From NCBI GenBank assembly GCA_036874045.1, contig CM072345.1, positions 5,791,501 through 5,855,500 of the forward strand: a DNA stretch of 64,000 bases, in the 5' to 3' direction. The position numbers were made by a program, and so were the translations under genes. The DNA comes from Cymodocea nodosa (Eukaryota > Streptophyta > Magnoliopsida > Alismatales > Cymodoceaceae). Numbering within the stretch: position 1 is the stretch's first letter; each line of letters opens with the position of its first letter. This document shows positions 1 through 64,000 of this stretch, in pieces. The notes under the pieces were generated by a model. That model saw nothing but the letters and a program-made list of their open reading frames with translations, did not search any database and was not told the origin of the DNA.

Positions 1-429
1 ACTCGAAGACTTATGATAACTATTTGAGTTTTATGAGCAGTAAAGCACATAACTATACGACAAACTAGAATAGTTATTGTCATATTTTAAGTCTTTCATA
101 AAAATATAACAATATTAAGTTAAATGTTCGAGTTTCTCGAATGGATATGCAAAAAAGTCGAAGACTTAAGCATAACTGTTCAAGTTTCAACATGAGACAT
201 AATAAAGCAATGAAATTCAACACGTGCATAATTTTAACTTAAGGAGTTTAGATATTTTCATATACTTACAAACCTAACTATCCAATACTCAAATACATGT
301 CGGATAGTTACCAAATAACTTACCGAACATTCACTTATGTCATGTATTAAGGATTCAACACACGTACTTCAGGAAATAAGAAAATATTCTTTAGTCGTTT
401 AAAACATAATTGTCTGATACATGCAATAT
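1..429 (-). repeat. Remnant of LTR-like U3 / spacer, interrupted by A1
   Basis: No gene. The first 190 bases match 28120-28310 closely. From about 200 the sequence resembles the U3 of LTR family C read on the minus strand, with the same order of motifs: ACACGTGCATAA, CGGATAGTTA, ACTTCAGGAAATAA, AAACATAA. It resumes after element A1 at 11424, so this is the left half of a pre-insertion locus. Bases 425-429 are AATAT, the left copy of A1's target duplication. Confidence 0.65.
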
Positions 430-1993
430 TGTTGAGTATTTTTGTATTGATGATGTGTGCTGAATGAAAATAATCATATTTGCTCAATTACTATTGCTTG
501 TGAAAAGAAATTAAAATCATCAATTAATACAGAAAAAGCTTACAGATATAAATACTTGTCTGTATTAGATCTGAAGTTAATAACTAGTCGTTTCGTTGCA
601 TTAATTTCTCATTTAGCTAAACGTTAAGTTAACGTGTGTTTTTATTGAAAAGCATGATATGTTTTAATGTTATATCTTCTGTATCATGAACAGTGCACGT
701 TTAGACAACTCGTTAAGTGAGAGTTTTGTTTGTATAGAGGTCACGTGAGAACTTGTTAAGTTAGAGGCTTAAAGGTTAAAATAGGTCACGTGATAACTCG
801 TTAAGTTAGTGAGTAAAAGAAGAGACGAACTCGTTAAGTTAGTGTTATACACGTGGTGAAATTATAAGTTATGAATGTTGTATTGTATCACGTGAGGTGC
901 ACATGTTTAACTCGTTAAGTTAACATAACTAAACGCGTTGAGTTCTATATTGAACACTAAGGCAACGCGTTAGGTTAGCGTTATAAACTTAAGTTGTTAT
1001 TTTTGCACATGGTAAAATTCTGATTATAAAAACATTTGTTTATTACTCGTTCGTTGAGTTATCATAACACAATGGAGATGGTTCGTTGAGATAGCATAAC
1101 ACCACAGACTTAGTTCGTTGAGTTAGCTACAGTACTTGTCACGTGAAATAGCACATGGTGAACTCGTTAAGTTATATATATATACTTGTGTTACTTGTTT
1201 AGTTAACATTAAAGTAACGACTTCTTATTACACTGATGAAAAATTTTTGGACGAGAAAGTTTATTTTTAGGAAATTTTTTAGAGATCCAAGACTGATGAT
1301 TAAAGGAAATTCGAAATATAAACGAGGGTTAGAACGTGTGTGTTTCGATGAAGGAAAAAGAAAAGACGTGGAGAAGTGGAAAACTAGTAGTGATTAAAAG
1401 TGAAGGATATGCATGAAATAAAGATACAATATGAAAGGCATAGAATTCTCGTTGATCAATTTATCCTTGCCCACAAAACGAAAAATCTTTTCAAGGATCA
1501 AACCATCCCTGCACACCAAAAGAAAAATCTTTTTCAAGGATCAAAAACACCTCTTCAGGAAAAATCTCTCTAGTGGAAGAAAGTTTAGTGAAGCATAAAA
1601 AGGTAAGATTTTCGTCACTGAAGATTTGAAGTATCAGAAGAAAGCAAATTCGGTGAAGCATGAAAAGACAAGATATTCGTCACTGAAGAATTGCTAAAGA
1701 AGAAAAAGAAGAAGAAGAAAGATCTCAAACAGGGAGAAAAGTTTTAAATTCCACAAATTAGTTTTCTCTGTTTGTAGTTATGAAATTGTTTAGATGATAC
1801 ATGGTATCGAAATATAATTGCATCTACAATTTTTGAGAACTAAATTGTATATTGTAATTGAAACCTTGAATAAAAATGATTTTATGAAAACAATGTCTCG
1901 ACTTGTTTTTGAGTTTTAAAGTTTCAATTATATTTCAGAAAATATTAAAAATACACAATTCACCCCCCTCTTGTGTAGCCATACGATCCTATA
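430..1993 (+). repeat. 5' LTR of A1 (LTR family A)
   Basis: A 1,564-bp LTR starting TGTTGAG and followed two bases later by the PBS. U3 carries many copies of CGTTAAGTTA-like and CACGTG motifs, then a TA-rich TATA region near 1172-1183. R/U5 contains repeated purine-rich units. It is near identical to 9848-11423 and recurs at 18757, 21785, 22857 (minus) and 24199. Confidence 0.95.
622..1183 (+). promoter_or_regulatory. U3 enhancer-like motif cluster and TATA region of LTR A
   Basis: Exact CGTTAAGTTA occurs at 622-631, 799-808, 832-841, 913-922 and 1165-1174; the variant CGTTGAGTTA at 1052-1061 and 1116-1125; and the G-box CACGTG at 742-747, 787-792, 850-855, 889-894 and 1140-1145. A TATATATATATA run follows directly. 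Repeated U3 boxes are known enhancers in plant copia LTRs. That these bind bZIP or bHLH factors is inferred from the G-box core only. Confidence 0.65.
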
Positions 1994-1995
1994 AG

Positions 1996-2007
1996 TGGTA
2001 TCAGAGC
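1996..2007 (+). other. Primer-binding site of A1
   Basis: TGGTATCAGAGC, complementary to the 3' end of plant initiator tRNA-Met, two bases after the 5' LTR. This is the usual minus-strand primer site of plant copia elements. Confidence 0.95.
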
Positions 2008-2193
2008 TTGGTTAATAATCTTTGATATAAAATCGATACCAACTTATTTAATATCATTGCTTATTCTACCTTTCTTGTTTTTAAACAGACATTAATATTT
2101 GAGCATACGTTTAACCTTCTTGATTTAAGGCTCAAGTTGTTTTAAAGTTTTTAGACTGTTTAAAATCAAATAGGTTGAAAAATCTAAGGTAAA

Positions 2194-4443
2194 ATGGCTA
2201 CTGGAAATGGTAATTTTTCTTTATATGAATGCCAAAATCTTAATCGTCCTCCTTTATTTGATGGAATACATTTTGAATATTGGAAATATAGGATGACTGT
2301 TTTTCTTCAAAGTATAGATCATAAGTTGTGGTTTATGATTTCTAAACCATATACTTCGTTAACTACTCCTTATAATACTTGGACAATTACTGAAAAATAA
2401 AATGAAACTCTGAATGCTAAGGGCTTAAATATTTTATTTTGTGCATTGAGTTATGAACAGTTCAGTAAAGTGTCAGCATATAAATCTGCTTATGAGGTGT
2501 GACATGCATTAGAAGTTTCACATGAAGGTACTTCTCAAGTTAAAGAGACAAAAATAAACATGTTGATTCATAAGTATGAACTCTTTAAGATGCATGAAGA
2601 TGAAAATATTTCTGAGATGTTTTCCAAATTTCTTGATATCATAAACTCTTTAAAATGTTTAGGAAAGAATTTTGAACAGAAGGATTGGGCGAGGAAAAAT
2701 CTTAGATCCCTAAGTTCTAAATGGTCTCAGAAAGTAACATCAATTGAGGAATCACGAGATTTAAATGTTTATACTATGAATGAACTTATAGGAAATTTAA
2801 CAACTTATGTAGTTCAATTAAATGAATCACTGAGTCACAACAAACTAAAAATGAAGAAAGAAATAGCCTTCGAAATTAATTCAGATTCTGATATATCTAC
2901 TTATTCTGACGAGGATTTGATTTTGCTGACTAGGAAATTCAAGAAAGCATGGAAAGCTAGGAAACAGCAAAGGAACAAAAATGATAAACCCTTAACGTCA
3001 AAATCACTAAATGACAAGAATTCTTCATCTAGAAAGTATGTATGTTACAACTGTAAGAAACCTTGACATCTTTCTCCAGATTGTCCTATGAGGAAAAATG
3101 AAAAGCAAAGTAGGACAAATCAGAAGAAGACGGCTCAGAAAAAGTTTTACAAGAAAAAGGCTTTGAAGGTCACTTGGGATGACACGTCTGAAGAGTCTGA
3201 ATCTGAGGAATCAGCATTAAAATCCTCACATTCAGAAGGAGAACAAGAGTTAGAAGACGTTGCTCATGTGTGCTTCATGGCAGATGAGTCTAAGGTAATA
3301 TCTGATCCTGAAAGTCATTCAGATTTCAACTTTGATGAATTATTATGTGCTTATCATGCATTATTACAAAAACTTAAAGTATGTAAACTGGAAAATAATA
3401 ATATTAGAAAATCTTCATCCATTATGGAAGAAGAAAATTATTTCCTATCTACTACTTTAGAAAAGTTTAAATATGATAATGAAAATCATCCTAGAGATTT
3501 ACAAAAATTTAGATTTAATGAATGTATCTTGCATGAAAAAATACAGAATATAAATGCTGAAAAATTAAAGATAGAATCTGAAAGTGAAATGTTGAGAAAC
3601 AATATAAATGAACTTGAATTAGAGATAGAAAAATTAAAACTGAGAGAGCAAGATTTGAATTCTACCTTTGAGAAATGAAATTTAAGTCAAACTAAGTTAG
3701 ACAAACTAACTAGTACCCCTGCAGTGTCTTATAAATTTGGCTTAGGATTTGATTATCTTGAATATCTTGAATCTCAAGCCAATAAAGGATTTATTAGTTG
3801 CAGTTCAAGTAAATCTAAGACTAAAATTCCTTTTATTATGAAACAAGGTAATAAATATGTAGAAGTAGATACTTTAAGGGATGAATCATGTAGTAATAAT
3901 ATAAATCAATGTGATTTGTCAAATTGTACTTCTAACATGACTATAAATGTTTCTAAAAATCTTGTTTCTTGTTTTGGAAATTCAGTTTCTAATGTTTCTA
4001 AAATTTCAGACAATTGTAGTAAATTGAAAAATTAGAAACCTGAGCATGTAATTCAATACACTGGTGTTAGACCAATTACTCATTCTACATGTGATAAAAC
4101 TAAAAATTCTTGTGCAGAAAAAGATTTTGTATGTATGGAAAATGTTAATACAAGTACAAAATCTTGGTATGAACTTACTGAAATGTATAAGCATGACCAA
4201 AATAAATTCACATCTGATAAAAATTTGTTTGATCTTGGTTATACTACATCTGAAAATAAAAAGAATGATTGTAAAAGTAATAATGATATATGTTAGTATG
4301 AAGCTAATGATAAATCAATAGTACTTACAACTAATAAGAATATAAATGATAATGTTAAACTATTTTTAAACAAAAAGAAGAAATATGCATTTAATGAACT
4401 TGGTCCTCAACAACATTGGGTACCAAGAAAAAGTTTTTCTTAA
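2194..4443 (+). pseudogene. gag: A1 gag (copia, Sirevirus-like), broken by in-frame stops
   Basis: A single frame of about 749 codons runs from ATG 2194 to the stop at 4441. It has six premature stops (2398, 2500, 3064, 3676, 4033, 4294) and no frameshift that I see. The N-terminus (PPLFDGIHFEYWKYRM) is the gag domain common to plant copia elements. A CCHC zinc knuckle (CYNCKKP..., codons about 285-298) is cut by the 3064 stop; copy A2 keeps it whole. Next come a Lys-rich stretch, the KALKVTWDD motif, an acidic Ser/Glu region, HVCFMAD and a long predicted coiled coil. The end carries the WVP motif typical just upstream of copia protease. Gag would form the cytoplasmic particle. The stop at 2500 is TGG to TGA relative to A2, as expected from cytosine deamination, but not every stop fits that pattern. 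Confidence 0.9.
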
Positions 4444-4455
4444 TTTGTGTTGCAG
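4420..4455 (+). other. Gag-pol junction spacer bounded by GT and CAG
   Basis: The 36 bases between the gag Trp codon TGG and the pol codon GAG begin GTACCA and end TTGCAG, and contain the gag stop TAA. Gag and pol share one frame here, so the stop alone separates them. Equivalent spacers occur in B1 (34 nt) and B2 (31 nt). It could be a recoding site or a very short intron-like segment. Confidence 0.5.
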
Positions 4456-5503
4456 GAGGAAACAACATCAAAATGGATCTTGGATAGTGGAGCGTCGAGT
4501 CACATGATCGGACAAAAAAGTCTATTACAAAATTTTACAAATACCATGAAAGGAAGTGTAACATTTGGAAACAAAAGCAAAGATAAAATTATAGGTATGG
4601 GCAATGTTCGAATAACTCCTACTTGTGTTATTTCGAATGTACTATATGTAGAAAACCTAGGATTTAATTTGCTGAGTGTCATAAATGGATAAAGGTATAT
4701 TTTTAAATCAGGAAAAATATGTAGATGAAATGCTTAAGAAATTTAATTTTAATGATACAAGGATTCGGGGAACTCCTATGAGTACTACTTTAAAGTTAGA
4801 TATTGATGACATAGGAAAATCTATAGATCAAAGAAAATACAGAAGTATGATTGGTTCTTTACTTTATTTGACTGCTAGTAGACCTGATATTATGTTTGCT
4901 GTGTGTGTTTGTGCTAGATTTCAATCTAATCGTAAGGAATCACACTTAATTGCAGTTAAAAGAATATTTAGATATATACAAGGAACTAAAAATTTCGGAC
5001 TGTATTATTCTAAGGATAGTTCAATAGATCTTATAGGATATATTGATGCTGATTATGCAGGATCTAAATCTGATAGAAAGAGTTCCAGTGGCACATGTCT
5101 ATTATTGGGAAATAATTTGGTGTCATGGTTTAGTAAAAAGCAAAACTGTGTAGCACTTTCTACTACAGAAGCTGAATATGTTGCTGCTGCACTGTGTTGC
5201 ACTCAAATTCTGTGGATAAGGCAAACTTTAGAAGATTTTGGGTTATCTTATGATACAACTGAGATTTATTGTGACAGTAGTTCTGCAATAAATCTTTCTA
5301 AAAATCCTATATTACATTCAAGAGCAAAGCATATAGAGGTTAGACATCATTTTCTAAGAGATAAAGTAATTAAAGGAAAAATTAAATTAGAATTTATGTC
5401 TAGTAAAAATCAATTAGCTTATATATTTACAAAACCTCTAGACGAAAATACATTCTGCAACATTAGATTAAATTTAGGTATTTGTAGGCTATGTGATGTG
5501 TAA
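4456..5503 (+). pseudogene. pol: A1 pol remnant: protease fused by deletion to RT C-terminus and RNase H
   Basis: The aspartic protease part is recognised by W-I-L-D-S-G-A-S-S-H-M (catalytic DSG) and LGFNLLSV. Near 4684 it jumps straight to the end of reverse transcriptase (NQEKYVDEML, YRSMIGSLLYLTASRPDI) and then to a full RNase H. Its catalytic positions are visible as DADYAG, TTEAEY and YCDSSSA, and it ends in FTKPLDE...FCNIR. The rest of protease, the integrase zinc domain, the integrase core and the YVDD part of RT are missing, a loss of probably 2-3 kb. The domain order PR-(IN)-RT-RH is that of Ty1/copia. RNase H is open to its stop at 5501. Confidence 0.92.
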
Positions 5504-6860
5504 AATGCTTAAACTCCACATAAAAAGATAAATATTATTGATGATGTTGTTCACCTCATAGATATTATATACTTATTATAAATATCTAAAGTAATATCTA
5601 AACTACTACGTAAGATACTATGTATTTATTGTAAAATCATAAGAGTATCTTATTGATTTTAAGTAGTTTATCAATTTTAATGGTTTTTACGATTTTAAGT
5701 GGAAGTGTAAATGAAAAACATTAAATACTTTTGACATTCTGAAATTTTGATTAAATGTTTTCTTTGAATCAAGGAAAATGCATATGGTCATGCATAAATT
5801 TGACTTAATTGATTAAACTTGTAGAATAAGTTATATGTAACTCATCTTAAACTGTTAATCAAAAGTATAAGCTTATTGAAACTGATTCATATTCTCAGTA
5901 CAATCATAGAAGTAAAAATTGTATGAGATTTGTGTTTTATTGCGTCTGTATTAATGGAATACATATATACTGTGCTTAAAGTGAAAAGTGCTTACAAAGT
6001 AAAAATCTTTGAGAGTTTATTGATAAGTTTGATCACGTGCCTTTTGTACTTGAGCAGATAGGTATGTAAGGATTGTTGTCTTGAAAAAAGATTCTTTAAA
6101 TCTGGCAACCTAAGGTCCTGATCAGATTTGGGATTGTTGACTAAAAGCTCATTACACGGGTACATTAGAAAGCTCTTGTATGATTCAAGCTTTTCAAACT
6201 AACTTTTAAAGAAAATTATCAATATTTACTGTTTTGAAAAGAAAAAGTTGTTTCATTAATTACAGATATCTTTGAATCGCATATAGTTTATACCAATATG
6301 ACTACTGATTTATTGAATCAACATTAGTACTTTTGAAAACGTTTATTTGAGATACATTCTTTTATTCTCCTTGAATTAATTGAATTGAGTTCAAAGTTGT
6401 GTTTTGATTCATATACAGTAGGAATTGATTCTGGAAATCATTTTTGATGATGTCAGGATAACGGATGTCTCTCAAAAGAAAATGTAAAAGTATAGTTATA
6501 CTTAACATCTATTGTCACTACAAGTATATTTTGTATTTTGATTGAATATATTTGAAGTATATTTTTAGGGGGAGGATTAACAATGTCGAAAATAGATTAA
6601 TATAATTTAGAATACAAATCTTAGTTAATCTGAATTAATGTCCTCTTAAAATCTTGATGAAATAATTTAAAAAGACAAATAAACTATTTTAGATTCAAAG
6701 GACAAAATGTTCAAATAATTTACAATGTTCTCAAGATAATGTTAAGTTTAGCATGTGTGTTGTTTACAGAACGTTTCAGTTGGAAGCATCCGAAAATTGG
6801 TGTACTAACTAGACGTTATGTTAGATAAGGTAACGTGTAAAACTACCTCTAGACAGCATT
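5504..6860 (+). other. A1 spacer between pol and extra ORF
   Basis: Non-coding. From about 5750 to 6450 it is clearly homologous, same order and same element-relative orientation, to 58440-57600 and 34700-33800 read on the minus strand in the Athila-like elements C1 and C3. Shared landmarks are the AACTTGTAGAAT and AAGCTTATTGA blocks, TTTTGTACTTGAGCAGATAGGTATGTAAGG, and a block ending CTTGTATGATTCAAGC. A PPT-like TTTTTAGGGGGAGG lies at 6565-6578. Confidence 0.7.
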
Positions 6861-6864
6861 TTAC

Positions 6865-7079
6865 TCAATATTAACTCAACGAGTTATACTTGAATATTTC
6901 GGGTACCTTGATTGAATAAACTTTATTCAATATTTATTTTATTTCTTAACCCGACTTCTCTTCACGTTGAGTTATTCGCCTAAAAACCCTATTTAAACAC
7001 TTATTACACGGGCACTTAGGTTACTTATAAACTTTGTCAAGAAAATCTTTTTCGCTTGTTGCTATTACAACCTGCGACG
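6865..7079 (+). promoter_or_regulatory. Putative internal promoter of the A1 extra ORF
   Basis: Upstream of the extra ORF lie an inverted repeat TAACTCAACGAGTTA (6872-6886), CGTTGAGTTA (6965-6974, the same box as in the LTR U3) and a TATA-like TATTTAAA (6990-6997) 83 bases before the ATG at 7080. Promoter activity is an inference from layout. Confidence 0.45.
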
Positions 7080-9344
7080 ATGATCTCCAAGTTCTACAAA
7101 GGTCGTGGCAGACGAAAAGGCAAAAGCAGAAGAGATGCAAAAGGAAAAGAAATAGAGAATGATGAAGTTCCACGTACTTGGTTCAAGAAAATATTTCGAG
7201 TGGACAAAAGGTTAGAAGAACTTTATAAAGATTACTTCTTTTCTCAAGATATATTAGATGAAGTTAGACAAGAACTTCAACATACTGATGCAAGTATTAC
7301 ATACATGGGTATTCGTAGAAAATTTGATAGAGAATACAGAATGAAATGTGCTGAGAATGCATTTTTGGAACAGTATGCAAAATATTTGGAAAAAGGTGTA
7401 GGTTCATCAAATAGAACTCCTCAAACTCCTATAAATGGTACAAGACTACATGCATTTGAGGAAGAACATGAATCAGCTATCCCTACTCCTTTATATTCAA
7501 AACAAGTAGAATCAGATATTGCTGTAGACAAAACAAAAGTTGATAGTCTTCGAAAGGCTGTTGCAATAGAAAGTGCCTTAGAAGAATTAAAGCAGAAAAC
7601 TTTTATGGAGCAATTTGAAAAGAAAACAGCAATACTTGAAAAGGAGAAACAGAAATGTTATAGAAGAAGGAAAGTTAGAAAAATTATGTCTAAGGAAACA
7701 AAATCTATTGACAAAGGAAAATCAGATGAAAATTTATTTCCAAAGGACAATGTATGTCTAGACATTGTAGCTTATTGTGCATCTGATAAACTCATCAGTT
7801 CCGAACACACTGAAACTGATGAAGATAATGAGACTTTGTTTTCCCTTGCTAGAAAACTTGAGAAGAAATCCAAGTCAAATATGAGCTCAAGTTTTTCTAT
7901 TAGTACAAGTCCTGATGATGCAGAAATTGACAAATCAGAGCATCAAGCAACTGACATTGAACAAGTTATTGCAAATATAATTGACAATGTTGAAGTAGTA
8001 ACTAGTTCAAAGGCTGAATTGTTTGGAGTAGCAGATATTGAAAATGTTAAGACTCTAGAAGAGCTAAAAGTTAACTAACCTTCTACGGAATCTATAGAAG
8101 CAGAGTCTGAGAATTCACAACATGAATCAATGGAATTATCTGTTGAACAAAATGAACAATTACAGACAGATACACCGGTTGTAGAATTTGTGGAAAAATT
8201 GTACTCTGAACATTCTATAGAGACTGAACAGATGAATGTTGAGCATATTGACAATGTTCCTAACACTGTTGAAGTTGAAGAATCAAGCTTACCTGAGAAG
8301 CTTCAAGATAATATTTTGCAAGAGGAACAACATGACATTCATTTTGAAGAAGAGGTTCCTGAAGATGAATTAAACTCTGAATCACGGCTTCAGGTATCAC
8401 CTTCTTTGTGTACAATATTAAAAATTCAAGGTAATGCAATTCATTTTAGATTTGAAGAAGCATTGTAGAAATGCAATAATTTGATTACATGTCAGATTCT
8501 GCATGCTCGTCCAATAAAATTCAGAAATTTGATGGAAATAAGAGATCTATTTGAGTTTCAAGGCCTCATTAAATTCTTGCCAGTAGGAACGAAATGGAAG
8601 CAATACACAGAGCTTATTGCAGCTTTTTATAGCAATTTGGACAAGAATGGAAATTTTCTGAAAACTCAAATAAATGAACAGGAGTTTATATTGTCTCCTG
8701 AGTTAATTTTTGAAGTTTTAGGATTGAAGAATGAAGGTGTTGTTGTTACCAACAGATTTGACATGATAAGACAACTGGAATGGAACATTCAGTCTTTATC
8801 AAAAATTCCAGATGTATATTCTGTAATGAGATTAATGGAAAATCTAAATGCAGAGGCAAGATTTATTGCAAATATATTGCATGCAAATTTATTTCAGAGA
8901 GTTGAACATAATTTGGAAGTCAGCAGAAGCTGTTTATATGCAACTTATGGCCTGCTGAATAGAATTCAAATAAATTAGTTTGATGTTTTTATGTCTCAAC
9001 TACAGCATATGAGTTCAAAGTTATTTTATGGTGATGCTGTATGTAGAATCCTTGCAAGCCAATTGACTTTATCTGACTGGCCCTCTGAAACTAAAGGCAT
9101 AAGAGCATTTAGTGTCATAGATTTGCAAAAATTCCAGGCCATGCATAAACCTCAATGACAACAACAACAACCTGATATAGACCATATACAACAAGAACAA
9201 CAAAGTTATTCAGTTTAAGTAGAATAGCAAACCCAGCTACCTCCTAACTTAGATGCAGTGCTTAACGACATTAGAAATGATATTAGGCATCTAAGAGATA
9301 AAATATGTAATGCTATTAGTGATATACTTAGGAGGGGTCGATAA
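7080..9344 (+). pseudogene. A1 extra ORF (ORF3) with FY-x-NL domain
   Basis: One uninterrupted frame of 754 codons from ATG 7080 to TAA 9342-9344. It has six nonsense codons (8076, 8466, 8976, 9157, 9217, 9226) and no frameshift visible. The N-terminus is basic (GRGRRKGKSRR). A long charged, largely helical region follows, with Glu-rich low complexity around codons 330-465. From about codon 480 there is a folded-looking domain with LFEFQGLIKFLP, FYSNL, LSPELIFEVLGL and LHANLF, and a Gln-rich then helical C-terminus. The FY-x-NL / LG pattern resembles a domain common in plant transposon proteins (Pfam PF20167 as I remember it; needs checking). In Sireviruses this position can hold an env-like gene, but I see no signal peptide or membrane segment. 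Two other copies in this window (25600-27836 and 39940-42124) share the domain. Confidence 0.75.
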
Positions 9345-9833
9345 CTGTTTTTGTTTGTTTCTGAAAACTAAATGTAATGTTTGTATTACTTGTTTGATTT
9401 GATTGAACAATACATTTTTCTATAAATATCTTTAATTATTATTCTTATTTACAGAAAGAGTTGTTGTAATTATATCTCTTATATATATATATATATATTC
9501 TCTGTAATTATCTTTTTGATTAATGACAAAAAAGGAGAGAAATATTATAAAAAGATGATTATGATCTTAATTGCATATATATATTATAAAAGGAGATGCT
9601 ATTTAAATGGTTATTGTAATCTGATAGATGATAATTAGAAAACTGATACTTATATAATTATTGACATCTAAGAGTTTTAGTTCTAAGAGGTAAAATTTAC
9701 ACAAACAATAGAAATAAGCTTAAGTGAACTTAAGTCAACAAACAAGTTTGTTGAATTAAAAGTTAACCCAACGAAGGTGCTTTGTTGAGTTAAACATATT
9801 TCATAATTGATTTAATATGGTTTTGTCATTATC
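9345..9833 (+). other. A1 3' untranslated spacer
   Basis: No coding potential. It contains a (TA)n run at 9481-9498 and a degenerate extra PPT (GACAAAAAAGGAGAGAAAT, near 9524-9543). Multiple PPT-like sites before the 3' LTR are a reported Sirevirus trait. Confidence 0.6.
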
Positions 9834-9846
9834 AAAAAGGGGGAGA
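9834..9846 (+). other. Polypurine tract of A1
   Basis: AAAAAGGGGGAGA, one base before the 3' LTR start at 9848. It would prime plus-strand DNA synthesis. The same tract with the same context precedes the 3' LTR of B2. Confidence 0.92.
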
Positions 9847-9847
9847 T

Positions 9848-11423
9848 TGTTGAGTATTTTTGTTTTGATGATGTGTGCTGAATGAAAATAATCATATTTC
9901 CTCAATTACTATTGCTTGTGAAAAGAAATTAAAATCATCAATTAATACAGAAAAAGCTTACTGATATAAATACTTGTCTGTATTGGATCTGAAGTTAATA
10001 ACTAGTCATTTCGTTGCATTAATTTCTCATTTAGCTAAACGTTAAGTTAACGTGTGTTTTTATTGAAAAGCATGATATGTTTTAATGTTATATCTTCTGT
10101 ATCATGAACAGTGCACGTTTAGACAACTCGTTAAGTTAGAGTTTTGTTTGTATAGAAGTCACATGAGAACTTGTTAAGTTAGAGGCTTAAAGGTTAAAAT
10201 AGGTCACGTGATAACTCGTTAAGTTAGTGAGTAAAAGAAGAGACGAACTCGTTAAGTTAGTGTTATACACGTGGTAAAATTATAAGTTACGAATGTTGTA
10301 TTGTATCACGTGAGGTGCACATGTTTAACTCGTTAAGTTAACATAACTAAACGCGTTGAGTTGCTATATTGAACACTAAGGCAACGCGTTAGGTTAGCGT
10401 TATAAACTTAAGTTGTTATTTTTGCACGTGGTAAAATTCTGATTATAAAAACATTTGTTTATTACTGGTTCGTTGAGTTATCATAACACAACAGAGATGG
10501 TTCGTTGAGCTAGCATAACACCACAGACTTAGTTCATTGAGTTAGCTACAGTACTTGTCACGTGAAATAGCACATGGTGAACTCGTTAAGTTAGGAACGT
10601 TAAGTTATATATATATACTTGTGTTACTCGTTTAGTTAACATTAAAGTAACGACTTCTTATTACACTAATGAAAAATTTTTGGACGAGAAAGTTTATTTT
10701 CAGGAAATTTTTCAAAGATCCAAGACTGATGATTAAAGGAAATTTGAAATATAAACGTGGGTTAGAATGTGTGTGTTTCGATGAAGGAAAAAGAAAAGAC
10801 GTGGAGAAGTGGAAAACTAGTAGTGGTTAAAAGTGAAGGATATGCCTGAAATGAAGATACAGTATAAAAGGCATAGAATTCTCGTTGATCAATTTATCCT
10901 TGCACACAAAACTAAAAATCTTTTCAAGGATCAAACCATCCCTGCACACCAAAAGAAAAATCTTTTTCAAGGATCAAAAACACCTCTTCAGGAAAAATCT
11001 CTCAAGTAGAAGAAAGTTTAGTGAAGCATAAAAAGGTAAGATTTTCGTCACTGAAGATTTGAAGTATCAGAAGAAAGCAAATTCGGTGAAGCATGAAAAG
11101 ACAAGATATTCGTCACTGAAGAATTGCTGAAGAAGAAAAAGAAGAAAGATCTCAAACAGGGAGAAAAGTTTTAAATTCCGTAAATTAGTTTTCTCTATTT
11201 GTTGTTATGAAATTGTTTAGATGATACATGGTATCGAAATATAATTGCATCTACAATTTCTGAGGAGAATTGAATTGTATATTGTAATTGAAACCTTGAA
11301 TAAAAATGATTTTATGAAAACAATGTCTCGACTTGTTTTTGAGTTTTAAAGTTTCTATTATATTTCAGAAAATATTAAAAATACACAATTCACCCCCCTC
11401 TTGTGTAGCCATACGATCCTACA
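9848..11423 (+). repeat. 3' LTR of A1
   Basis: A 1,576-bp LTR from TGTTGAG to CCTACA, followed by the AATAT target duplicate (11424-11428). The length difference from the 5' LTR is small and includes an extra GGAACGTTAAGTTA unit near 10590. Confidence 0.95.
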
Positions 11424-12527
11424 AATATAACTCTCCAAAATAATAGAGAAATTGGATACTTAAGAAGTAAAAAAGCCTGTAATGCACTGACAGTTCAGAA
11501 ATGTACTTAATTAATGTTAATTTCTTGAAAGTATGTAGATTAAAGCATATAATAGTTCATAATGGTTTAATGCTTACATGATAAATTGCTCCCCCTACAT
11601 AAATGTAGTCTAGAGAATTTACGGCATACTTAATATTAGGTTGCCAAGCCCTAATAGATTTATCATTTAAAGTTCAAGATTAGTTGACTTAAGTTGGTTG
11701 CTAAGCCTTAAATAGATGTGTCATTTAAGTTCAAAATCTAGCGTACTTAAATTGGGTTGCGAAGCCCTAATAGATTTGTCATTTAAAGTTCAAGATTAGC
11801 TAACTTAAGTTGGTTGCTAAGCCTTAAATAGATGTGTCATTTAAGTTCAAAATCTAGCATACTTAAATTGGGTTGCGAAGCCCTAATAGATTTGAGTCTT
11901 TCTAATTTTTTTTTCTTTTTTTATAATTTAAATACAAAAATAAGTAGTAGATTTAACAATTTAGACTTTTTGACTTTTATTTTATTCAGTTTACAAAAGA
12001 AAATTCATAAAGATATACCTTCAGGTAACTTAAAAGAATTCAATAATGAGTACATGAACTTAAGAAAATAAATGCATTACATTATGTGTAAAGAATAGAT
12101 AATAACAAAGAAAAATAACAAAGATTATATGTATAGATTATGGCAGAATTGTTATAACACCTGTAAAAAAAATTAAGCTTGATTAGATTACCCCCCTTTT
12201 TTTTTGTTTTATATATATATACTTTATATATTACCTCCCACAATATCATCTTTTTATGTGATCACAATCTCTTGCTTAGGGGAAAGATAACTAATTACTT
12301 AATGATAAGTGAGAACAGGTAACCTTTTTTTTTTTTAAATAGAATCTAAATTACTTGTAAAATAAGTTTTTAGTTAGCACATCCTAAACCAGTTGGTTCA
12401 AGTGACTAGGGTTCAAGATCCCCCAACAGACTTAATTACTCAAGCAATTGCAGACAAATAAGAAAACAAGATAGTAAATTGAATAAGAGGCAACCACAAG
12501 ACTTAATTTTTCCAACAGTATGTTAAT
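11424..12527 (-). repeat. Right half of the pre-A1 locus: LTR-like U3 start and spacer
   Basis: It continues the segment broken at 429. 11429-11585 matches the beginning of LTR C U3 on the minus strand (ACTTAAGAA, GACAGTTCA, AATTAAAGCATATAA, ATAATGG). A PPT-like CTCCCCCTACAT (minus TAGGGGGAG) follows near 11589-11600. The rest matches 28555-29370 of element E. No gene is seen; the ORF at 11832-12071 is chance. Confidence 0.6.
11630..11892 (+). repeat. Tandem repeat, 116-bp unit made of two related 58-bp halves
   Basis: A little over two copies. Each half runs ACTTAA..TTGG.TTGC.AAGCC..AATAGAT.TGTCATTTAA..GTTCAA; the halves alternate AAGCCCTAATAG and AAGCCTTAAATAG. The GTTCAAAATCTAGC landmark recurs 116 bases apart (11729 and 11845). 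One dimer-like copy sits at 28591-28740. Confidence 0.8.
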
Positions 12528-14118
12528 TGTTAGAACCCTAGTATTTTGATAATGCAAAAACCAATGTGAGGAAACAATTTGTATTTCACAGATTTGACAG
12601 TTTAGTAGAAGAGCAGAAGGCATATAAGTCATTTATAGATAGTTCAGTATGCACTACAAGAGATAAACAAGATTTCGGAAGGTTACCAGACTTAACCATC
12701 CGGAAGAGATAAATTTTCGGTGAGTTATCAAGCTTAAGTATCCGAAGAGTCAGTGTCAAGCAATAGAAAGTTTTTCGGACAGTTAGAAGGTTAACTATCC
12801 GAAAATACAAGACTATTAGAGAGTTTGAAAAGTAGCTGACTGGATGATCGAAGAGTTACAAACTTAACTCTCCAGAAGTTCAAGGAAATCGAAAAGTTAG
12901 GAAAGCTAACTATCTAAAACTTAAGTTATTGAATTTCCCACGTGCAGAAATCCAAACAGAAGCTTAAAAGAAGAATCGAAAAGTTACTGTAGCTAACTAT
13001 CCGAAATTTGAAGAGTTTCGGTGAGTTATAGTTATAACCATCTAAAACTTAAGTCATTCTATTATACACGTGCTAAAATAAGAAAGCAGTCGGAAACTTA
13101 AAGAAGGATTTCAGAGGGTTACTATAGCTAACTATCCAATAGTCAAAGAACAGTTCGGTAAGTTACAATTCGGTAAGTTATAGCTGCAAGTATAAGATCG
13201 AATGACAACTCATATGTACGATTTGAAATCCTACATGACAGAAAGAACTAAGTGACTTTTCGATAGGTTACAATTAATTTTTGGAGAGTTACATGGCTAA
13301 GCCTCCGAAAAATCTAGGAAATCGGAAGGGTATCTTGAAATACCTTCCTGAACGGTAACTTACCATTTTTAGGTCTGTTTTGACAGAAAGAACTAAGTGA
13401 CTTTTCGGTAGGTTACAATTGATTTTCGGAGAGTTAGATGGCTAAGCCTCTGAAAAATCTAGGAAATCGGAAGGGTATCTTGAAATACCTTCCTGAATGG
13501 TAACTTACCATTTTTAAGTTTGTTTTCTTAGCAAGTACAACAGAATACATCTATTGCAAGAAAATATGATCGTTATACCTCTTGGTATAAATATGAGAAG
13601 TAAAAGAAAAGCTATAACAACGATTTATCATATACTGTGAGCTACAAGCACATTCAGAGATACACTCAAGTCTATATCGTTTAGAATCAATCTCAAGTCT
13701 TCTGCAGCAAAAAGCTCCCTATGCTCAAACTCTGTGTTAAAAAGTTCAAAGTGTTAGTTTGTGAGTTTCAACCTGAAAACTCTCTGTTGGTTTAGAGCTT
13801 CAACTTGAAAGCTCAAAGGAAGGTTAGTTGTTGAGCTTATATCTGAAAGCTCTAATTGTTGGTTCTTGCTTCAACCTGAAAGCAAGTATTTGTAAGTACT
13901 TGTATACTTAGTGAAGCCCAAGTGAATCTTGGGGGTGGACTAGTCGAGTTGGTGAACCACCTAAAAAATTGTTTGTGTTCCTCTCTATTTACTATTTTGC
14001 ATCCATTTAATTTATTTCAACTCATTGATAATCAAAATCAGTCGATTTTGTTTAAAAGAAGTAAAATTTACTCACCTTCACCATTCACCCCTCTCTAGTG
14101 AGCCTATCGATCCTAACA
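12528..14118 (+). repeat. 5' LTR of B1 (LTR family B)
   Basis: 1,591 bp, ends TGTTAG and CTAACA. U3 is dominated by imperfect stem-loop units of the form CGGA-AGTTA ... TAACTATCCGA, plus CACGTG sites (12940 and 13068 regions). A TATA box TATAAATA lies at 13586-13593. The CTAACA end is followed by the PBS. Confidence 0.93.
13237..13525 (+). repeat. 145-bp tandem duplication inside LTR B1
   Basis: GACAGAAAGAACTAAGTGAC begins at 13237 and again 145 bases later at 13382; both units end in ACTTACCATTTTTA. B2 copies have one unit, so the duplication is private to B1 among the copies here. Confidence 0.85.
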
Positions 14119-14120
14119 AT

Positions 14121-14132
14121 TGGTATCAGAGC
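14121..14132 (+). other. Primer-binding site of B1
   Basis: TGGTATCAGAGC, two bases after the LTR; matches plant initiator tRNA-Met. Confidence 0.95.
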
Positions 14133-14169
14133 TTGGTTAATCCGTTATAAGATTTAACCATTTGGATTT

Positions 14170-15720
14170 ATGGCTCAATTTGTTGAGGGACAAAACATCC
14201 ACAAACCTCCTCTATTCGATGTCTCCAATTATAATTATTGGAAGAATAGAATGGAGTGTTTCCTTAGGAGTTCTAATGTAAACTTTGGAAGATTGTTGTT
14301 CTTAGAACTACACTTCCAACTAGTAAGTTATGGACTAGTCTGAGGAGGATGAGAGAATCATCTAGTTGGATGCTAGAGGGCTGAATGCTATATATTGTGC
14401 ACTAACTGTTGAACAATATAACAAAGTTTATACATGTAAGTCTGCTCATGAGGCTTGAAAAATCCTTCAAGTTACTCACGAAGGTACAAGCCAGGTAAAG
14501 GACACTAAAATTAGCATTCTATTAAGAAAACTAGAATTGTTTAAAATGGATGATAATAAAAACATAACTAAAATGTTTTCAAGATTTACTAAAATCATTA
14601 ACAATTTGAAAGGCTTGGGAAAAGAATTTTCCTCTCGTAAACAGGTACAAAAGATCCTAAGAAGCTTAACTGTCGAGTGGAAACAGAAATCCACCTCCAT
14701 CTAAGATTCCAAGGATCTCAACAACTATATTGTTGAAGAACTACTAGGCAATCTTCTAGCTCACGAGGTTCAAATGAAGGACTGGAAGGAACAAGAGGGG
14801 GTTGTTGAAAAGAAAGCTGAGAAGAAAAAGGAAATAGCATTTCCTTCAACAAAAGAAGCTCCAAGCTCAGATGAGAATGAGATTATGCTGCTGGCAAGGA
14901 ATTTCAGGAAATTCATGAAGAAGAGTAATAAGACTAGCTCGTCAAAAAGAACAATCCCCACATGCTTCAAATGCAAAAGGCAAGGACACATACATACCTT
15001 TTGTCCATTGCAAACAGAAGAAGATCAATCAGATAGGAAGAAAAGATGGAAGAACAAAAAGAAAATGGCTCTCAAAGCTACTTGGGATGATAGTAGCTCA
15101 TCAAACAGTTCTTCAGACTCTGAAAGTGAAGTTGCAACCAATGTGTGCTTTGTAGCTCAAGAGGTATACTCCACTTCTTCTTCTAGTTCAGAAAATGAGC
15201 ATGATGAATTAGATATTAATAGTCTTTTGTGTACTGTAGATAACCTATATGTTAAATGTAGAGAAAACAAGAAAGAAATGAAAAGACTAAATGCTTGTTT
15301 AGAAGATACCTTTATTGATTTAGAAACAGCTCTAGTGGAAAATAGAAACTTGAAAACTAACTTGGACAAATATAGCTATGATAACTGTGAATTAAAAGAA
15401 GAAAATAATAAGTTATTAACTAAAATCTCTAATCTAAAAGGAATCATCTGCAAATTCACTCAAGGTTAGAAAGGACTAGATAAAATAATAGGATCTCAAC
15501 GTCCTAATGGAACTAAATTTGGCTTGAGGTATGTTACACCACAGGAAGTACCTTATTATGGTGGAATGATTCGATCATATAGAGATGACACCATTGTTTT
15601 TGCTATCAGAAGAAGATCAGGTCATATGTGGTTGCTAAGAGGCAACAAATTTAATGTTTTAAGGACTAACTCTACTGGACCCAAGAAGATTTGGGTACCA
15701 AAAGTTTTAATTTCAATATA
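14170..15720 (+). pseudogene. gag: B1 gag
   Basis: It begins MAQFVEGQNIHKPPLFD, the copia gag start. A frame change occurs around 14280-14340 and stops occur at 14456 and 14701. From 14774 the C-terminal half is open for 231 codons. It holds a CCHC knuckle (CFKCKRQGHIHTFC), the KMALKATWDD motif, a Ser-rich acidic linker, VCFVAQEV and a coiled coil. The last part (YYGGMIRSYRD...FAIRRRSGHMW, then GPKKIWVPK) is shared with B2. The frame closes with TAA just before the pol frame opens 34 bases after the WVP Trp. B2's gag is the closest copy in this window. Confidence 0.9.
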
Positions 15721-15728
15721 AATTGTAG
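15695..15728 (+). other. B1 gag-pol spacer bounded by GT and TAG
   Basis: 34 bases between gag TGG and pol GAT, starting GTACCA and ending TTGTAG. The pol frame is shifted relative to gag. Removing exactly these bases would put pol in frame with gag, as it would in A1. Confidence 0.5.
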
Positions 15729-18421
15729 GATAACAAGGAGCTTGAAGCACATACAATAAAATGGATTGTGGATAGTGGATGCTCTAAGCACATGACAAGT
15801 AAGAAAAGCTTTCTTGATTCTGTTAAAAGCATAAGTTCAAGATTTGTTAGATTTGGGAATAATAAAAAATGTAAAATTACTGCAATAGGAAATATAACTT
15901 CTGAAAATGGTAAGATTGAGAATGTCTTGCATGTTAATGGTTTAAAACAAAATTTGTTAAGTGTAAGACAACTCTGTGATAAAGGATATACTATCTCTTT
16001 TAATACTGAAAATTGTTATATCATAGATCTAGTTACAAATGAAATAAAATTTACAATAGTTAGAAATTGCTCAATTTATACACTAAACTTTGCATGTGAA
16101 AATTCTGCAAGTAATTCCTATTTGGTAGCATCTAGTGAAGATGACTGGTTGTGGCATAAAAGACTTGGTCATGTTAGTATGAAGACTCTCAAAAAATTAT
16201 CCAAGAATGATCTAGTCAGGGGACTACCCAAACTTGAGTTCAAAAAGGACTGGGTGTGTAGTGATTGTATGTTAGGCAAGCAGAAGAGAACTTCTCTTCA
16301 TAGCACAAATGAGATCACCACCAAAAGGCCTCTAGAACTCTCACATCTGGATCTTTTTGGCCCAACTCAAGTATCAAGTCTTGGGGGTCGAAAATATACC
16401 TTTGTTATTGTTGATGATTTCTCTAGATTAACTTGGGTAATATTTTTGACACATAAAAATGAGACATGCAATGAATTCAGAAACTTTTGCATAAGAGTTT
16501 AAAATCAGAAGGAACTGATTGTGAAGAAAATCAGAAGTGATCACGGAAGAGAATTTGAAAATTATGAATTCGAAAACTTTTGTAATTCATTTGGAATCCT
16601 ACATGAATTCTCTTGCCCTAGAACTCCAGCTCAAAATGGAGTTGTGAAAAAGAAAAATAGAACATTGCAAGAAATGGCTAGAACTATGTTGAATGCCATT
16701 GATCTACCAAAGTTTCTTTGGGCTGAAGCTATAGGAATAGCTTGTTACAACTCCAATAGAACTCACATCAGATCTTTGAAGAATAAGACACCTTTTGAAC
16801 TTTGGTTTGATAAAACTCCAAATGTTGGTTATTTTAAGACATTCGGATGCAAATGCTTTGTCTTAAACACTAGAAATGCTAAAGACAAGTTTGATGCAAA
16901 ATCTGAACCTACCATACTTGTTGGATACTCATCCAGAAGCAAAGCTTATAGAGTATACTTTGCTAAAGACAGAAGAGTAGAAGAAAGCATAAACGTTCAG
17001 TTTGATGAAGAATTGATACAAAATTTTAGAAATTTGAAGATTGATAGTGAAAGTGATAATGAAAATTTTGAAAAAGATAACTGCAATTAGAAACTCAAAT
17101 CCCAAGCTTTAGATCAGAATCATAACAGTTGGAAGTTCAAATCTGATCACCCCATGAAACAAATAATTGGAAATATAACTAAAGAGGTACAAACTAAAAG
17201 CAAAGCATAAGATATTTGCAATTATTATGCATTTGTGTCAGAAATAGAGCCAAAATTAATAGATGAAGCCTGTAAGGATATTTACTAGACAATGGCTATG
17301 CAAGAAGAATTAAATCAGTTCTAGAAAAACAATGTTTGGGAATTAGTGGAAAAACCTGTAGAAAAATCCATCATTGAAACTAAATGGATTTTTAGAAACA
17401 AATTAGATGAAGAAGGAAACATAATCAGAAATAAAGCTCAACTGGTTTCACAAGGTTATAATCAGCAAGAAGATATTAACTATGAAGAAACTTTTGCACC
17501 TATAGCCAGAATAGAAGCTATCAGAATATTACTTGCTTTTGCAAGTAGTATGAGAATAAAATTGTTTCAGATGGATGTGAAAAGTGCATTTTTGAATGGA
17601 GAAATTCAGGAAGAAGTATTTGTTAAACAACCTCTCGGATTTGAAGACAAAGTTAAGCTAGATCATGTCTACAAACTAAACAAAGCTTTATATGGTCTGA
17701 AACAGGCACCTAGGGCATGGTGTGAGAAATTGAAAAAGTTCTTAACTGAAAATAATTTCTCTATAGGCAAAGTGGACAACACTTTGTTTATCAAAACTTT
17801 TGATTTGCACATTTTGATAGTTCAAATATATGTTGATGATATAGTTTTTGGAGCTACATTAGAAAAACTATGTCATGGATTTCAAAATTTGATGAAAAAT
17901 AAATTTGAAATGAGCATGATGGGAGAGTTGAAGTTTTCTTAGGTTTACAGATCCACCAAGTGCAAAATGACATCTTTGTCAACCAAGAAAAATACTACAA
18001 AGAGATGTTAAAGAAATTTAGCTTTGAAAACATCAAATATGGAAACACACCAATGAGTTCAAGCACTAAACTAGAAATTGATGACTCAAGTGTTGTAGTA
18101 GATCAAAGAAATATAGAGGCATGATTGGATCTCTATTTTATCTTTCAGCAAGTAGGCCAGATATCATGTTTAGTGTATGTTTGTGTGCTAGATTTCAAGT
18201 ATCACCAAAGGAATCTCATCTGAAATCAGTCAAAAAATTTTCAAATATCTACAAGGCACTAAAGATTTCGAATTATACTACTCAGCTGACAGTAGTCTAA
18301 TGTTAACAAGCTATAGTGATGCAGAGTATGCAGGTAGCAGATCTAATAGAAAAAGTACTAGTGGCACATGCCAACTACTTGGAAATTCATTAATTTCATG
18401 GTTCAGTAGGAAACAAAACTG
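15729..18421 (+). pseudogene. pol: B1 pol: protease, integrase, reverse transcriptase, truncated RNase H
   Basis: Protease WIVDSGCSKHMT. The integrase zinc domain is WHKRLGHVS...CSDCMLGK. The integrase core has Asp in LDLFGP and Asp in RSDHGREF; the third catalytic residue in NGVVKKKNR is Lys (16647-16649) where the family has Glu. RT runs from WIFRNKLDEEGN through QMDVKSAFLNGEIQEEV and LYGLKQAPRAW to an intact YVDD (IVQIYVDDIVF). One frame holds from 15729 to about 17936, with stops at 16500 and 17088 and several between 17091 and 17345. A 1-base loss near 17938 then shifts the frame. RNase H starts and is cut at SRKQNC (18421). The enzymes would act in cytoplasmic particles and nucleus, but this copy is dead. 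Confidence 0.93.
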
Positions 18422-18756
18422 TATGCACTACAAGAGATAAACAGGATTTCGGAAGGTTACTAGACTTAACCATCTGGAAGAGATAAATTTTCGGTGAGTT
18501 ATTAGGCTTAAGTATTCGAAGAGTCAATGTTAAGCAGTAGAAAGTTTTTCGGACAGTTAGAATGTTAACTATCGAAAAATACAAGGCCATTGGAGAGTTT
18601 GAAAAGTAGCTGACTAGATGATCAAAGAGTTACAGACTTAACTATCTAGAAGTTCAAGGAAATCAGAAAGTTAGAAAAGCTAACTATCCGAAACTTAAGT
18701 TATTGAATTTCCCACGTGTAGAAATCTAGACAAAAGCTTAAAAGAAGAATCGGAAA
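18422..18756 (+). repeat. 5'-truncated 3' LTR of B1
   Basis: It joins directly to RNase H and matches 12647-12985 of the 5' LTR. It ends at ATCGGAAA where A2 is inserted. Only about 2 bp of identity sits at the deletion joint, which suggests end-joining or illegitimate recombination. Confidence 0.88.
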
Positions 18757-20346
18757 TGTTGAGTATTTTGTTTTGATGATGTGTGTTGAATGAAATTAAT
18801 CATATTTGCTCAATTACTATTGCTTGTGAAAGGAAATTAAAATCATTAATTAATACAGAAAAAGCTTACTGATATAAATACTTATCTATATTGAATCTGT
18901 AATTATACTAAGTTAATAACTAGTCATTTCATTGCATTAATTTCTCATTTAACTAAACATTAAGTTAACGTGTGTTTTTATTGAAAAGCATGATATGTTT
19001 TAAAGTTATATTTTCTATATCATGTACAATGCACATTTGGAAAACTCGTTAAGTTAGAGTTTTAGTCGTATAGAGATCACGTGAGAACTCGTTAAGTTAG
19101 AGGCTTAAAGGTTAAAATAGGTCACGTGAGAACTCGTTAAGTTAGTGAGTAAAAGAAAAGAGAACTCGTTAAGTTAGTGTCATACACGTGGTGAAATTAT
19201 AAGTTACGAATGTTATATTGTATCATGTGAGGTGCACATGTTTAACTCGTTAAGTTAACATAACTAAACGCGTTGAGTTGCTATATTGAACACTAAGGCA
19301 ACACGTTAGGTTAGCGTTATAAACTTAAGTTGTTATTTTTTGCACGTGGTAAAATTCTTATTATAAAAACATTTGTATATTACTGGTCTATTAAGTTATC
19401 ATAACAAAACATAGATAGTTCGTTGAGTTATCCATAACACAATGGAGTTAGTATGTTGAGTTAGCTATAGTACTTGTCACGTGAATTGGCACATGAGAAA
19501 CTCGTTAAGTTGAAAACGTTAAGTTATATATATGCTTGTGTTACTCGTTTGGTTAACATTAAAGTAACGACTACTTATTACACTAATGAAAAATTTTGGA
19601 CGAGAAAGTTTATTTTGTAGGAAATTTTTCAGAGATCCAGGACTGATGATTAAAGAAAATACGAAATGTAAACATGGGTTAGAACATGTGTATTTCGATG
19701 AAGGAAAAAGAAAAGACGTGAAGAAGTGGAAAACTGGTAGTGATTAAACGTGGAGGATATGTATGAAATGAAGATGCAGTATAAAAGGCATAGAATTTTC
19801 GTTGATCAAATTATCCCTGCACATCAAACAAAAAATCTTTTTCAAGGATCAAACTATCCCTGCACACCAAAAGAAAAATCTTTTCAAGGATCAAAAATAC
19901 CTCTTTGGGGAAAATCTCTGAGGTGGAAGAAAGTTTATTGAAGAATAAAAAGGTAAGATTTATGTCACTGAAGATTTAAAGTATCAGAAGAAAGCAAATT
20001 CGGTGATGTAGAGAAAGACAAGATATTCATCACTGAAGAATTGCTAAAGAAGAAAACAAAAAGAAGAAGAAAGATCTCAAATAGGGAGAAATGTTTTAAA
20101 TTCCGCAAATTAGTTTTCTCTATTTGTAGTTATGAAATTGTTTAGATGATACATGGTATCGAGATATAATTGCATTTACAATTTTTGAGGAGAATTGAAT
20201 TGTATATTGTAATTGAAACCTTGAATAAAAATGATTTTATGAAAACAATGTCTTGACTTGTCTTTGAGTTTTAAAGTTTCAATTATATTCGAAAATATTG
20301 AGAAACACAATTCACCCCCCCTCTTGTGTAGCTATACGGTCCTACA
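18757..20346 (+). repeat. 5' LTR of A2
   Basis: 1,590 bp, TGTTGAG...CCTACA. It has the same U3 boxes as A1 with local differences, including an insertion TAATTATACTAAG-like near 18900. Confidence 0.93.
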
Positions 20347-20348
20347 AG

Positions 20349-20360
20349 TGGTATCATAGC
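20349..20360 (+). other. Primer-binding site of A2, one mismatch
   Basis: TGGTATCATAGC; G to T at the ninth position relative to the initiator tRNA-Met complement. Confidence 0.85.
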
Positions 20361-20546
20361 TTTGTTAATAATCTTTGATATAAAATCGATACCAACTTAT
20401 TTATTATCATTACTTATTCTGCCTTCCTTATTTTTAAACAGACATTAATATCTGAGCATACGTTTAACCTTCTTGATTTAAGGCTCAAGTTGTTTTAAAG
20501 TTTTTAGACTGTTTAAAATCAAATAGGTTGAAAAATCTAAGGTAAG

Positions 20547-21784
20547 ATGGCTACTGGAAATGATAATTTTTCTTTATATGAAGGCCAAAATCTTAGTCGT
20601 CCTCCTTTATTTGACAGAATACATTTTGAATATTGGAAATACAGGATGACAGTTTTTCTTCAAAGTATAGATCATAAATTGTGGTTCATGATTTCTAAAC
20701 CATATACTCCGTTATCTACCCCTTATAATACTTGGACAATTACTGAAAAAGAAAATGAAACTCTGAATGCTAAGGGCTTAAATATTTTATTTTGTGCATT
20801 GAGTTATGAACAGTTTAGTAAAGTGTCGGCATATAAATCTGCTTATGAGGTGTGGCATGCATTAGAAGTTTCACATGAAGGTACTTCTCAAGTTAAAGAG
20901 ACTAAAATAAACATGTTGATTCATAAGTATGAACTCTTTAAGATGCATGAAGACGAAAGTATTTCTAAGATGTTTTCCAGATTTCTTGATATCATAAACT
21001 CTTTAAAATGCTTAGGAAAGAATTTTGAATAGAAGGATTTGGTGAGGAAAATTATTAGATCCCTAAGTTCTAAATGGTCTCAGAAAGTAACATCAATTGA
21101 TGAATCACAAGATTTAAATATTTATACCATGAATGAACTTATAGGAAACTTAACAGCTTATGAAGTTCAATTAAATGAATCATTGAGTCATAATAAACAA
21201 AAAATGAAGAAAGAAATAACTTTCGAAATTAATTCAGATTCTGATATATCTACTGATTTTGACGAGGATTTGATTTTGTTGACTAGGAAATTCAAGAAAG
21301 CATGGAAAACTAGGAAACAGCAAAGGAACAGAAATGACAAACCCTCAATGTCAAAATCACTAAATGACAAGAATTCTTCATCCAGAAAGTATGTATGTTA
21401 CAACTGTAAGAAACCTGGACATCTTTCTCCAAATTGTCCTATAAGGAAAAATGAAAAGCAAAGTAGGACAAATCAAAAGAAGACGGCTCAAAAAACTCAG
21501 AAAAAGTTTTACAAGAAAAAGGCTTTGAAGGTCACTTGGGATGACACGTCTGAAGAGTCTAAATTTGAGGAATCATCGTCAAAATCTTCACATTCAGAAG
21601 GAGAACAAGAGTTAGAAGACGTTGCTCATGTGTGCTTCATGGCAGATGAGTCTGAGGTAATATCTAATCTTGAAAGTCATTCAGATTTTAACTTTGATGA
21701 ATTATTATGTGCTTATCATGCGTTATTACAAAAACTTAAAGTTTGTAAACTAGAAAATAAGAATATTAGAAACTCTTTATCCAT
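20547..21784 (+). pseudogene. gag: A2 gag, 3' truncated
   Basis: Close to A1 gag with fewer lesions. It is open from ATG 20547 to a TAG at 21030 (A1 has CAG) and open again to the truncation. It keeps the full zinc knuckle CYNCKKPGHLSPNC that A1 has lost, the KALKVTWDD motif, the acidic Ser/Glu stretch and VAHVCFMAD. The coding sequence stops in the coiled-coil start, where it joins LTR sequence (GAGTTGCTATATTG). Confidence 0.9.
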
Positions 21785-22856
21785 TGAGTTGCTATATTGA
21801 ACACTAAGGCAACGCGTTAGGTTAGCGTTATAAACTTAAGTTGTTATTTTTGCACGTGGTAAAATTCTGATTATAAAAACATTTGTTTATTACTGGTTCA
21901 TTGAGTTATCATAACACAACGGATATGGTTCGTTGAGATATCATAACACCACAGACATAGTTCGTTGAGTTAGCTGTAGTACTTGTCACGTGAAATAGTA
22001 CATGAGGAACTCGTTAAGTTAGAAACGTTAAGTTATATATATACTTGTGTTACTCGTTTAGTTAACATTAAAGTAACGACTTCTTATTACACTGATGAAA
22101 AACTTTTGGACGAGAAAGTTTATTTTGTAGGAAATTTTTCAGTGATCCAGGACTGATGATTAAAGAAAATTCGAAATATAAACGTGGGTTAGAACGTGTG
22201 TGTTTCGATGAAGGAAAAAGAAAAGACGTGGAGAAGTGGAAAACTGGTGGTGGTTAAACGTGAAGGATATGCATGAAATGAAGATACAGTATAAAAGACA
22301 TAGAATTCTCGTTGATCAATTTATCCTTGCACACAAAGCGAAAAATCTTTTCAAGGATCAAACCTTCCCTGCACACCAAAAGAAAAATCTTTTTCAGGGA
22401 TCAAAAACATCTTCTCGGGAAAAATCTCTTAAGTGGAAGAAAGTTCAGTGAAGCATAAAAAGGTAAGATTTTCGTCACTGAAGATTTGAAGTATCAGAAG
22501 AAAGCAAATTCGGTGAAGCATGAAAAGACAAGATATTCGTCACTGAAGAATTGCTGAAGAAGAAAAAGAAGAAGAAGAAAGATCTCAAACAGGGAGAAAA
22601 GTTTTAAATTCCGTAAATTAGTTTTCTCTATTTGTAGTTATAAAATTGTTTAGATGATACATGGTATCGAAATATAATTGCATCTACAATTTCTGAGGAG
22701 AATTGAATTGTTTATTGTAATTGAAACCTTGAATAAAAATGATTTTATGAAAACAATGTCTCGACTTATTTTTGAGTTTTAAAGTTTCAATTATATTTCA
22801 GAAAATATTAAAAATACACAATTCACCCCCCTCTTGTGTAGCCATACGATCCTACA
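21785..22856 (+). repeat. 5'-truncated LTR A (3' LTR of A2)
   Basis: Begins at about LTR position 510 and runs to the exact CCTACA end. It holds U3 boxes, TATA region and R/U5. Confidence 0.92.
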
Positions 22857-24198
22857 AATTTTCTTCCATCTAATACTTCAAATCTTCAGTGACATAAATC
22901 TGACATTTTCTGCTTCACTAAATTTTCTTCCATCTAATACTTCAAATCTTTAGTGACATAAATTTGACCTTTTTTGTTTCACTGAATTTTCTTCCATCTA
23001 ATAGCTTTTCCCTGAAGAGGTGTTTTTGATTCCTGAAAAGATTTTTCATTTGGTGTGCAGGGATAATTGATCAACGAGAATTCTATGCCTTTTATATTGT
23101 ATCTTCATTTCATGCATATCCTCCACGTTTAATCACTATCAGTCTTTCACCTTTTCACGTCTTTTCTTTTTCCTTCATCGAAATACACACGTTCTGACCC
23201 ACATTTACATTTCGAATTTTCTTTAATCATCAATCTTGGATCTCTGAAAAATTTCCTGCAAAATAAACTTTCTTGTCCAAAATCTTTCATCAAGTGTAAT
23301 AAGAAGTCGTTACTTTAATGTTAACTAAATGAGTAACACAAGTAGATATATAACTTAACCTATTTCTAACTTAATGAGTTCCTCATGTGCCAACTCACGT
23401 GACAAGTACTGTAGCTAACTCAACGAACAAAGTTTATGGTGTTACGCTAACTCAACGAACCACCTCCATGGTATTACGATAACTCAACGAACCATCTCCG
23501 TTGTGTTACAGATAACTCAACGAACTAGTAATAAAAAAATGTTTTTATAAGAAGAATTTTACCACGTGCAAAAATAACAACTTAAGTTTATAACGCTAAC
23601 CTAATGCGTTGCCTTAGTATTCAATATAGCAACTTAATGCGTTTAGTTATGTTAACTTAACGAGTTAAACATGTGCACCTCACGTGATACAATATAACAT
23701 TCGTAACTTATAATTTCACCATGTGCACAACACTAACTTAATGAGTTCGTCTCTTTTTTACTCACTAACTTAACGAGTTCTCACGTGACCTACTTTAACC
23801 TTTAAGCCTCTAACTTAACGAGTTCTCACGTGACCTACTTTAACCTTTAAGCCTCTAACTTAACGAGTTCTCACGTGATCTCTATACAAATAACACTCTA
23901 ACTTAACGAGTTGTCTAAACGTGCACTGTTCATGATACAGAAGATATAACTTTAAAACATATCATGCTTTTCAATAAAAACACACGTTAACTTAACATTT
24001 AGTTAAATGAGAAATTAATACAACAAAACGACTAGTTATTAATTTAGTATAATTTCAGATCCAATACAGACAAGTATTTATATCAATAAACTTTTTCTGT
24101 ATTAATTGATGTTCTTAGTTTCTTTTCACAAGCAATAGTAATTGAGCAAATATGATTACTTTCATTCAGCACACATCATCAAAACAAAATACTCAACA
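22857..24198 (-). repeat. Minus-strand LTR A, 3' truncated
   Basis: The reverse complement starts with the exact TGTTGAG end at 24198 and runs through U3 and R to about LTR position 1340. It has a duplicated 60-bp U3 unit (GAGTTCTCACGTGACCTACT... at 23779 and 23820) and a duplicated 70-bp leader unit at 22860-22995. It abuts plus-strand LTR A on both sides. Confidence 0.92.
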
Positions 24199-25513
24199 TA
24201 GTGAGTAAAAGAACAAAAGGAAGAGACGAACTCGTTAAGTTAGTATTGTACATGTGGTAAAATTAAAGTTTACGAATGTTATATTGTATCATGTGAGTTG
24301 CACGTGTTTAACTTGTTAAGTTAACATAACTACACGCGTTGAGTTGCTATATTAAACACTAAGGCAACGCGTTAGGTTAGCATTATAAACTTAAAGTTAT
24401 TATTATTGCACGTGGTAAATACCTTATTATAAAAACATTTGTTTATTACTAGTTCGTTGAGTTATCAGTAACACAACGAAGTTAGTTCGTTGAGTTAGTG
24501 TAACACCACAAAGTTGGTTCGTTGAGTTAGCATAACATCACAGACTTAGTTTGTTGAGTTAGCTACAGTACTTATCATGTGATTTGGCACATGATGAACC
24601 CGTTGAGTTAGATACGTTAAGTTATAAATCTACTTGTATTACTCGTTTAGTTAACATTAACACAACTTATTATTACATTTGATGAAAAATTTTGGACGAG
24701 GAAGTTTATTTTGTAGGAAGTTTTTCAGAGATCCAGAATTGATGATTAAAGAAAATTAAAAAAGAAAACATGGGTCAGAATATGTGTATTTCGATGAAGG
24801 AAAAAGAGAAGATGTGAAGAGTGGAAAATTGATAGTGATTAAACGTGGAGGATATGCATGAAGTAAATATATAGTATAAAAGGCATAGAATTCTTGTTAG
24901 TTAGTTATCCTTGCTCACCAAAAGAAATATATTTTCAGGGATCAAAAACACCTCTTTGGGGAAAAGCTCTCAGATGAAAGAAAATTCAGTGAAGAAGAAA
25001 AAGTCAGATTTATGTCACTAAAGATCTGAAGTATCAAAAGAAAGCAAATTCGGTGAAGAAGAAAAAGTCAGATTTATGTCATTAAAGTATCAGAAGAAAG
25101 TAAATTCGATGAAGCAAAGAAAGTCAGATTTATGTCACTGAAGATTTGAAGTATCAAAAGAAAGCAAATTCGGTGAAGTAGAGAAAGTCAGATATTTGTC
25201 ATTGAAGAATTCCAAAAGAAGAAGAAGAAGAAGAAGAAGAAAAATCTCAAACAGGGAGAAATGTTTTAAATTCCACAAATTAGTTTTCTCTATTTGTAGT
25301 TATGAAATTGATTAGATGAAACATGGTATCATTAAATAATTACATCTACAATTTCAGAGGAGAATTGAATTGTATATTGTAATTAACACCTTGAATAAAA
25401 TGATTTGATTAAAATAGTGTCTCGACTTGTTTTTATTTTTGAAGTTTCAATTATAATCGAAAATGTTGAAAAACACAATTCACCCCCCTCTTGTGTAGCC
25501 ATTTGATCCTACA
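24199..25513 (+). repeat. 5'-truncated LTR A
   Basis: Begins inside U3 (TAGTGAGTAAAAG, about LTR position 380) and ends exactly at CCTACA (25513). Its leader holds about four copies of a 60-70-bp unit (24978-25205), more than A1, and a GAA-rich run at 25210-25240. Its right flank is the extra ORF of element E. Confidence 0.9.
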
Positions 25514-25599
25514 TAGGTGTATTTATTTCCTAGTATTTTTGAAGTTCTTTTGTAGAGAAAGATCTTGACTTTAATCTTTTCTGTGGCTAATGTGTAATA

Positions 25600-27836
25600 T
25601 TTTTTTGACTTGCCACAATTCTTAAATGTGTATCACCATAAAATAATTTACTCTACAAGTTTAAAATATGAGAAACAAAAATATCATACTAGTTCACCTA
25701 TATATGGTTAATCAATGCATATGCAACATAAAGACAACATCTGCCAACCTTTGTGCCATGACCAAACCTCTAAAATAGTGAAGCATGCAATATTTTTGCA
25801 ATAAAATGTGTTTGGCTATTTAAATCATTTAGTAATCTCATTTTATTGTTGGTAGTTGGATCTTTGGTTAAACTTTTAATGTCCCATCCCAATTGACAAA
25901 CTTATTTTCTTTCTAATAATTTAACTCCATTTTTCAGTCCAAGTACTTGATAAAGTATTTCTGGAGTTAAATATATATCTAATTCTTGTATATTTGAAAT
26001 AGGAATATCATCTTCGACTGTTAAGTTTGAGTAAAAACAACTTACAATTTCTAGTATAACAATATGGCCTAGCTATTGTGGAAGCAGAGTCAACAAGCAT
26101 TGAAATTCAAACATTTCTTTTATGTTTACCATCCCTTCAAACTTAACTAGTTTTGAATATAAAACTGTGAAAGTTTTATATGTTTGAAATTTCTCATAAT
26201 AAGATCTATTTCTGAACCATGATAATGTATTTTCTTCTAAAGTTTGTTTAGAATTAGGTATTTTCCTGTCATGATTTTTTGACCTAGGACTTGTTTCAAT
26301 GTTATCAGCAGCATCTTCATGTTCAGATCTATTAGAACTAGAGAAGTTTCTATCAAAACTTGTAAAAATGTCTAAAGAATTTGGTATGGTCATATGAATA
26401 ATATGCTGAACTCCTTCTATTTGGTCTTCTTCAAACAAATCAGCAACTGACATTTCCATATCATTATCAATAATCAATGTAGTATGTTCTATATCAGCAA
26501 CATGTATTTCTATAAGTGATCTATTAAACAACTATCTTTGTATAAAAGAATGTTTTATATCTATCTGCGTAATAGAATCATTCTGTAATTCTGAAAGTTC
26601 TATAAATGAGACATCAGCAATGTCATATTCTATTTGTAACTATGTATTTTGTTGATTATATATAGTTATAAACAAATATACTGTATACTATAACAGATAT
26701 AACCAGATGTATATAATATAGTATAAGCAACTATACCAAAAATCAAGAGCCTCTATCCGAGATTCAATAAGAGGAAAAATATCTATACATTCCTCTTTAG
26801 ATGAAATATCTTTAAAATTCATAGACTCAGTGTCTATGTCATCAAAAGTGTCATCAAAATTGATATCTTTTGTATATATATCATCAAAATTTCCTACATT
26901 TTCTCTTTCCATAGGAAAAGAATGTTGGCTTGCAGCATGATGTGAAAGACTATCCATTGTATTAAAAGAAACATTATGCACTAATGTGACACAATACCTT
27001 AAAGTGTATGCTTGTAATCCGATATTTGTCACATCTATTGGGATTCCTAAAACAAAATTCTGTCCAACTTGTGCAATGGAACATAGTTTTCCATTTTTTA
27101 ACGATTCTTCTCTTTACTGCAATATACCTTGTACACTTGCAGTCAATCCAAAATATTCTAATGTCTTCTTCTTTTTCTAACTATATGTCTGCAATGTTTC
27201 AGGTTGTTTAGGAGGTTCTAATGTTTGTTTTATTTCTCCTATTAAAGGCACCTATTGTCTTAATGGTCCTTTACCATGATGCCTAGGTTGCAATAAGGGA
27301 ATATAGAGTTTTAAGCTCTCAACCTCAGCCATTTTCAATTAATAAACTTTTTGTCCTTCACTTCAACTGCCCATTTTCTAAATGGCAATTTTCTGTTCAT
27401 CAATAAACTGTTGTATTTCATCTAAAATAGCTTAGGGAAAATAATGTTGGGAATACAAAGATTCTAATTCCCTATTGGCATTTTCTATCATCATTCCCCA
27501 TTTCTTTCCATAATAAGTAATAGACTATATTGATTTTTTAGGTACTTCTCTAGAACTTGTAACAACCTTAGGGTTAGGTTGTAATGTTCTTTTTCATATT
27601 TGTAACATGGAAAGTTCGATTTGTTTTAGTCTAAACTATGTCTCAGTATAGTTTCTAATAAATCTCCAATAGAAATTTTTCTTGTCTTAAACAGCTTTTC
27701 TAATTTCATGTAGTACTTCATTGGAAAAAGTATACCTTGAGTAAATGTCGTTAATCTCAATTTCTATCTTCTGAAGTTCCATCTCTCTTTTCTGCACTTT
27801 TGTCATTCTACCACATCCTCTTCCACGTCCTAACAT
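25600..27836 (-). pseudogene. Element E extra ORF (ORF3 homologue), degraded
   Basis: The minus-strand ATG is at 27836 (MLGRGRGCGRM, basic like A1's start). The frame is broken by stops and shifts. Recognisable stretches include MFEFQCLLTLLP near 26073-26110, FYSNLTVEDDIPI and LTPEILYQVLGLKNG at about 26040-25930, and ILHASLF and LYVAYALINHIW at 25790-25690. These match A1's LFEFQGL, FYSNL, LSPELIFEVLGLKNEG, ILHANLF and LYATYGLLNRI in order and spacing. The protein differs widely elsewhere, so the last third is the conserved part. The end is lost at the LTR A insertion. Same placement after pol as in A1. Confidence 0.72.
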
Positions 27837-29690
27837 TACCGATTAATCTTCGTTGTTCACTGTAGAACTTAGTGGAAGTAAAGATTGTGAAACTAGGGTT
27901 TTACCAAGGTAGAAACACGAAAGGTTGTTAGTAAAATATTTATAACTCTTCGAGTTTATAAATGGATTCAATCATTGAAATCATAAATATAAGATCTGTT
28001 ACTAATAAATAACTCGAATGCTTACAATAACTGTACGAGTTTTACAACTTATAAAAGCAGAAGACTTAGCGTAATTGTTCGAGTAAAGAAAATAACTACT
28101 GGCTAAGTAAAAATGAGAAAAATCGAAGACTTATGATAACTATTTGAGTTTTATGAGTAGTAAAACACATAACTATACGACAAATTAGAATAGTTGTTGT
28201 CATATTTTAAGTCTTTCATAAAAATATAATAATATTAAATTAATTGTTCAAGTTTCTCAGATAAATATGCGAAAAAGTTGAAGACTTAAGCATAATTGTT
28301 TGAGTTTCTTAAAAGGATAAAATATAAGAATTTAAAATAGAAACTCAAAGAGAAATTTAACTATTCGAGTTTGTAGAAGAGTAAAACATAACAATACGAA
28401 AAACTCGAATGGTTAATTATCTATATGTGCGATAAAATAGCAGATATCAAGTAAAATACATAATTGTATGTTAAACTAACTGAATGAGTCTTACTTTTTA
28501 TCAGTATAAGTTCTAGAATATTTGCATTTGATTAAATTTACCATTGTTTGCCATTGTTTGCTCCCCCTACATAAATGTAGTAAGGAGAAACTATGGTGTA
28601 CTTAATATTAGGTTACCAAGCCCTAATAGATTTGTCATTAAATTCCAAATAGTTGACTTAAGTGGGTTACTAAGCCTTAAATATTTCATTTAAGTTCAAA
28701 AATGGCGTACTTAAATTGGGTTGCTAAGTCCCAATAGATTTGAATCTCTCTCTCTCTCTCTCTATATATTTTTTAAAATTTAAATTACAGAAATAAGTAG
28801 TAAATTTAACAATTTAGACTTTTTAACTTTTATTTTATTCAGTTTACAAAAGAAAATTCATAGAGATATACCTTCAGGTAACTTAAAAGAATTCAATAAT
28901 GAGTACACGAACTTAAGAAAATAAATGCATTACATTATGTGTAAAGAATAGATAATAACAAAGAAAAATAACAAAGATTATATGTACAGATTATGGTAGA
29001 ATTGTTATAACACTTGTAAAATAAACTAAACTTGAGTACATTGCCCCTCCCCCTTTTTTTTTATATTTTATGTATTACCTCCCACAATATCATCTTTTTA
29101 CTTGATCACAATCCCTTGCTTAATGGAAAGATAACCAATTACTCAATGATAAGTGAGAATAGGTAACCTTTTTTTAAAAAAAAAAAGAATCTAAATTACT
29201 TGTAAAATGGGTTTTCAGTCAACACATCCCAAACCAATTGGTTTGAGTGACTAGGGTTTAAGATCCCCCAATGGACTTAATTACTCAAGTAATTGTAGAC
29301 AAATAATAAAACAAGATAGTAAATTGAATAAGAGTCAACTGCAAGACTTAATTTTTCTAACAGTATGTTAATAACTTTCCTTTAATAAATGGTACATATT
29401 TTCTATATATTTTCTCTATAATGGCATATACATAAGTAACAAAAATATAGTTGGTACTCATATTGAATTAAATCAACTTTTCCTTAAGTAACCTTTTCTG
29501 AATTTTTCTTAAATAAATTGACTTCAATAAAAATCAAAATTTCATAAATTCTTAACTACTAGTAAATAATAATTCTAAAATAGATATTTTGAGTTTTTTT
29601 TTTTAAAAAAAAATAAAGAACTTAAATTCTAAAGCTACTTTGTAACAAACCAAAATATTATGTAATGAACAAGACAATTTAAACATTAGA
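27837..29690 (-). other. Element E spacer between pol and extra ORF
   Basis: No gene. Read on the minus strand it holds a PPT-like TAGGGGGAGC (28560-28571), then U3-like sequence with repeated TTCGAGTTT / GACTTAAGCATAA boxes, then TATAAATA at 27944-27937, 101 bases before the extra ORF ATG. 28120-29370 is a second copy of 1-429 plus 11429-12527. A CT run lies at 28745-28762. Confidence 0.6.
28591..28740 (+). repeat. Copy of the 58/116-bp repeat
   Basis: Same alternating AAGCCCTAATAG and AAGCCTTAAATA halves as 11630-11892, with about one dimer. Confidence 0.7.
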
Positions 29691-31820
29691 TAACCTACAA
29701 ATACTAAGTTCTAATCGTAATTTGGAAAAGGTATTCTCATCTAAGGGTTTTGTAAATAGATCTGCTAATTATTTTATGGTAGGAACAAAATTTAATACTA
29801 TTTTTCCTTTTATAACATTATCCTTTTGAAAATGATGTCGAACTTCCATATGTTTAGCTCATGAATGTAAGACAAGATTTTTAGACAAACTTATTGCAGA
29901 ACTACTATCACAGAAAATTTTAGTTGATTCATAGGCTAAATTAAAATCTTTTAAAGTTTGTCTGATCCACAGGATTTGAGCACAGTAAAGTACAATTATA
30001 TATTCAGCATCAGTTGTAGATAATGCTACACAATTTTTCTTTTTGCTAAGCCATGACACAAAAGAATTTCCTAATAATTGACAAGCACCACTAGTACTTT
30101 TTCTTTCAGACTTACATCCTACAAAATCAGCATCACTATAACCTATTAAATTTAAAGAACTATGTTTAAAGTAAAACAATCCAAAATTGATGGTTCCTAA
30201 TATATATTTAAAAATTTGTTTAACAACAAGTAGGTGTGATTCTTTAGGATTAGATTGATATCTAGCACAAGTACACACACTAAACATAATATCTAGTCGA
30301 CTAGCTATTAAATAACGTAATGAACCGATCATAATTCTATATTGTTTTATATCTACAGTTTTTCTAAAGTCATCTTTATCCAACTTAATGATAATACTCA
30401 TTGGTGTATTCTTCATTTTAGTGTTGTCTAATCCAAACCTCTTTAATAAATCTCGAGTATATTTTTCTTATGAAATAAAAGTACCCTGTTCTAACTACTT
30501 AATTTGTAAGCCTAAAAAAAATGATAGTTCACCCATCATACTCATTTCAAATTGATTAGTCATGTCTTTCGAAAAAGACTCAACTAGTTTATCATTTGTT
30601 GCTCCAAATATAATGTCATCTACATAGATTTGAACTATCAATATATCTTTTTCGACCTTCTTGATAAAAAGAGTGTGATCTGCCTTTCCCATAGAATACC
30701 CTTTTTCTATAAGAAATTTAGATAATCTCTCATACCAAGACCTAGGGACTTGTTTAAGGTCATATGGTGCCTTTTTAAGCTTATAAACATACTCGGGATG
30801 TTTTGAATCCTCAAAACTTGAAGGTTATTTTACATAAACTTCTTCTTTTATATATCCATTTAAAAAAGCAGTCTTAACATCCATTTGATATAATTTGAAA
30901 TCCATGTAACAAGCATATGCTAACAAAATTTGTATTGATTCTAGTCTAGCAACAGGAGCAAATGTTTCATCATAGTCAATTCCTTCCTCTTGCTTGTAAC
31001 CTTGAGCAACTAACCTAGCTTTATTTTTAACTGTCCATCCTAATCTACTTTGTTTCTAAATACCCGCCTTGTTCCTATTACGAACTGATTTTTAGGTGGT
31101 GGAACTAGATCCCATACCTCATTTCTTATAAATTGATTTAGCACATCTTGCATAGCTAAATACCAAAATTCATCTTCTAAGGCATTTTCAATTTTCTTAG
31201 GTTCTAGTAAGGAAACAAATGAATAAGCACCACAAATGTTGACTACTGATGACCTAGTCCTAATCCTTGATTAGAATTGCCTATTATCTGATCAATAGGA
31301 TGAGATGAAGCATAACACCAATTTCTATGTTGTTCCACATTTTCTATAGGTATGACATTATTTTCTTCTAAATCTTCATCATTTAAGTTTATATTTCTTA
31401 TTCCATCAGATAATCTCTCAATTTCTTTTTCAACATCATTTGGTACCATTTCTGGGAGAATTTCTGAATCAAAGTTTTCAACATGTCTAAAAGCCAAATG
31501 AGAATTTTCATGAAATTTCACATGTAGGGTTTCCTTAATGGTTTTTGTTGATTTATTATATACTCTATATGCCTTACTTCTAATGGAATAACCAACAAAA
31601 ATACCTTCATCTGATTTGGCTCTAAATTTGTCTCTACATTCCTTAGTATTCAAAATAAAACACTTGCAGCCAAAGGTTTTTAATTAACTTATTTTGGGAA
31701 CCCTATTATACCATATCTCATAAGGAGTTTTATCCAAAATTGGTCTTAGATGTACTCTATTTATAACATAACATGCTGTATGAACTGCTTCTGCCTAGAG
31801 AGATATGGGTAACTTATTTT
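29691..31820 (-). pseudogene. pol: Element E pol: integrase C-terminus, RT, RNase H
   Basis: On the minus strand from 31820: integrase end (AEAVHTACYVINRV, KTPYEIWY, LKTFGCKCFILN, VGYSIRSKAYRVYN), a variable linker, then RT with YVDD (IVQIYVDDIIFGAT, about 30640) and MSMMGELSFFLGLQIK. RNase H follows with SWLSKKKNCVALSTTDAEY and FCDSSSAISLSKN, ending LADLFTKPLDENTF near 29750. Numerous stops and shifts. The third RNase H Asp and YVDD are visible; TTDAEY has Asp-Ala-Glu where A1 has Glu-Ala-Glu, so the catalytic Glu remains. No gag or LTR of E is left upstream: the pol stops where LTR C begins. Confidence 0.88.
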
Positions 31821-33621
31821 CATTTTGATTTTTATAACTAGAGTTTTATATGTGTTCCATTAAGCTCTCCATTAATTTACAATTAACTCAACGGACTTAG
31901 TTCATAGAGTTATAGTTAATTCAATGGACTATCCTTGTGGACATACAGTTAACTCCACTAGCCTACCTAATAACTTCAAATTAAATTCTACTATTCACAA
32001 AGGAATTTAACCATTCATTGGGTAGTTCCACAAAATCTAAATAACATCAATTAAGTTTTTTAATGTTAGTTAAGCTGAGATTTATCATTAATCAACACTA
32101 ACATTCAGATATTTCGAACAATAACCATTAAGATTTTTGGGTATTCTGTACGAATCAATTTTAGTAATCAATAAAATTATTTTCTATTTTCTAAATCAAA
32201 TAAATACGAAACATTCACAATACTAACAATGATAACATTATTCACGATACAAAACAAACAATACAACACATAAATACTAACTATAAATACAAATGATTAG
32301 TTTTTTGGTATTTTTGTTTTGATATGTTCCTAAAATGAATGAAAGGTGAAATGTAAAAATTCTCTATTGACAGTAAGAACTTCCATCACTACATGCGATG
32401 TGATTACACCACTAAAAACTTAATCACTTATAGTCATGCCTCTTCTCCATATAGAATCGCGAACCGAGACTTGTAAGTTGATCTCCTCTTCAGTATATTG
32501 GCATTAACCTGAAACCAAGGCCAGAAGTTTTATGATCTCCTAAGATATGAGTTGGTACTTGGTGAAAATGACTTCCCTTCCTACGATGTGATCACTCCTC
32601 ACAGTGGTTGTAAATCACCATCTTTAGCTCAAAATCGACCTGACATCCAGAAAGTATCCTCACAAACCTTCGATGGTTGGTGATTGTGGTGGTGTTGTGG
32701 AGTTTTAGGGAACTTCCAATGCTTCCTATAGTTAGCGTGATTCTCCACCTTCATACCCTTTCTTCATTTTTTTGCTCTTCTTTTATATTTCTTTCAATAG
32801 TAACTACTTCTACTTAAATGATCGGTTGGATTTCCTTCATTCATATCAACGATGATGATTTCTTCTTCATTCCATGAGTTAATTCCTGCATGATACGTGC
32901 AATCGTGGTTTTCCTTCGAATTTCCTATTTTTGCAACTGCTAATAGTGGCATATTAGAAAATAACTGGTCCATGGAGTTAGTGTAACTCAACAGACTTAT
33001 TTCGTTGATTTAACTATAAAACACGTGCAATAACGAAATAACTTATAAGCTTATAATACTAACACAACATGTTACCTTAGTGTGTTATCAAATAACTCAA
33101 TGCGTATAGTTATGCTACTTAACGAGTTAAATATGTGCAACTCACATGACATAATAAAACATTTAAATTCAACACATGCATAATTCTAACTTTATGATGG
33201 TAAAAAGACTTTTTGGATAGTTACGAACTGTAACTATCTGAAACTTATATGTATTTTGAATAATTACACTTAACATACCGAAAATCTACTTAAGTCAAGT
33301 TTCCAGGTCATGACACATGTCCTTCTTGAAATAATAAAATACTCTTTAAGTGTTCGAAACATAACTGTCTAGTATATGAAATGTTACTCTCCGAAATAAC
33401 AAACATTTTGGATACTTATGAATTAAAATAACCTATAACTCACTAACAATTCACAAATAAACTTAATTAACACTAATTTATTGGAATTAGGTGGATTCTT
33501 TCATTAAGGCATATAATCATGCAATTATAACATAATGGCTTAATTCTCACATGATAAGCTAAATATTATGCAATTAACCATTATTTAACCATTAATATTA
33601 TGCACTTTTTCATTCTAAACA
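31820..33621 (-). repeat. LTR C, truncated (3' LTR of element C3)
   Basis: Starts TGTTTAG at 33621 and runs about 1.8 kb on the minus strand. It matches 63956 down to about 61850 but is more diverged. The last about 250 bp of the LTR is missing where it meets E integrase. Confidence 0.8.
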
Positions 33622-35006
33622 CTTACCCCATACTTAACTTTTGCTAGTCCCTTAACAAACTAATTTGATCTAGTTAATAGGTCTTTCTAAAGTGCTAGAC
33701 TATTTCTTTTATTCATTAGCTAGTATTCCCTATGAAAAATATTTCTTCATTTCGTATCTTTAGAATACTAAAATATAAAGATATTCCATATAATTCAATA
33801 ATCTAACTTAACATTGTTTTTCCTCCTCCAACTTGCAAATATATTTCAAAAATACATAAATTACATACAAAATATACTAGCATCAAGTAGGTGGTAGTTA
33901 TATTATCAATTTTTTTTCAAACATCTATTATCCTGAATTTTCCAATGTGATTTCTAGAATAAATTTCAACTACACATGAATTAAAACACAATTCAACTCA
34001 ATATGATTAAAATAAGAAGAATAATGAATTGTATCTTAAATAAACAACTTCAAAAGTCTAATTTTAGATTCATACGTCAATAATCATAAATAACAAAGAA
34101 TATACTCGATTCAAAAGATATCTGTATTAAAATACTTTCTTCTTTTTAGAACAGTATATGCATATTTTTACCTTAAAAGTTAATTTGAAAAGCTTGAATC
34201 ATACAAGAGCTTTCTAATGTACCCATGTATCGAGCTTTCAGTCAATAATTCCAAATTTGATTAAGATCTTAGGTTACCAGATTTAAAGAGTCCTTTTTTA
34301 GGTCAACAATCCTTACATACCTATTTGCTTAAGTACAAAAGACTTGTGATCAAACAAATCAATAAACTCTCAATGTTTTTCTCTTTTCTCCTTTTTTTTT
34401 TCTTTTCAACATAGTATATATATATTTCATTAATACAAATGCAATAAAACACAAATCTCATATAATCCTGCTTCTATAATTTACCAAAAATTATGAATCA
34501 ATATCACTAAGCTCATACTTTTTCTGTAGTTTAATAAGATTTACACATAAATCATTCTACAAGTTTAATCCATCAAATTAAATGTATCCTTGATCATATG
34601 TATTTCATTTAATCCAAAAATCAACATTCTAGCTCTTTTAGGATTTAGATAAATTTTTGAGTTTCAGTTAAGTATTTTGATTTCTTTTTAAAATCATGAA
34701 ACTATTAAACTCATAAAATTTAGTAAAAACATAAGATACTATACTAGATTTGTATTAATAGTAAAGTATTGTAGCATCTTATATAAGATTATAAATATAA
34801 CATTCAAGCAGTTATAGTTACAATTCTAAATATATTTTTTTATAGTTTTAGCTATCGAAAGGTTTCAGATAATTTTCAAATAGTTATAGGAAATTTCAGA
34901 TAGTTACAGCAAAATACAACTCAAAAAATTTCTAGTTTCCACAAAAATTTGCAACACAATCTTAATTCCTCTAATTAATAAGATTACTTGGATTTTAATT
35001 TAATTA
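33622..35006 (-). other. C3 spacer between two polypurine tracts
   Basis: No gene. It contains the CTAGTCCCTTAACAAACTA block (minus: AGGGACTAGCAAAA), which commonly precedes gypsy 3' LTRs in plants, and a GTATGGGGTAAG PPT-like end next to the LTR. The centre matches A1 5750-6450 and C1 57600-58440. Confidence 0.65.
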
Positions 35007-35015
35007 CCTCCCCCC
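35007..35015 (-). other. Polypurine tract of C3
   Basis: Minus-strand GGGGGGAGG following TTGAGAACAATGCAAAATGTAG-like context, the same as in C1 at 58727. This context is typical of Athila/Tat-type gypsy elements. Confidence 0.75.
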
Positions 35016-35509
35016 ATTTCTACATTTTGCATTGTTCTCAATGTAAAACATTTATAGTAAATGTTAGCAGGCATGAATAATGTTTCGTTGACTTAGCACC
35101 TAACTCAACGAACTTAGTTTGTTGAGTTAATGAATAACACTATGAACTGTGCATGAATATAAATTCAAGATAAGTAATTTTTCACATACCTTGTTCTTTT
35201 GTATCTCCATTAATATCTTTTGACTTTTGATTCTAAAAAACTTTTCATTCACAAATAAAAGCAAAATTTATAACAACAAAACATAAATTGTTAAATATGT
35301 GCCTTGTGTGGAACCCAAGCTCTTACACCTTCGGTGGCTCACAAGCAAGTTAGTTGGTTTCTCAAAATAGATACCAACAAATTAGATTGATATTTTGTTT
35401 TTCTTTTCTTTTTCTTGTAAGATAAATAAATAAGAAACTAAATTTTTTTCTTTTTCTTTCTAAAAATAAATCCAGAGTACACACAACATTAAAAATACAA
35501 AATCATAAT
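35016..35509 (-). other. C3 F-box downstream region
   Basis: No gene. It keeps the same block as C1 downstream of its F-box gene (CTTGTGTGGAACC...GGTGGCTCACAAGCAAG, 35301-35350), so the F-box 3' context is shared by both elements. Confidence 0.6.
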
Positions 35510-36649
35510 TTAAGAGCATGACTGAAAAGTAGTGACAAATGGAATAAACGTGTCAGTCCAAGCAAAACTTTTAGGCATAGTTCTTCTTGCTATTAATTCT
35601 GTTTTAATGTAATCTACTTTTCTTTTTAATTTATATACTTGCAATATGTTATCAACACTAAATACTAGTGTATTACCATTAATAAATTGAAATGTAGAAA
35701 GGGATCCTTTTTTGTTCCAAGATAATGTAGTTGTTTCTATTTCTACATATATTTCAATATATTCCTCTTCCCATTTCCATTCATTTAAATCTTTCATAAT
35801 CCATATTTGAAATTTCCTCAGTTCATCCCACCATCTTACTAGACATAAAGTAGGATCATCAAATTCATTATACCATACTCCTAATTGAATTTTATCATGT
35901 TTTGCAGATGGTGGTTTAGCTATCTCATTAGATATAGGTAATATTTCTATAAAGTCGTCATCATAACTATCTATGCTTACTATGTATAAATTAGATCTAA
36001 ATGCAACTCATATATCCATGACTAGATATATATAACCATCAAGTATGACATGTATATTGTTAACTAATGCTTTCTCTCCTAGATATATCATAATATTTTC
36101 ATTCTAAGATCTATTTAGAAAATTATACACACTTAAACATAGATCTTCATCCTAATTTCCAATTGATCTCTAGTAATATAATTTTTCAAGAATAGTCAAA
36201 TTTGTATTAGAAAATGTTAAAGTTGACCCACAATTTTCAGTTGGTACTTCAAACCTATTAGGTCTTCCTATATTCCATTCTTCTCTAGTAATAGGATTTC
36301 TAATCAAAATATCAGGTAACAGAATAGCATACCTTGGTTTGGTTTTGTAAATAATCAATCCTTCATCTATCCTCATAATATGATCTATTCCTTCTAATGT
36401 ATTGGGTGGAATTCCAGTAGTTTCTTCTATGTTCATATATTCATGACTGATTGAACTACGATTAAATGACTTCCATAAAAATCTATTTCTAATATTAGTC
36501 ATCTTTGTAGCTTGTAGTCCATGAAAATACTTTTCTCTAACACATTCTTTAATTTGTCATAACACACAACACAATCTACATAGATCTTTAACTGATAAGT
36601 TACTTAGTACTTTTCTTAGTGAATCTAGTGATAATTCCATCAATTCCAT
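35510..36649 (-). pseudogene. F-box protein gene carried by C3, broken by stops
   Basis: Reading from ATG 36649 on the minus strand gives 380 codons in one frame to the stop at 35510. This equals codons 10-389 of the C1 gene. The F-box (MELSLDSLRKVLSNLSVKDLCRLCCV) is followed by a stop, and further stops lie after KLYY and before NENIM. Indels against C1 are codon-sized: one codon fewer in YAILLPD and one more in YDDDFIE. No frameshift. Clear matches to the C1 protein run to the last residues (ARRTMPKSFAW, TFQSCS). An intact version would act as an SCF ubiquitin-ligase substrate receptor via SKP1; that is known of the family and not shown here. Confidence 0.85.
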
Positions 36650-36799
36650 CTGTTGTGATTCTATATTTCAACATAAATAAAATTTAAACAGAGATAAAAT
36701 TAACATAGCTACTTATATATATATCTTCTTGGAGTTAGGTCATAACTTAACGGACTAAGTTCATTGAGTTAAGTAATAACTCTACAGTACTACTAACTA

Positions 36800-37778
36800 T
36801 AATTAAACTTTCATTTTTTTTTATGTTTTCTCTTCTTCTTTTTTTATATTTTTCTATTTACTATATTATACATACTTGTTAATAATTGTGCTGCTTCATT
36901 TTGCTTCCCTCTCATAGGAGGTATCAATTTCATTAACAGTTCTATTCAAAGGGTTAGGTACTGCTTATATTGGTAGTCCTCCCATAGGTCTAACTTCTAT
37001 TGATTCCTTCTATCTAGGAGGTATATTTCTATTCATATTTTGATTTTAAATGGCAACATTACCAAATACATGATCTAGACGATTGTTCAATTCTTGAATT
37101 ATCTTTTCTAATTTCTCTATTCTAGATCCTTATTCAATTAATGCTTCATAACTTATGTTTTTGTCATTTATATTTTCTCCTCCTTGGAAATTGTTATTTC
37201 TCCAAGATAAATTCGGGTGATTTCTCTAATTAGGGATATAAGAATTTCCAAAGTTATCTTTTTGGTTTCTAGCATAAATAATATCTAAGTCATTAATATT
37301 TGCATTCTTTTCTGCTAGTTTTTGATTTAATGATAATTCTTCTATTTTCTTTGTTAACTCAGTTAATTTAACTTCAAGCATAGTATTCGAATCTATTTCA
37401 TGTATTTCCCTTGGTAATATTTTCTTATCTGTAATAGCTTCAGCTTAGTTTTCCTACTGAGTAGTTCTTTTTGCAAAGTTTTCTAAATATGCTCATGCTT
37501 CTTCACTACACAATTTCAAAAATCCTTTCTAACAAGTAGATTCTAATAAAGATTTAGTTGAAACATCTATGCCTTCATAAATTATACCTATTAATTATGC
37601 TTTACTCATTGCATGATGTGGACATTGAGTCATTAAATCTTTAAATCGTTCAAAATATTTCTAGAATGATTCTCCTTGTTTTTCCTTTTTCTTTTTAATC
37701 GTTTGATGTGTTGGATAATATTTTTCCAAAAAAATAGGGCAAAATTCAGTCCATGCAAAAATTGAATCAAGCGATGCT
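36800..37778 (-). pseudogene. gag: C3 gag, Athila type, degraded
   Basis: Minus strand from 37778: FCPIFLEKYYPTHQT, then a stretch matching the Athila gag core (ERFKDLMTQCPHHAM), then LCSEEA-AYLENFAKRT, a coiled coil (TELTKKIEELSLNQKLAEK), NSYIPN-RNHPNLSWRNNNF, and EKIIQELNNRLDHVFGNVAI. RNHPNLSW is an Athila gag signature. Stops are frequent, mostly at positions where the family has Trp or Gln. The N-terminus is missing: the sequence is cut at 37778 by a plus-strand LTR C. It lies in the same orientation as the F-box gene. Confidence 0.82.
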
Positions 37779-39535
37779 AACTATCTAAAATGTGTTTAAG
37801 CATTAGATAGTTAAGTTTGCAATTATTCGAAATACCCTTTTTATCATAAAAATTACTAAGAACACATGTCGTGACATGGAAGCTTTACTTAAGTTATCTT
37901 TCAGAATGTTAGGTGATAACTATTCGAAAAGTCTTTTTATTCGTAAGTTAGAATTACGCATGTGTTGAATTTAAATGTTTTATTATGTCACATGAGCTGC
38001 ACATGTTTAACTTGTTAAGTTAGCATAACTATACATGTTGAGTTACTTGAATATACACTAAGGTAACACATTGTGTTAGTGTTATAAGCTTATAAGTTAT
38101 TTCTTATTGTACATGTTTTATAGTTAAGTTAATGAAGTAAGTTCGTTGAGTTACACTAACTCCATGGACTAGTTATTTTCTAACATGCCATTGTTAGTAG
38201 TTGCAGAAATAGGAAATTCGAAGAAAACCACAATTGCACTTATCATGCAGGAATTAACTTGTGGAATGAAGAAGAAATCACCATCGTTGATACGAATGAA
38301 GGAAATCCAACTGAGTATCTATGCAGAAGCAGTTACTATTGAAAGAAATATAAAAGAAGAGGAGAAAGACAAAAAAAAGTGTGTGTGTGAAGGTGGAGAA
38401 CTGCGCTAACTACAGGAAGCGTCAGAAGTTTCCTGAAGCTCCACAACACCACCAAAATCACCAACCATCAGAGGTTAGTGAGGATAGTTACCGAATGTCA
38501 GGTCGATTTCGAGCCAAACATGGTGACTGACAACCACTATGAGGAGTGACCGCGTCGCAGGAAGAGAAACCATTTTCACCAAACACCGACTCATATCTCA
38601 GGAGATTGTAAAGTTTCTAGCCTTGGTTTCAAGTTGATGCCAATATACTGAAGAGAAGATCAACTTACAAGTCTTGGTTTGCAATTTTATAGGAAGAGGA
38701 GGCAAGATTGTAAATGATTAAATTTTCAATGGTGTAATCACGTCGCATGTAGTGACGAAAGTTTTTACTATCGATAGAGAATTGTTACATTTCACCTTTC
38801 GTTCATTTTCAGGAATATATCAAAACAAAAATATCAAAAACAACTAATTATCTGTATTTATATTTAGTATTTATGTGTTGTATTGTTTGTTTTGTATCGT
38901 GATTAATGTTATCATTGCCAATATTGTAAATGTTTCATGTTTATTTGATTTAGAAAATAGAAAACAGTTTTATAGAATACTGAAATTGATTCATACAGAA
39001 TACTAAAAAATCTTAATGGTTACTGTTTGAAATATATGAATGTTAGTGTTGATTAATGACAAATCTCAAATTAACTAACATTAAAAAGCTTAATTGATGT
39101 TATTTACATTCTGTGGAACTGCCCAATGGATGGCCGAATTCCTCTATGAATAGCAGAATTTAATTTGAAGTTACTAGGTAGGCTCATGAAGTTAACTTAA
39201 GTCCACGAGGATAGTCCATTGAGTTAACTGTAACTCTACAAACTAAGTTTGTTAAGTTAACTGTAAATCAATGGAGAGTTTAATTGAACACATATAAACT
39301 TTAGTCTAAAAATCAAAATAGTACACAATTTTTACTCAATCTCTATGGGATCGACCTGTATTTGCACACAAATACAATATACACTGTGTACTTACAATTA
39401 AAATACAAATTGGATGTGATATCTAATTTATGTAAAAAGTTGTTTGTTTACCCTAGAAGAAATTATTAATATATGCATAAAGACAAATCAAATAAGTTTT
39501 CTGATTTAACTTTTCACATAAACACCTCTATATTT
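37779..39535 (+). repeat. Plus-strand LTR C, truncated at both ends
   Basis: Opposed to the other LTR C copies. It begins inside U3 and reaches the part matching 61690-61620 (GTTGTTTGTTTACC, GCATAAAGACAAATCA). It carries the LTR-internal open stretch 38185-38409, which has no coding evidence. With 31820-33621 it forms inverted arms around C3. Confidence 0.8.
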
Positions 39536-39939
39536 TTTTTTCCTACATGTTATCAACTTAAATAAAGTTAAATACATCACATTAATGTAGTGCTCTAATT
39601 TAAACTTATTTAAATCCGAACATTATATGCATATTTAACTTACAGTTCATTTTCTATTATGTAGAAATTAGAGTTTCACTTTTTAGTATGCAGATATATC
39701 CAAATATTATCAAATCATTGTGCATTTAACCACATCATTCATAAAATTCAATTTCTTTTAAAACAGTCCTGCAAAGCTTTAAACAAATAGATATAGATTA
39801 AAATTTCAATACAACTTTAAATCATCCACTCACAAACATTAATTTAGAAGCATCTTGTTATTCAAACATTTATATATATAAATTGTTTAAATTACATACA
39901 ATTAGATATTTTTCAATACAAGTAGATGAAAAATATATT
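39536..39939 (-). other. AT-rich segment downstream of the Athila extra ORF
   Basis: I see no gene, repeat or LTR end. Confidence 0.5.
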
Positions 39940-42124
39940 TAATCTTTCTTCCTAAGTTCATCTACTTCCTTCTAGAGCTTTTCTAATTATTGTTTTAATT
40001 GATTTATCTGTTCCATAGCTCCTGTAAATTCTCTAGAAGGTATAGTCATCCTTGCAGTAGCATCAACATCATAATTTTTGTATTCCTTCACTGAAATGGT
40101 CTTTGATCTCATCCTTTTAGATGTCCACTTCGTGAAGTCAATTCCTTCCAATATTAATTCTAGTATCAAGTCCCCAAAGAACAGTTTAATTTTTGCAAAC
40201 TTTATCTTTGACAAGAAGACCTGACACCAATTAACTTGAATTTTATTTACAACTGTGTAAGTGACCCACTTGACAAATTGACTCAGTTCAATGTCATGGT
40301 CATGCCTCTAATAGACAGTTTTTACTAAAATAGTTGCCACCATGTGTGCCTTTCCATTTAAATACTTCATTCTATTAAGTAATGGCACACTAGGGTCGAT
40401 GGCCAAACACTACTTGATTTCCTAGTCTGTCCATTCAGTTGTAGTTGTATCTTCTAGAATTTCAATTCCTTCATTCCTTAATCCAAATAAGTTGTGGAGA
40501 AGATCGTGTGTTATCTATTATTGACTTGCTCTACATTTGAAATTAATTTTCCTTCTTCCTCCCTCAGATTTGCATAAAAACTAGGCACTAGATTTTCATA
40601 AATTACATGCCCTTTAGTTTTTGGAATAAATTCCAATAGGTCCTAGAATTCAAATAATTCTTTAACATCATCCATTCCAGTCAAATCTACTGGCCTATTG
40701 TAAATTATATTGTATCTCTTTATTTATTGATACTTATCATAAGCTTCCTAACTCCAAAATTGAATTTCATTCAAAATTGTTGCCTTTGTCAGGTTAGGAA
40801 TTTGGATTTGTTGCTCTAGAGGGGTTTGTTCTTGAATTTCCTCTTCAATTTGCTGAACTTGTTATTGTACTTGTTGCTGAAAATACTCTAGAGATTCTTA
40901 CATTTTAGTTCTTACATGTGGTGGAGAGCTTGTAGAACTTTCCACTCTCTTATCTTGTATTTTCTCCATAAATTGCTGGAGAGTTTCTCTCTCTTCAATG
41001 GAATCTATCAAATCATTTTCTACTGTTTCAGCTTCTTGTTTAGCTTCTTGTATTTCTTCTTCCTCCTCACTACCATGTTCCACTATTAATATTCTTTTAG
41101 TGTCTATGGAAAAATGAGATGGAGTCTTGGGCATAGTAGATTTTGCTCTTTCTTCTACTTCAGTTTCTTCAAGCTGTAACTCTTTTTCAGCTTGTTTTTC
41201 TTATTCTCTTTGCTGTTCTTGATCTTCTTCTTATTCTGATAATAAATCTACAAAAATGGGCTCTTTAGGCCATATTGTAAATATTATAGGCTCGGATTTC
41301 ATCTCTTCTTGAGCCTTAAGCACTATTTCTTTTACTTTTTTTCTTCTAAATAGTTGTGTCTACTCTTCTTCTTCTAATAATAAGTCAACAAAAATGGGCT
41401 CTTTAGGCCCTTGAGCCAGAGGAACTAGCTCTTCCTCTTTCACTTTTTCCTTTATACTTATTGGTCTTGAAGGATCAGCCTCAACTTCTCTTGCAATTGT
41501 TGTTTCAACTGCTTCTTGGTGCTTTTCCACCTTAATTTTATATTGGGCCCTCAACTTTTCTTCAGTCTATTTTTTTCTTTATGGCATCATATAGAATATG
41601 TGCCTTAGCCATAGCCATTTCCTCATTATCTCCTTGGTCTTTTGCTACTTTGACCAAGATAGCAAACTCCTTGTCTTCTTCTTCAATTCTTGGCCAAGCA
41701 AATGTAACTTGTGGTAACAGTTCTGTTGGTGGAACTAAATGTCCCAACTACTGCTCTCTTCTTCTTTAGGCACTTAGCTTGTTCTTTTTGTATCCTTGCA
41801 AGTGCAACTATACAACGTACAAACCATAGTTGTGATTTCCTCCTTATGAGTTCTAGGGCAACCTCATTATTTGGCCTAATTTTTCTCTCTCTATTAACTA
41901 CAGTTTCTATTGCTACTCGTATTCTTGTTTCCATTATTGTAGGTATTCTTACATTCAAATCTACCAAAACTTTCATAAAGAAGAAGAGGTCAACCTCTAC
42001 CTTTTCTAGTTGTTTCTCCCTAGTAGTATTTTTGGTTTTTTGCCTTGTATGTCATTCCTCTAATTCTCTTAGAAATCTTGTATTGTCAATCGAATCCCAG
42101 AAGTTTTGCGTCATCTTGGTCTTC
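39940..42124 (-). pseudogene. Athila-element extra ORF with FY-x-NL domain, degraded
   Basis: Minus-strand coding remnant in several frames. The N-terminal half is charged and helical (open pieces 41976-41683, 41747-41562, 41554-41360, 41134-40898). ELFEF and LLEFIPKTKG, then FYANLREEEGKLISNV, lie near 40650-40540. These align with A1's LFEFQGLIKFLP and FYSNL. The C-terminal part (NGKAHMVATILVKTVY, NKIQVNWCQVFL, IKFAKIKLFFGDLI) resembles plant transposon ORFs of this type. It follows the integrase by about 750 bases in the same orientation, the position of the env-like ORF in Athila; no membrane segment is visible. Function unknown. Confidence 0.65.
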
Positions 42125-42879
42125 ATGGTGTTACTGAACGGAACAGAACGGCTCTGAACTTTGCTATTCTAAGTTCTAAATGATTTCTATAGATTATACC
42201 CCCAAATCCTAAGTTTTAGTCTAAATAAACCCTAAGATTTTGGCGGGTAATCAGGTCATTTCCCGCGTAATCTACCGCTACTAACACATATTACTCCGTG
42301 GAGTTACAGTTAACTCCATAGACTAAATCTGTGGACTTACCTTAAATACTCCGTTGAGTTAACTGTAACTCAATGGAGTAAATTCATTAACTTATCCTAG
42401 ACTCCACGATGTAAGTTCATTGAGTTAAGCTTAACTCAATGGACTTTCTATAAAGTTATATCTAATAAAAATAATTATAATAATAATTTTCATTCCATCA
42501 AGATCGAAGAATTTCTGATATGACCAACTCTTGATTTTTCTCTTTTCTTAACTTCGGTCAGATCGTTGTATATCCTCGGTCGAACTAAAATTACAAAATA
42601 TACTTTTTTTTGACACTCAATTGAACCGATATATATTTCGGTCAAACCGATACTTTACTTAATATAAAAATTTTTCTTTTTCTTCTCTCTTTTTTTCTTA
42701 GTTTCGATCAAACCAATGGATCCTTTTAGTGTGACCGTTACAACATTTTTCTTTTAATTTCCTGCTTCGGTAGAATCGATGATTTCTTTCAATTAGACTA
42801 GTTCTATATTAAAAATAATAGTTATATATATACATATTTTTTAATATATATATTTTTACTTAATAAGACTCGAGTAGTC
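42125..42879 (-). other. Non-coding segment upstream of Athila extra ORF
   Basis: No gene. 42290-42460 repeats CTCCGTGGAGTTA / AACTCAATGGA-type boxes on both strands, like those in LTR C. 42520-42800 repeats TCGGTCRAACCGAT-like elements (42556, 42584, 42640, 42710). This may be a U3-like promoter stretch. Confidence 0.5.
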
Positions 42880-44233
42880 CTCCACTCTTACTTCTTCTAT
42901 AATTCCAAAGGAACATCTTGGAAATTTCAAAATAGGTCTAAGTCTTTGTCCATTTACTTTAAATATATTCTAATTTTTAGGATTTTTAATCTCAATAGCT
43001 CCATAGGAATAAATATTTCAAATTATGTAAGGTCCTGCCCATCTAGATTTTAATTTTCCTAGATTGTTATAAAGTCTAGTCATGTAAAAATATACTTCTT
43101 GTCCTATTTCAAAAGATTTTGGAATAATTTTCTTGTCATGCTAAAACTTCATTTTCTCTTTTTCTATTATAGTTTTCGAATAAGCTTCATTCCTAAATTC
43201 TTCTAACTCAATTAATTGTATCTTTCTATTTTTAGTAGTTTGATTTTAATTAGTGTTTAGAGTTTTTAATGCCCAATAAGCTTTATGTTCAATTTTAGCT
43301 TGTAAATGGCAACTTTTCCCATATACTATCCTAAAAGGTGACATACCTAGGCTTGTTTTATAAGCAGTTCTATAAGCCCAAAGTACATCTATTAGTCTAT
43401 TAGCCCAATCTTTTCTAGTAGGATTTACTACTTTTTCTAAGATTAGCTTAATTTATTTATTTGCACTTTCTACTTGTCCACTTGTTTGTAGATGATATGA
43501 TGTTGCTATTTTGTGATTTACTCCATATTTCTTCATTAAGGCTTCAAAACTTCTATTATAGAAATGAGTTCCTCTATCATTAATAATAGCTTTAGGTATT
43601 CTAAATCTAGCAATTATATTAGTTCTTATAAAATGTATTACACTTTGTTGTCATTAGTTTTTGTAGGAATAGCTTCTATCCATTTAGATACATAATTCAC
43701 CCCCAATAATATATAATTAAATTGCTTAGACGTAGGAAATGGACTCATAAAATCTATTCCTCATACATTAAAGATTTCAACCTCAACATAGGATTCAGAG
43801 GCATCATATTCTTCTTTGATATCCTTCCTATTTGTTAACATCTCAAACAACTTAAGCAATATTTATGAGCATCTTTTAATAGTCTTAGCCAGTAAAATCC
43901 ACATTGCAAAATTTTGGCAGTAGTTTTCCCTAAAATACATGCTCGGTCATGGTAGAAAGACAATGTGCTTTGATATTCAATTTCTAAAACACACCTCCTT
44001 AAAACTAGATCAGGACATTTTTTAAATAAGTATGGGTCTTCCTAATAGTAATATTTCACTCTTGAAAAGAACAATTTCTTATCCTATCTATTCCAATATT
44101 TAGGTGTTAAACTTGTAACTAAGTAATTAACTATGTCTACATACCAAGGCATTCTGTTTATAATCATTAATTGTTCATCACGAAAATTATCCTTAATTTC
44201 AATGTTTGATTTTTCTATTTGTAACATTGATAA
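42880..44233 (-). pseudogene. pol: Athila-type integrase
   Basis: On the minus strand: start of integrase (WYADIVNYLVTS), then CGFYWLRLLKDAHKYCLSC (zinc domain), then the core with IINDRGTHFYNRSFEALM (second catalytic Asp) and TSGQVESANK (catalytic Glu). The C-terminal region is LGKLKSRWAGPY...IEIKNPKN and FKVNGQRLRP. These are the standard Athila integrase blocks in order. Stops and small shifts are present. RNase H of the same element lies across the B2 insertion at 52506-52705. Confidence 0.88.
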
Positions 44234-45707
44234 TGTTAGGACCCTAGTATTTTGATAATGCAAAAACCTATGTCAGGAAACAAATTGTACTTCATATATA
44301 AGATAGTTTAGCAAAAAATCAGAAGGTAGATAAACAGATACAAGTAGTCCAGAAATTGTTGCTATAAAGCTACAAGAAAATCGGATAGTTACTAGGCTCA
44401 AGTATCCGAAGAGTAAGTTTAAAGTAGCAGCAACACCATCGGATAGTTAGAAGAATAACTATCCAAAAATACAAGACCTTCGAAGAGTTGTGAAAGATAG
44501 ATGGTTGAATGATTAGAGAGTTAGAAAGCTAACTATCTGAAAAACAAGAAGTTTCGAAAGGTTACAGATTTAACTATTCGAAACTTAAGTCATTTGTTTA
44601 CCCACGTGCAAAAATCTAGACAAAAGCTTAAAGGGATTTTTCGGAGAGTTAGAAAGTTAACTATCCGAAAAAGAAGAAGTTTCAGAAGGTTACAGATTTA
44701 ACTATCCAAAAACTTAAGTCATCCTATTATGCACATGCAAAAATAAGAAGACAGCAGTCAGAAGCTTAAAAGAAGAAAATCAGAGAGTTACTGTAGCTAA
44801 CTATTCGATAGTCAAGAACATTTCAATGAGTTACAATTACAAGTATCCGAACTTAAGACACGTCATATGTATGACTTAAATCTCACATAACAAAAGGACT
44901 TAAGTGGATTTTCAGTGAGTTACAAACATCCTTCGAAAAGTTACATAGCTACCGAAAGTCTAAGAAAATCGGAAGGTTATCTTGAAACACCTTTCTAAAT
45001 GGTAACTTACCATATTTAGACCTACAAACTCAACAAGTATAGTAGAATAAATCCGTTGAAGAGAAAATATGATCGTTGGACTTACAAGCATAAATACAAA
45101 AAAATCATTCAATATTTAGTAGAGCTAACAAGTGAGATTACATATACAATCATATATAGAAATATAGTATATACAGTAGATCAACTACTGTTACAAAAGA
45201 ATGCTCAATCTAGATTAACTACAACAAGGAATCGATTGAAAGCTGGATTTACAAGAAGATTCTCAAAGCTCTCTAAGTGCTGAAAGACTGATCCAAGAAG
45301 GATCATTTGGTTTGTGGCTTCTACCTTAAAGCTTCACTCAAGTTGTTGGTTTGAGTTTCGACCTGAAAACTCAAGAGGTTGGTTTTCTAAAGTTTATACT
45401 TGAAAACTTCTAAGTGTTGGTTTTTTGAAGTTTATACCTGAAAACTTTTGAGTGTTGGTTCTTGCTTCGACCCGAAAGTAAGTGTTGAAACACTTAGTAA
45501 AGCCCAAGTGATCCTTGGGGGTGGACTAGCCAAGTTGGTGAACCACCTAAAATTCCCTTGTGTTTCTTACTTTTATTTCCACTTTGTATGTTTTTAGTAC
45601 TTGAGTAAACTGTTTATTTAAAATTGGTTAATTAAATAAAAAATAGTTTTAAATATACTTTGTTCTCCATTCACCCCCCCCTCTAGTGAAGTCATACGTT
45701 CCTAACA
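44234..45707 (+). repeat. 5' LTR of B2
   Basis: 1,474 bp, TGTTAGG...CTAACA. CGGA-AGTTA stem-loop units and CACGTG (44602 region) in U3. The open stretch 45056-45283 is LTR sequence. Confidence 0.92.
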
Positions 45708-45709
45708 AC

Positions 45710-45721
45710 TGGTATCAAAGT
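45710..45721 (+). other. Degenerate primer-binding site of B2
   Basis: TGGTATCAAAGT versus TGGTATCAGAGC; two mismatches. Confidence 0.8.
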
Positions 45722-45758
45722 AGGTTGATCTCTTTTATAGATTTAACCATTTGAGATC

Positions 45759-47287
45759 ATGACATCTTTTCATAGAGAGGGTCAGAACATCCATCGTCCT
45801 CCCCTATTTGATGGTATTAACTATAATAACTAGAAAAACAAGATGGAATGTTTCCTCAAGAGCTCAGATGTGAGTCTCTGGAAAATGGTAGTTCTAGGAA
45901 CACCTATTCCACCCAATCATGAGGATGATTGGACTAAGGAGGATGAAAGAATCATCCAAATGGATGCTCGAGGGTTGAACATTATTTATTGTGCCCTATC
46001 TACTGAACAATATAATAAATTTCTACTTGTAAATCTGCTCACAAGGCTTAGAACACTCTTCAAATAACCTTTGAAGAAACCAGCCAAGTGAAAGACACTA
46101 TAATTAGCATTTTACTTAGAAAGCTTGAATTATTTAAAATGCTTGATGATGAAACAATTACTGATATGTTTTCTAGATTCACTGAGATTATTAATGGCAT
46201 AAGAGGTTTGGGAAAGGAATTTTCTATCTGTGAACAGGTGTAGAAAATCCTTAGAAGCTTAACTGTGGAATGGAAGCAAAAGTTCACATCAATACAAGAT
46301 TCTAAAGACCTCAACAAATACTCAGTAGAGGATCTGATGGGCAATCTACTAGCCCATGAAGTTCAAATGAAAGAATGGAAAGATGAGGAAGGAAGTGCTA
46401 AAAAGAAAACAAAAACGAAGAAAGAACTAGCCTTTCCATCAACTTAGAAACTTCAAAGCTCGGATGATGATGAAGTTGTGCTATTGGCTAGAAAATTTAG
46501 AAAATGGATGAAGAAAAAGAACCAAGCCAACACATCAAAAAGCAATGTTCCAATATGCTTTAAATGCAAGAAGCAGGGACATATACAACTTGATTGTCCA
46601 CTACAACTAGAAAAAGAAAAAGAAATGAAGAAGAAGAAGAAAAACTACAAAAAGAAAATGACATTGAAGGCTACTTGAGATGATAGTAGTTCCTCTAATA
46701 GCTCATCTAGTTCAGATGAAGAGGTACCAGTAAACGTGTGCTATGTAGCACAAGAGGTATGTTCCACTTCATCTCAAAGTGATTCTGATGTAGACAATGA
46801 TAATCTAGATGTAAATATTCTTTTGTCTACTGTTGACAATTTATATGTTAAATGCAAAAATTATAAAAAGGAAATTAAGCATTTAACTACATGTTTAAAA
46901 GAAGCATATACTGAACTTGAAAATATGCATGTTGAAAGTAGAAAATGCAATAATGATGAATTGATAAACGAAAATGAAAAACTGAAATCTGAAATTACTG
47001 ATCTAAAAAATACTATGCATAAGTTTACCAATGGACAAAATGGATTAAACAAAATCATTGGTTCACAAAGTCATAGTTTAAATAGATTTGGCCTAAGGTA
47101 TACTACTCCACAAGAAATACCCTACTGTGGTGGTGTTATCCGATCTTATAGAGATGGTACAATAGTGTTTGCCATCAAAAGAAGATCTGAATCAATGTGG
47201 CTGTCAAAAGGCAATAAACTAAATATTATCAGGCCTAACACTTATGGACCCAAGAAAGTATGGGTACCAAAATTTATTTCTGTTTGA
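45759..47287 (+). pseudogene. gag: B2 gag
   Basis: Starts MTSFHREGQNIHRPPLFDG. A stop replaces the usual Trp at NYNN-KNKM, and further stops or shifts lie near 46030-46060, 46240, 46446 and 46677. The zinc knuckle CFKCKKQGHIQLDC is intact (about 46555-46600). The acidic Ser stretch, VCYVAQEV, the coiled coil and the YCGGVIRSYRDG block match B1, and the end is GPKKVWVPK. The last 183 codons are open to TGA 47285-47287. Frames are better preserved than in the neighbouring Athila remnants. Confidence 0.9.
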
Positions 47288-47294
47288 ATTGCAG
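47264..47294 (+). other. B2 post-gag spacer bounded by GT and CAG
   Basis: 31 bases from GTACCA to TTGCAG, equivalent in place to 4420-4455 and 15695-15728. Pol is absent immediately after (GATTATATTATTTAGG). Confidence 0.5.
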
Positions 47295-48538
47295 GATTAT
47301 ATTATTTAGGGGGAGTAGTTGATCTATAGCTCCAAACCAGTTATGACAATAACAATTTGGTATTACTAAAGGCACCATTAATTGGTAGAAAGTGCTACAT
47401 TTAAATTGAGTGGAAAACGTGCCTAAAATCATGATATTCAAGGAGAGAAAAACCTACAGTAGCTAGAAACAAGCATATAGAAAAGAGAGCAACAGCTAGA
47501 CTATAATCACAAATTGCTTTTTGCATATGTTTTGAAGGAATCTCTTGAAGAGAAATTAGAAGCTAAATAGTAAAGGATTAGTTATAATGTTCTAAAATTA
47601 ACAATTAGTATCAAAAGTAGCATCAATGATTGAATCATGTTCTTTAAAGGAAATAAGATCTGCACGAGTCAAGATGAATGAATACAAAAGTAAGGAAATC
47701 AGATTTATCAAAGGACAAGCAAAATCTGCAATAGTTAGATTACAGTCTTCAAATTATCTTCTAAACATTGAAAGAACCTCTTGAAATAAAGATCTAAGAG
47801 AAGATAAACGGATTGGAATCAGAAGCTTAATGATTGAGAATGATTTATAATCTTTCTTTTTTTTTGATTATCAATTGGTACCTGGTTCAGTTGGTATCAT
47901 AAATGTCATTTTGCAAAATAGGTGCAATAAAACCATCTACAAGGAAAAGCATATAAGTAGGGGGAGAACCTACTATATGAAGGGAATTTAGAATGTTGCT
48001 TCAATGCAAAAAGAAAGTGTATAAAGAGGGCACGCATATAGGGGGAGAGCCTATAGCTTGCTATTAAAAATCAGAAAAACTCCATACAGATAGGGGGAGA
48101 GCATGTGGCAGCAACCACAAATATTAACTGTATATTTATAAATTGCTACATTAACTATTGGCATTTCACTATTTTTCAATTTTTACAGATGATGTAATAA
48201 GTAAACGAGAAATACCAAAAACCAAGAGAGCAATTATTGACTTCTCAAAAATTGATATGTCAACAACTAATTTCAAACAAGGGTTGAGGAAATTGACACT
48301 TAAATTGATATTGTGTTCGAATAAGAAAGAAGAAAAGTAGTATAACATCAAAGGGAAAGAAGAAAATAGACTACAATGATGAAAATATCTCAAAAATTGA
48401 TACCAGCACACCTACAGTAAACATTTGATGCACAATCAAAATTGGTATTCAAAGATATTGATGCAATTAATTCTTTCAACATTTGATATCAAATAGGATT
48501 ATGGAAATTAGAAAATTGTTATGTGTAATGCTTTTATG
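47295..48538 (+). other. B2 non-coding internal region
   Basis: No pol domain or credible ORF. PPT-like TAGGGGGAG occurs four times, at about 47308, 47959, 48040 and 48092, each with similar purine-rich context (GCATATAGGGGGAGA-like). Confidence 0.65.
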
Positions 48539-50695
48539 TGTTGTTAAATTAATGGCAAAAGGGCAAATTTTACATTTATAAACGCAAACGCACGGTGCCC
48601 ATTGTAATAAGCATGTGCAAGTACGGGTCGAATCTACAAGGAGTTTGTCTTAAATAATTTTATTAAAATGATCATTTGATAAAACATCTACTCTATTAAA
48701 TCCACAATTAAAACTCTAATTATGTGTAATCAAGTTACAATTTACAAAAATACAATAAAGATTTCAAAAGTAGCATAAAACTAGTTAATTCCTAGAGCTA
48801 ATAGCTAGAAAACTCAAGAAAATCTTAAGTTCACATTTCTGGAATCACAGAAATTTGTCCGAATTCTAACTCTTCTTCCTTCCAACCTGGACATTGAAAA
48901 ATCCAGAGAAAATATTGGTTAGAAAGGTCATCGAGTTATCTTTAAAATGGCAGTGATTTGCAGGACTAATTCACTCTAGGTTGCTGCCAAAGTCGGATAT
49001 AAAAACAGTGCGCCAAACAATTTTGAAAACTTTCCAAAAACGCGTTGTTGGTGTAAAAATCATAACTCAATCAAATCTTTATGAAACACCACGAAATCAC
49101 CGCGCCTTGAAAGATAACTCGTTTGTCTAATCAAGAAAATTTACCTGAAAACATTTTGAAAAGCAAGGCAACACGAAGGCGTCAAGCATAATTTCTGTCA
49201 CTCGACTAGTAAAATAGAGCAGATGCTACCTTCGAAAGAATAATCGAAAAACCGAAGAAATGCATTCTAAAAACTTCCAAAAACTCTACATACGTATTGT
49301 ACACTTGAAGTACTTACAAAAAAAGCTATAACACGACATATAACTCTGAGAAATCAAGTCGTACAACATATAACAAAACAAGGCTCATACAGGAATTTAC
49401 AGCAAATAGGATATACACGCATTCACAAGGGTTAAGAGTTAGTTTTATGCACAACATTCACATATTCACATGAAGCAACTATATTCCACGAAATATATTG
49501 TAAAACAACTAATATTCTTAAACAAAATCATCATTTAAATAACATACTACATGTGCACATAACAAATGAATTGAAAACCTAAATACTCATACACATATGA
49601 TATGAAAATTTGATATTCAAGTATGAGGATCTCTCTTCTCCAATATACCTTCGAATTCTCCACCTTTCTTCAAGCACGAGCTCCCTTTCAACCTTGAATC
49701 ATGTCACACCAACACACCACAGGGCTGTCACCACCTGTAGCACATCCAAAAGAGGTCTCTAGGGTTGCTTTGAAGTGGTGGTTGCACGTCTTCAACCACT
49801 TCCAAGATGTATGAAGTTGTTGGATTTCCTCTCAATGTTGATGCTTCTTATTACCTCATCTTGAAGATCACGTCCCAAGCTCTTCTAATGCTGCACACGT
49901 GCCTCCAATACCATTGATTTTACCCATGGAGGTCCTTCCGTATGTTGGCTTGGAGTAGAGAGTAGGAGGTCTTCTAGTATGAGGGGGAAGACGCCGAGCT
50001 CACCAATCTTGGAGGAGAGCTCGTCCACAACCTTGGCTGGAAGAAGGGAGGATGAAATTTTTGGAGTTCTTTGCTTGGCCTTTTGCGTGGAGGAGAAAGG
50101 AGATGAGATGTTTCCTTGGTCGGCCATGCACTTTTCTCTTCCCTTGTCATTCATCTATGGAAAGAATTCAAACACCTTCCAATTTGTGGCCTCCTAAATT
50201 AAGCAAGTCTTGATGGTTGATTGATTGATATGTTCAAGAATTGGAAGTGTGTGATGGACGACCATGGGTTGTTGATTTCCCATGATTTAATCCAAGGGTC
50301 CACGTCCTCACCTACAACAACTCAAAAGATAATGTTAAATGCATATGCACATTACACATAAATTGGTACTCAATTATAAAGCAAAAAATGAAATGTGCAT
50401 AATATATTGCTTGCTTAATTGAGGATTATTTGATTTCATATCTTAATGATAATTCTTTTAAGATATGCATGAAATCAATATATAAATTACTTATATCTAC
50501 ACATGGGCTAATTGACTAGGTGTTAATTTAATAAAGGATAAATTTGTGCATTATTGACTATTTAACCAATAAAACATGCATAGTTCTAAAATTTGATTTT
50601 CATGTAATCTTTCATAAGCAAATATATAATGATGACTTATAATCCTTAATATGCATGAAATAACATATATAAAATGCACAAATTGATACTTTACA
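48539..50695 (-). mobile_element. Solo LTR of a further (probably gypsy) family, LTR D
   Basis: 2,157 bp with exact 5-bp target duplications TTATG (48534-48538 and 50696-50700). On the minus strand it runs TGTAAAG...AACAACA. A GCAAGTACGGGTCGAATC block at 48628-48645 corresponds to GCAAGTACAGGTCGATCCC near the same end of LTR C, so the two are distantly related. Open stretches on both strands near 49885-50197 overlap each other and look like chance. Confidence 0.85.
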
Positions 50696-50990
50696 TTATG
50701 AGATCAGATATTACATCTTGACAAAAAGGGGAGCAATATGGCAATTACTTCAGCAAAAAAAAATTGTGGAACTCCTTTTCTCTAATGACAAAAAGGGAGA
50801 GAAGAATAAAGAGAATTACATAGAAGGCAAGGGGAGTATTCCCAATACACAAACAAGGGGAGAAATTAACTCCATTGTATTGTATTTACTATAAATCTTA
50901 GCTTTACTTAGTTTCTATGTGATTGAATGTATAGAGAAAATCTAGGGAGTGAAATACATGTAATTTAATGTAAAAGATTTTGTCATTATC
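50696..50990 (+). other. B2 3' spacer
   Basis: Non-coding; PPT-like GACAAAAAGGGGAGC (50718-50732) and GACAAAAAGGGAGAG (50787-50801) lie before the true PPT. Confidence 0.65.
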
Positions 50991-51003
50991 AAAAAGGGGG
51001 AGA
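50991..51003 (+). other. Polypurine tract of B2
   Basis: AAAAAGGGGGAGA, one base before the 3' LTR. Confidence 0.92.
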
Positions 51004-51004
51004 T

Positions 51005-52505
51005 TGTTAGAACCCTAGTATTTTGATAATGCAAAAACCTGTGTAAGAAAACAAATTATATTTCACAAATAAGACAGTTTAGCAAAAGATCAGAAGGTAG
51101 ATAAATAGATACAAGTAGTTTAGAAATTGCAGCTATAAAGCTACAAGAAAATCGGATAGTTACCAGGCTTAAGTATCCAAAAGAAAGTTAATCTTTGGTA
51201 AGTTACAGGCTCAAGTATTCGAAGAGTAAGTTTAAAGTAGTAGCAACACCATCGGATTAGAAGAATAACTATCCGAAAATACAAGGCCTTTGGAGAGTTG
51301 TGAAAGATAGATGGTTGAATGATCGGAAAGTTAGAAAGCTAACTATTCGAAAAACAAGAAGTTTCGGAAGGTTATAGATTTAACTATCCGAAACTTAAGT
51401 CATTCGATTACCCACATACAGAAATCTAGACAAAAGCTTAAAGGGATTAGAAAGTTAGAAAGTTTTTAGAAGAGTTAGAAAGTTAACTATCCAAAAAAGA
51501 AGAAGTTTCAGAAGGTTACAGATTTAACTATCCGAAAACTTAAGTCATCCTACTATGCACGTGCAGAAATAAGAAGACAACAGTCGAAAGCTTAAAAGAA
51601 GAAAATCGGAGAGTTACTATAACTAATTATCCGATAGTTAAGAACATTTCAGTGAGTTACAGTTACAAGTATTCGAACTTAAGACACGTCACGTGTATGA
51701 CTTAAATCTCACATGACAAAAGGACTTAAGTGGATTTTCGATGAGTTACAAACATCCTTCGGAAAGTTACATAGCTAACTATCCGAAAGTCTAAGAAAAT
51801 TAGATGGTTATCTTGAAACACCTTTCCAAACAGTAACTTACCATATTTAGACTTGCAAACTCAACAAGTATAGTAGAATAAATCCGTTGAAGAGAAAATA
51901 TGATCGTTGGACTTACAAGCATAAATACAAATAGATCATTCAATATTCAGTAGAGCTAACAAGTGAGATTACATATACAATCATATATCGAAATATAGTA
52001 TAGACTGTAGATTAACTACTGTTACAGAAGAATGCTCAATCTAGATTAACTACAACAAGGAATCAATTGAAAGCTGGATTTACAAGAAGATTCTCAAAGC
52101 TCTCCAAGTGTTGAAAGGCTGATCCAAGAAGGATCATTTGATTCATGGCTTCTACCTTAAAGCTTCACTCAAGTTGTTGGTTTGAGTTTCGACCTGAACA
52201 CTCAAGAGGTTGGTTTTCTAAAGTTTATACCTGAAAAATTCTAAGTGTTGGTTCTTGCTTCAACCTGAAAGTAAGTGTTGAAATACTTAGTGAAGCCCAA
52301 GTGATCCTTGGGGGTGGACTAGTCGAGTTGGTGAACCACCTAAAATTCCATTATGTTTCTTACTTTTATTTCGGCTATGCATGTTTTTAGTACTTGAGTA
52401 AACTATTTATTTAAAATTGGTTAATTAAATCAAAAATAGTTTTAAATATACTTTGTTCTCCATTCACCCCCCCCCCCCCTTTGGTGAAGCCATACGTTCC
52501 TAATA
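51005..52505 (+). repeat. 3' LTR of B2
   Basis: 1,501 bp, TGTTAG...CCTAATA (terminal CA mutated to TA), followed by target duplicate GATAA. A run of 12 C lies near its end (52467-52479). Confidence 0.92.
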
Positions 52506-52705
52506 GATAAATGGTTTGCTACTACATTTTCACATCTGTTTTTATTTTTAATTTCTAGATCAAATTCTTGCAATAATAATATCCACCAGATCAGTCTAGA
52601 TTTAGTCTCTTTCTTTCCTATTAGGTGTTTTAAAGTTGAATGATCCGTGTATACTATCACTTTAGCTCCTATCAGATATGATCTAAACTTTTTTAAGGCA
52701 AACAT
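52506..52705 (-). pseudogene. pol: Athila-type RNase H fragment
   Basis: Minus strand: [53 protein letters not shown] and ENVVANHLS, the gypsy RNase H end. It is continuous across B2 with the integrase at 44233. Its N-terminal side is cut by LTR B3 at 52706. Confidence 0.88.
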
Positions 52706-53372
52706 TGTTAGGACCCTTGTATTTTGATAATGCAAAAAACCTGTGTGAGAAAATAAATTGTATTTCACATATTAGATAGTTTAGCAAAAGAGCATAAGAC
52801 AGATAAGTCATTATAAACAGTTCAGAATGTGTTGTAAGAGATAAATAGGATATTGAAAGGTTACGAAGCTTAACTATCTGGAAGAGATAATTTTTCAGTG
52901 AGTTACCAGGCTTAAGTATCCGACGAGTTAGTGTTAAGCAGCAATATCACCATAGGACGGTTAGAAAATTAACTATTCGAAAATACAAGGCCTTTGGAGA
53001 GTTTTAAAGATAGTTGGTTGAATGATTGGAGAGTTAATGCACTAACTATCTGGAAGTTTAAGGAAACCAGAAAGTTAGGAATGCTAACTATCCGAAACTT
53101 AAGTCATTAAATTTCCCACGTGTAGAAATTTAGAACAGAAGCTTAAAAGAATTTTTCGAAGAGTTAGAAAGCTAACTATCCGAAAAACAAGAGATTTCGG
53201 AAGGTAACAAAATTAACTATCTGAAACTTAAGTCATCTTATTGTGCATGTGTAGAATTAAGAAAGCAATCGGAAGCTTAGAAGAAGAATTTAGAGGATAT
53301 TGTAGCTAACTATCTAAAAGTTGAAGAGTTTCAGTGAGTTAACAGTTATAACCATCCGAACTTAAGACACCT
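52706..53372 (+). repeat. LTR B3, left part
   Basis: Starts TGTTAGG at 52706 (left flank AACAT) and runs in family-B U3 sequence to the CACCT target at 53368-53372. It continues at 55724. Confidence 0.88.
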
Positions 53373-55723
53373 TGTTTGGATTTTCCCAACTCTACACTAG
53401 AAAAACTTGGATTTGTTACTTCTGTTTTTACTTAGTTAATTTATCTTTATGCCTATTCTCTCTTTTAGAAGTAAACAAACAACCTTTAATACAATTTAGA
53501 TATTAATTCCAATTTGTACTTTAACTACAAGTGCACAGTGTATATTGTATCAGTGTGCAAGTACAGGTCGATCCCATAGGGAATTGCTGATGAATTTGAG
53601 AACTGTTTGCTTGTTAAAAATCAAATTTATATATTCAATAAGCTCTCCATTGAATTATAGTTAACTTAACAGACTAAGTTCGTTGAGTTATGGCTAACTC
53701 AACGGACTAACCTCATGGACTTAAGTTAACTCCACGAGCCTGTCTTTTCTTTTTAATACTGCTATTTACAAAGGAATTCGGCCAACCATTGGGCGATTCC
53801 ATAGATTGTAAATAACATCAATTAAGCTCTTTAATGTTAGTTAACATTGGATTTATCATTAAGCAATACTCACATTCAGATAATTCAAACAGTAACCATT
53901 AAAATCTTTAAGTCTTTTGAACGAACCAATTTCAGTAAACTGTAAAACTAAAATAAACATAAAACAATCACAACATTGACAAAGATAACATTAATCATGA
54001 TATAACACTCAAATACAACATACAAACATAGATAAAAATTTTTTGGTATTTTTGTTTTAATATGAACATGGAAATGGGCGAAAGGTGAAATGTAAAGTAA
54101 TCTCACTTGACAGTAAATACTTCCGACACTACTTGCAACGCGATTACACCACTGAAAATTAAACCACTTACAATTCTGTCTCCTCTCCCTAAAGAATCGC
54201 GAGTCCAGAATTGCAAGATGATCTCCTCTTCAGCATACAAGCATCAACCCGAAGCCAAGGCTAAAAGCTTTACGATCTCCTGAAATATGAGTCGGCGCTT
54301 GGTGAAAATGGCTTCCCTTCCCATAATGCGATCACTCCTCACAGTGGTTGTCAAGCATTGTGTTTGGCTCGGAATCGACTCGACATCAAGCAAGTATCCT
54401 CACAAACCTCCGATGGTTGGTGATTATGGTGGTGATGATGATGGTTGGTGAGGTACTTTAGAGAATTGCGACGCTCATCCTCCTCTACACACACTGTCCG
54501 TCCATCGATCACACATGCACACTTTCTTCTATTTTCCTTCCTTTCTTTTATATTTCTTCAGTAGTAACTGCTTCTACTTGAATGATCGGTTGGATTTCCT
54601 TCATTCATATCAACGACGATGCTTTCTTCTCCTACGCGATACGTGCAAACGTGGTTTTTCCTTCCAACTGTCCTATTTCTACAAACGCTACAGTGGCATA
54701 TTAGAAAATAAATAGTCTGTGGAGTTACAGATAATTCAACAAACTTTCTTCGTTAATTTAACTATAAAACACATGCAATAAAGAAATAAGCCGCTAACAT
54801 AATGCATTACCTTAATGTGTATTCATGTAACTCAACGCATACAATTATGCTAACTTAACGAGTTAAACATGTGCATCTCACGTGATATACTAAAGCATTT
54901 AAATTCAACACGTGCATAAATTTAAGTATCCGATGCTCAGGTGCATTGCATTTCGGATACTTATAAACTTAACTATCTGATGCTTAGATGCATTTCGGAT
55001 AGTTACAAATAACTCACCGATATATAACTTAAGTAAATCTACTAGATCTCGACACGTGTCAGCAGCAGTTTAATCATAAAATAACATTTCGGAGAGTTAC
55101 ATGTCTAACTATCCGATGTTCAGATGCATTTCAGATAGTTACAGCTAACTCACCGAAAATCCACTTAAGTCAATTTCCTAGAACATGACACGTGTCCTCA
55201 GCTATTTTATAAATAAAAAGAGATTTCGGAAAGTTACAGGGATAACTATCCGATGCCCAACTGCAATTTCGGATAGTTATAGATAACTCACCGAAAGTTC
55301 ACTTAAGTCATTCATTATGGTTTCGACACGTGTACTTCAGGAAATAATAAAATATTCTCTCAAAACATAACTGTTCGGCAATTTAAACATAACTATTCGA
55401 TACATGTTCGGTCTGTTAAACATAACTGTTCGAATATGTTCGGTATGTTAAACATAATTGTCTGAATATGTTTGGTATGTTAAACATAATTGTCTGAAAT
55501 ATCAGAAAATTCGGCTACTTAAGAATTTCACAGCCTGCAACTTACAGACAGTTCATAAATGTACTAAATTAACATTAATTCCCTCAAATTAAACAAATTC
55601 TTCAATTAAAGCATATAACAGTGTAATTATAACATAATGGCTTAATTCTTATATGATAAGCTAAATATTATGCAATTAACCATCATTTAACCGTTAATAA
55701 TTTGCACTTTTTCATTCTAAACA
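53373..55723 (-). mobile_element. Solo LTR C (C2) inserted in LTR B3
   Basis: 2,351 bp with ends TGTTTGG and CTAAACA on the plus strand and exact CACCT duplications (53368-53372, 55724-55728). Near identical to 61593-63956. On the minus strand the LTR begins at 55723. Open stretches such as 54515-54715 are in the LTR. Confidence 0.93.
54850..55530 (-). promoter_or_regulatory. U3 module array of LTR C
   Basis: Three units of about 136-138 bp. Each has two stem-loop motifs (CGGATAGTTA/TAACTATCCGA type), CACTTAAGT and a GACACGTGTC palindrome (55051-55060, 55187-55196; GACACGTGTA at 55325-55334). Then come about four 31-bp repeats around GTTCGGTATGTTAAACATAA (55380-55500). 54735-54925 is the block shared with LTR A. 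ABA/G-box response is only suggested by the ACACGTGTC core. Confidence 0.6.
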
Positions 55724-56028
55724 CACCTCACATGCATGACTTAAAATTTCACGTGACAGACAAAAGGACTTAAGTGGATTTTTGGTGAGTTATGGCTATT
55801 CTTCAGAGAGTTACATAGATAACTATTCGAAAATCAAAGGGAATCAGAAGGTTACAAGTTGGACAATATATAGAACGATAACTTACAATTTTTGGGACTA
55901 GCTACACAGTAAGTACAGTAGAAAACATCAATTAGAAGGGAATATGATCGTTATACCTTTTGGTATAAATATGAGAAGGGAAGTTTAAAAAAAGATTATC
56001 ATATATTGTGAGCTACTCAAAAATTCTG
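55724..56028 (+). repeat. LTR B3, right part
   Basis: Resumes family-B LTR after the solo LTR, including TATA region GGTATAAATATGAG (55964-55977). It stops at GTGAGCTAC (about 56017) where unrelated sequence joins. Confidence 0.85.
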
Positions 56029-56953
56029 AACGAGGTTAGTTCGTGGATTAAGCAGAACAGTTATTCTTTTAACCTCGAACGAAACTTCGTCGGTTTAACG
56101 GTTACCAAAATCTGAAAATAGTAGTAGTACACGTACCCATAAAAACAGGAACCACGATGCATGTTGCAAGCCACGTTCTTGCAACGAGATTTATTCACTT
56201 TATGGATGTGCAGTATATATATAAAACAAAATGTTATTTACGAGTTACCAGCACTTTTAAAAGAAAGGAGAATGCATTGGAGGAACTGGAATGAGAAGCA
56301 GCTGATCCAACTTCATCCGACAACAACTATTTATTGAATGGAAAGCTTCAGACTGAATCGACAAATGGAATTGATGCAATTACCATTGGATGCACTAAGG
56401 GAAGTACTAAGTAACTTGTCAGCTAAAGATCTGTGTAGGCTGTGTTGTGTATCAAAGGAAATTAAAGACTATATTGAAGAAAAATATTTTCAGGGACTAC
56501 AAGCTGCAAAAATGACTAAGATTAGAGATGGATTCATATGGAGGTCATTTAATCGTAGTTCAAATACCCAAGAATATCTGGCTATGGAAGAAACTACTGG
56601 AATTCCACCCAATGCATTAGAAGGAATAAATCATATTATGGGGATAGATGAAGAATTAATCATATACAAGACGAGACCAAGGTATGCAAGTTTATTATTA
56701 CCTGATATTTTGATAAGAAATCCTATAATAGGAGAAGAATGGAATATAGGAAGACCTAATAGATTTGAAGCACCAACTATAAATTGTGGGTCAACTTTAA
56801 TATTTTCTGATAAAAATTCTGCAATTCCTGAAAAATTATATTATTGGAGACCTACAGAAAATTGGGGTGAAGAGTTACACTTAAGTGTGTATAATTTTCT
56901 TAACAGATCTTAGAATGAAAATATTATGATATATCTAGGACAAGAATCATTAA
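56029..56953 (+). pseudogene. Inverted partial copy of the F-box gene with its upstream region
   Basis: 56029-56337 is the upstream region and 56338-56913 codes 191 residues from ATG to a TAG at 56911 where C1 has TGG. Homology stops at 56953 after GAATCATTAA. The protein differs from C1 at about 8 of 191 positions and keeps the whole F-box. It lies in reverse orientation to 59751-60678, so the two form a 925-bp inverted repeat about 2.8 kb apart. The F-box-associated half is absent. Confidence 0.9.
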
Positions 56954-57021
56954 ACATAACTATTAGTAAATAATAAAATATTAGTATATTAGTAAACTTT
57001 AATATTAGTATATGATAACAA
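56954..57021 (+). other. AT-rich junction filler
   Basis: Short direct repeats of ATTAGTA (four or more) between the F-box copy and LTR C; looks like filler at a repair junction. Confidence 0.5.
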
Positions 57022-57412
57022 TACTTCAGGAAATAATAAAATATTCTCTCAAAGCATAACTGTTCGGCAATTTAAACATAACTATTCGATACATGTTCGG
57101 TCTGTTAAACATAACTGTCCGAATATGTTCGGTATGTTAAACATAATTGTCCGAATATGTTCAGTATGTTAAACATAATTGTCCAAAATATCAGAAAATT
57201 CGGATACTTAAGAATTTCACAGCCTGCAACTTACTGACAGTTCATAAATGTACTAAATTAACATTAATTCCCTCAAATTAAACAAATTCTTCAATTAAAG
57301 CATATAACAATGCAATTATAACACAATGGCTTAATTCTTATATGATAAGCTAAATATTATGCAATTAACCATCATTTAACCATTAATAATATGCACTTTT
57401 TCATTCTAAACA
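57022..57412 (-). repeat. 3' LTR of C1, truncated
   Basis: Minus-strand LTR start TGTTTAG at 57412; matches 55723-55334 and 63956-63567. It contains the 31-bp GTTCGG repeats. Confidence 0.88.
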
Positions 57413-58726
57413 CTTCCCCCATACCTAAATTTTGCTAGTCCCTTAGCAAACTAAGATCTAATTAATTGGTCTTTAAAAGTGCTAGAATTAATTCTTCCCC
57501 TTTTGTTTTTCTTCTGTTTAGCATAAAAATATATTCTGTATGTTTCAGTAATCAACCTGCAAATATACTTAGAATATATGTAAATTACATACAAAGTATA
57601 TCATCATCATATAGGTGTTAATTATATTATCGTTTGTTCTTCTTTTCATCATCTGTCATCCTGAATTTTCCAATAAAATTTCTAGAAGAAATTTCAACAA
57701 CATACGAATCAAAGTACAATCCAATTCAATTCGATTAAGACAAGTAGAATAAAGAATTGTATCTCCATTAAACAACTTCAAAAGTCAATTCCAGATTCAT
57801 ATTTCAGCAATTCTAGATAACAGAAAATATATTCGATTCATAAGATATCTGTATTTCACAAAACACTTGTATCTTTTCAGAACAGTATATGTATATATAT
57901 ATATATATTTATACTTTAAAAGTTAATTTGACAAGCTTGAATCATACAAGAGCTTTCTAATGTACCCATGTAACGAGCTTTCAGTCAACAATCCCAGATC
58001 TGATTAGGATCTTAGGTTGCCAGATTTTAAGAGTCATTTTTCAAGTCAACAATCCTTACATACCTATCTGCTCAAGTACAAAAGGCTTGTGATCAAACAA
58101 GTCAATAAACTCTCAAAATTTTCCCTTTTTTTTTCTTTTTGTTGTTTTTTTTTACAACATAACTACAAACACAAAACAAAACATTAATCACATACTATAT
58201 ATGTATGTATTTCATTAATACATATGCAGTAAAACACCAATCTCATATAGTTCTGCTTCTATCATTTACTGAAGATATGAATCCATCTCAATAAGCTCAT
58301 ACTTTTCTGTAGTTTAATAAGATCTACACATAAATCATTCTACAAGTTCAATTAGTCAAATTAAATGTATCTTTAATCATATGTGTTTCATTTAATCTAG
58401 AATTCACATCTCAGCTCTTTCAGGACTTCAGATAATTTACTGATTTTTCATTAAGCATTCTGATTTCATTTTAAAATCGTGAAACTGTTAAACTCATGAA
58501 ATTCAAAAAAACATAAGATACTATATCTAGATTTGCATAACTAGTAAATTCAATAGCATCTTATATAGCCTTCTAAATATAACATTCAAGCAGTTTATAA
58601 AAATTTTACAGTCTCATTTATCGGATAGTTACATCAAGTTCATAAAAATTTTCAATTTCCTCAAAACTTTGCAGTACTATTTTAATTTCTTTAATTAACA
58701 AACTTACATGGCTGTTACTTCAATTA
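57413..58726 (-). other. C1 spacer between two polypurine tracts
   Basis: Non-coding. Next to the LTR lies minus-strand GGTATGGGGGAAG preceded by AGGGACTAGCAAAA, a classic pre-LTR context of plant gypsy elements. 57600-58440 is homologous to A1 5750-6450. Confidence 0.7.
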
Positions 58727-58737
58727 CCTCCCCCCCC
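58727..58737 (-). other. Internal polypurine tract of C1
   Basis: Minus-strand GGGGGGGGAGG preceded by TTGAGGACAATGCAAAATGTAG-like context. About 1.3 kb upstream of the LTR-adjacent tract. Confidence 0.75.
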
Positions 58738-59199
58738 ATACCTACATTTTGCATTGTCCTCAATGTAAAAGATTTGACAATAAGTACAGTAATTGTAGCA
58801 GGCATGAATACAGTTTTGGTTGATTTAAAATTCAAGATGAGTAATTAGTTACATACCTTGTTTCATTTGTATCTCGTTCTGCATATTCTAATTTTTGATT
58901 CTGAAAAACTTTTCATTCACAGATAAAAGCAAAATATAAAACAAAATAACATTTAACAGATATTAATAAATCAGTGTCTTGTGTGGAACCTAGGCTCCTA
59001 TGCCTTTGGTGGCTCACAAGCAAGCCAGTTGGTTTCCCAAAGCAGATACCAACAAACTGGATTGATATTTTGTTTTGTTTGTTTTTAATTTGTTTGTTTT
59101 TTTATAAAATGAATTTGAAAATTTCAAAATTCTTTTTTTAAAAATAAATAAATAAATAAATGCAGAATACACACAACATTAAACACACAAAATCACAGC
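58738..59199 (-). other. C1 F-box 3' region
   Basis: No gene. Holds the GTGTGGAACCTAGG...GGTGGCTCACAAGCAAG block shared with C3 (58980-59030) and an AAATAAATAAATAAATAAAT run near 59143-59162. Confidence 0.55.
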
Positions 59200-60366
59200 T
59201 TAAGAACATAATTGAAAAGTAGAAACAAATGGAATAAATGTATCAATCCAAGCAAACTTTTTGGGCATAGTTCTTCTTGCTATTAATTCTGTTTTAATGT
59301 AGTTCTTGTTCCTTCTTAATTTGTAAACATGTAATATATTATAAATTCCAAATACGAGTGTATTACCATTAATGATATGTAATGCAGAAAGGGATCCTTT
59401 TTTGTTCCAAGGTAATGTAGCAGTTTCTATTTCTACATCTATTTCAATATACTCCTCTTCCCACTTCCATTCATTCATGTCTTCCATAATCCATATTTGA
59501 AATTTCATCAGTTCATCCCACCATCTTATCAGACATAAAGTAGGATCATCTTCTTCATTATACCACATTCCTATTTGAATTTCATTAAATTCTGCAGATG
59601 GTGGTTTAGCTATTTCACTCGGTACAGGTAAAATTTCTATATATTCATCATAACTGTGTATGCTCACTATGTATAAATCAGATCTATATGCTATTGATAT
59701 CTCTGTGACTAAATATATATATCCATCAAGTATGATATGTGTTTGGTTAATTAATGATTCTTGTCCTAGATATATCATAATATTTTCATTCCAAGATCTA
59801 TTCAGAAAATTATACACACTTAAGTGTAACTCTTCACCCCAATTTTCTGTAGGTCTCCAATAATATAATTTTTCAGGAATTGCAGAATTTTTATCAGAAA
59901 ATATTGAAGCTGACCCACAATTTATAGTTGGTGCTTCAAATCTATTAGGTCTTCCTATATTCCATTCTTCTCCTGTTATAGGATTTCTTATCAAAATATC
60001 AGGTAATAATAAACTTGCATACCTTGGTCTCGTCTTGTATATGATTAATCCTTCATCTATCCCTATAATATGATTTATTCCTTCTAATGCATTGGGTGGA
60101 ATTCCAGTAGTTTCTTCCATAGCCAGATATTCATGGGTATTTGAACAACGATTAAATGACCTCCATATGAATCCATCTCTAATCTTAGTCATTTTTGCAG
60201 CTTGTAGTCCCTGAAAATATTTTTCTTCAATATAGTCTTTAATTTCCTTTGATACACAACACAGCCTGCATAGATCTTTAGTTGACAAGTTACTTAGTAC
60301 TTCCCTTAGTGCATCCAATGGTAATTGCATCAATTCCATTTGTCGATTCAGTCTGAAGCTTTCCAT
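59200..60366 (-). CDS. F-box protein with F-box-associated-like C-terminus, carried by element C1
   Basis: An intact 388-codon, apparently intronless ORF. The F-box lies at residues about 13-46 (MQLPLDALREVLSNLS, KDLCRLCCVSKEIKDYI), with the LP..L..VL..L pattern that binds SKP1. Residues about 100-340 look like an F-box-associated beta-rich domain (ILIRNPITGEEWNIG, LHLSVYNFLNRSW, IVSIHSYDEYIEILP, PTLCLIRWWDELMKFQIWIM). Family members are substrate receptors of SCF ubiquitin ligases; the target here is unknown. ATG 60366 is followed by Met at codons 10 and 13. C3's copy starts at the codon-10 Met, so the true start may be there. Upstream is a TATA-bearing region; downstream is the element's PPT. 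Same strand as gag and LTRs. No signal peptide or membrane segment. Confidence 0.88.
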   Translation of the reverse strand: MESFRLNRQMELMQLPLDALREVLSNLSTKDLCRLCCVSKEIKDYIEEKYFQGLQAAKMTKIRDGFIWRSFNRCSNTHEYLAMEETTGIPPNALEGINHIIGIDEGLIIYKTRPRYASLLLPDILIRNPITGEEWNIGRPNRFEAPTINCGSASIFSDKNSAIPEKLYYWRPTENWGEELHLSVYNFLNRSWNENIMIYLGQESLINQTHIILDGYIYLVTEISIAYRSDLYIVSIHSYDEYIEILPVPSEIAKPPSAEFNEIQIGMWYNEEDDPTLCLIRWWDELMKFQIWIMEDMNEWKWEEEYIEIDVEIETATLPWNKKGSLSALHIINGNTLVFGIYNILHVYKLRRNKNYIKTELIARRTMPKKFAWIDTFIPFVSTFQLCS

Positions 60367-60678
60367 TCAATAAATAGTTGTTGTCGGATGAAGTTGGATC
60401 AGCTGGTTCTCATTCCAGTTCCTCCAACGCATTCTCCTTTTGTTTTAAAAGTGTTGGTAACTCGTAAATAACATTCTGTTTTATATATATACTACACATC
60501 CATAAAGTGAATAAATCTCGTTGCAAGAAAACGTGGCTTGCAACATGCATCGTGGTTCCTGTTTTTATGGGTACGTGTACTACTACTAATTTCAGATTTT
60601 GGTAACCGCTAAACCAATGAAGTTTCGTTCGAGGTTAAAAGAATAACTGTTCTGCTTAATCCACGAACTAACCTCGTT
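60367..60678 (-). promoter_or_regulatory. Putative promoter of the F-box gene
   Basis: Minus strand: TATATATATAAAA (60490-60478) about 112 bases before the ATG, ACGTAC/CACGT boxes near 60570, and a TTGCAAGCCACG...GCAACGAGATTTATTCAC stretch. It is copied at 56029-56337. Promoter function is inferred from TATA position. Confidence 0.5.
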
Positions 60679-60715
60679 GAGTTACAGAAAACTCAACAGA
60701 ATACGAACTAACCTC
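60663..60715. repeat. 13-bp direct repeat at the gag/F-box junction
   Basis: ACGAACTAACCTC at 60663-60675 and 60703-60715, 40 bases apart, bracketing an inverted repeat TTGAGTTACAGAAAACTCAA. It marks the joint between gag and the captured segment. Confidence 0.7.
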
Positions 60716-61536
60716 TTATCCACCTTCATATCATTTTCATTTTGAGTTCTTGGTGGTATATCAGTTCCAGATCTTAATGTTACACCTACATCTTCCAGAT
60801 TTTCGTTACTTTCATGATGTTTCTGTATATCATTTTCGTGATTATGATCTTCAATTGTTTTTAGTTTTAAAGTGCATTCTTTAAATTCTCTTGCATTGGT
60901 ATTTTCTGTTTGATGTATATTTTGCAAATTATGTAGGTTTATAACATTATAATTTTCATTGTCTTGTTGCATAACTTGTATTTTCATTGCATTTTCGTCT
61001 AATGCTTTTAATTTTCTTTCCAGATCATCTAATTTCATTGCATTCAATTTTTGATCAATTTTCATTATGTTTTTTTCAGTTTCGTAAATTATATCCTTTT
61101 TAGGTTCTGAATATGCTTCCTTATAGTTTAATTGGTTGACTTCTTGTTGTTGACACATAAAGTATTCCAGTTTGTCCAGATTTTGCTCTATACTATGCTC
61201 TAGTCTGCCATAGCTATCCCAAACTTCAGTGTCTCTCATCATATTACACATTCTATATTGACCATCAGTTGGGTAAACTATAGGATTCTCATACTCGGCT
61301 CTATTATATTGAGGATAATTTATTTGTTGTTCATGCGATCTAACCATCTGCAAATGTCTCAATTTCAAACAATCAGAAATGTCATGTCCTTCAGAATTGC
61401 AGAATTCACATATGCAAATTACAGGTTTTAGAAATCTTTGAGCATAAGCATATGCCATATTCTCAATTACAAAAGAAAACACACAACTCTGGCTATTAAA
61501 ACGAAACAACTCTAACAGTTGCTTATATCTATTCAA
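60682..61536 (-). CDS. gag: C1 gag fragment, Athila-like, with zinc knuckle
   Basis: 284 residues open. A CCHC knuckle CEFCNSEGHDISDC lies near residues 43-56, followed by a Gln-rich stretch, coiled-coil segments (IDQKLNAMKLDDLERKLKAL) and GVTLRSGTDIPPR, which matches the Athila gag LRSG motif. A better start may be the Met of MAYAYAQRF at 61458. The last about 10 codons (after KVDK) read into the F-box promoter region and are not gag. Likely truncated: the rest of gag and all of pol are missing. It would bind RNA if made. It lies 50 bases after the PBS, as expected for a gag leader. Confidence 0.75.
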   Translation of the reverse strand: MNRYKQLLELFRFNSQSCVFSFVIENMAYAYAQRFLKPVICICEFCNSEGHDISDCLKLRHLQMVRSHEQQINYPQYNRAEYENPIVYPTDGQYRMCNMMRDTEVWDSYGRLEHSIEQNLDKLEYFMCQQQEVNQLNYKEAYSEPKKDIIYETEKNIMKIDQKLNAMKLDDLERKLKALDENAMKIQVMQQDNENYNVINLHNLQNIHQTENTNAREFKECTLKLKTIEDHNHENDIQKHHESNENLEDVGVTLRSGTDIPPRTQNENDMKVDKRLVRILLSFL

Positions 61537-61570
61537 TTCAATTCAATTCAGTTCATTTCAATTCAATTCC

Positions 61571-61585
61571 CTGACAACGGCGCCA
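61571..61585 (-). other. Primer-binding site of C1
   Basis: Minus-strand TGGCGCCGTTGTCAG, seven bases inside the 5' LTR. The TGGCGCCGTTG core is the usual PBS of plant Athila/Tat-type gypsy elements. Confidence 0.9.
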
Positions 61586-61592
61586 TAAAACT

Positions 61593-63956
61593 TGTTTGGA
61601 TTTTTCCAGCTCTACACTAGAAAAACTTGGATTTATTACTTCTGTTTTTACTTAGTTAATTTATCTTTATGCCTATTCTCTCTTTTAGAAGTAAACAAAC
61701 AACCTTTAATACAATTTAGATATTAATTCCAATTTGTACTTTAACTGCAAGTGCATAGTGTCTATTGTATCAGTGTGCAAGTACAGGTCGATCCCATGGG
61801 AAATTGCTGATGAACTTGAGAACTGTTTGCTTGTTAAAAATCAAATTTATATATTCAATAAGCTCTCTGTTGAATTACAGTTAACTCAACGGACTAAGTT
61901 CGTTGAGTTATGGCTAACTCAACGGACTAACCTCATGGACTTAAGTTAACTCCACGAGCCTTTCTTTTCTTTTTAATACTGCTATTTACAAAGGAATTCA
62001 GCCAACCATTGGGCGATTCCATAGATTGTAAATAACATCAATTAAGCTCTTTAATGTTAGTTAACATTGGATTTATCATTAAGCAATACTAATATTCAGA
62101 TAATTCAAACAGTAACCATTAAAATCTTTAAGTCTTTTGAACGAACCAATTTCAGTAAATTGTAAAACTAAAATAAACATAAAACAATCACAACACTGAC
62201 AAAGATAACATTAATCACGATACAACACAAACAATACAACACTCAAATACAACATACAAACATAGATAAATTATTTTTGGTATTTTTGTTTTAATATGAA
62301 CATGGAAATGGGCGAAAGGTGAAATGTAAAGTAATCTCACTTGACAGTAAATACTTCCGACACTACTTGCAACGTGATTACACCACTGAAAATTAAACCA
62401 CTTACAATTCTGTCTCCTCTCCCTATAGAATCGCGAGTCCAAAATTGCAAGATGATCTCCTCTTCAGCATACAAGCATCAACCCGAAGCCAAGGCTAAAA
62501 GCTTTACGATCTCTAGAAATATGAGTCGGCGCTTGGTGAAAATAGCTTCCCTTCCTGCGACGCGATCACTCCTCACAATGGTTGTGAGGCACTATGTTGG
62601 CTCGGAATCGACCCGACATCAAGCAAGTATCCTCACAGACCTCCGATGGTTGGTGATTATGGTGGTGATGATGATGGTTGGTGTGGTACTTCAGAGAATT
62701 GCGACACTCATCCTCCTCTGCACACACTGTCCGTCCATCGATCACGCACGCACACTTTCTTCTTTTTTTCTTCTTTTTTTTTATATTTCTTCAATAGTAA
62801 CTACTTCTGCTTGAATGATCGGTTGGATTTCCTTCATTCATATCAACGGCGATGCTTTCTTCTCCTACGTGATATGTGCAAACGTGGTTTTTCCTTCCAA
62901 CTGTCCTGTTTCTGCAACCGCTATAGTGGCATATTAGAAAATAAATAGTCCGTGAAGTTATAGATAACTCAACGGACTTTCTTCGTTGATTTAACTATAA
63001 AACACATGCAATAAAGAAATAAGCCGCTAACATAACGTGTTACCTTAGTGTGTATTCATGTAACTCAACACATACATTTATGCTAACTTAACGAGTTAAA
63101 CATGTGCATCTCACGTGATATACTAAAGCATTTAAATTCAACACGTGCATAAATTTAAGTATCCGATGCTTAGGTGCATTGCATTTCGGATACTTATAAA
63201 CTTAACTATCCGATGCTCAGATGCATTTCGGATAGTTACAAATAACTCACCGGTATATAACTTAAGTAAATCTACTAGATCTCGACACGTGTCAGCAGCA
63301 GTTTAATCATAAAATAACATTTCGGAGAGTTACATGTCTAACTATCTGATGTTCAGATGCATTTCAGATAGTTACAGCTAACTCACCAAAAATCCACTTA
63401 AGTCAATTTCCCAGAACATGACACGTGTCCTCAGCTATTTTATAAATAAAAAGAGATTTCGAAAAGTTACAGAGATAACTATCCGATGCCCAACTGCAAT
63501 TTCGGATAGTTATAGATAACTCACCGAAAGTTCACTTAAGTCATTCATTATGGTTTTGACACGTGTACTTCAGGAAATAATAAAATATTCTCTCAAAACA
63601 TAACTGTTCGGCAATTTAAACATAACTATCCGATACATGTTCGGTCTGTTAAACATAACTGTCTAAATATGTTCGGTATGTTAAACATAATTGTCCGAAT
63701 ATGTTCGGTATGTTAAACATAATTGTCCGAAATATCAGAAAATTCGACTACTTAAGAATTTCATAGCCTACAACTTACCGACAGTTCATAAATGTACTAA
63801 ATTAACATTAATTCCCTCAAATTAAACAAATTCTTCAATTAAAGCATATAATAGTGTAATTATAACATAATGGCTTAATTCTTATATGATAAGCTAAATA
63901 TTATGCAATTAACCATCATTTAACCGTTAATAATTTGCACTTTTTCATTCTAAACA
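61593..63956 (-). repeat. 5' LTR of C1 (LTR family C)
   Basis: 2,364 bp, plus-strand ends TGTTTGG and CTAAACA. GACACGTGTC at 63284-63293 and 63420-63429, and GACACGTGTA at 63558-63567. Open stretches 62341-62948 lie in R/U5 and have no coding support. Confidence 0.93.
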
Positions 63957-64000
63957 CACCTCACGTGCATGACTTAAAATTTCACATGACACAGACAAAA
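63957..64000 (+). repeat. LTR B flank at right end
   Basis: CACCTCACGTGCATGACTTAAAAT-like sequence, the same family-B position as 55724 onward after the solo LTR. Truncated by the window end. Confidence 0.75.

What the first reader, a model, noticed from the sequence alone, without database searches (positions are those of the whole stretch)
57022..63956. Athila-like retrotransposon that carries an F-box gene in place of pol
Seen: on one strand, LTR C, an Athila-type PBS, gag with zinc knuckle and LRSG motif, an intact 388-codon F-box ORF, then PPT and LTR start. A second, diverged element (31820-37778) has the same gag / F-box / 3' block / PPT / spacer / LTR order. So the F-box gene is a shared component of an element family and not a chance host gene next to a repeat. 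Known: F-box proteins select targets for SCF ubiquitin ligases, and some plant virus silencing suppressors use an F-box. Inference: the element may use it against a host silencing factor, or it may be a captured passenger.
Basis: partly seen in the sequence, partly recalled or inferred. Interest (0 to 1): 0.88.

Follow-up and report, generated by a model that had tools for sequence, protein, structure and literature searches.

The report
Retrotransposon family carrying an F-box gene
A large family of plant jumping elements carries its own gene of the type that marks proteins for destruction, kept under selection for a long time and apparently made from a spliced RNA whose removed piece holds the element's own shell-protein gene.

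Summary
The window copy (57022-63956, minus strand) is a broken LTR element with an intact 388-codon F-box ORF. But the F-box is not "in place of pol". Copies with pol read: LTR, PBS, zinc-knuckle ORF, AP-RT-RH-INT, extra ORFs, leader with exon 1, capsid, F-box exon 2, 3' block, PPT, LTR. Of the ten integrase hits with the longest frames (of 150), eight have the F-box at the expected place, one was not covered, one lacks it. The F-box gene has two exons; its GT-AG intron contains the capsid gene, which in 84 of 84 related polyproteins lies N-terminal of pol. The window copy and four of eighteen fetched 8-kb loci are exact intron-loss copies; a tree rejects one clade (p-AU 0.0004). So the RNA was spliced and reverse transcribed repeatedly, unless recombination moved the intron. 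Deeply diverged F-box copies show dN/dS about 0.25, like capsid; neutral simulation gives about 0.75-0.8. The F-box is thus a resident accessory gene. Its target is unknown; counter-defence is inference.

The parts
61593..63956 (-). 5' LTR of element 1 (about 2.36 kb)
   Evidence: TGTTTAG...CCAAACA ends; 61591-64000 matches 53371-55765 (solo LTR and flank) at 95.1% over 2411 aligned bases
61570..61585 (-). primer binding site TGGCGCCGTTGTCAGG, 7 bases after the LTR
   Evidence: read; tRNA-Asp (Athila-type) assignment recalled
60682..61536 (-). zinc-knuckle / TLRSG ORF (nucleocapsid side of gag), cut by the pol deletion; no capsid domain found
   Evidence: CX2CX4HX4C seen in the translation; 90-93% identical to the start of the pol+ element L029; no Retrotrans_gag hit
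60367..60681 (-). leader in front of the F-box start codon; TATA-like run near 60478-60491 (read by eye); in pol+ copies it lies downstream of pol
60349..60366 (-). F-box exon 1 (ATGGAAAGCTTCAGACTG, MESFRL); in copies with the intron GTATGT follows here
59200..60366 (-). F-box ORF, 388 codons, exons 1 and 2 fused without the intron
57413..59199 (-). 3' block ending in the PPT (GGTATGGGGGAAG)
57022..57412 (-). start of the 3' LTR, truncated
   Evidence: 95.7% to 63566-63957
56026..56953 (+). inverted fragment: leader plus F-box codons 1-205, also without the intron
   Evidence: 97.1% to 60681-59751
53373..55723 (-). solo LTR of the same family with 5-bp target duplication CACCT (53368-53372, 55724-55728)
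31822..33621 (-). 3' LTR of element 2
35510..36665 (-). F-box exon 2 of element 2 (broken by stops) with splice acceptor TATAG|AATCAC
37209..37775 (-). capsid gene remnant of element 2, in the intron position
   Evidence: 84% protein identity to the capsid of L029
40002..42016 (-). extra ORF region of element 2 between pol and capsid
42827..44257 (-). RNase H / integrase part of pol of element 2
   Evidence: pol residues 800-1268, 76-88% identity to L029
52505..52705 (-). further pol piece of element 2, separated by about 8.2 kb of other sequence
   Evidence: pol residues 743-809, 82%; that the gap is a nested insertion is inferred

Best explanation
A high-copy, originally autonomous Athila-like Ty3/gypsy family has an F-box protein gene as a resident accessory gene between pol and the 3' LTR. 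Shown from sequence: the gene has two exons (MESFRL plus 382 codons) and its GT-AG intron contains the element's capsid gene. The window copy descends from a spliced RNA that was reverse transcribed; it lacks the capsid for that reason and lost pol by a separate deletion. Inferred: unspliced RNA makes capsid and spliced RNA makes the F-box protein, as retroviruses do with gag and env. Inferred, less certain: the protein acts as a substrate receptor of a host SCF ubiquitin ligase and removes a host factor that limits the element; silencing machinery is the first candidate.
For: Pol and F-box in one element: L029/L030 (1269-aa frame with RVT_1, RNase H, H2C2 and rve; F-box exon 2 without stops downstream); F-box present for 8 of the 10 longest-frame integrase hits of 150 (7 by sequence by coordinates); element 2 in the window. 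Intron: donor GTATGT in 11 of 11 copies read, acceptor AG in 16 of 19, exact junction in the window copy, L010, L020, L021 and L022. Repeated loss: well supported branches force at least 3 changes of state, one clade rejected with p-AU 0.0004. Capsid in the intron: Retrotrans_gag. Control: of nine other internal deletion junctions printed, eight do not fit GT-AG ends. Selection: F-box median dN/dS 0.248 over 70 pairs with dS above 0.6, capsid 0.215 over 39; neutral simulation medians 0.75-0.82, minima 0.45-0.57. F-box above Pfam cut-off in the window ORF, and matched in 9 of 9 intact copies scanned.
Against: No RNA or protein data. Pairs in the dN/dS test are not independent (and L008 and L028 are one place). 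Recombination between element RNAs could spread one intron loss or restore the intron. Young copies show dN/dS near 0.67, as expected for decaying copies. The capsid frame is open from its first ATG to the shared TGA in only 1 of 14 records covered over at least 390 of 396 codons, and 78 of 106 scored F-box copies have a stop. One of the nine deletion junctions (L023) does fit GT-AG, though it also lies in a 7-base repeat. The C-terminal half matches FBA_1 only weakly (4 of 9 members, best E 0.0083) and the fold model is unusable (pLDDT 44). One of the ten longest-frame integrase loci (L034) had an inverted LTR and no F-box in the stretch fetched.
Confidence: 0.72

Rival explanations
1. The F-box gene is a captured host gene carried as a passenger, without a role for the element.
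For: Capture of host genes by plant LTR elements is known (passages of PMC13317346 and PMC7264820); 78 of 106 scored copies have at least one stop.
Against: Present with the splice acceptor also in copies whose F-box is only about 55% identical; deep dN/dS nearly as low as for capsid.
Confidence: 0.15
2. One reading: a non-autonomous family in which the F-box replaced pol and which is mobilised in trans.
For: The window copy and several others lack all or part of pol.
Against: Pol-bearing copies carry the F-box; the pol deletions mostly differ from copy to copy.
Confidence: 0.05
3. The F-box gene serves the host (domesticated copies), and selection on host copies gives the low dN/dS.
For: Host F-box families are large and fast evolving (recalled).
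Against: The signal is spread over many dispersed copies inside elements, most with capsid beside them.
Confidence: 0.08
4. The intron-lacking arrangement is ancestral and the capsid-bearing stretch was inserted later.
For: Intron-lacking copies lie at several places of the tree, which insertion could also give.
Against: Diverged copies L002, L003, L006, L008/L028 and W2 (element 2 of the window) have capsid and acceptor in place; L001 lacks capsid but its LTR ends 0.4 kb away, so it is a deletion or unclear. The junction fits GT-AG exactly; repeated insertion at one base is unlikely.
Confidence: 0.04

Closest known systems
Athila / Calypso / Diaspora lineage of Ty3/gypsy elements (PMC1142308, passages read)
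   Same: Zinc finger, then protease, RT and integrase; PBS type and TLRSG motif (recalled); further ORF after pol, as in Athila and Calypso
   Different: In Diaspora the capsid core and the zinc finger are in one gag-pol ORF; here capsid lies downstream of pol in an intron, and an F-box gene follows
Extra ORFs of plant LTR elements (Retand, Grande; PMC11963269 and PMC7264820, passages read)
   Same: Accessory gene between pol and 3' LTR, kept in most copies
   Different: In Retand antisense and mostly of TRP28 type; 'F-box' occurs 0 times in either main text
Orchid Ty3/gypsy elements with an m6A demethylase domain (reference entry seen in PMC11963269)
   Same: Host-type functional domain acquired by a Ty3/gypsy element
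   Different: Different protein; paper itself not read
F-box silencing suppressors of plant viruses, P0 type (abstract starts in the listing)
   Same: F-box or F-box-like protein of a parasite; SKP1 link
   Different: No sequence comparison was made; target of the element's protein unknown
BARE element with distinct RNA pools for translation and replication (abstract start in the listing)
   Same: Separate RNAs of one element serve different ends
   Different: One ORF, no F-box gene mentioned in what I saw; paper not read

Membership tests
LTR retrotransposon, Ty3/gypsy type | LTRs, PBS, PPT, 5-bp target duplication | tested here: met
   (target duplication seen at the solo LTR)
LTR retrotransposon, Ty3/gypsy type | pol with RT, RNase H, then integrase | tested here: met
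   L029 1269-aa frame
Athila lineage | PBS for tRNA-Asp and TLRSG motif | tested here: inconclusive
   motifs seen; their assignment is recalled
Athila lineage | RT phylogeny | not tested
   only similarity to the 120 listed plant polyproteins, about 60% at best over near full length
Athila lineage | capsid at the N terminus of gag-pol | tested here: not met
   84 of 84 relatives with both parts have capsid first; here capsid lies about 3.8 kb downstream of integrase
F-box proteins | F-box domain above Pfam cut-off | tested here: met
   39.8 bits against 20.5; F-box matched in 9 of 9 members
F-box proteins | substrate-binding C-terminal domain of FBA type | tested here: inconclusive
   FBA_1 in 4 of 9, best E 0.0083
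F-box proteins | binding to SKP1 in an SCF ligase | not testable with these tools
   bench test needed
Non-autonomous, pol-less family | no pol in the family | tested here: not met
Transduced host gene | identifiable host paralogue outside elements | tested here: inconclusive
   none among the 25 loci sampled; protein searches found none, but they need shared 5-residue words and scored a part of the candidates

The most novel reading that the evidence does not exclude
A plant retroelement family uses a splice switch between its capsid gene and an F-box counter-defence gene: unspliced RNA gives capsid, spliced RNA gives an SCF substrate receptor that removes a host restriction or silencing factor, a retroelement counterpart of viral P0 proteins, with gag permuted so that capsid sits in the accessory gene's intron.
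Probability: 0.35. Interest if true: 0.92.

Novelty: new variant of a known kind. Interest (0 to 1): 0.75.

Why it matters
Many accessory genes of plant retroelements have no known role. Here one encodes a protein class with a clear biochemical function (choosing proteins for degradation), shows long-term purifying selection across many copies, and has defined splice sites, so a direct test of retroelement counter-defence in plants is possible. A capsid gene inside the intron of an accessory gene, downstream of pol, would also be an unusual retroelement layout. In practice, F-box gene counts of such genomes may be inflated by element copies.

Tried and rejected
Considered and rejected: host gene beside a repeat (24 of 25 sampled loci are element copies); F-box replacing pol; splicing as the general cause of the pol deletions (of nine junction classes printed, eight do not fit GT-AG; the one of L023 does, but it also lies in the 7-base repeat TGTTGAG, so it stays open; the deletion shared by L019, L020, L021 and L026 looks like common descent and was rechecked against undeleted relatives). 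Led nowhere: structure model of the F-box protein from one sequence (pLDDT 44, so no fold search was run); solved-structure search (only weak F-box matches, E about 0.5); protein searches for relatives of the F-box protein (none), while pol found 7790 of 7950 scored candidates, so plant proteins are in that database.

The numbers 7042 and 9537 are first-look candidates, not copy counts. A draft of this report said that capsid was open in two copies and that none of the deletions fitted GT-AG; one search corrected both.

Full report
What is in the window. On the minus strand, 57022-63956 holds a broken LTR element: 5' LTR 61593-63956, PBS 61570-61585, a zinc-knuckle/TLRSG ORF 60682-61536, a leader, an intact F-box ORF 59200-60366, a 3' block with PPT, and the first ~390 bp of the 3' LTR. 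The two LTR pieces differ at 17 of 392 positions, so the insertion is not very recent. The F-box scores 39.8 bits against a Pfam cut-off of 20.5.

The family. The F-box protein gave 7042 first-look candidates, of which 106 were scored; those listed are 90% identical or more, and 28 of 106 have no stop across the match. I read 25 distinct F-box loci out of 150 Pfam hits (8 top-scoring, 19 chosen mostly for long frames, two places repeated): 24 are copies of this element and one (L005/L018) is not. In 18 eight-kb member loci (L010-L017, L019-L028), capsid precedes the F-box in 14 and four lack it by exact intron loss; the 3' block runs directly into an LTR start in the same orientation in 13, L023 has a broken junction, L010 an inverted LTR, and L013, L014 and L028 show none within the stretch.

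Pol is part of the family. A search with an integrase piece gave 150 scored hits. The one with the longest frame (1269 aa, L029) contains RT, RNase H and integrase, preceded by LTR end, PBS position and the zinc-knuckle ORF without a capsid, and followed by extra ORFs, the leader, exon 1 and capsid; the next stretch, L030, has the acceptor, F-box exon 2 without stops, 3' block and LTR. For the ten hits with frames of 734 aa or more I looked for the F-box at the same distance: found in eight (seven by sequence; C12:8235665 by coordinates), not covered in one (L037 begins in the 3' block), absent in one (L034, inverted LTR). By coordinates alone, 7 F-box hits lie on the same strand 2-8 kb downstream of one of the 150 integrase hits, against 1 upstream within 8 kb and 1 on the other strand within 15 kb (two of the seven were known before). 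Eight of the 18 eight-kb loci also show pol pieces upstream. Inside the window, element 2 has the same order: pol pieces at 52505-52705 and 42827-44257, extra ORFs 40002-42016, capsid remnant, F-box, 3' block, LTR, with an inverted LTR and about 8.2 kb of other sequence in between.

The intron. In copies with capsid, the leader ends in ATGGAAAGCTTCAGACTG|GTATGTAATTAATC and the F-box resumes after ...TTTTACAG|AATCGACAAATGG. GTATGT stands in 11 of 11 donors read and AG in 16 of 19 acceptors (L001, L014 and L019 are mutated). The window copy, L010, L020, L021 and L022 have exactly the joined exons. In one search, 33 of 106 matches begin at residue 1, as intron-less copies do, and 73 at residues 4-7; this list favours the intron-less form because it is scored over the full query. 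On a tree of 28 exon-2 sequences the five intron-less copies need four changes, at least three forced by well supported branches, and one clade is rejected (p-AU 0.0004); L001 was left out of that tree. The tree alone cannot tell loss from regain. As a control, nine other internal deletion junctions were printed: eight do not fit GT-AG; the one of L023 does but also sits in a 7-base repeat.

Capsid placement. The intron holds a Retrotrans_gag ORF; the codon after it is TGA in 19 of 20 records (L008 and L028 are one place). The frame is open from its first ATG to that TGA in 1 of 14 records covered over at least 390 of 396 codons; the others have one to seven earlier stops, often at the same codons. 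Of 120 related plant polyproteins, 84 match both capsid and pol, and in all 84 capsid is N-terminal. So the layout here is permuted.

Selection. Pairwise dN/dS over 26 F-box records (L008 and L028 are one place) falls from a median of 0.67 at dS under 0.1 to 0.248 at dS above 0.6 (70 pairs, 0.185-0.36); capsid behaves alike (0.215, 39 pairs). Neutral simulation gives medians of 0.75-0.82 with a lowest single value of 0.45. Pairs are not independent. F-box dS is about twice capsid dS in the most diverged pairs; I cannot explain this (faster mutation, module exchange and synonymous constraint on capsid are open).

Mechanism. Shown from sequence: gene order, intron, capsid within it, intron loss at several places of the tree, long-term constraint. 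Inferred: unspliced RNA for capsid and spliced RNA for F-box; SCF receptor function; host target. The window copy is a derivative: spliced (so no capsid) and pol-deleted.

Literature. In PMC13317346, PMC11963269 and PMC7264820 (passages seen) the word F-box occurs 0 times in the main text. PMC12062965 (passages) concerns F-box genes that captured transposon domains in animals. PMC1142308 (passages) was looked up for other terms. The searches listed, by title and abstract start, no paper on such an element. This covers only the open-licence library searched.

Noticed in passing
53368-56027 and 63957-64000 with L009:1-367: A solo LTR with target duplication CACCT has the same right flank (to 56027, 95.6%) as element 1, ending where the inverted F-box fragment begins; looks like a duplication with rearrangement.
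   Followed up: partly
56026-56953: Inverted, intron-less leader plus F-box N-terminal half, 97% to element 1, next to the truncated LTR.
   Followed up: partly
L002, L008/L028 against L011-L026, F-box and capsid: Synonymous divergence of the F-box is about twice that of capsid in the same, most diverged locus pairs.
   Followed up: no
37899-39497: An LTR of the family in opposite orientation lies between the extra ORFs and capsid of element 2.
   Followed up: no
8433-9140 and 25533-26216: Further relatives (32-38% identity) of the extra ORFs that lie between pol and capsid in L029.
   Followed up: no
2560-5503, 14774-17942, 20547-21800, 46736-47287: ORFs that look to me like Copia-type gag and pol (label recalled); the flank of element 1 beyond the window (L009) is 86% identical to 13382-18424.
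   Followed up: no
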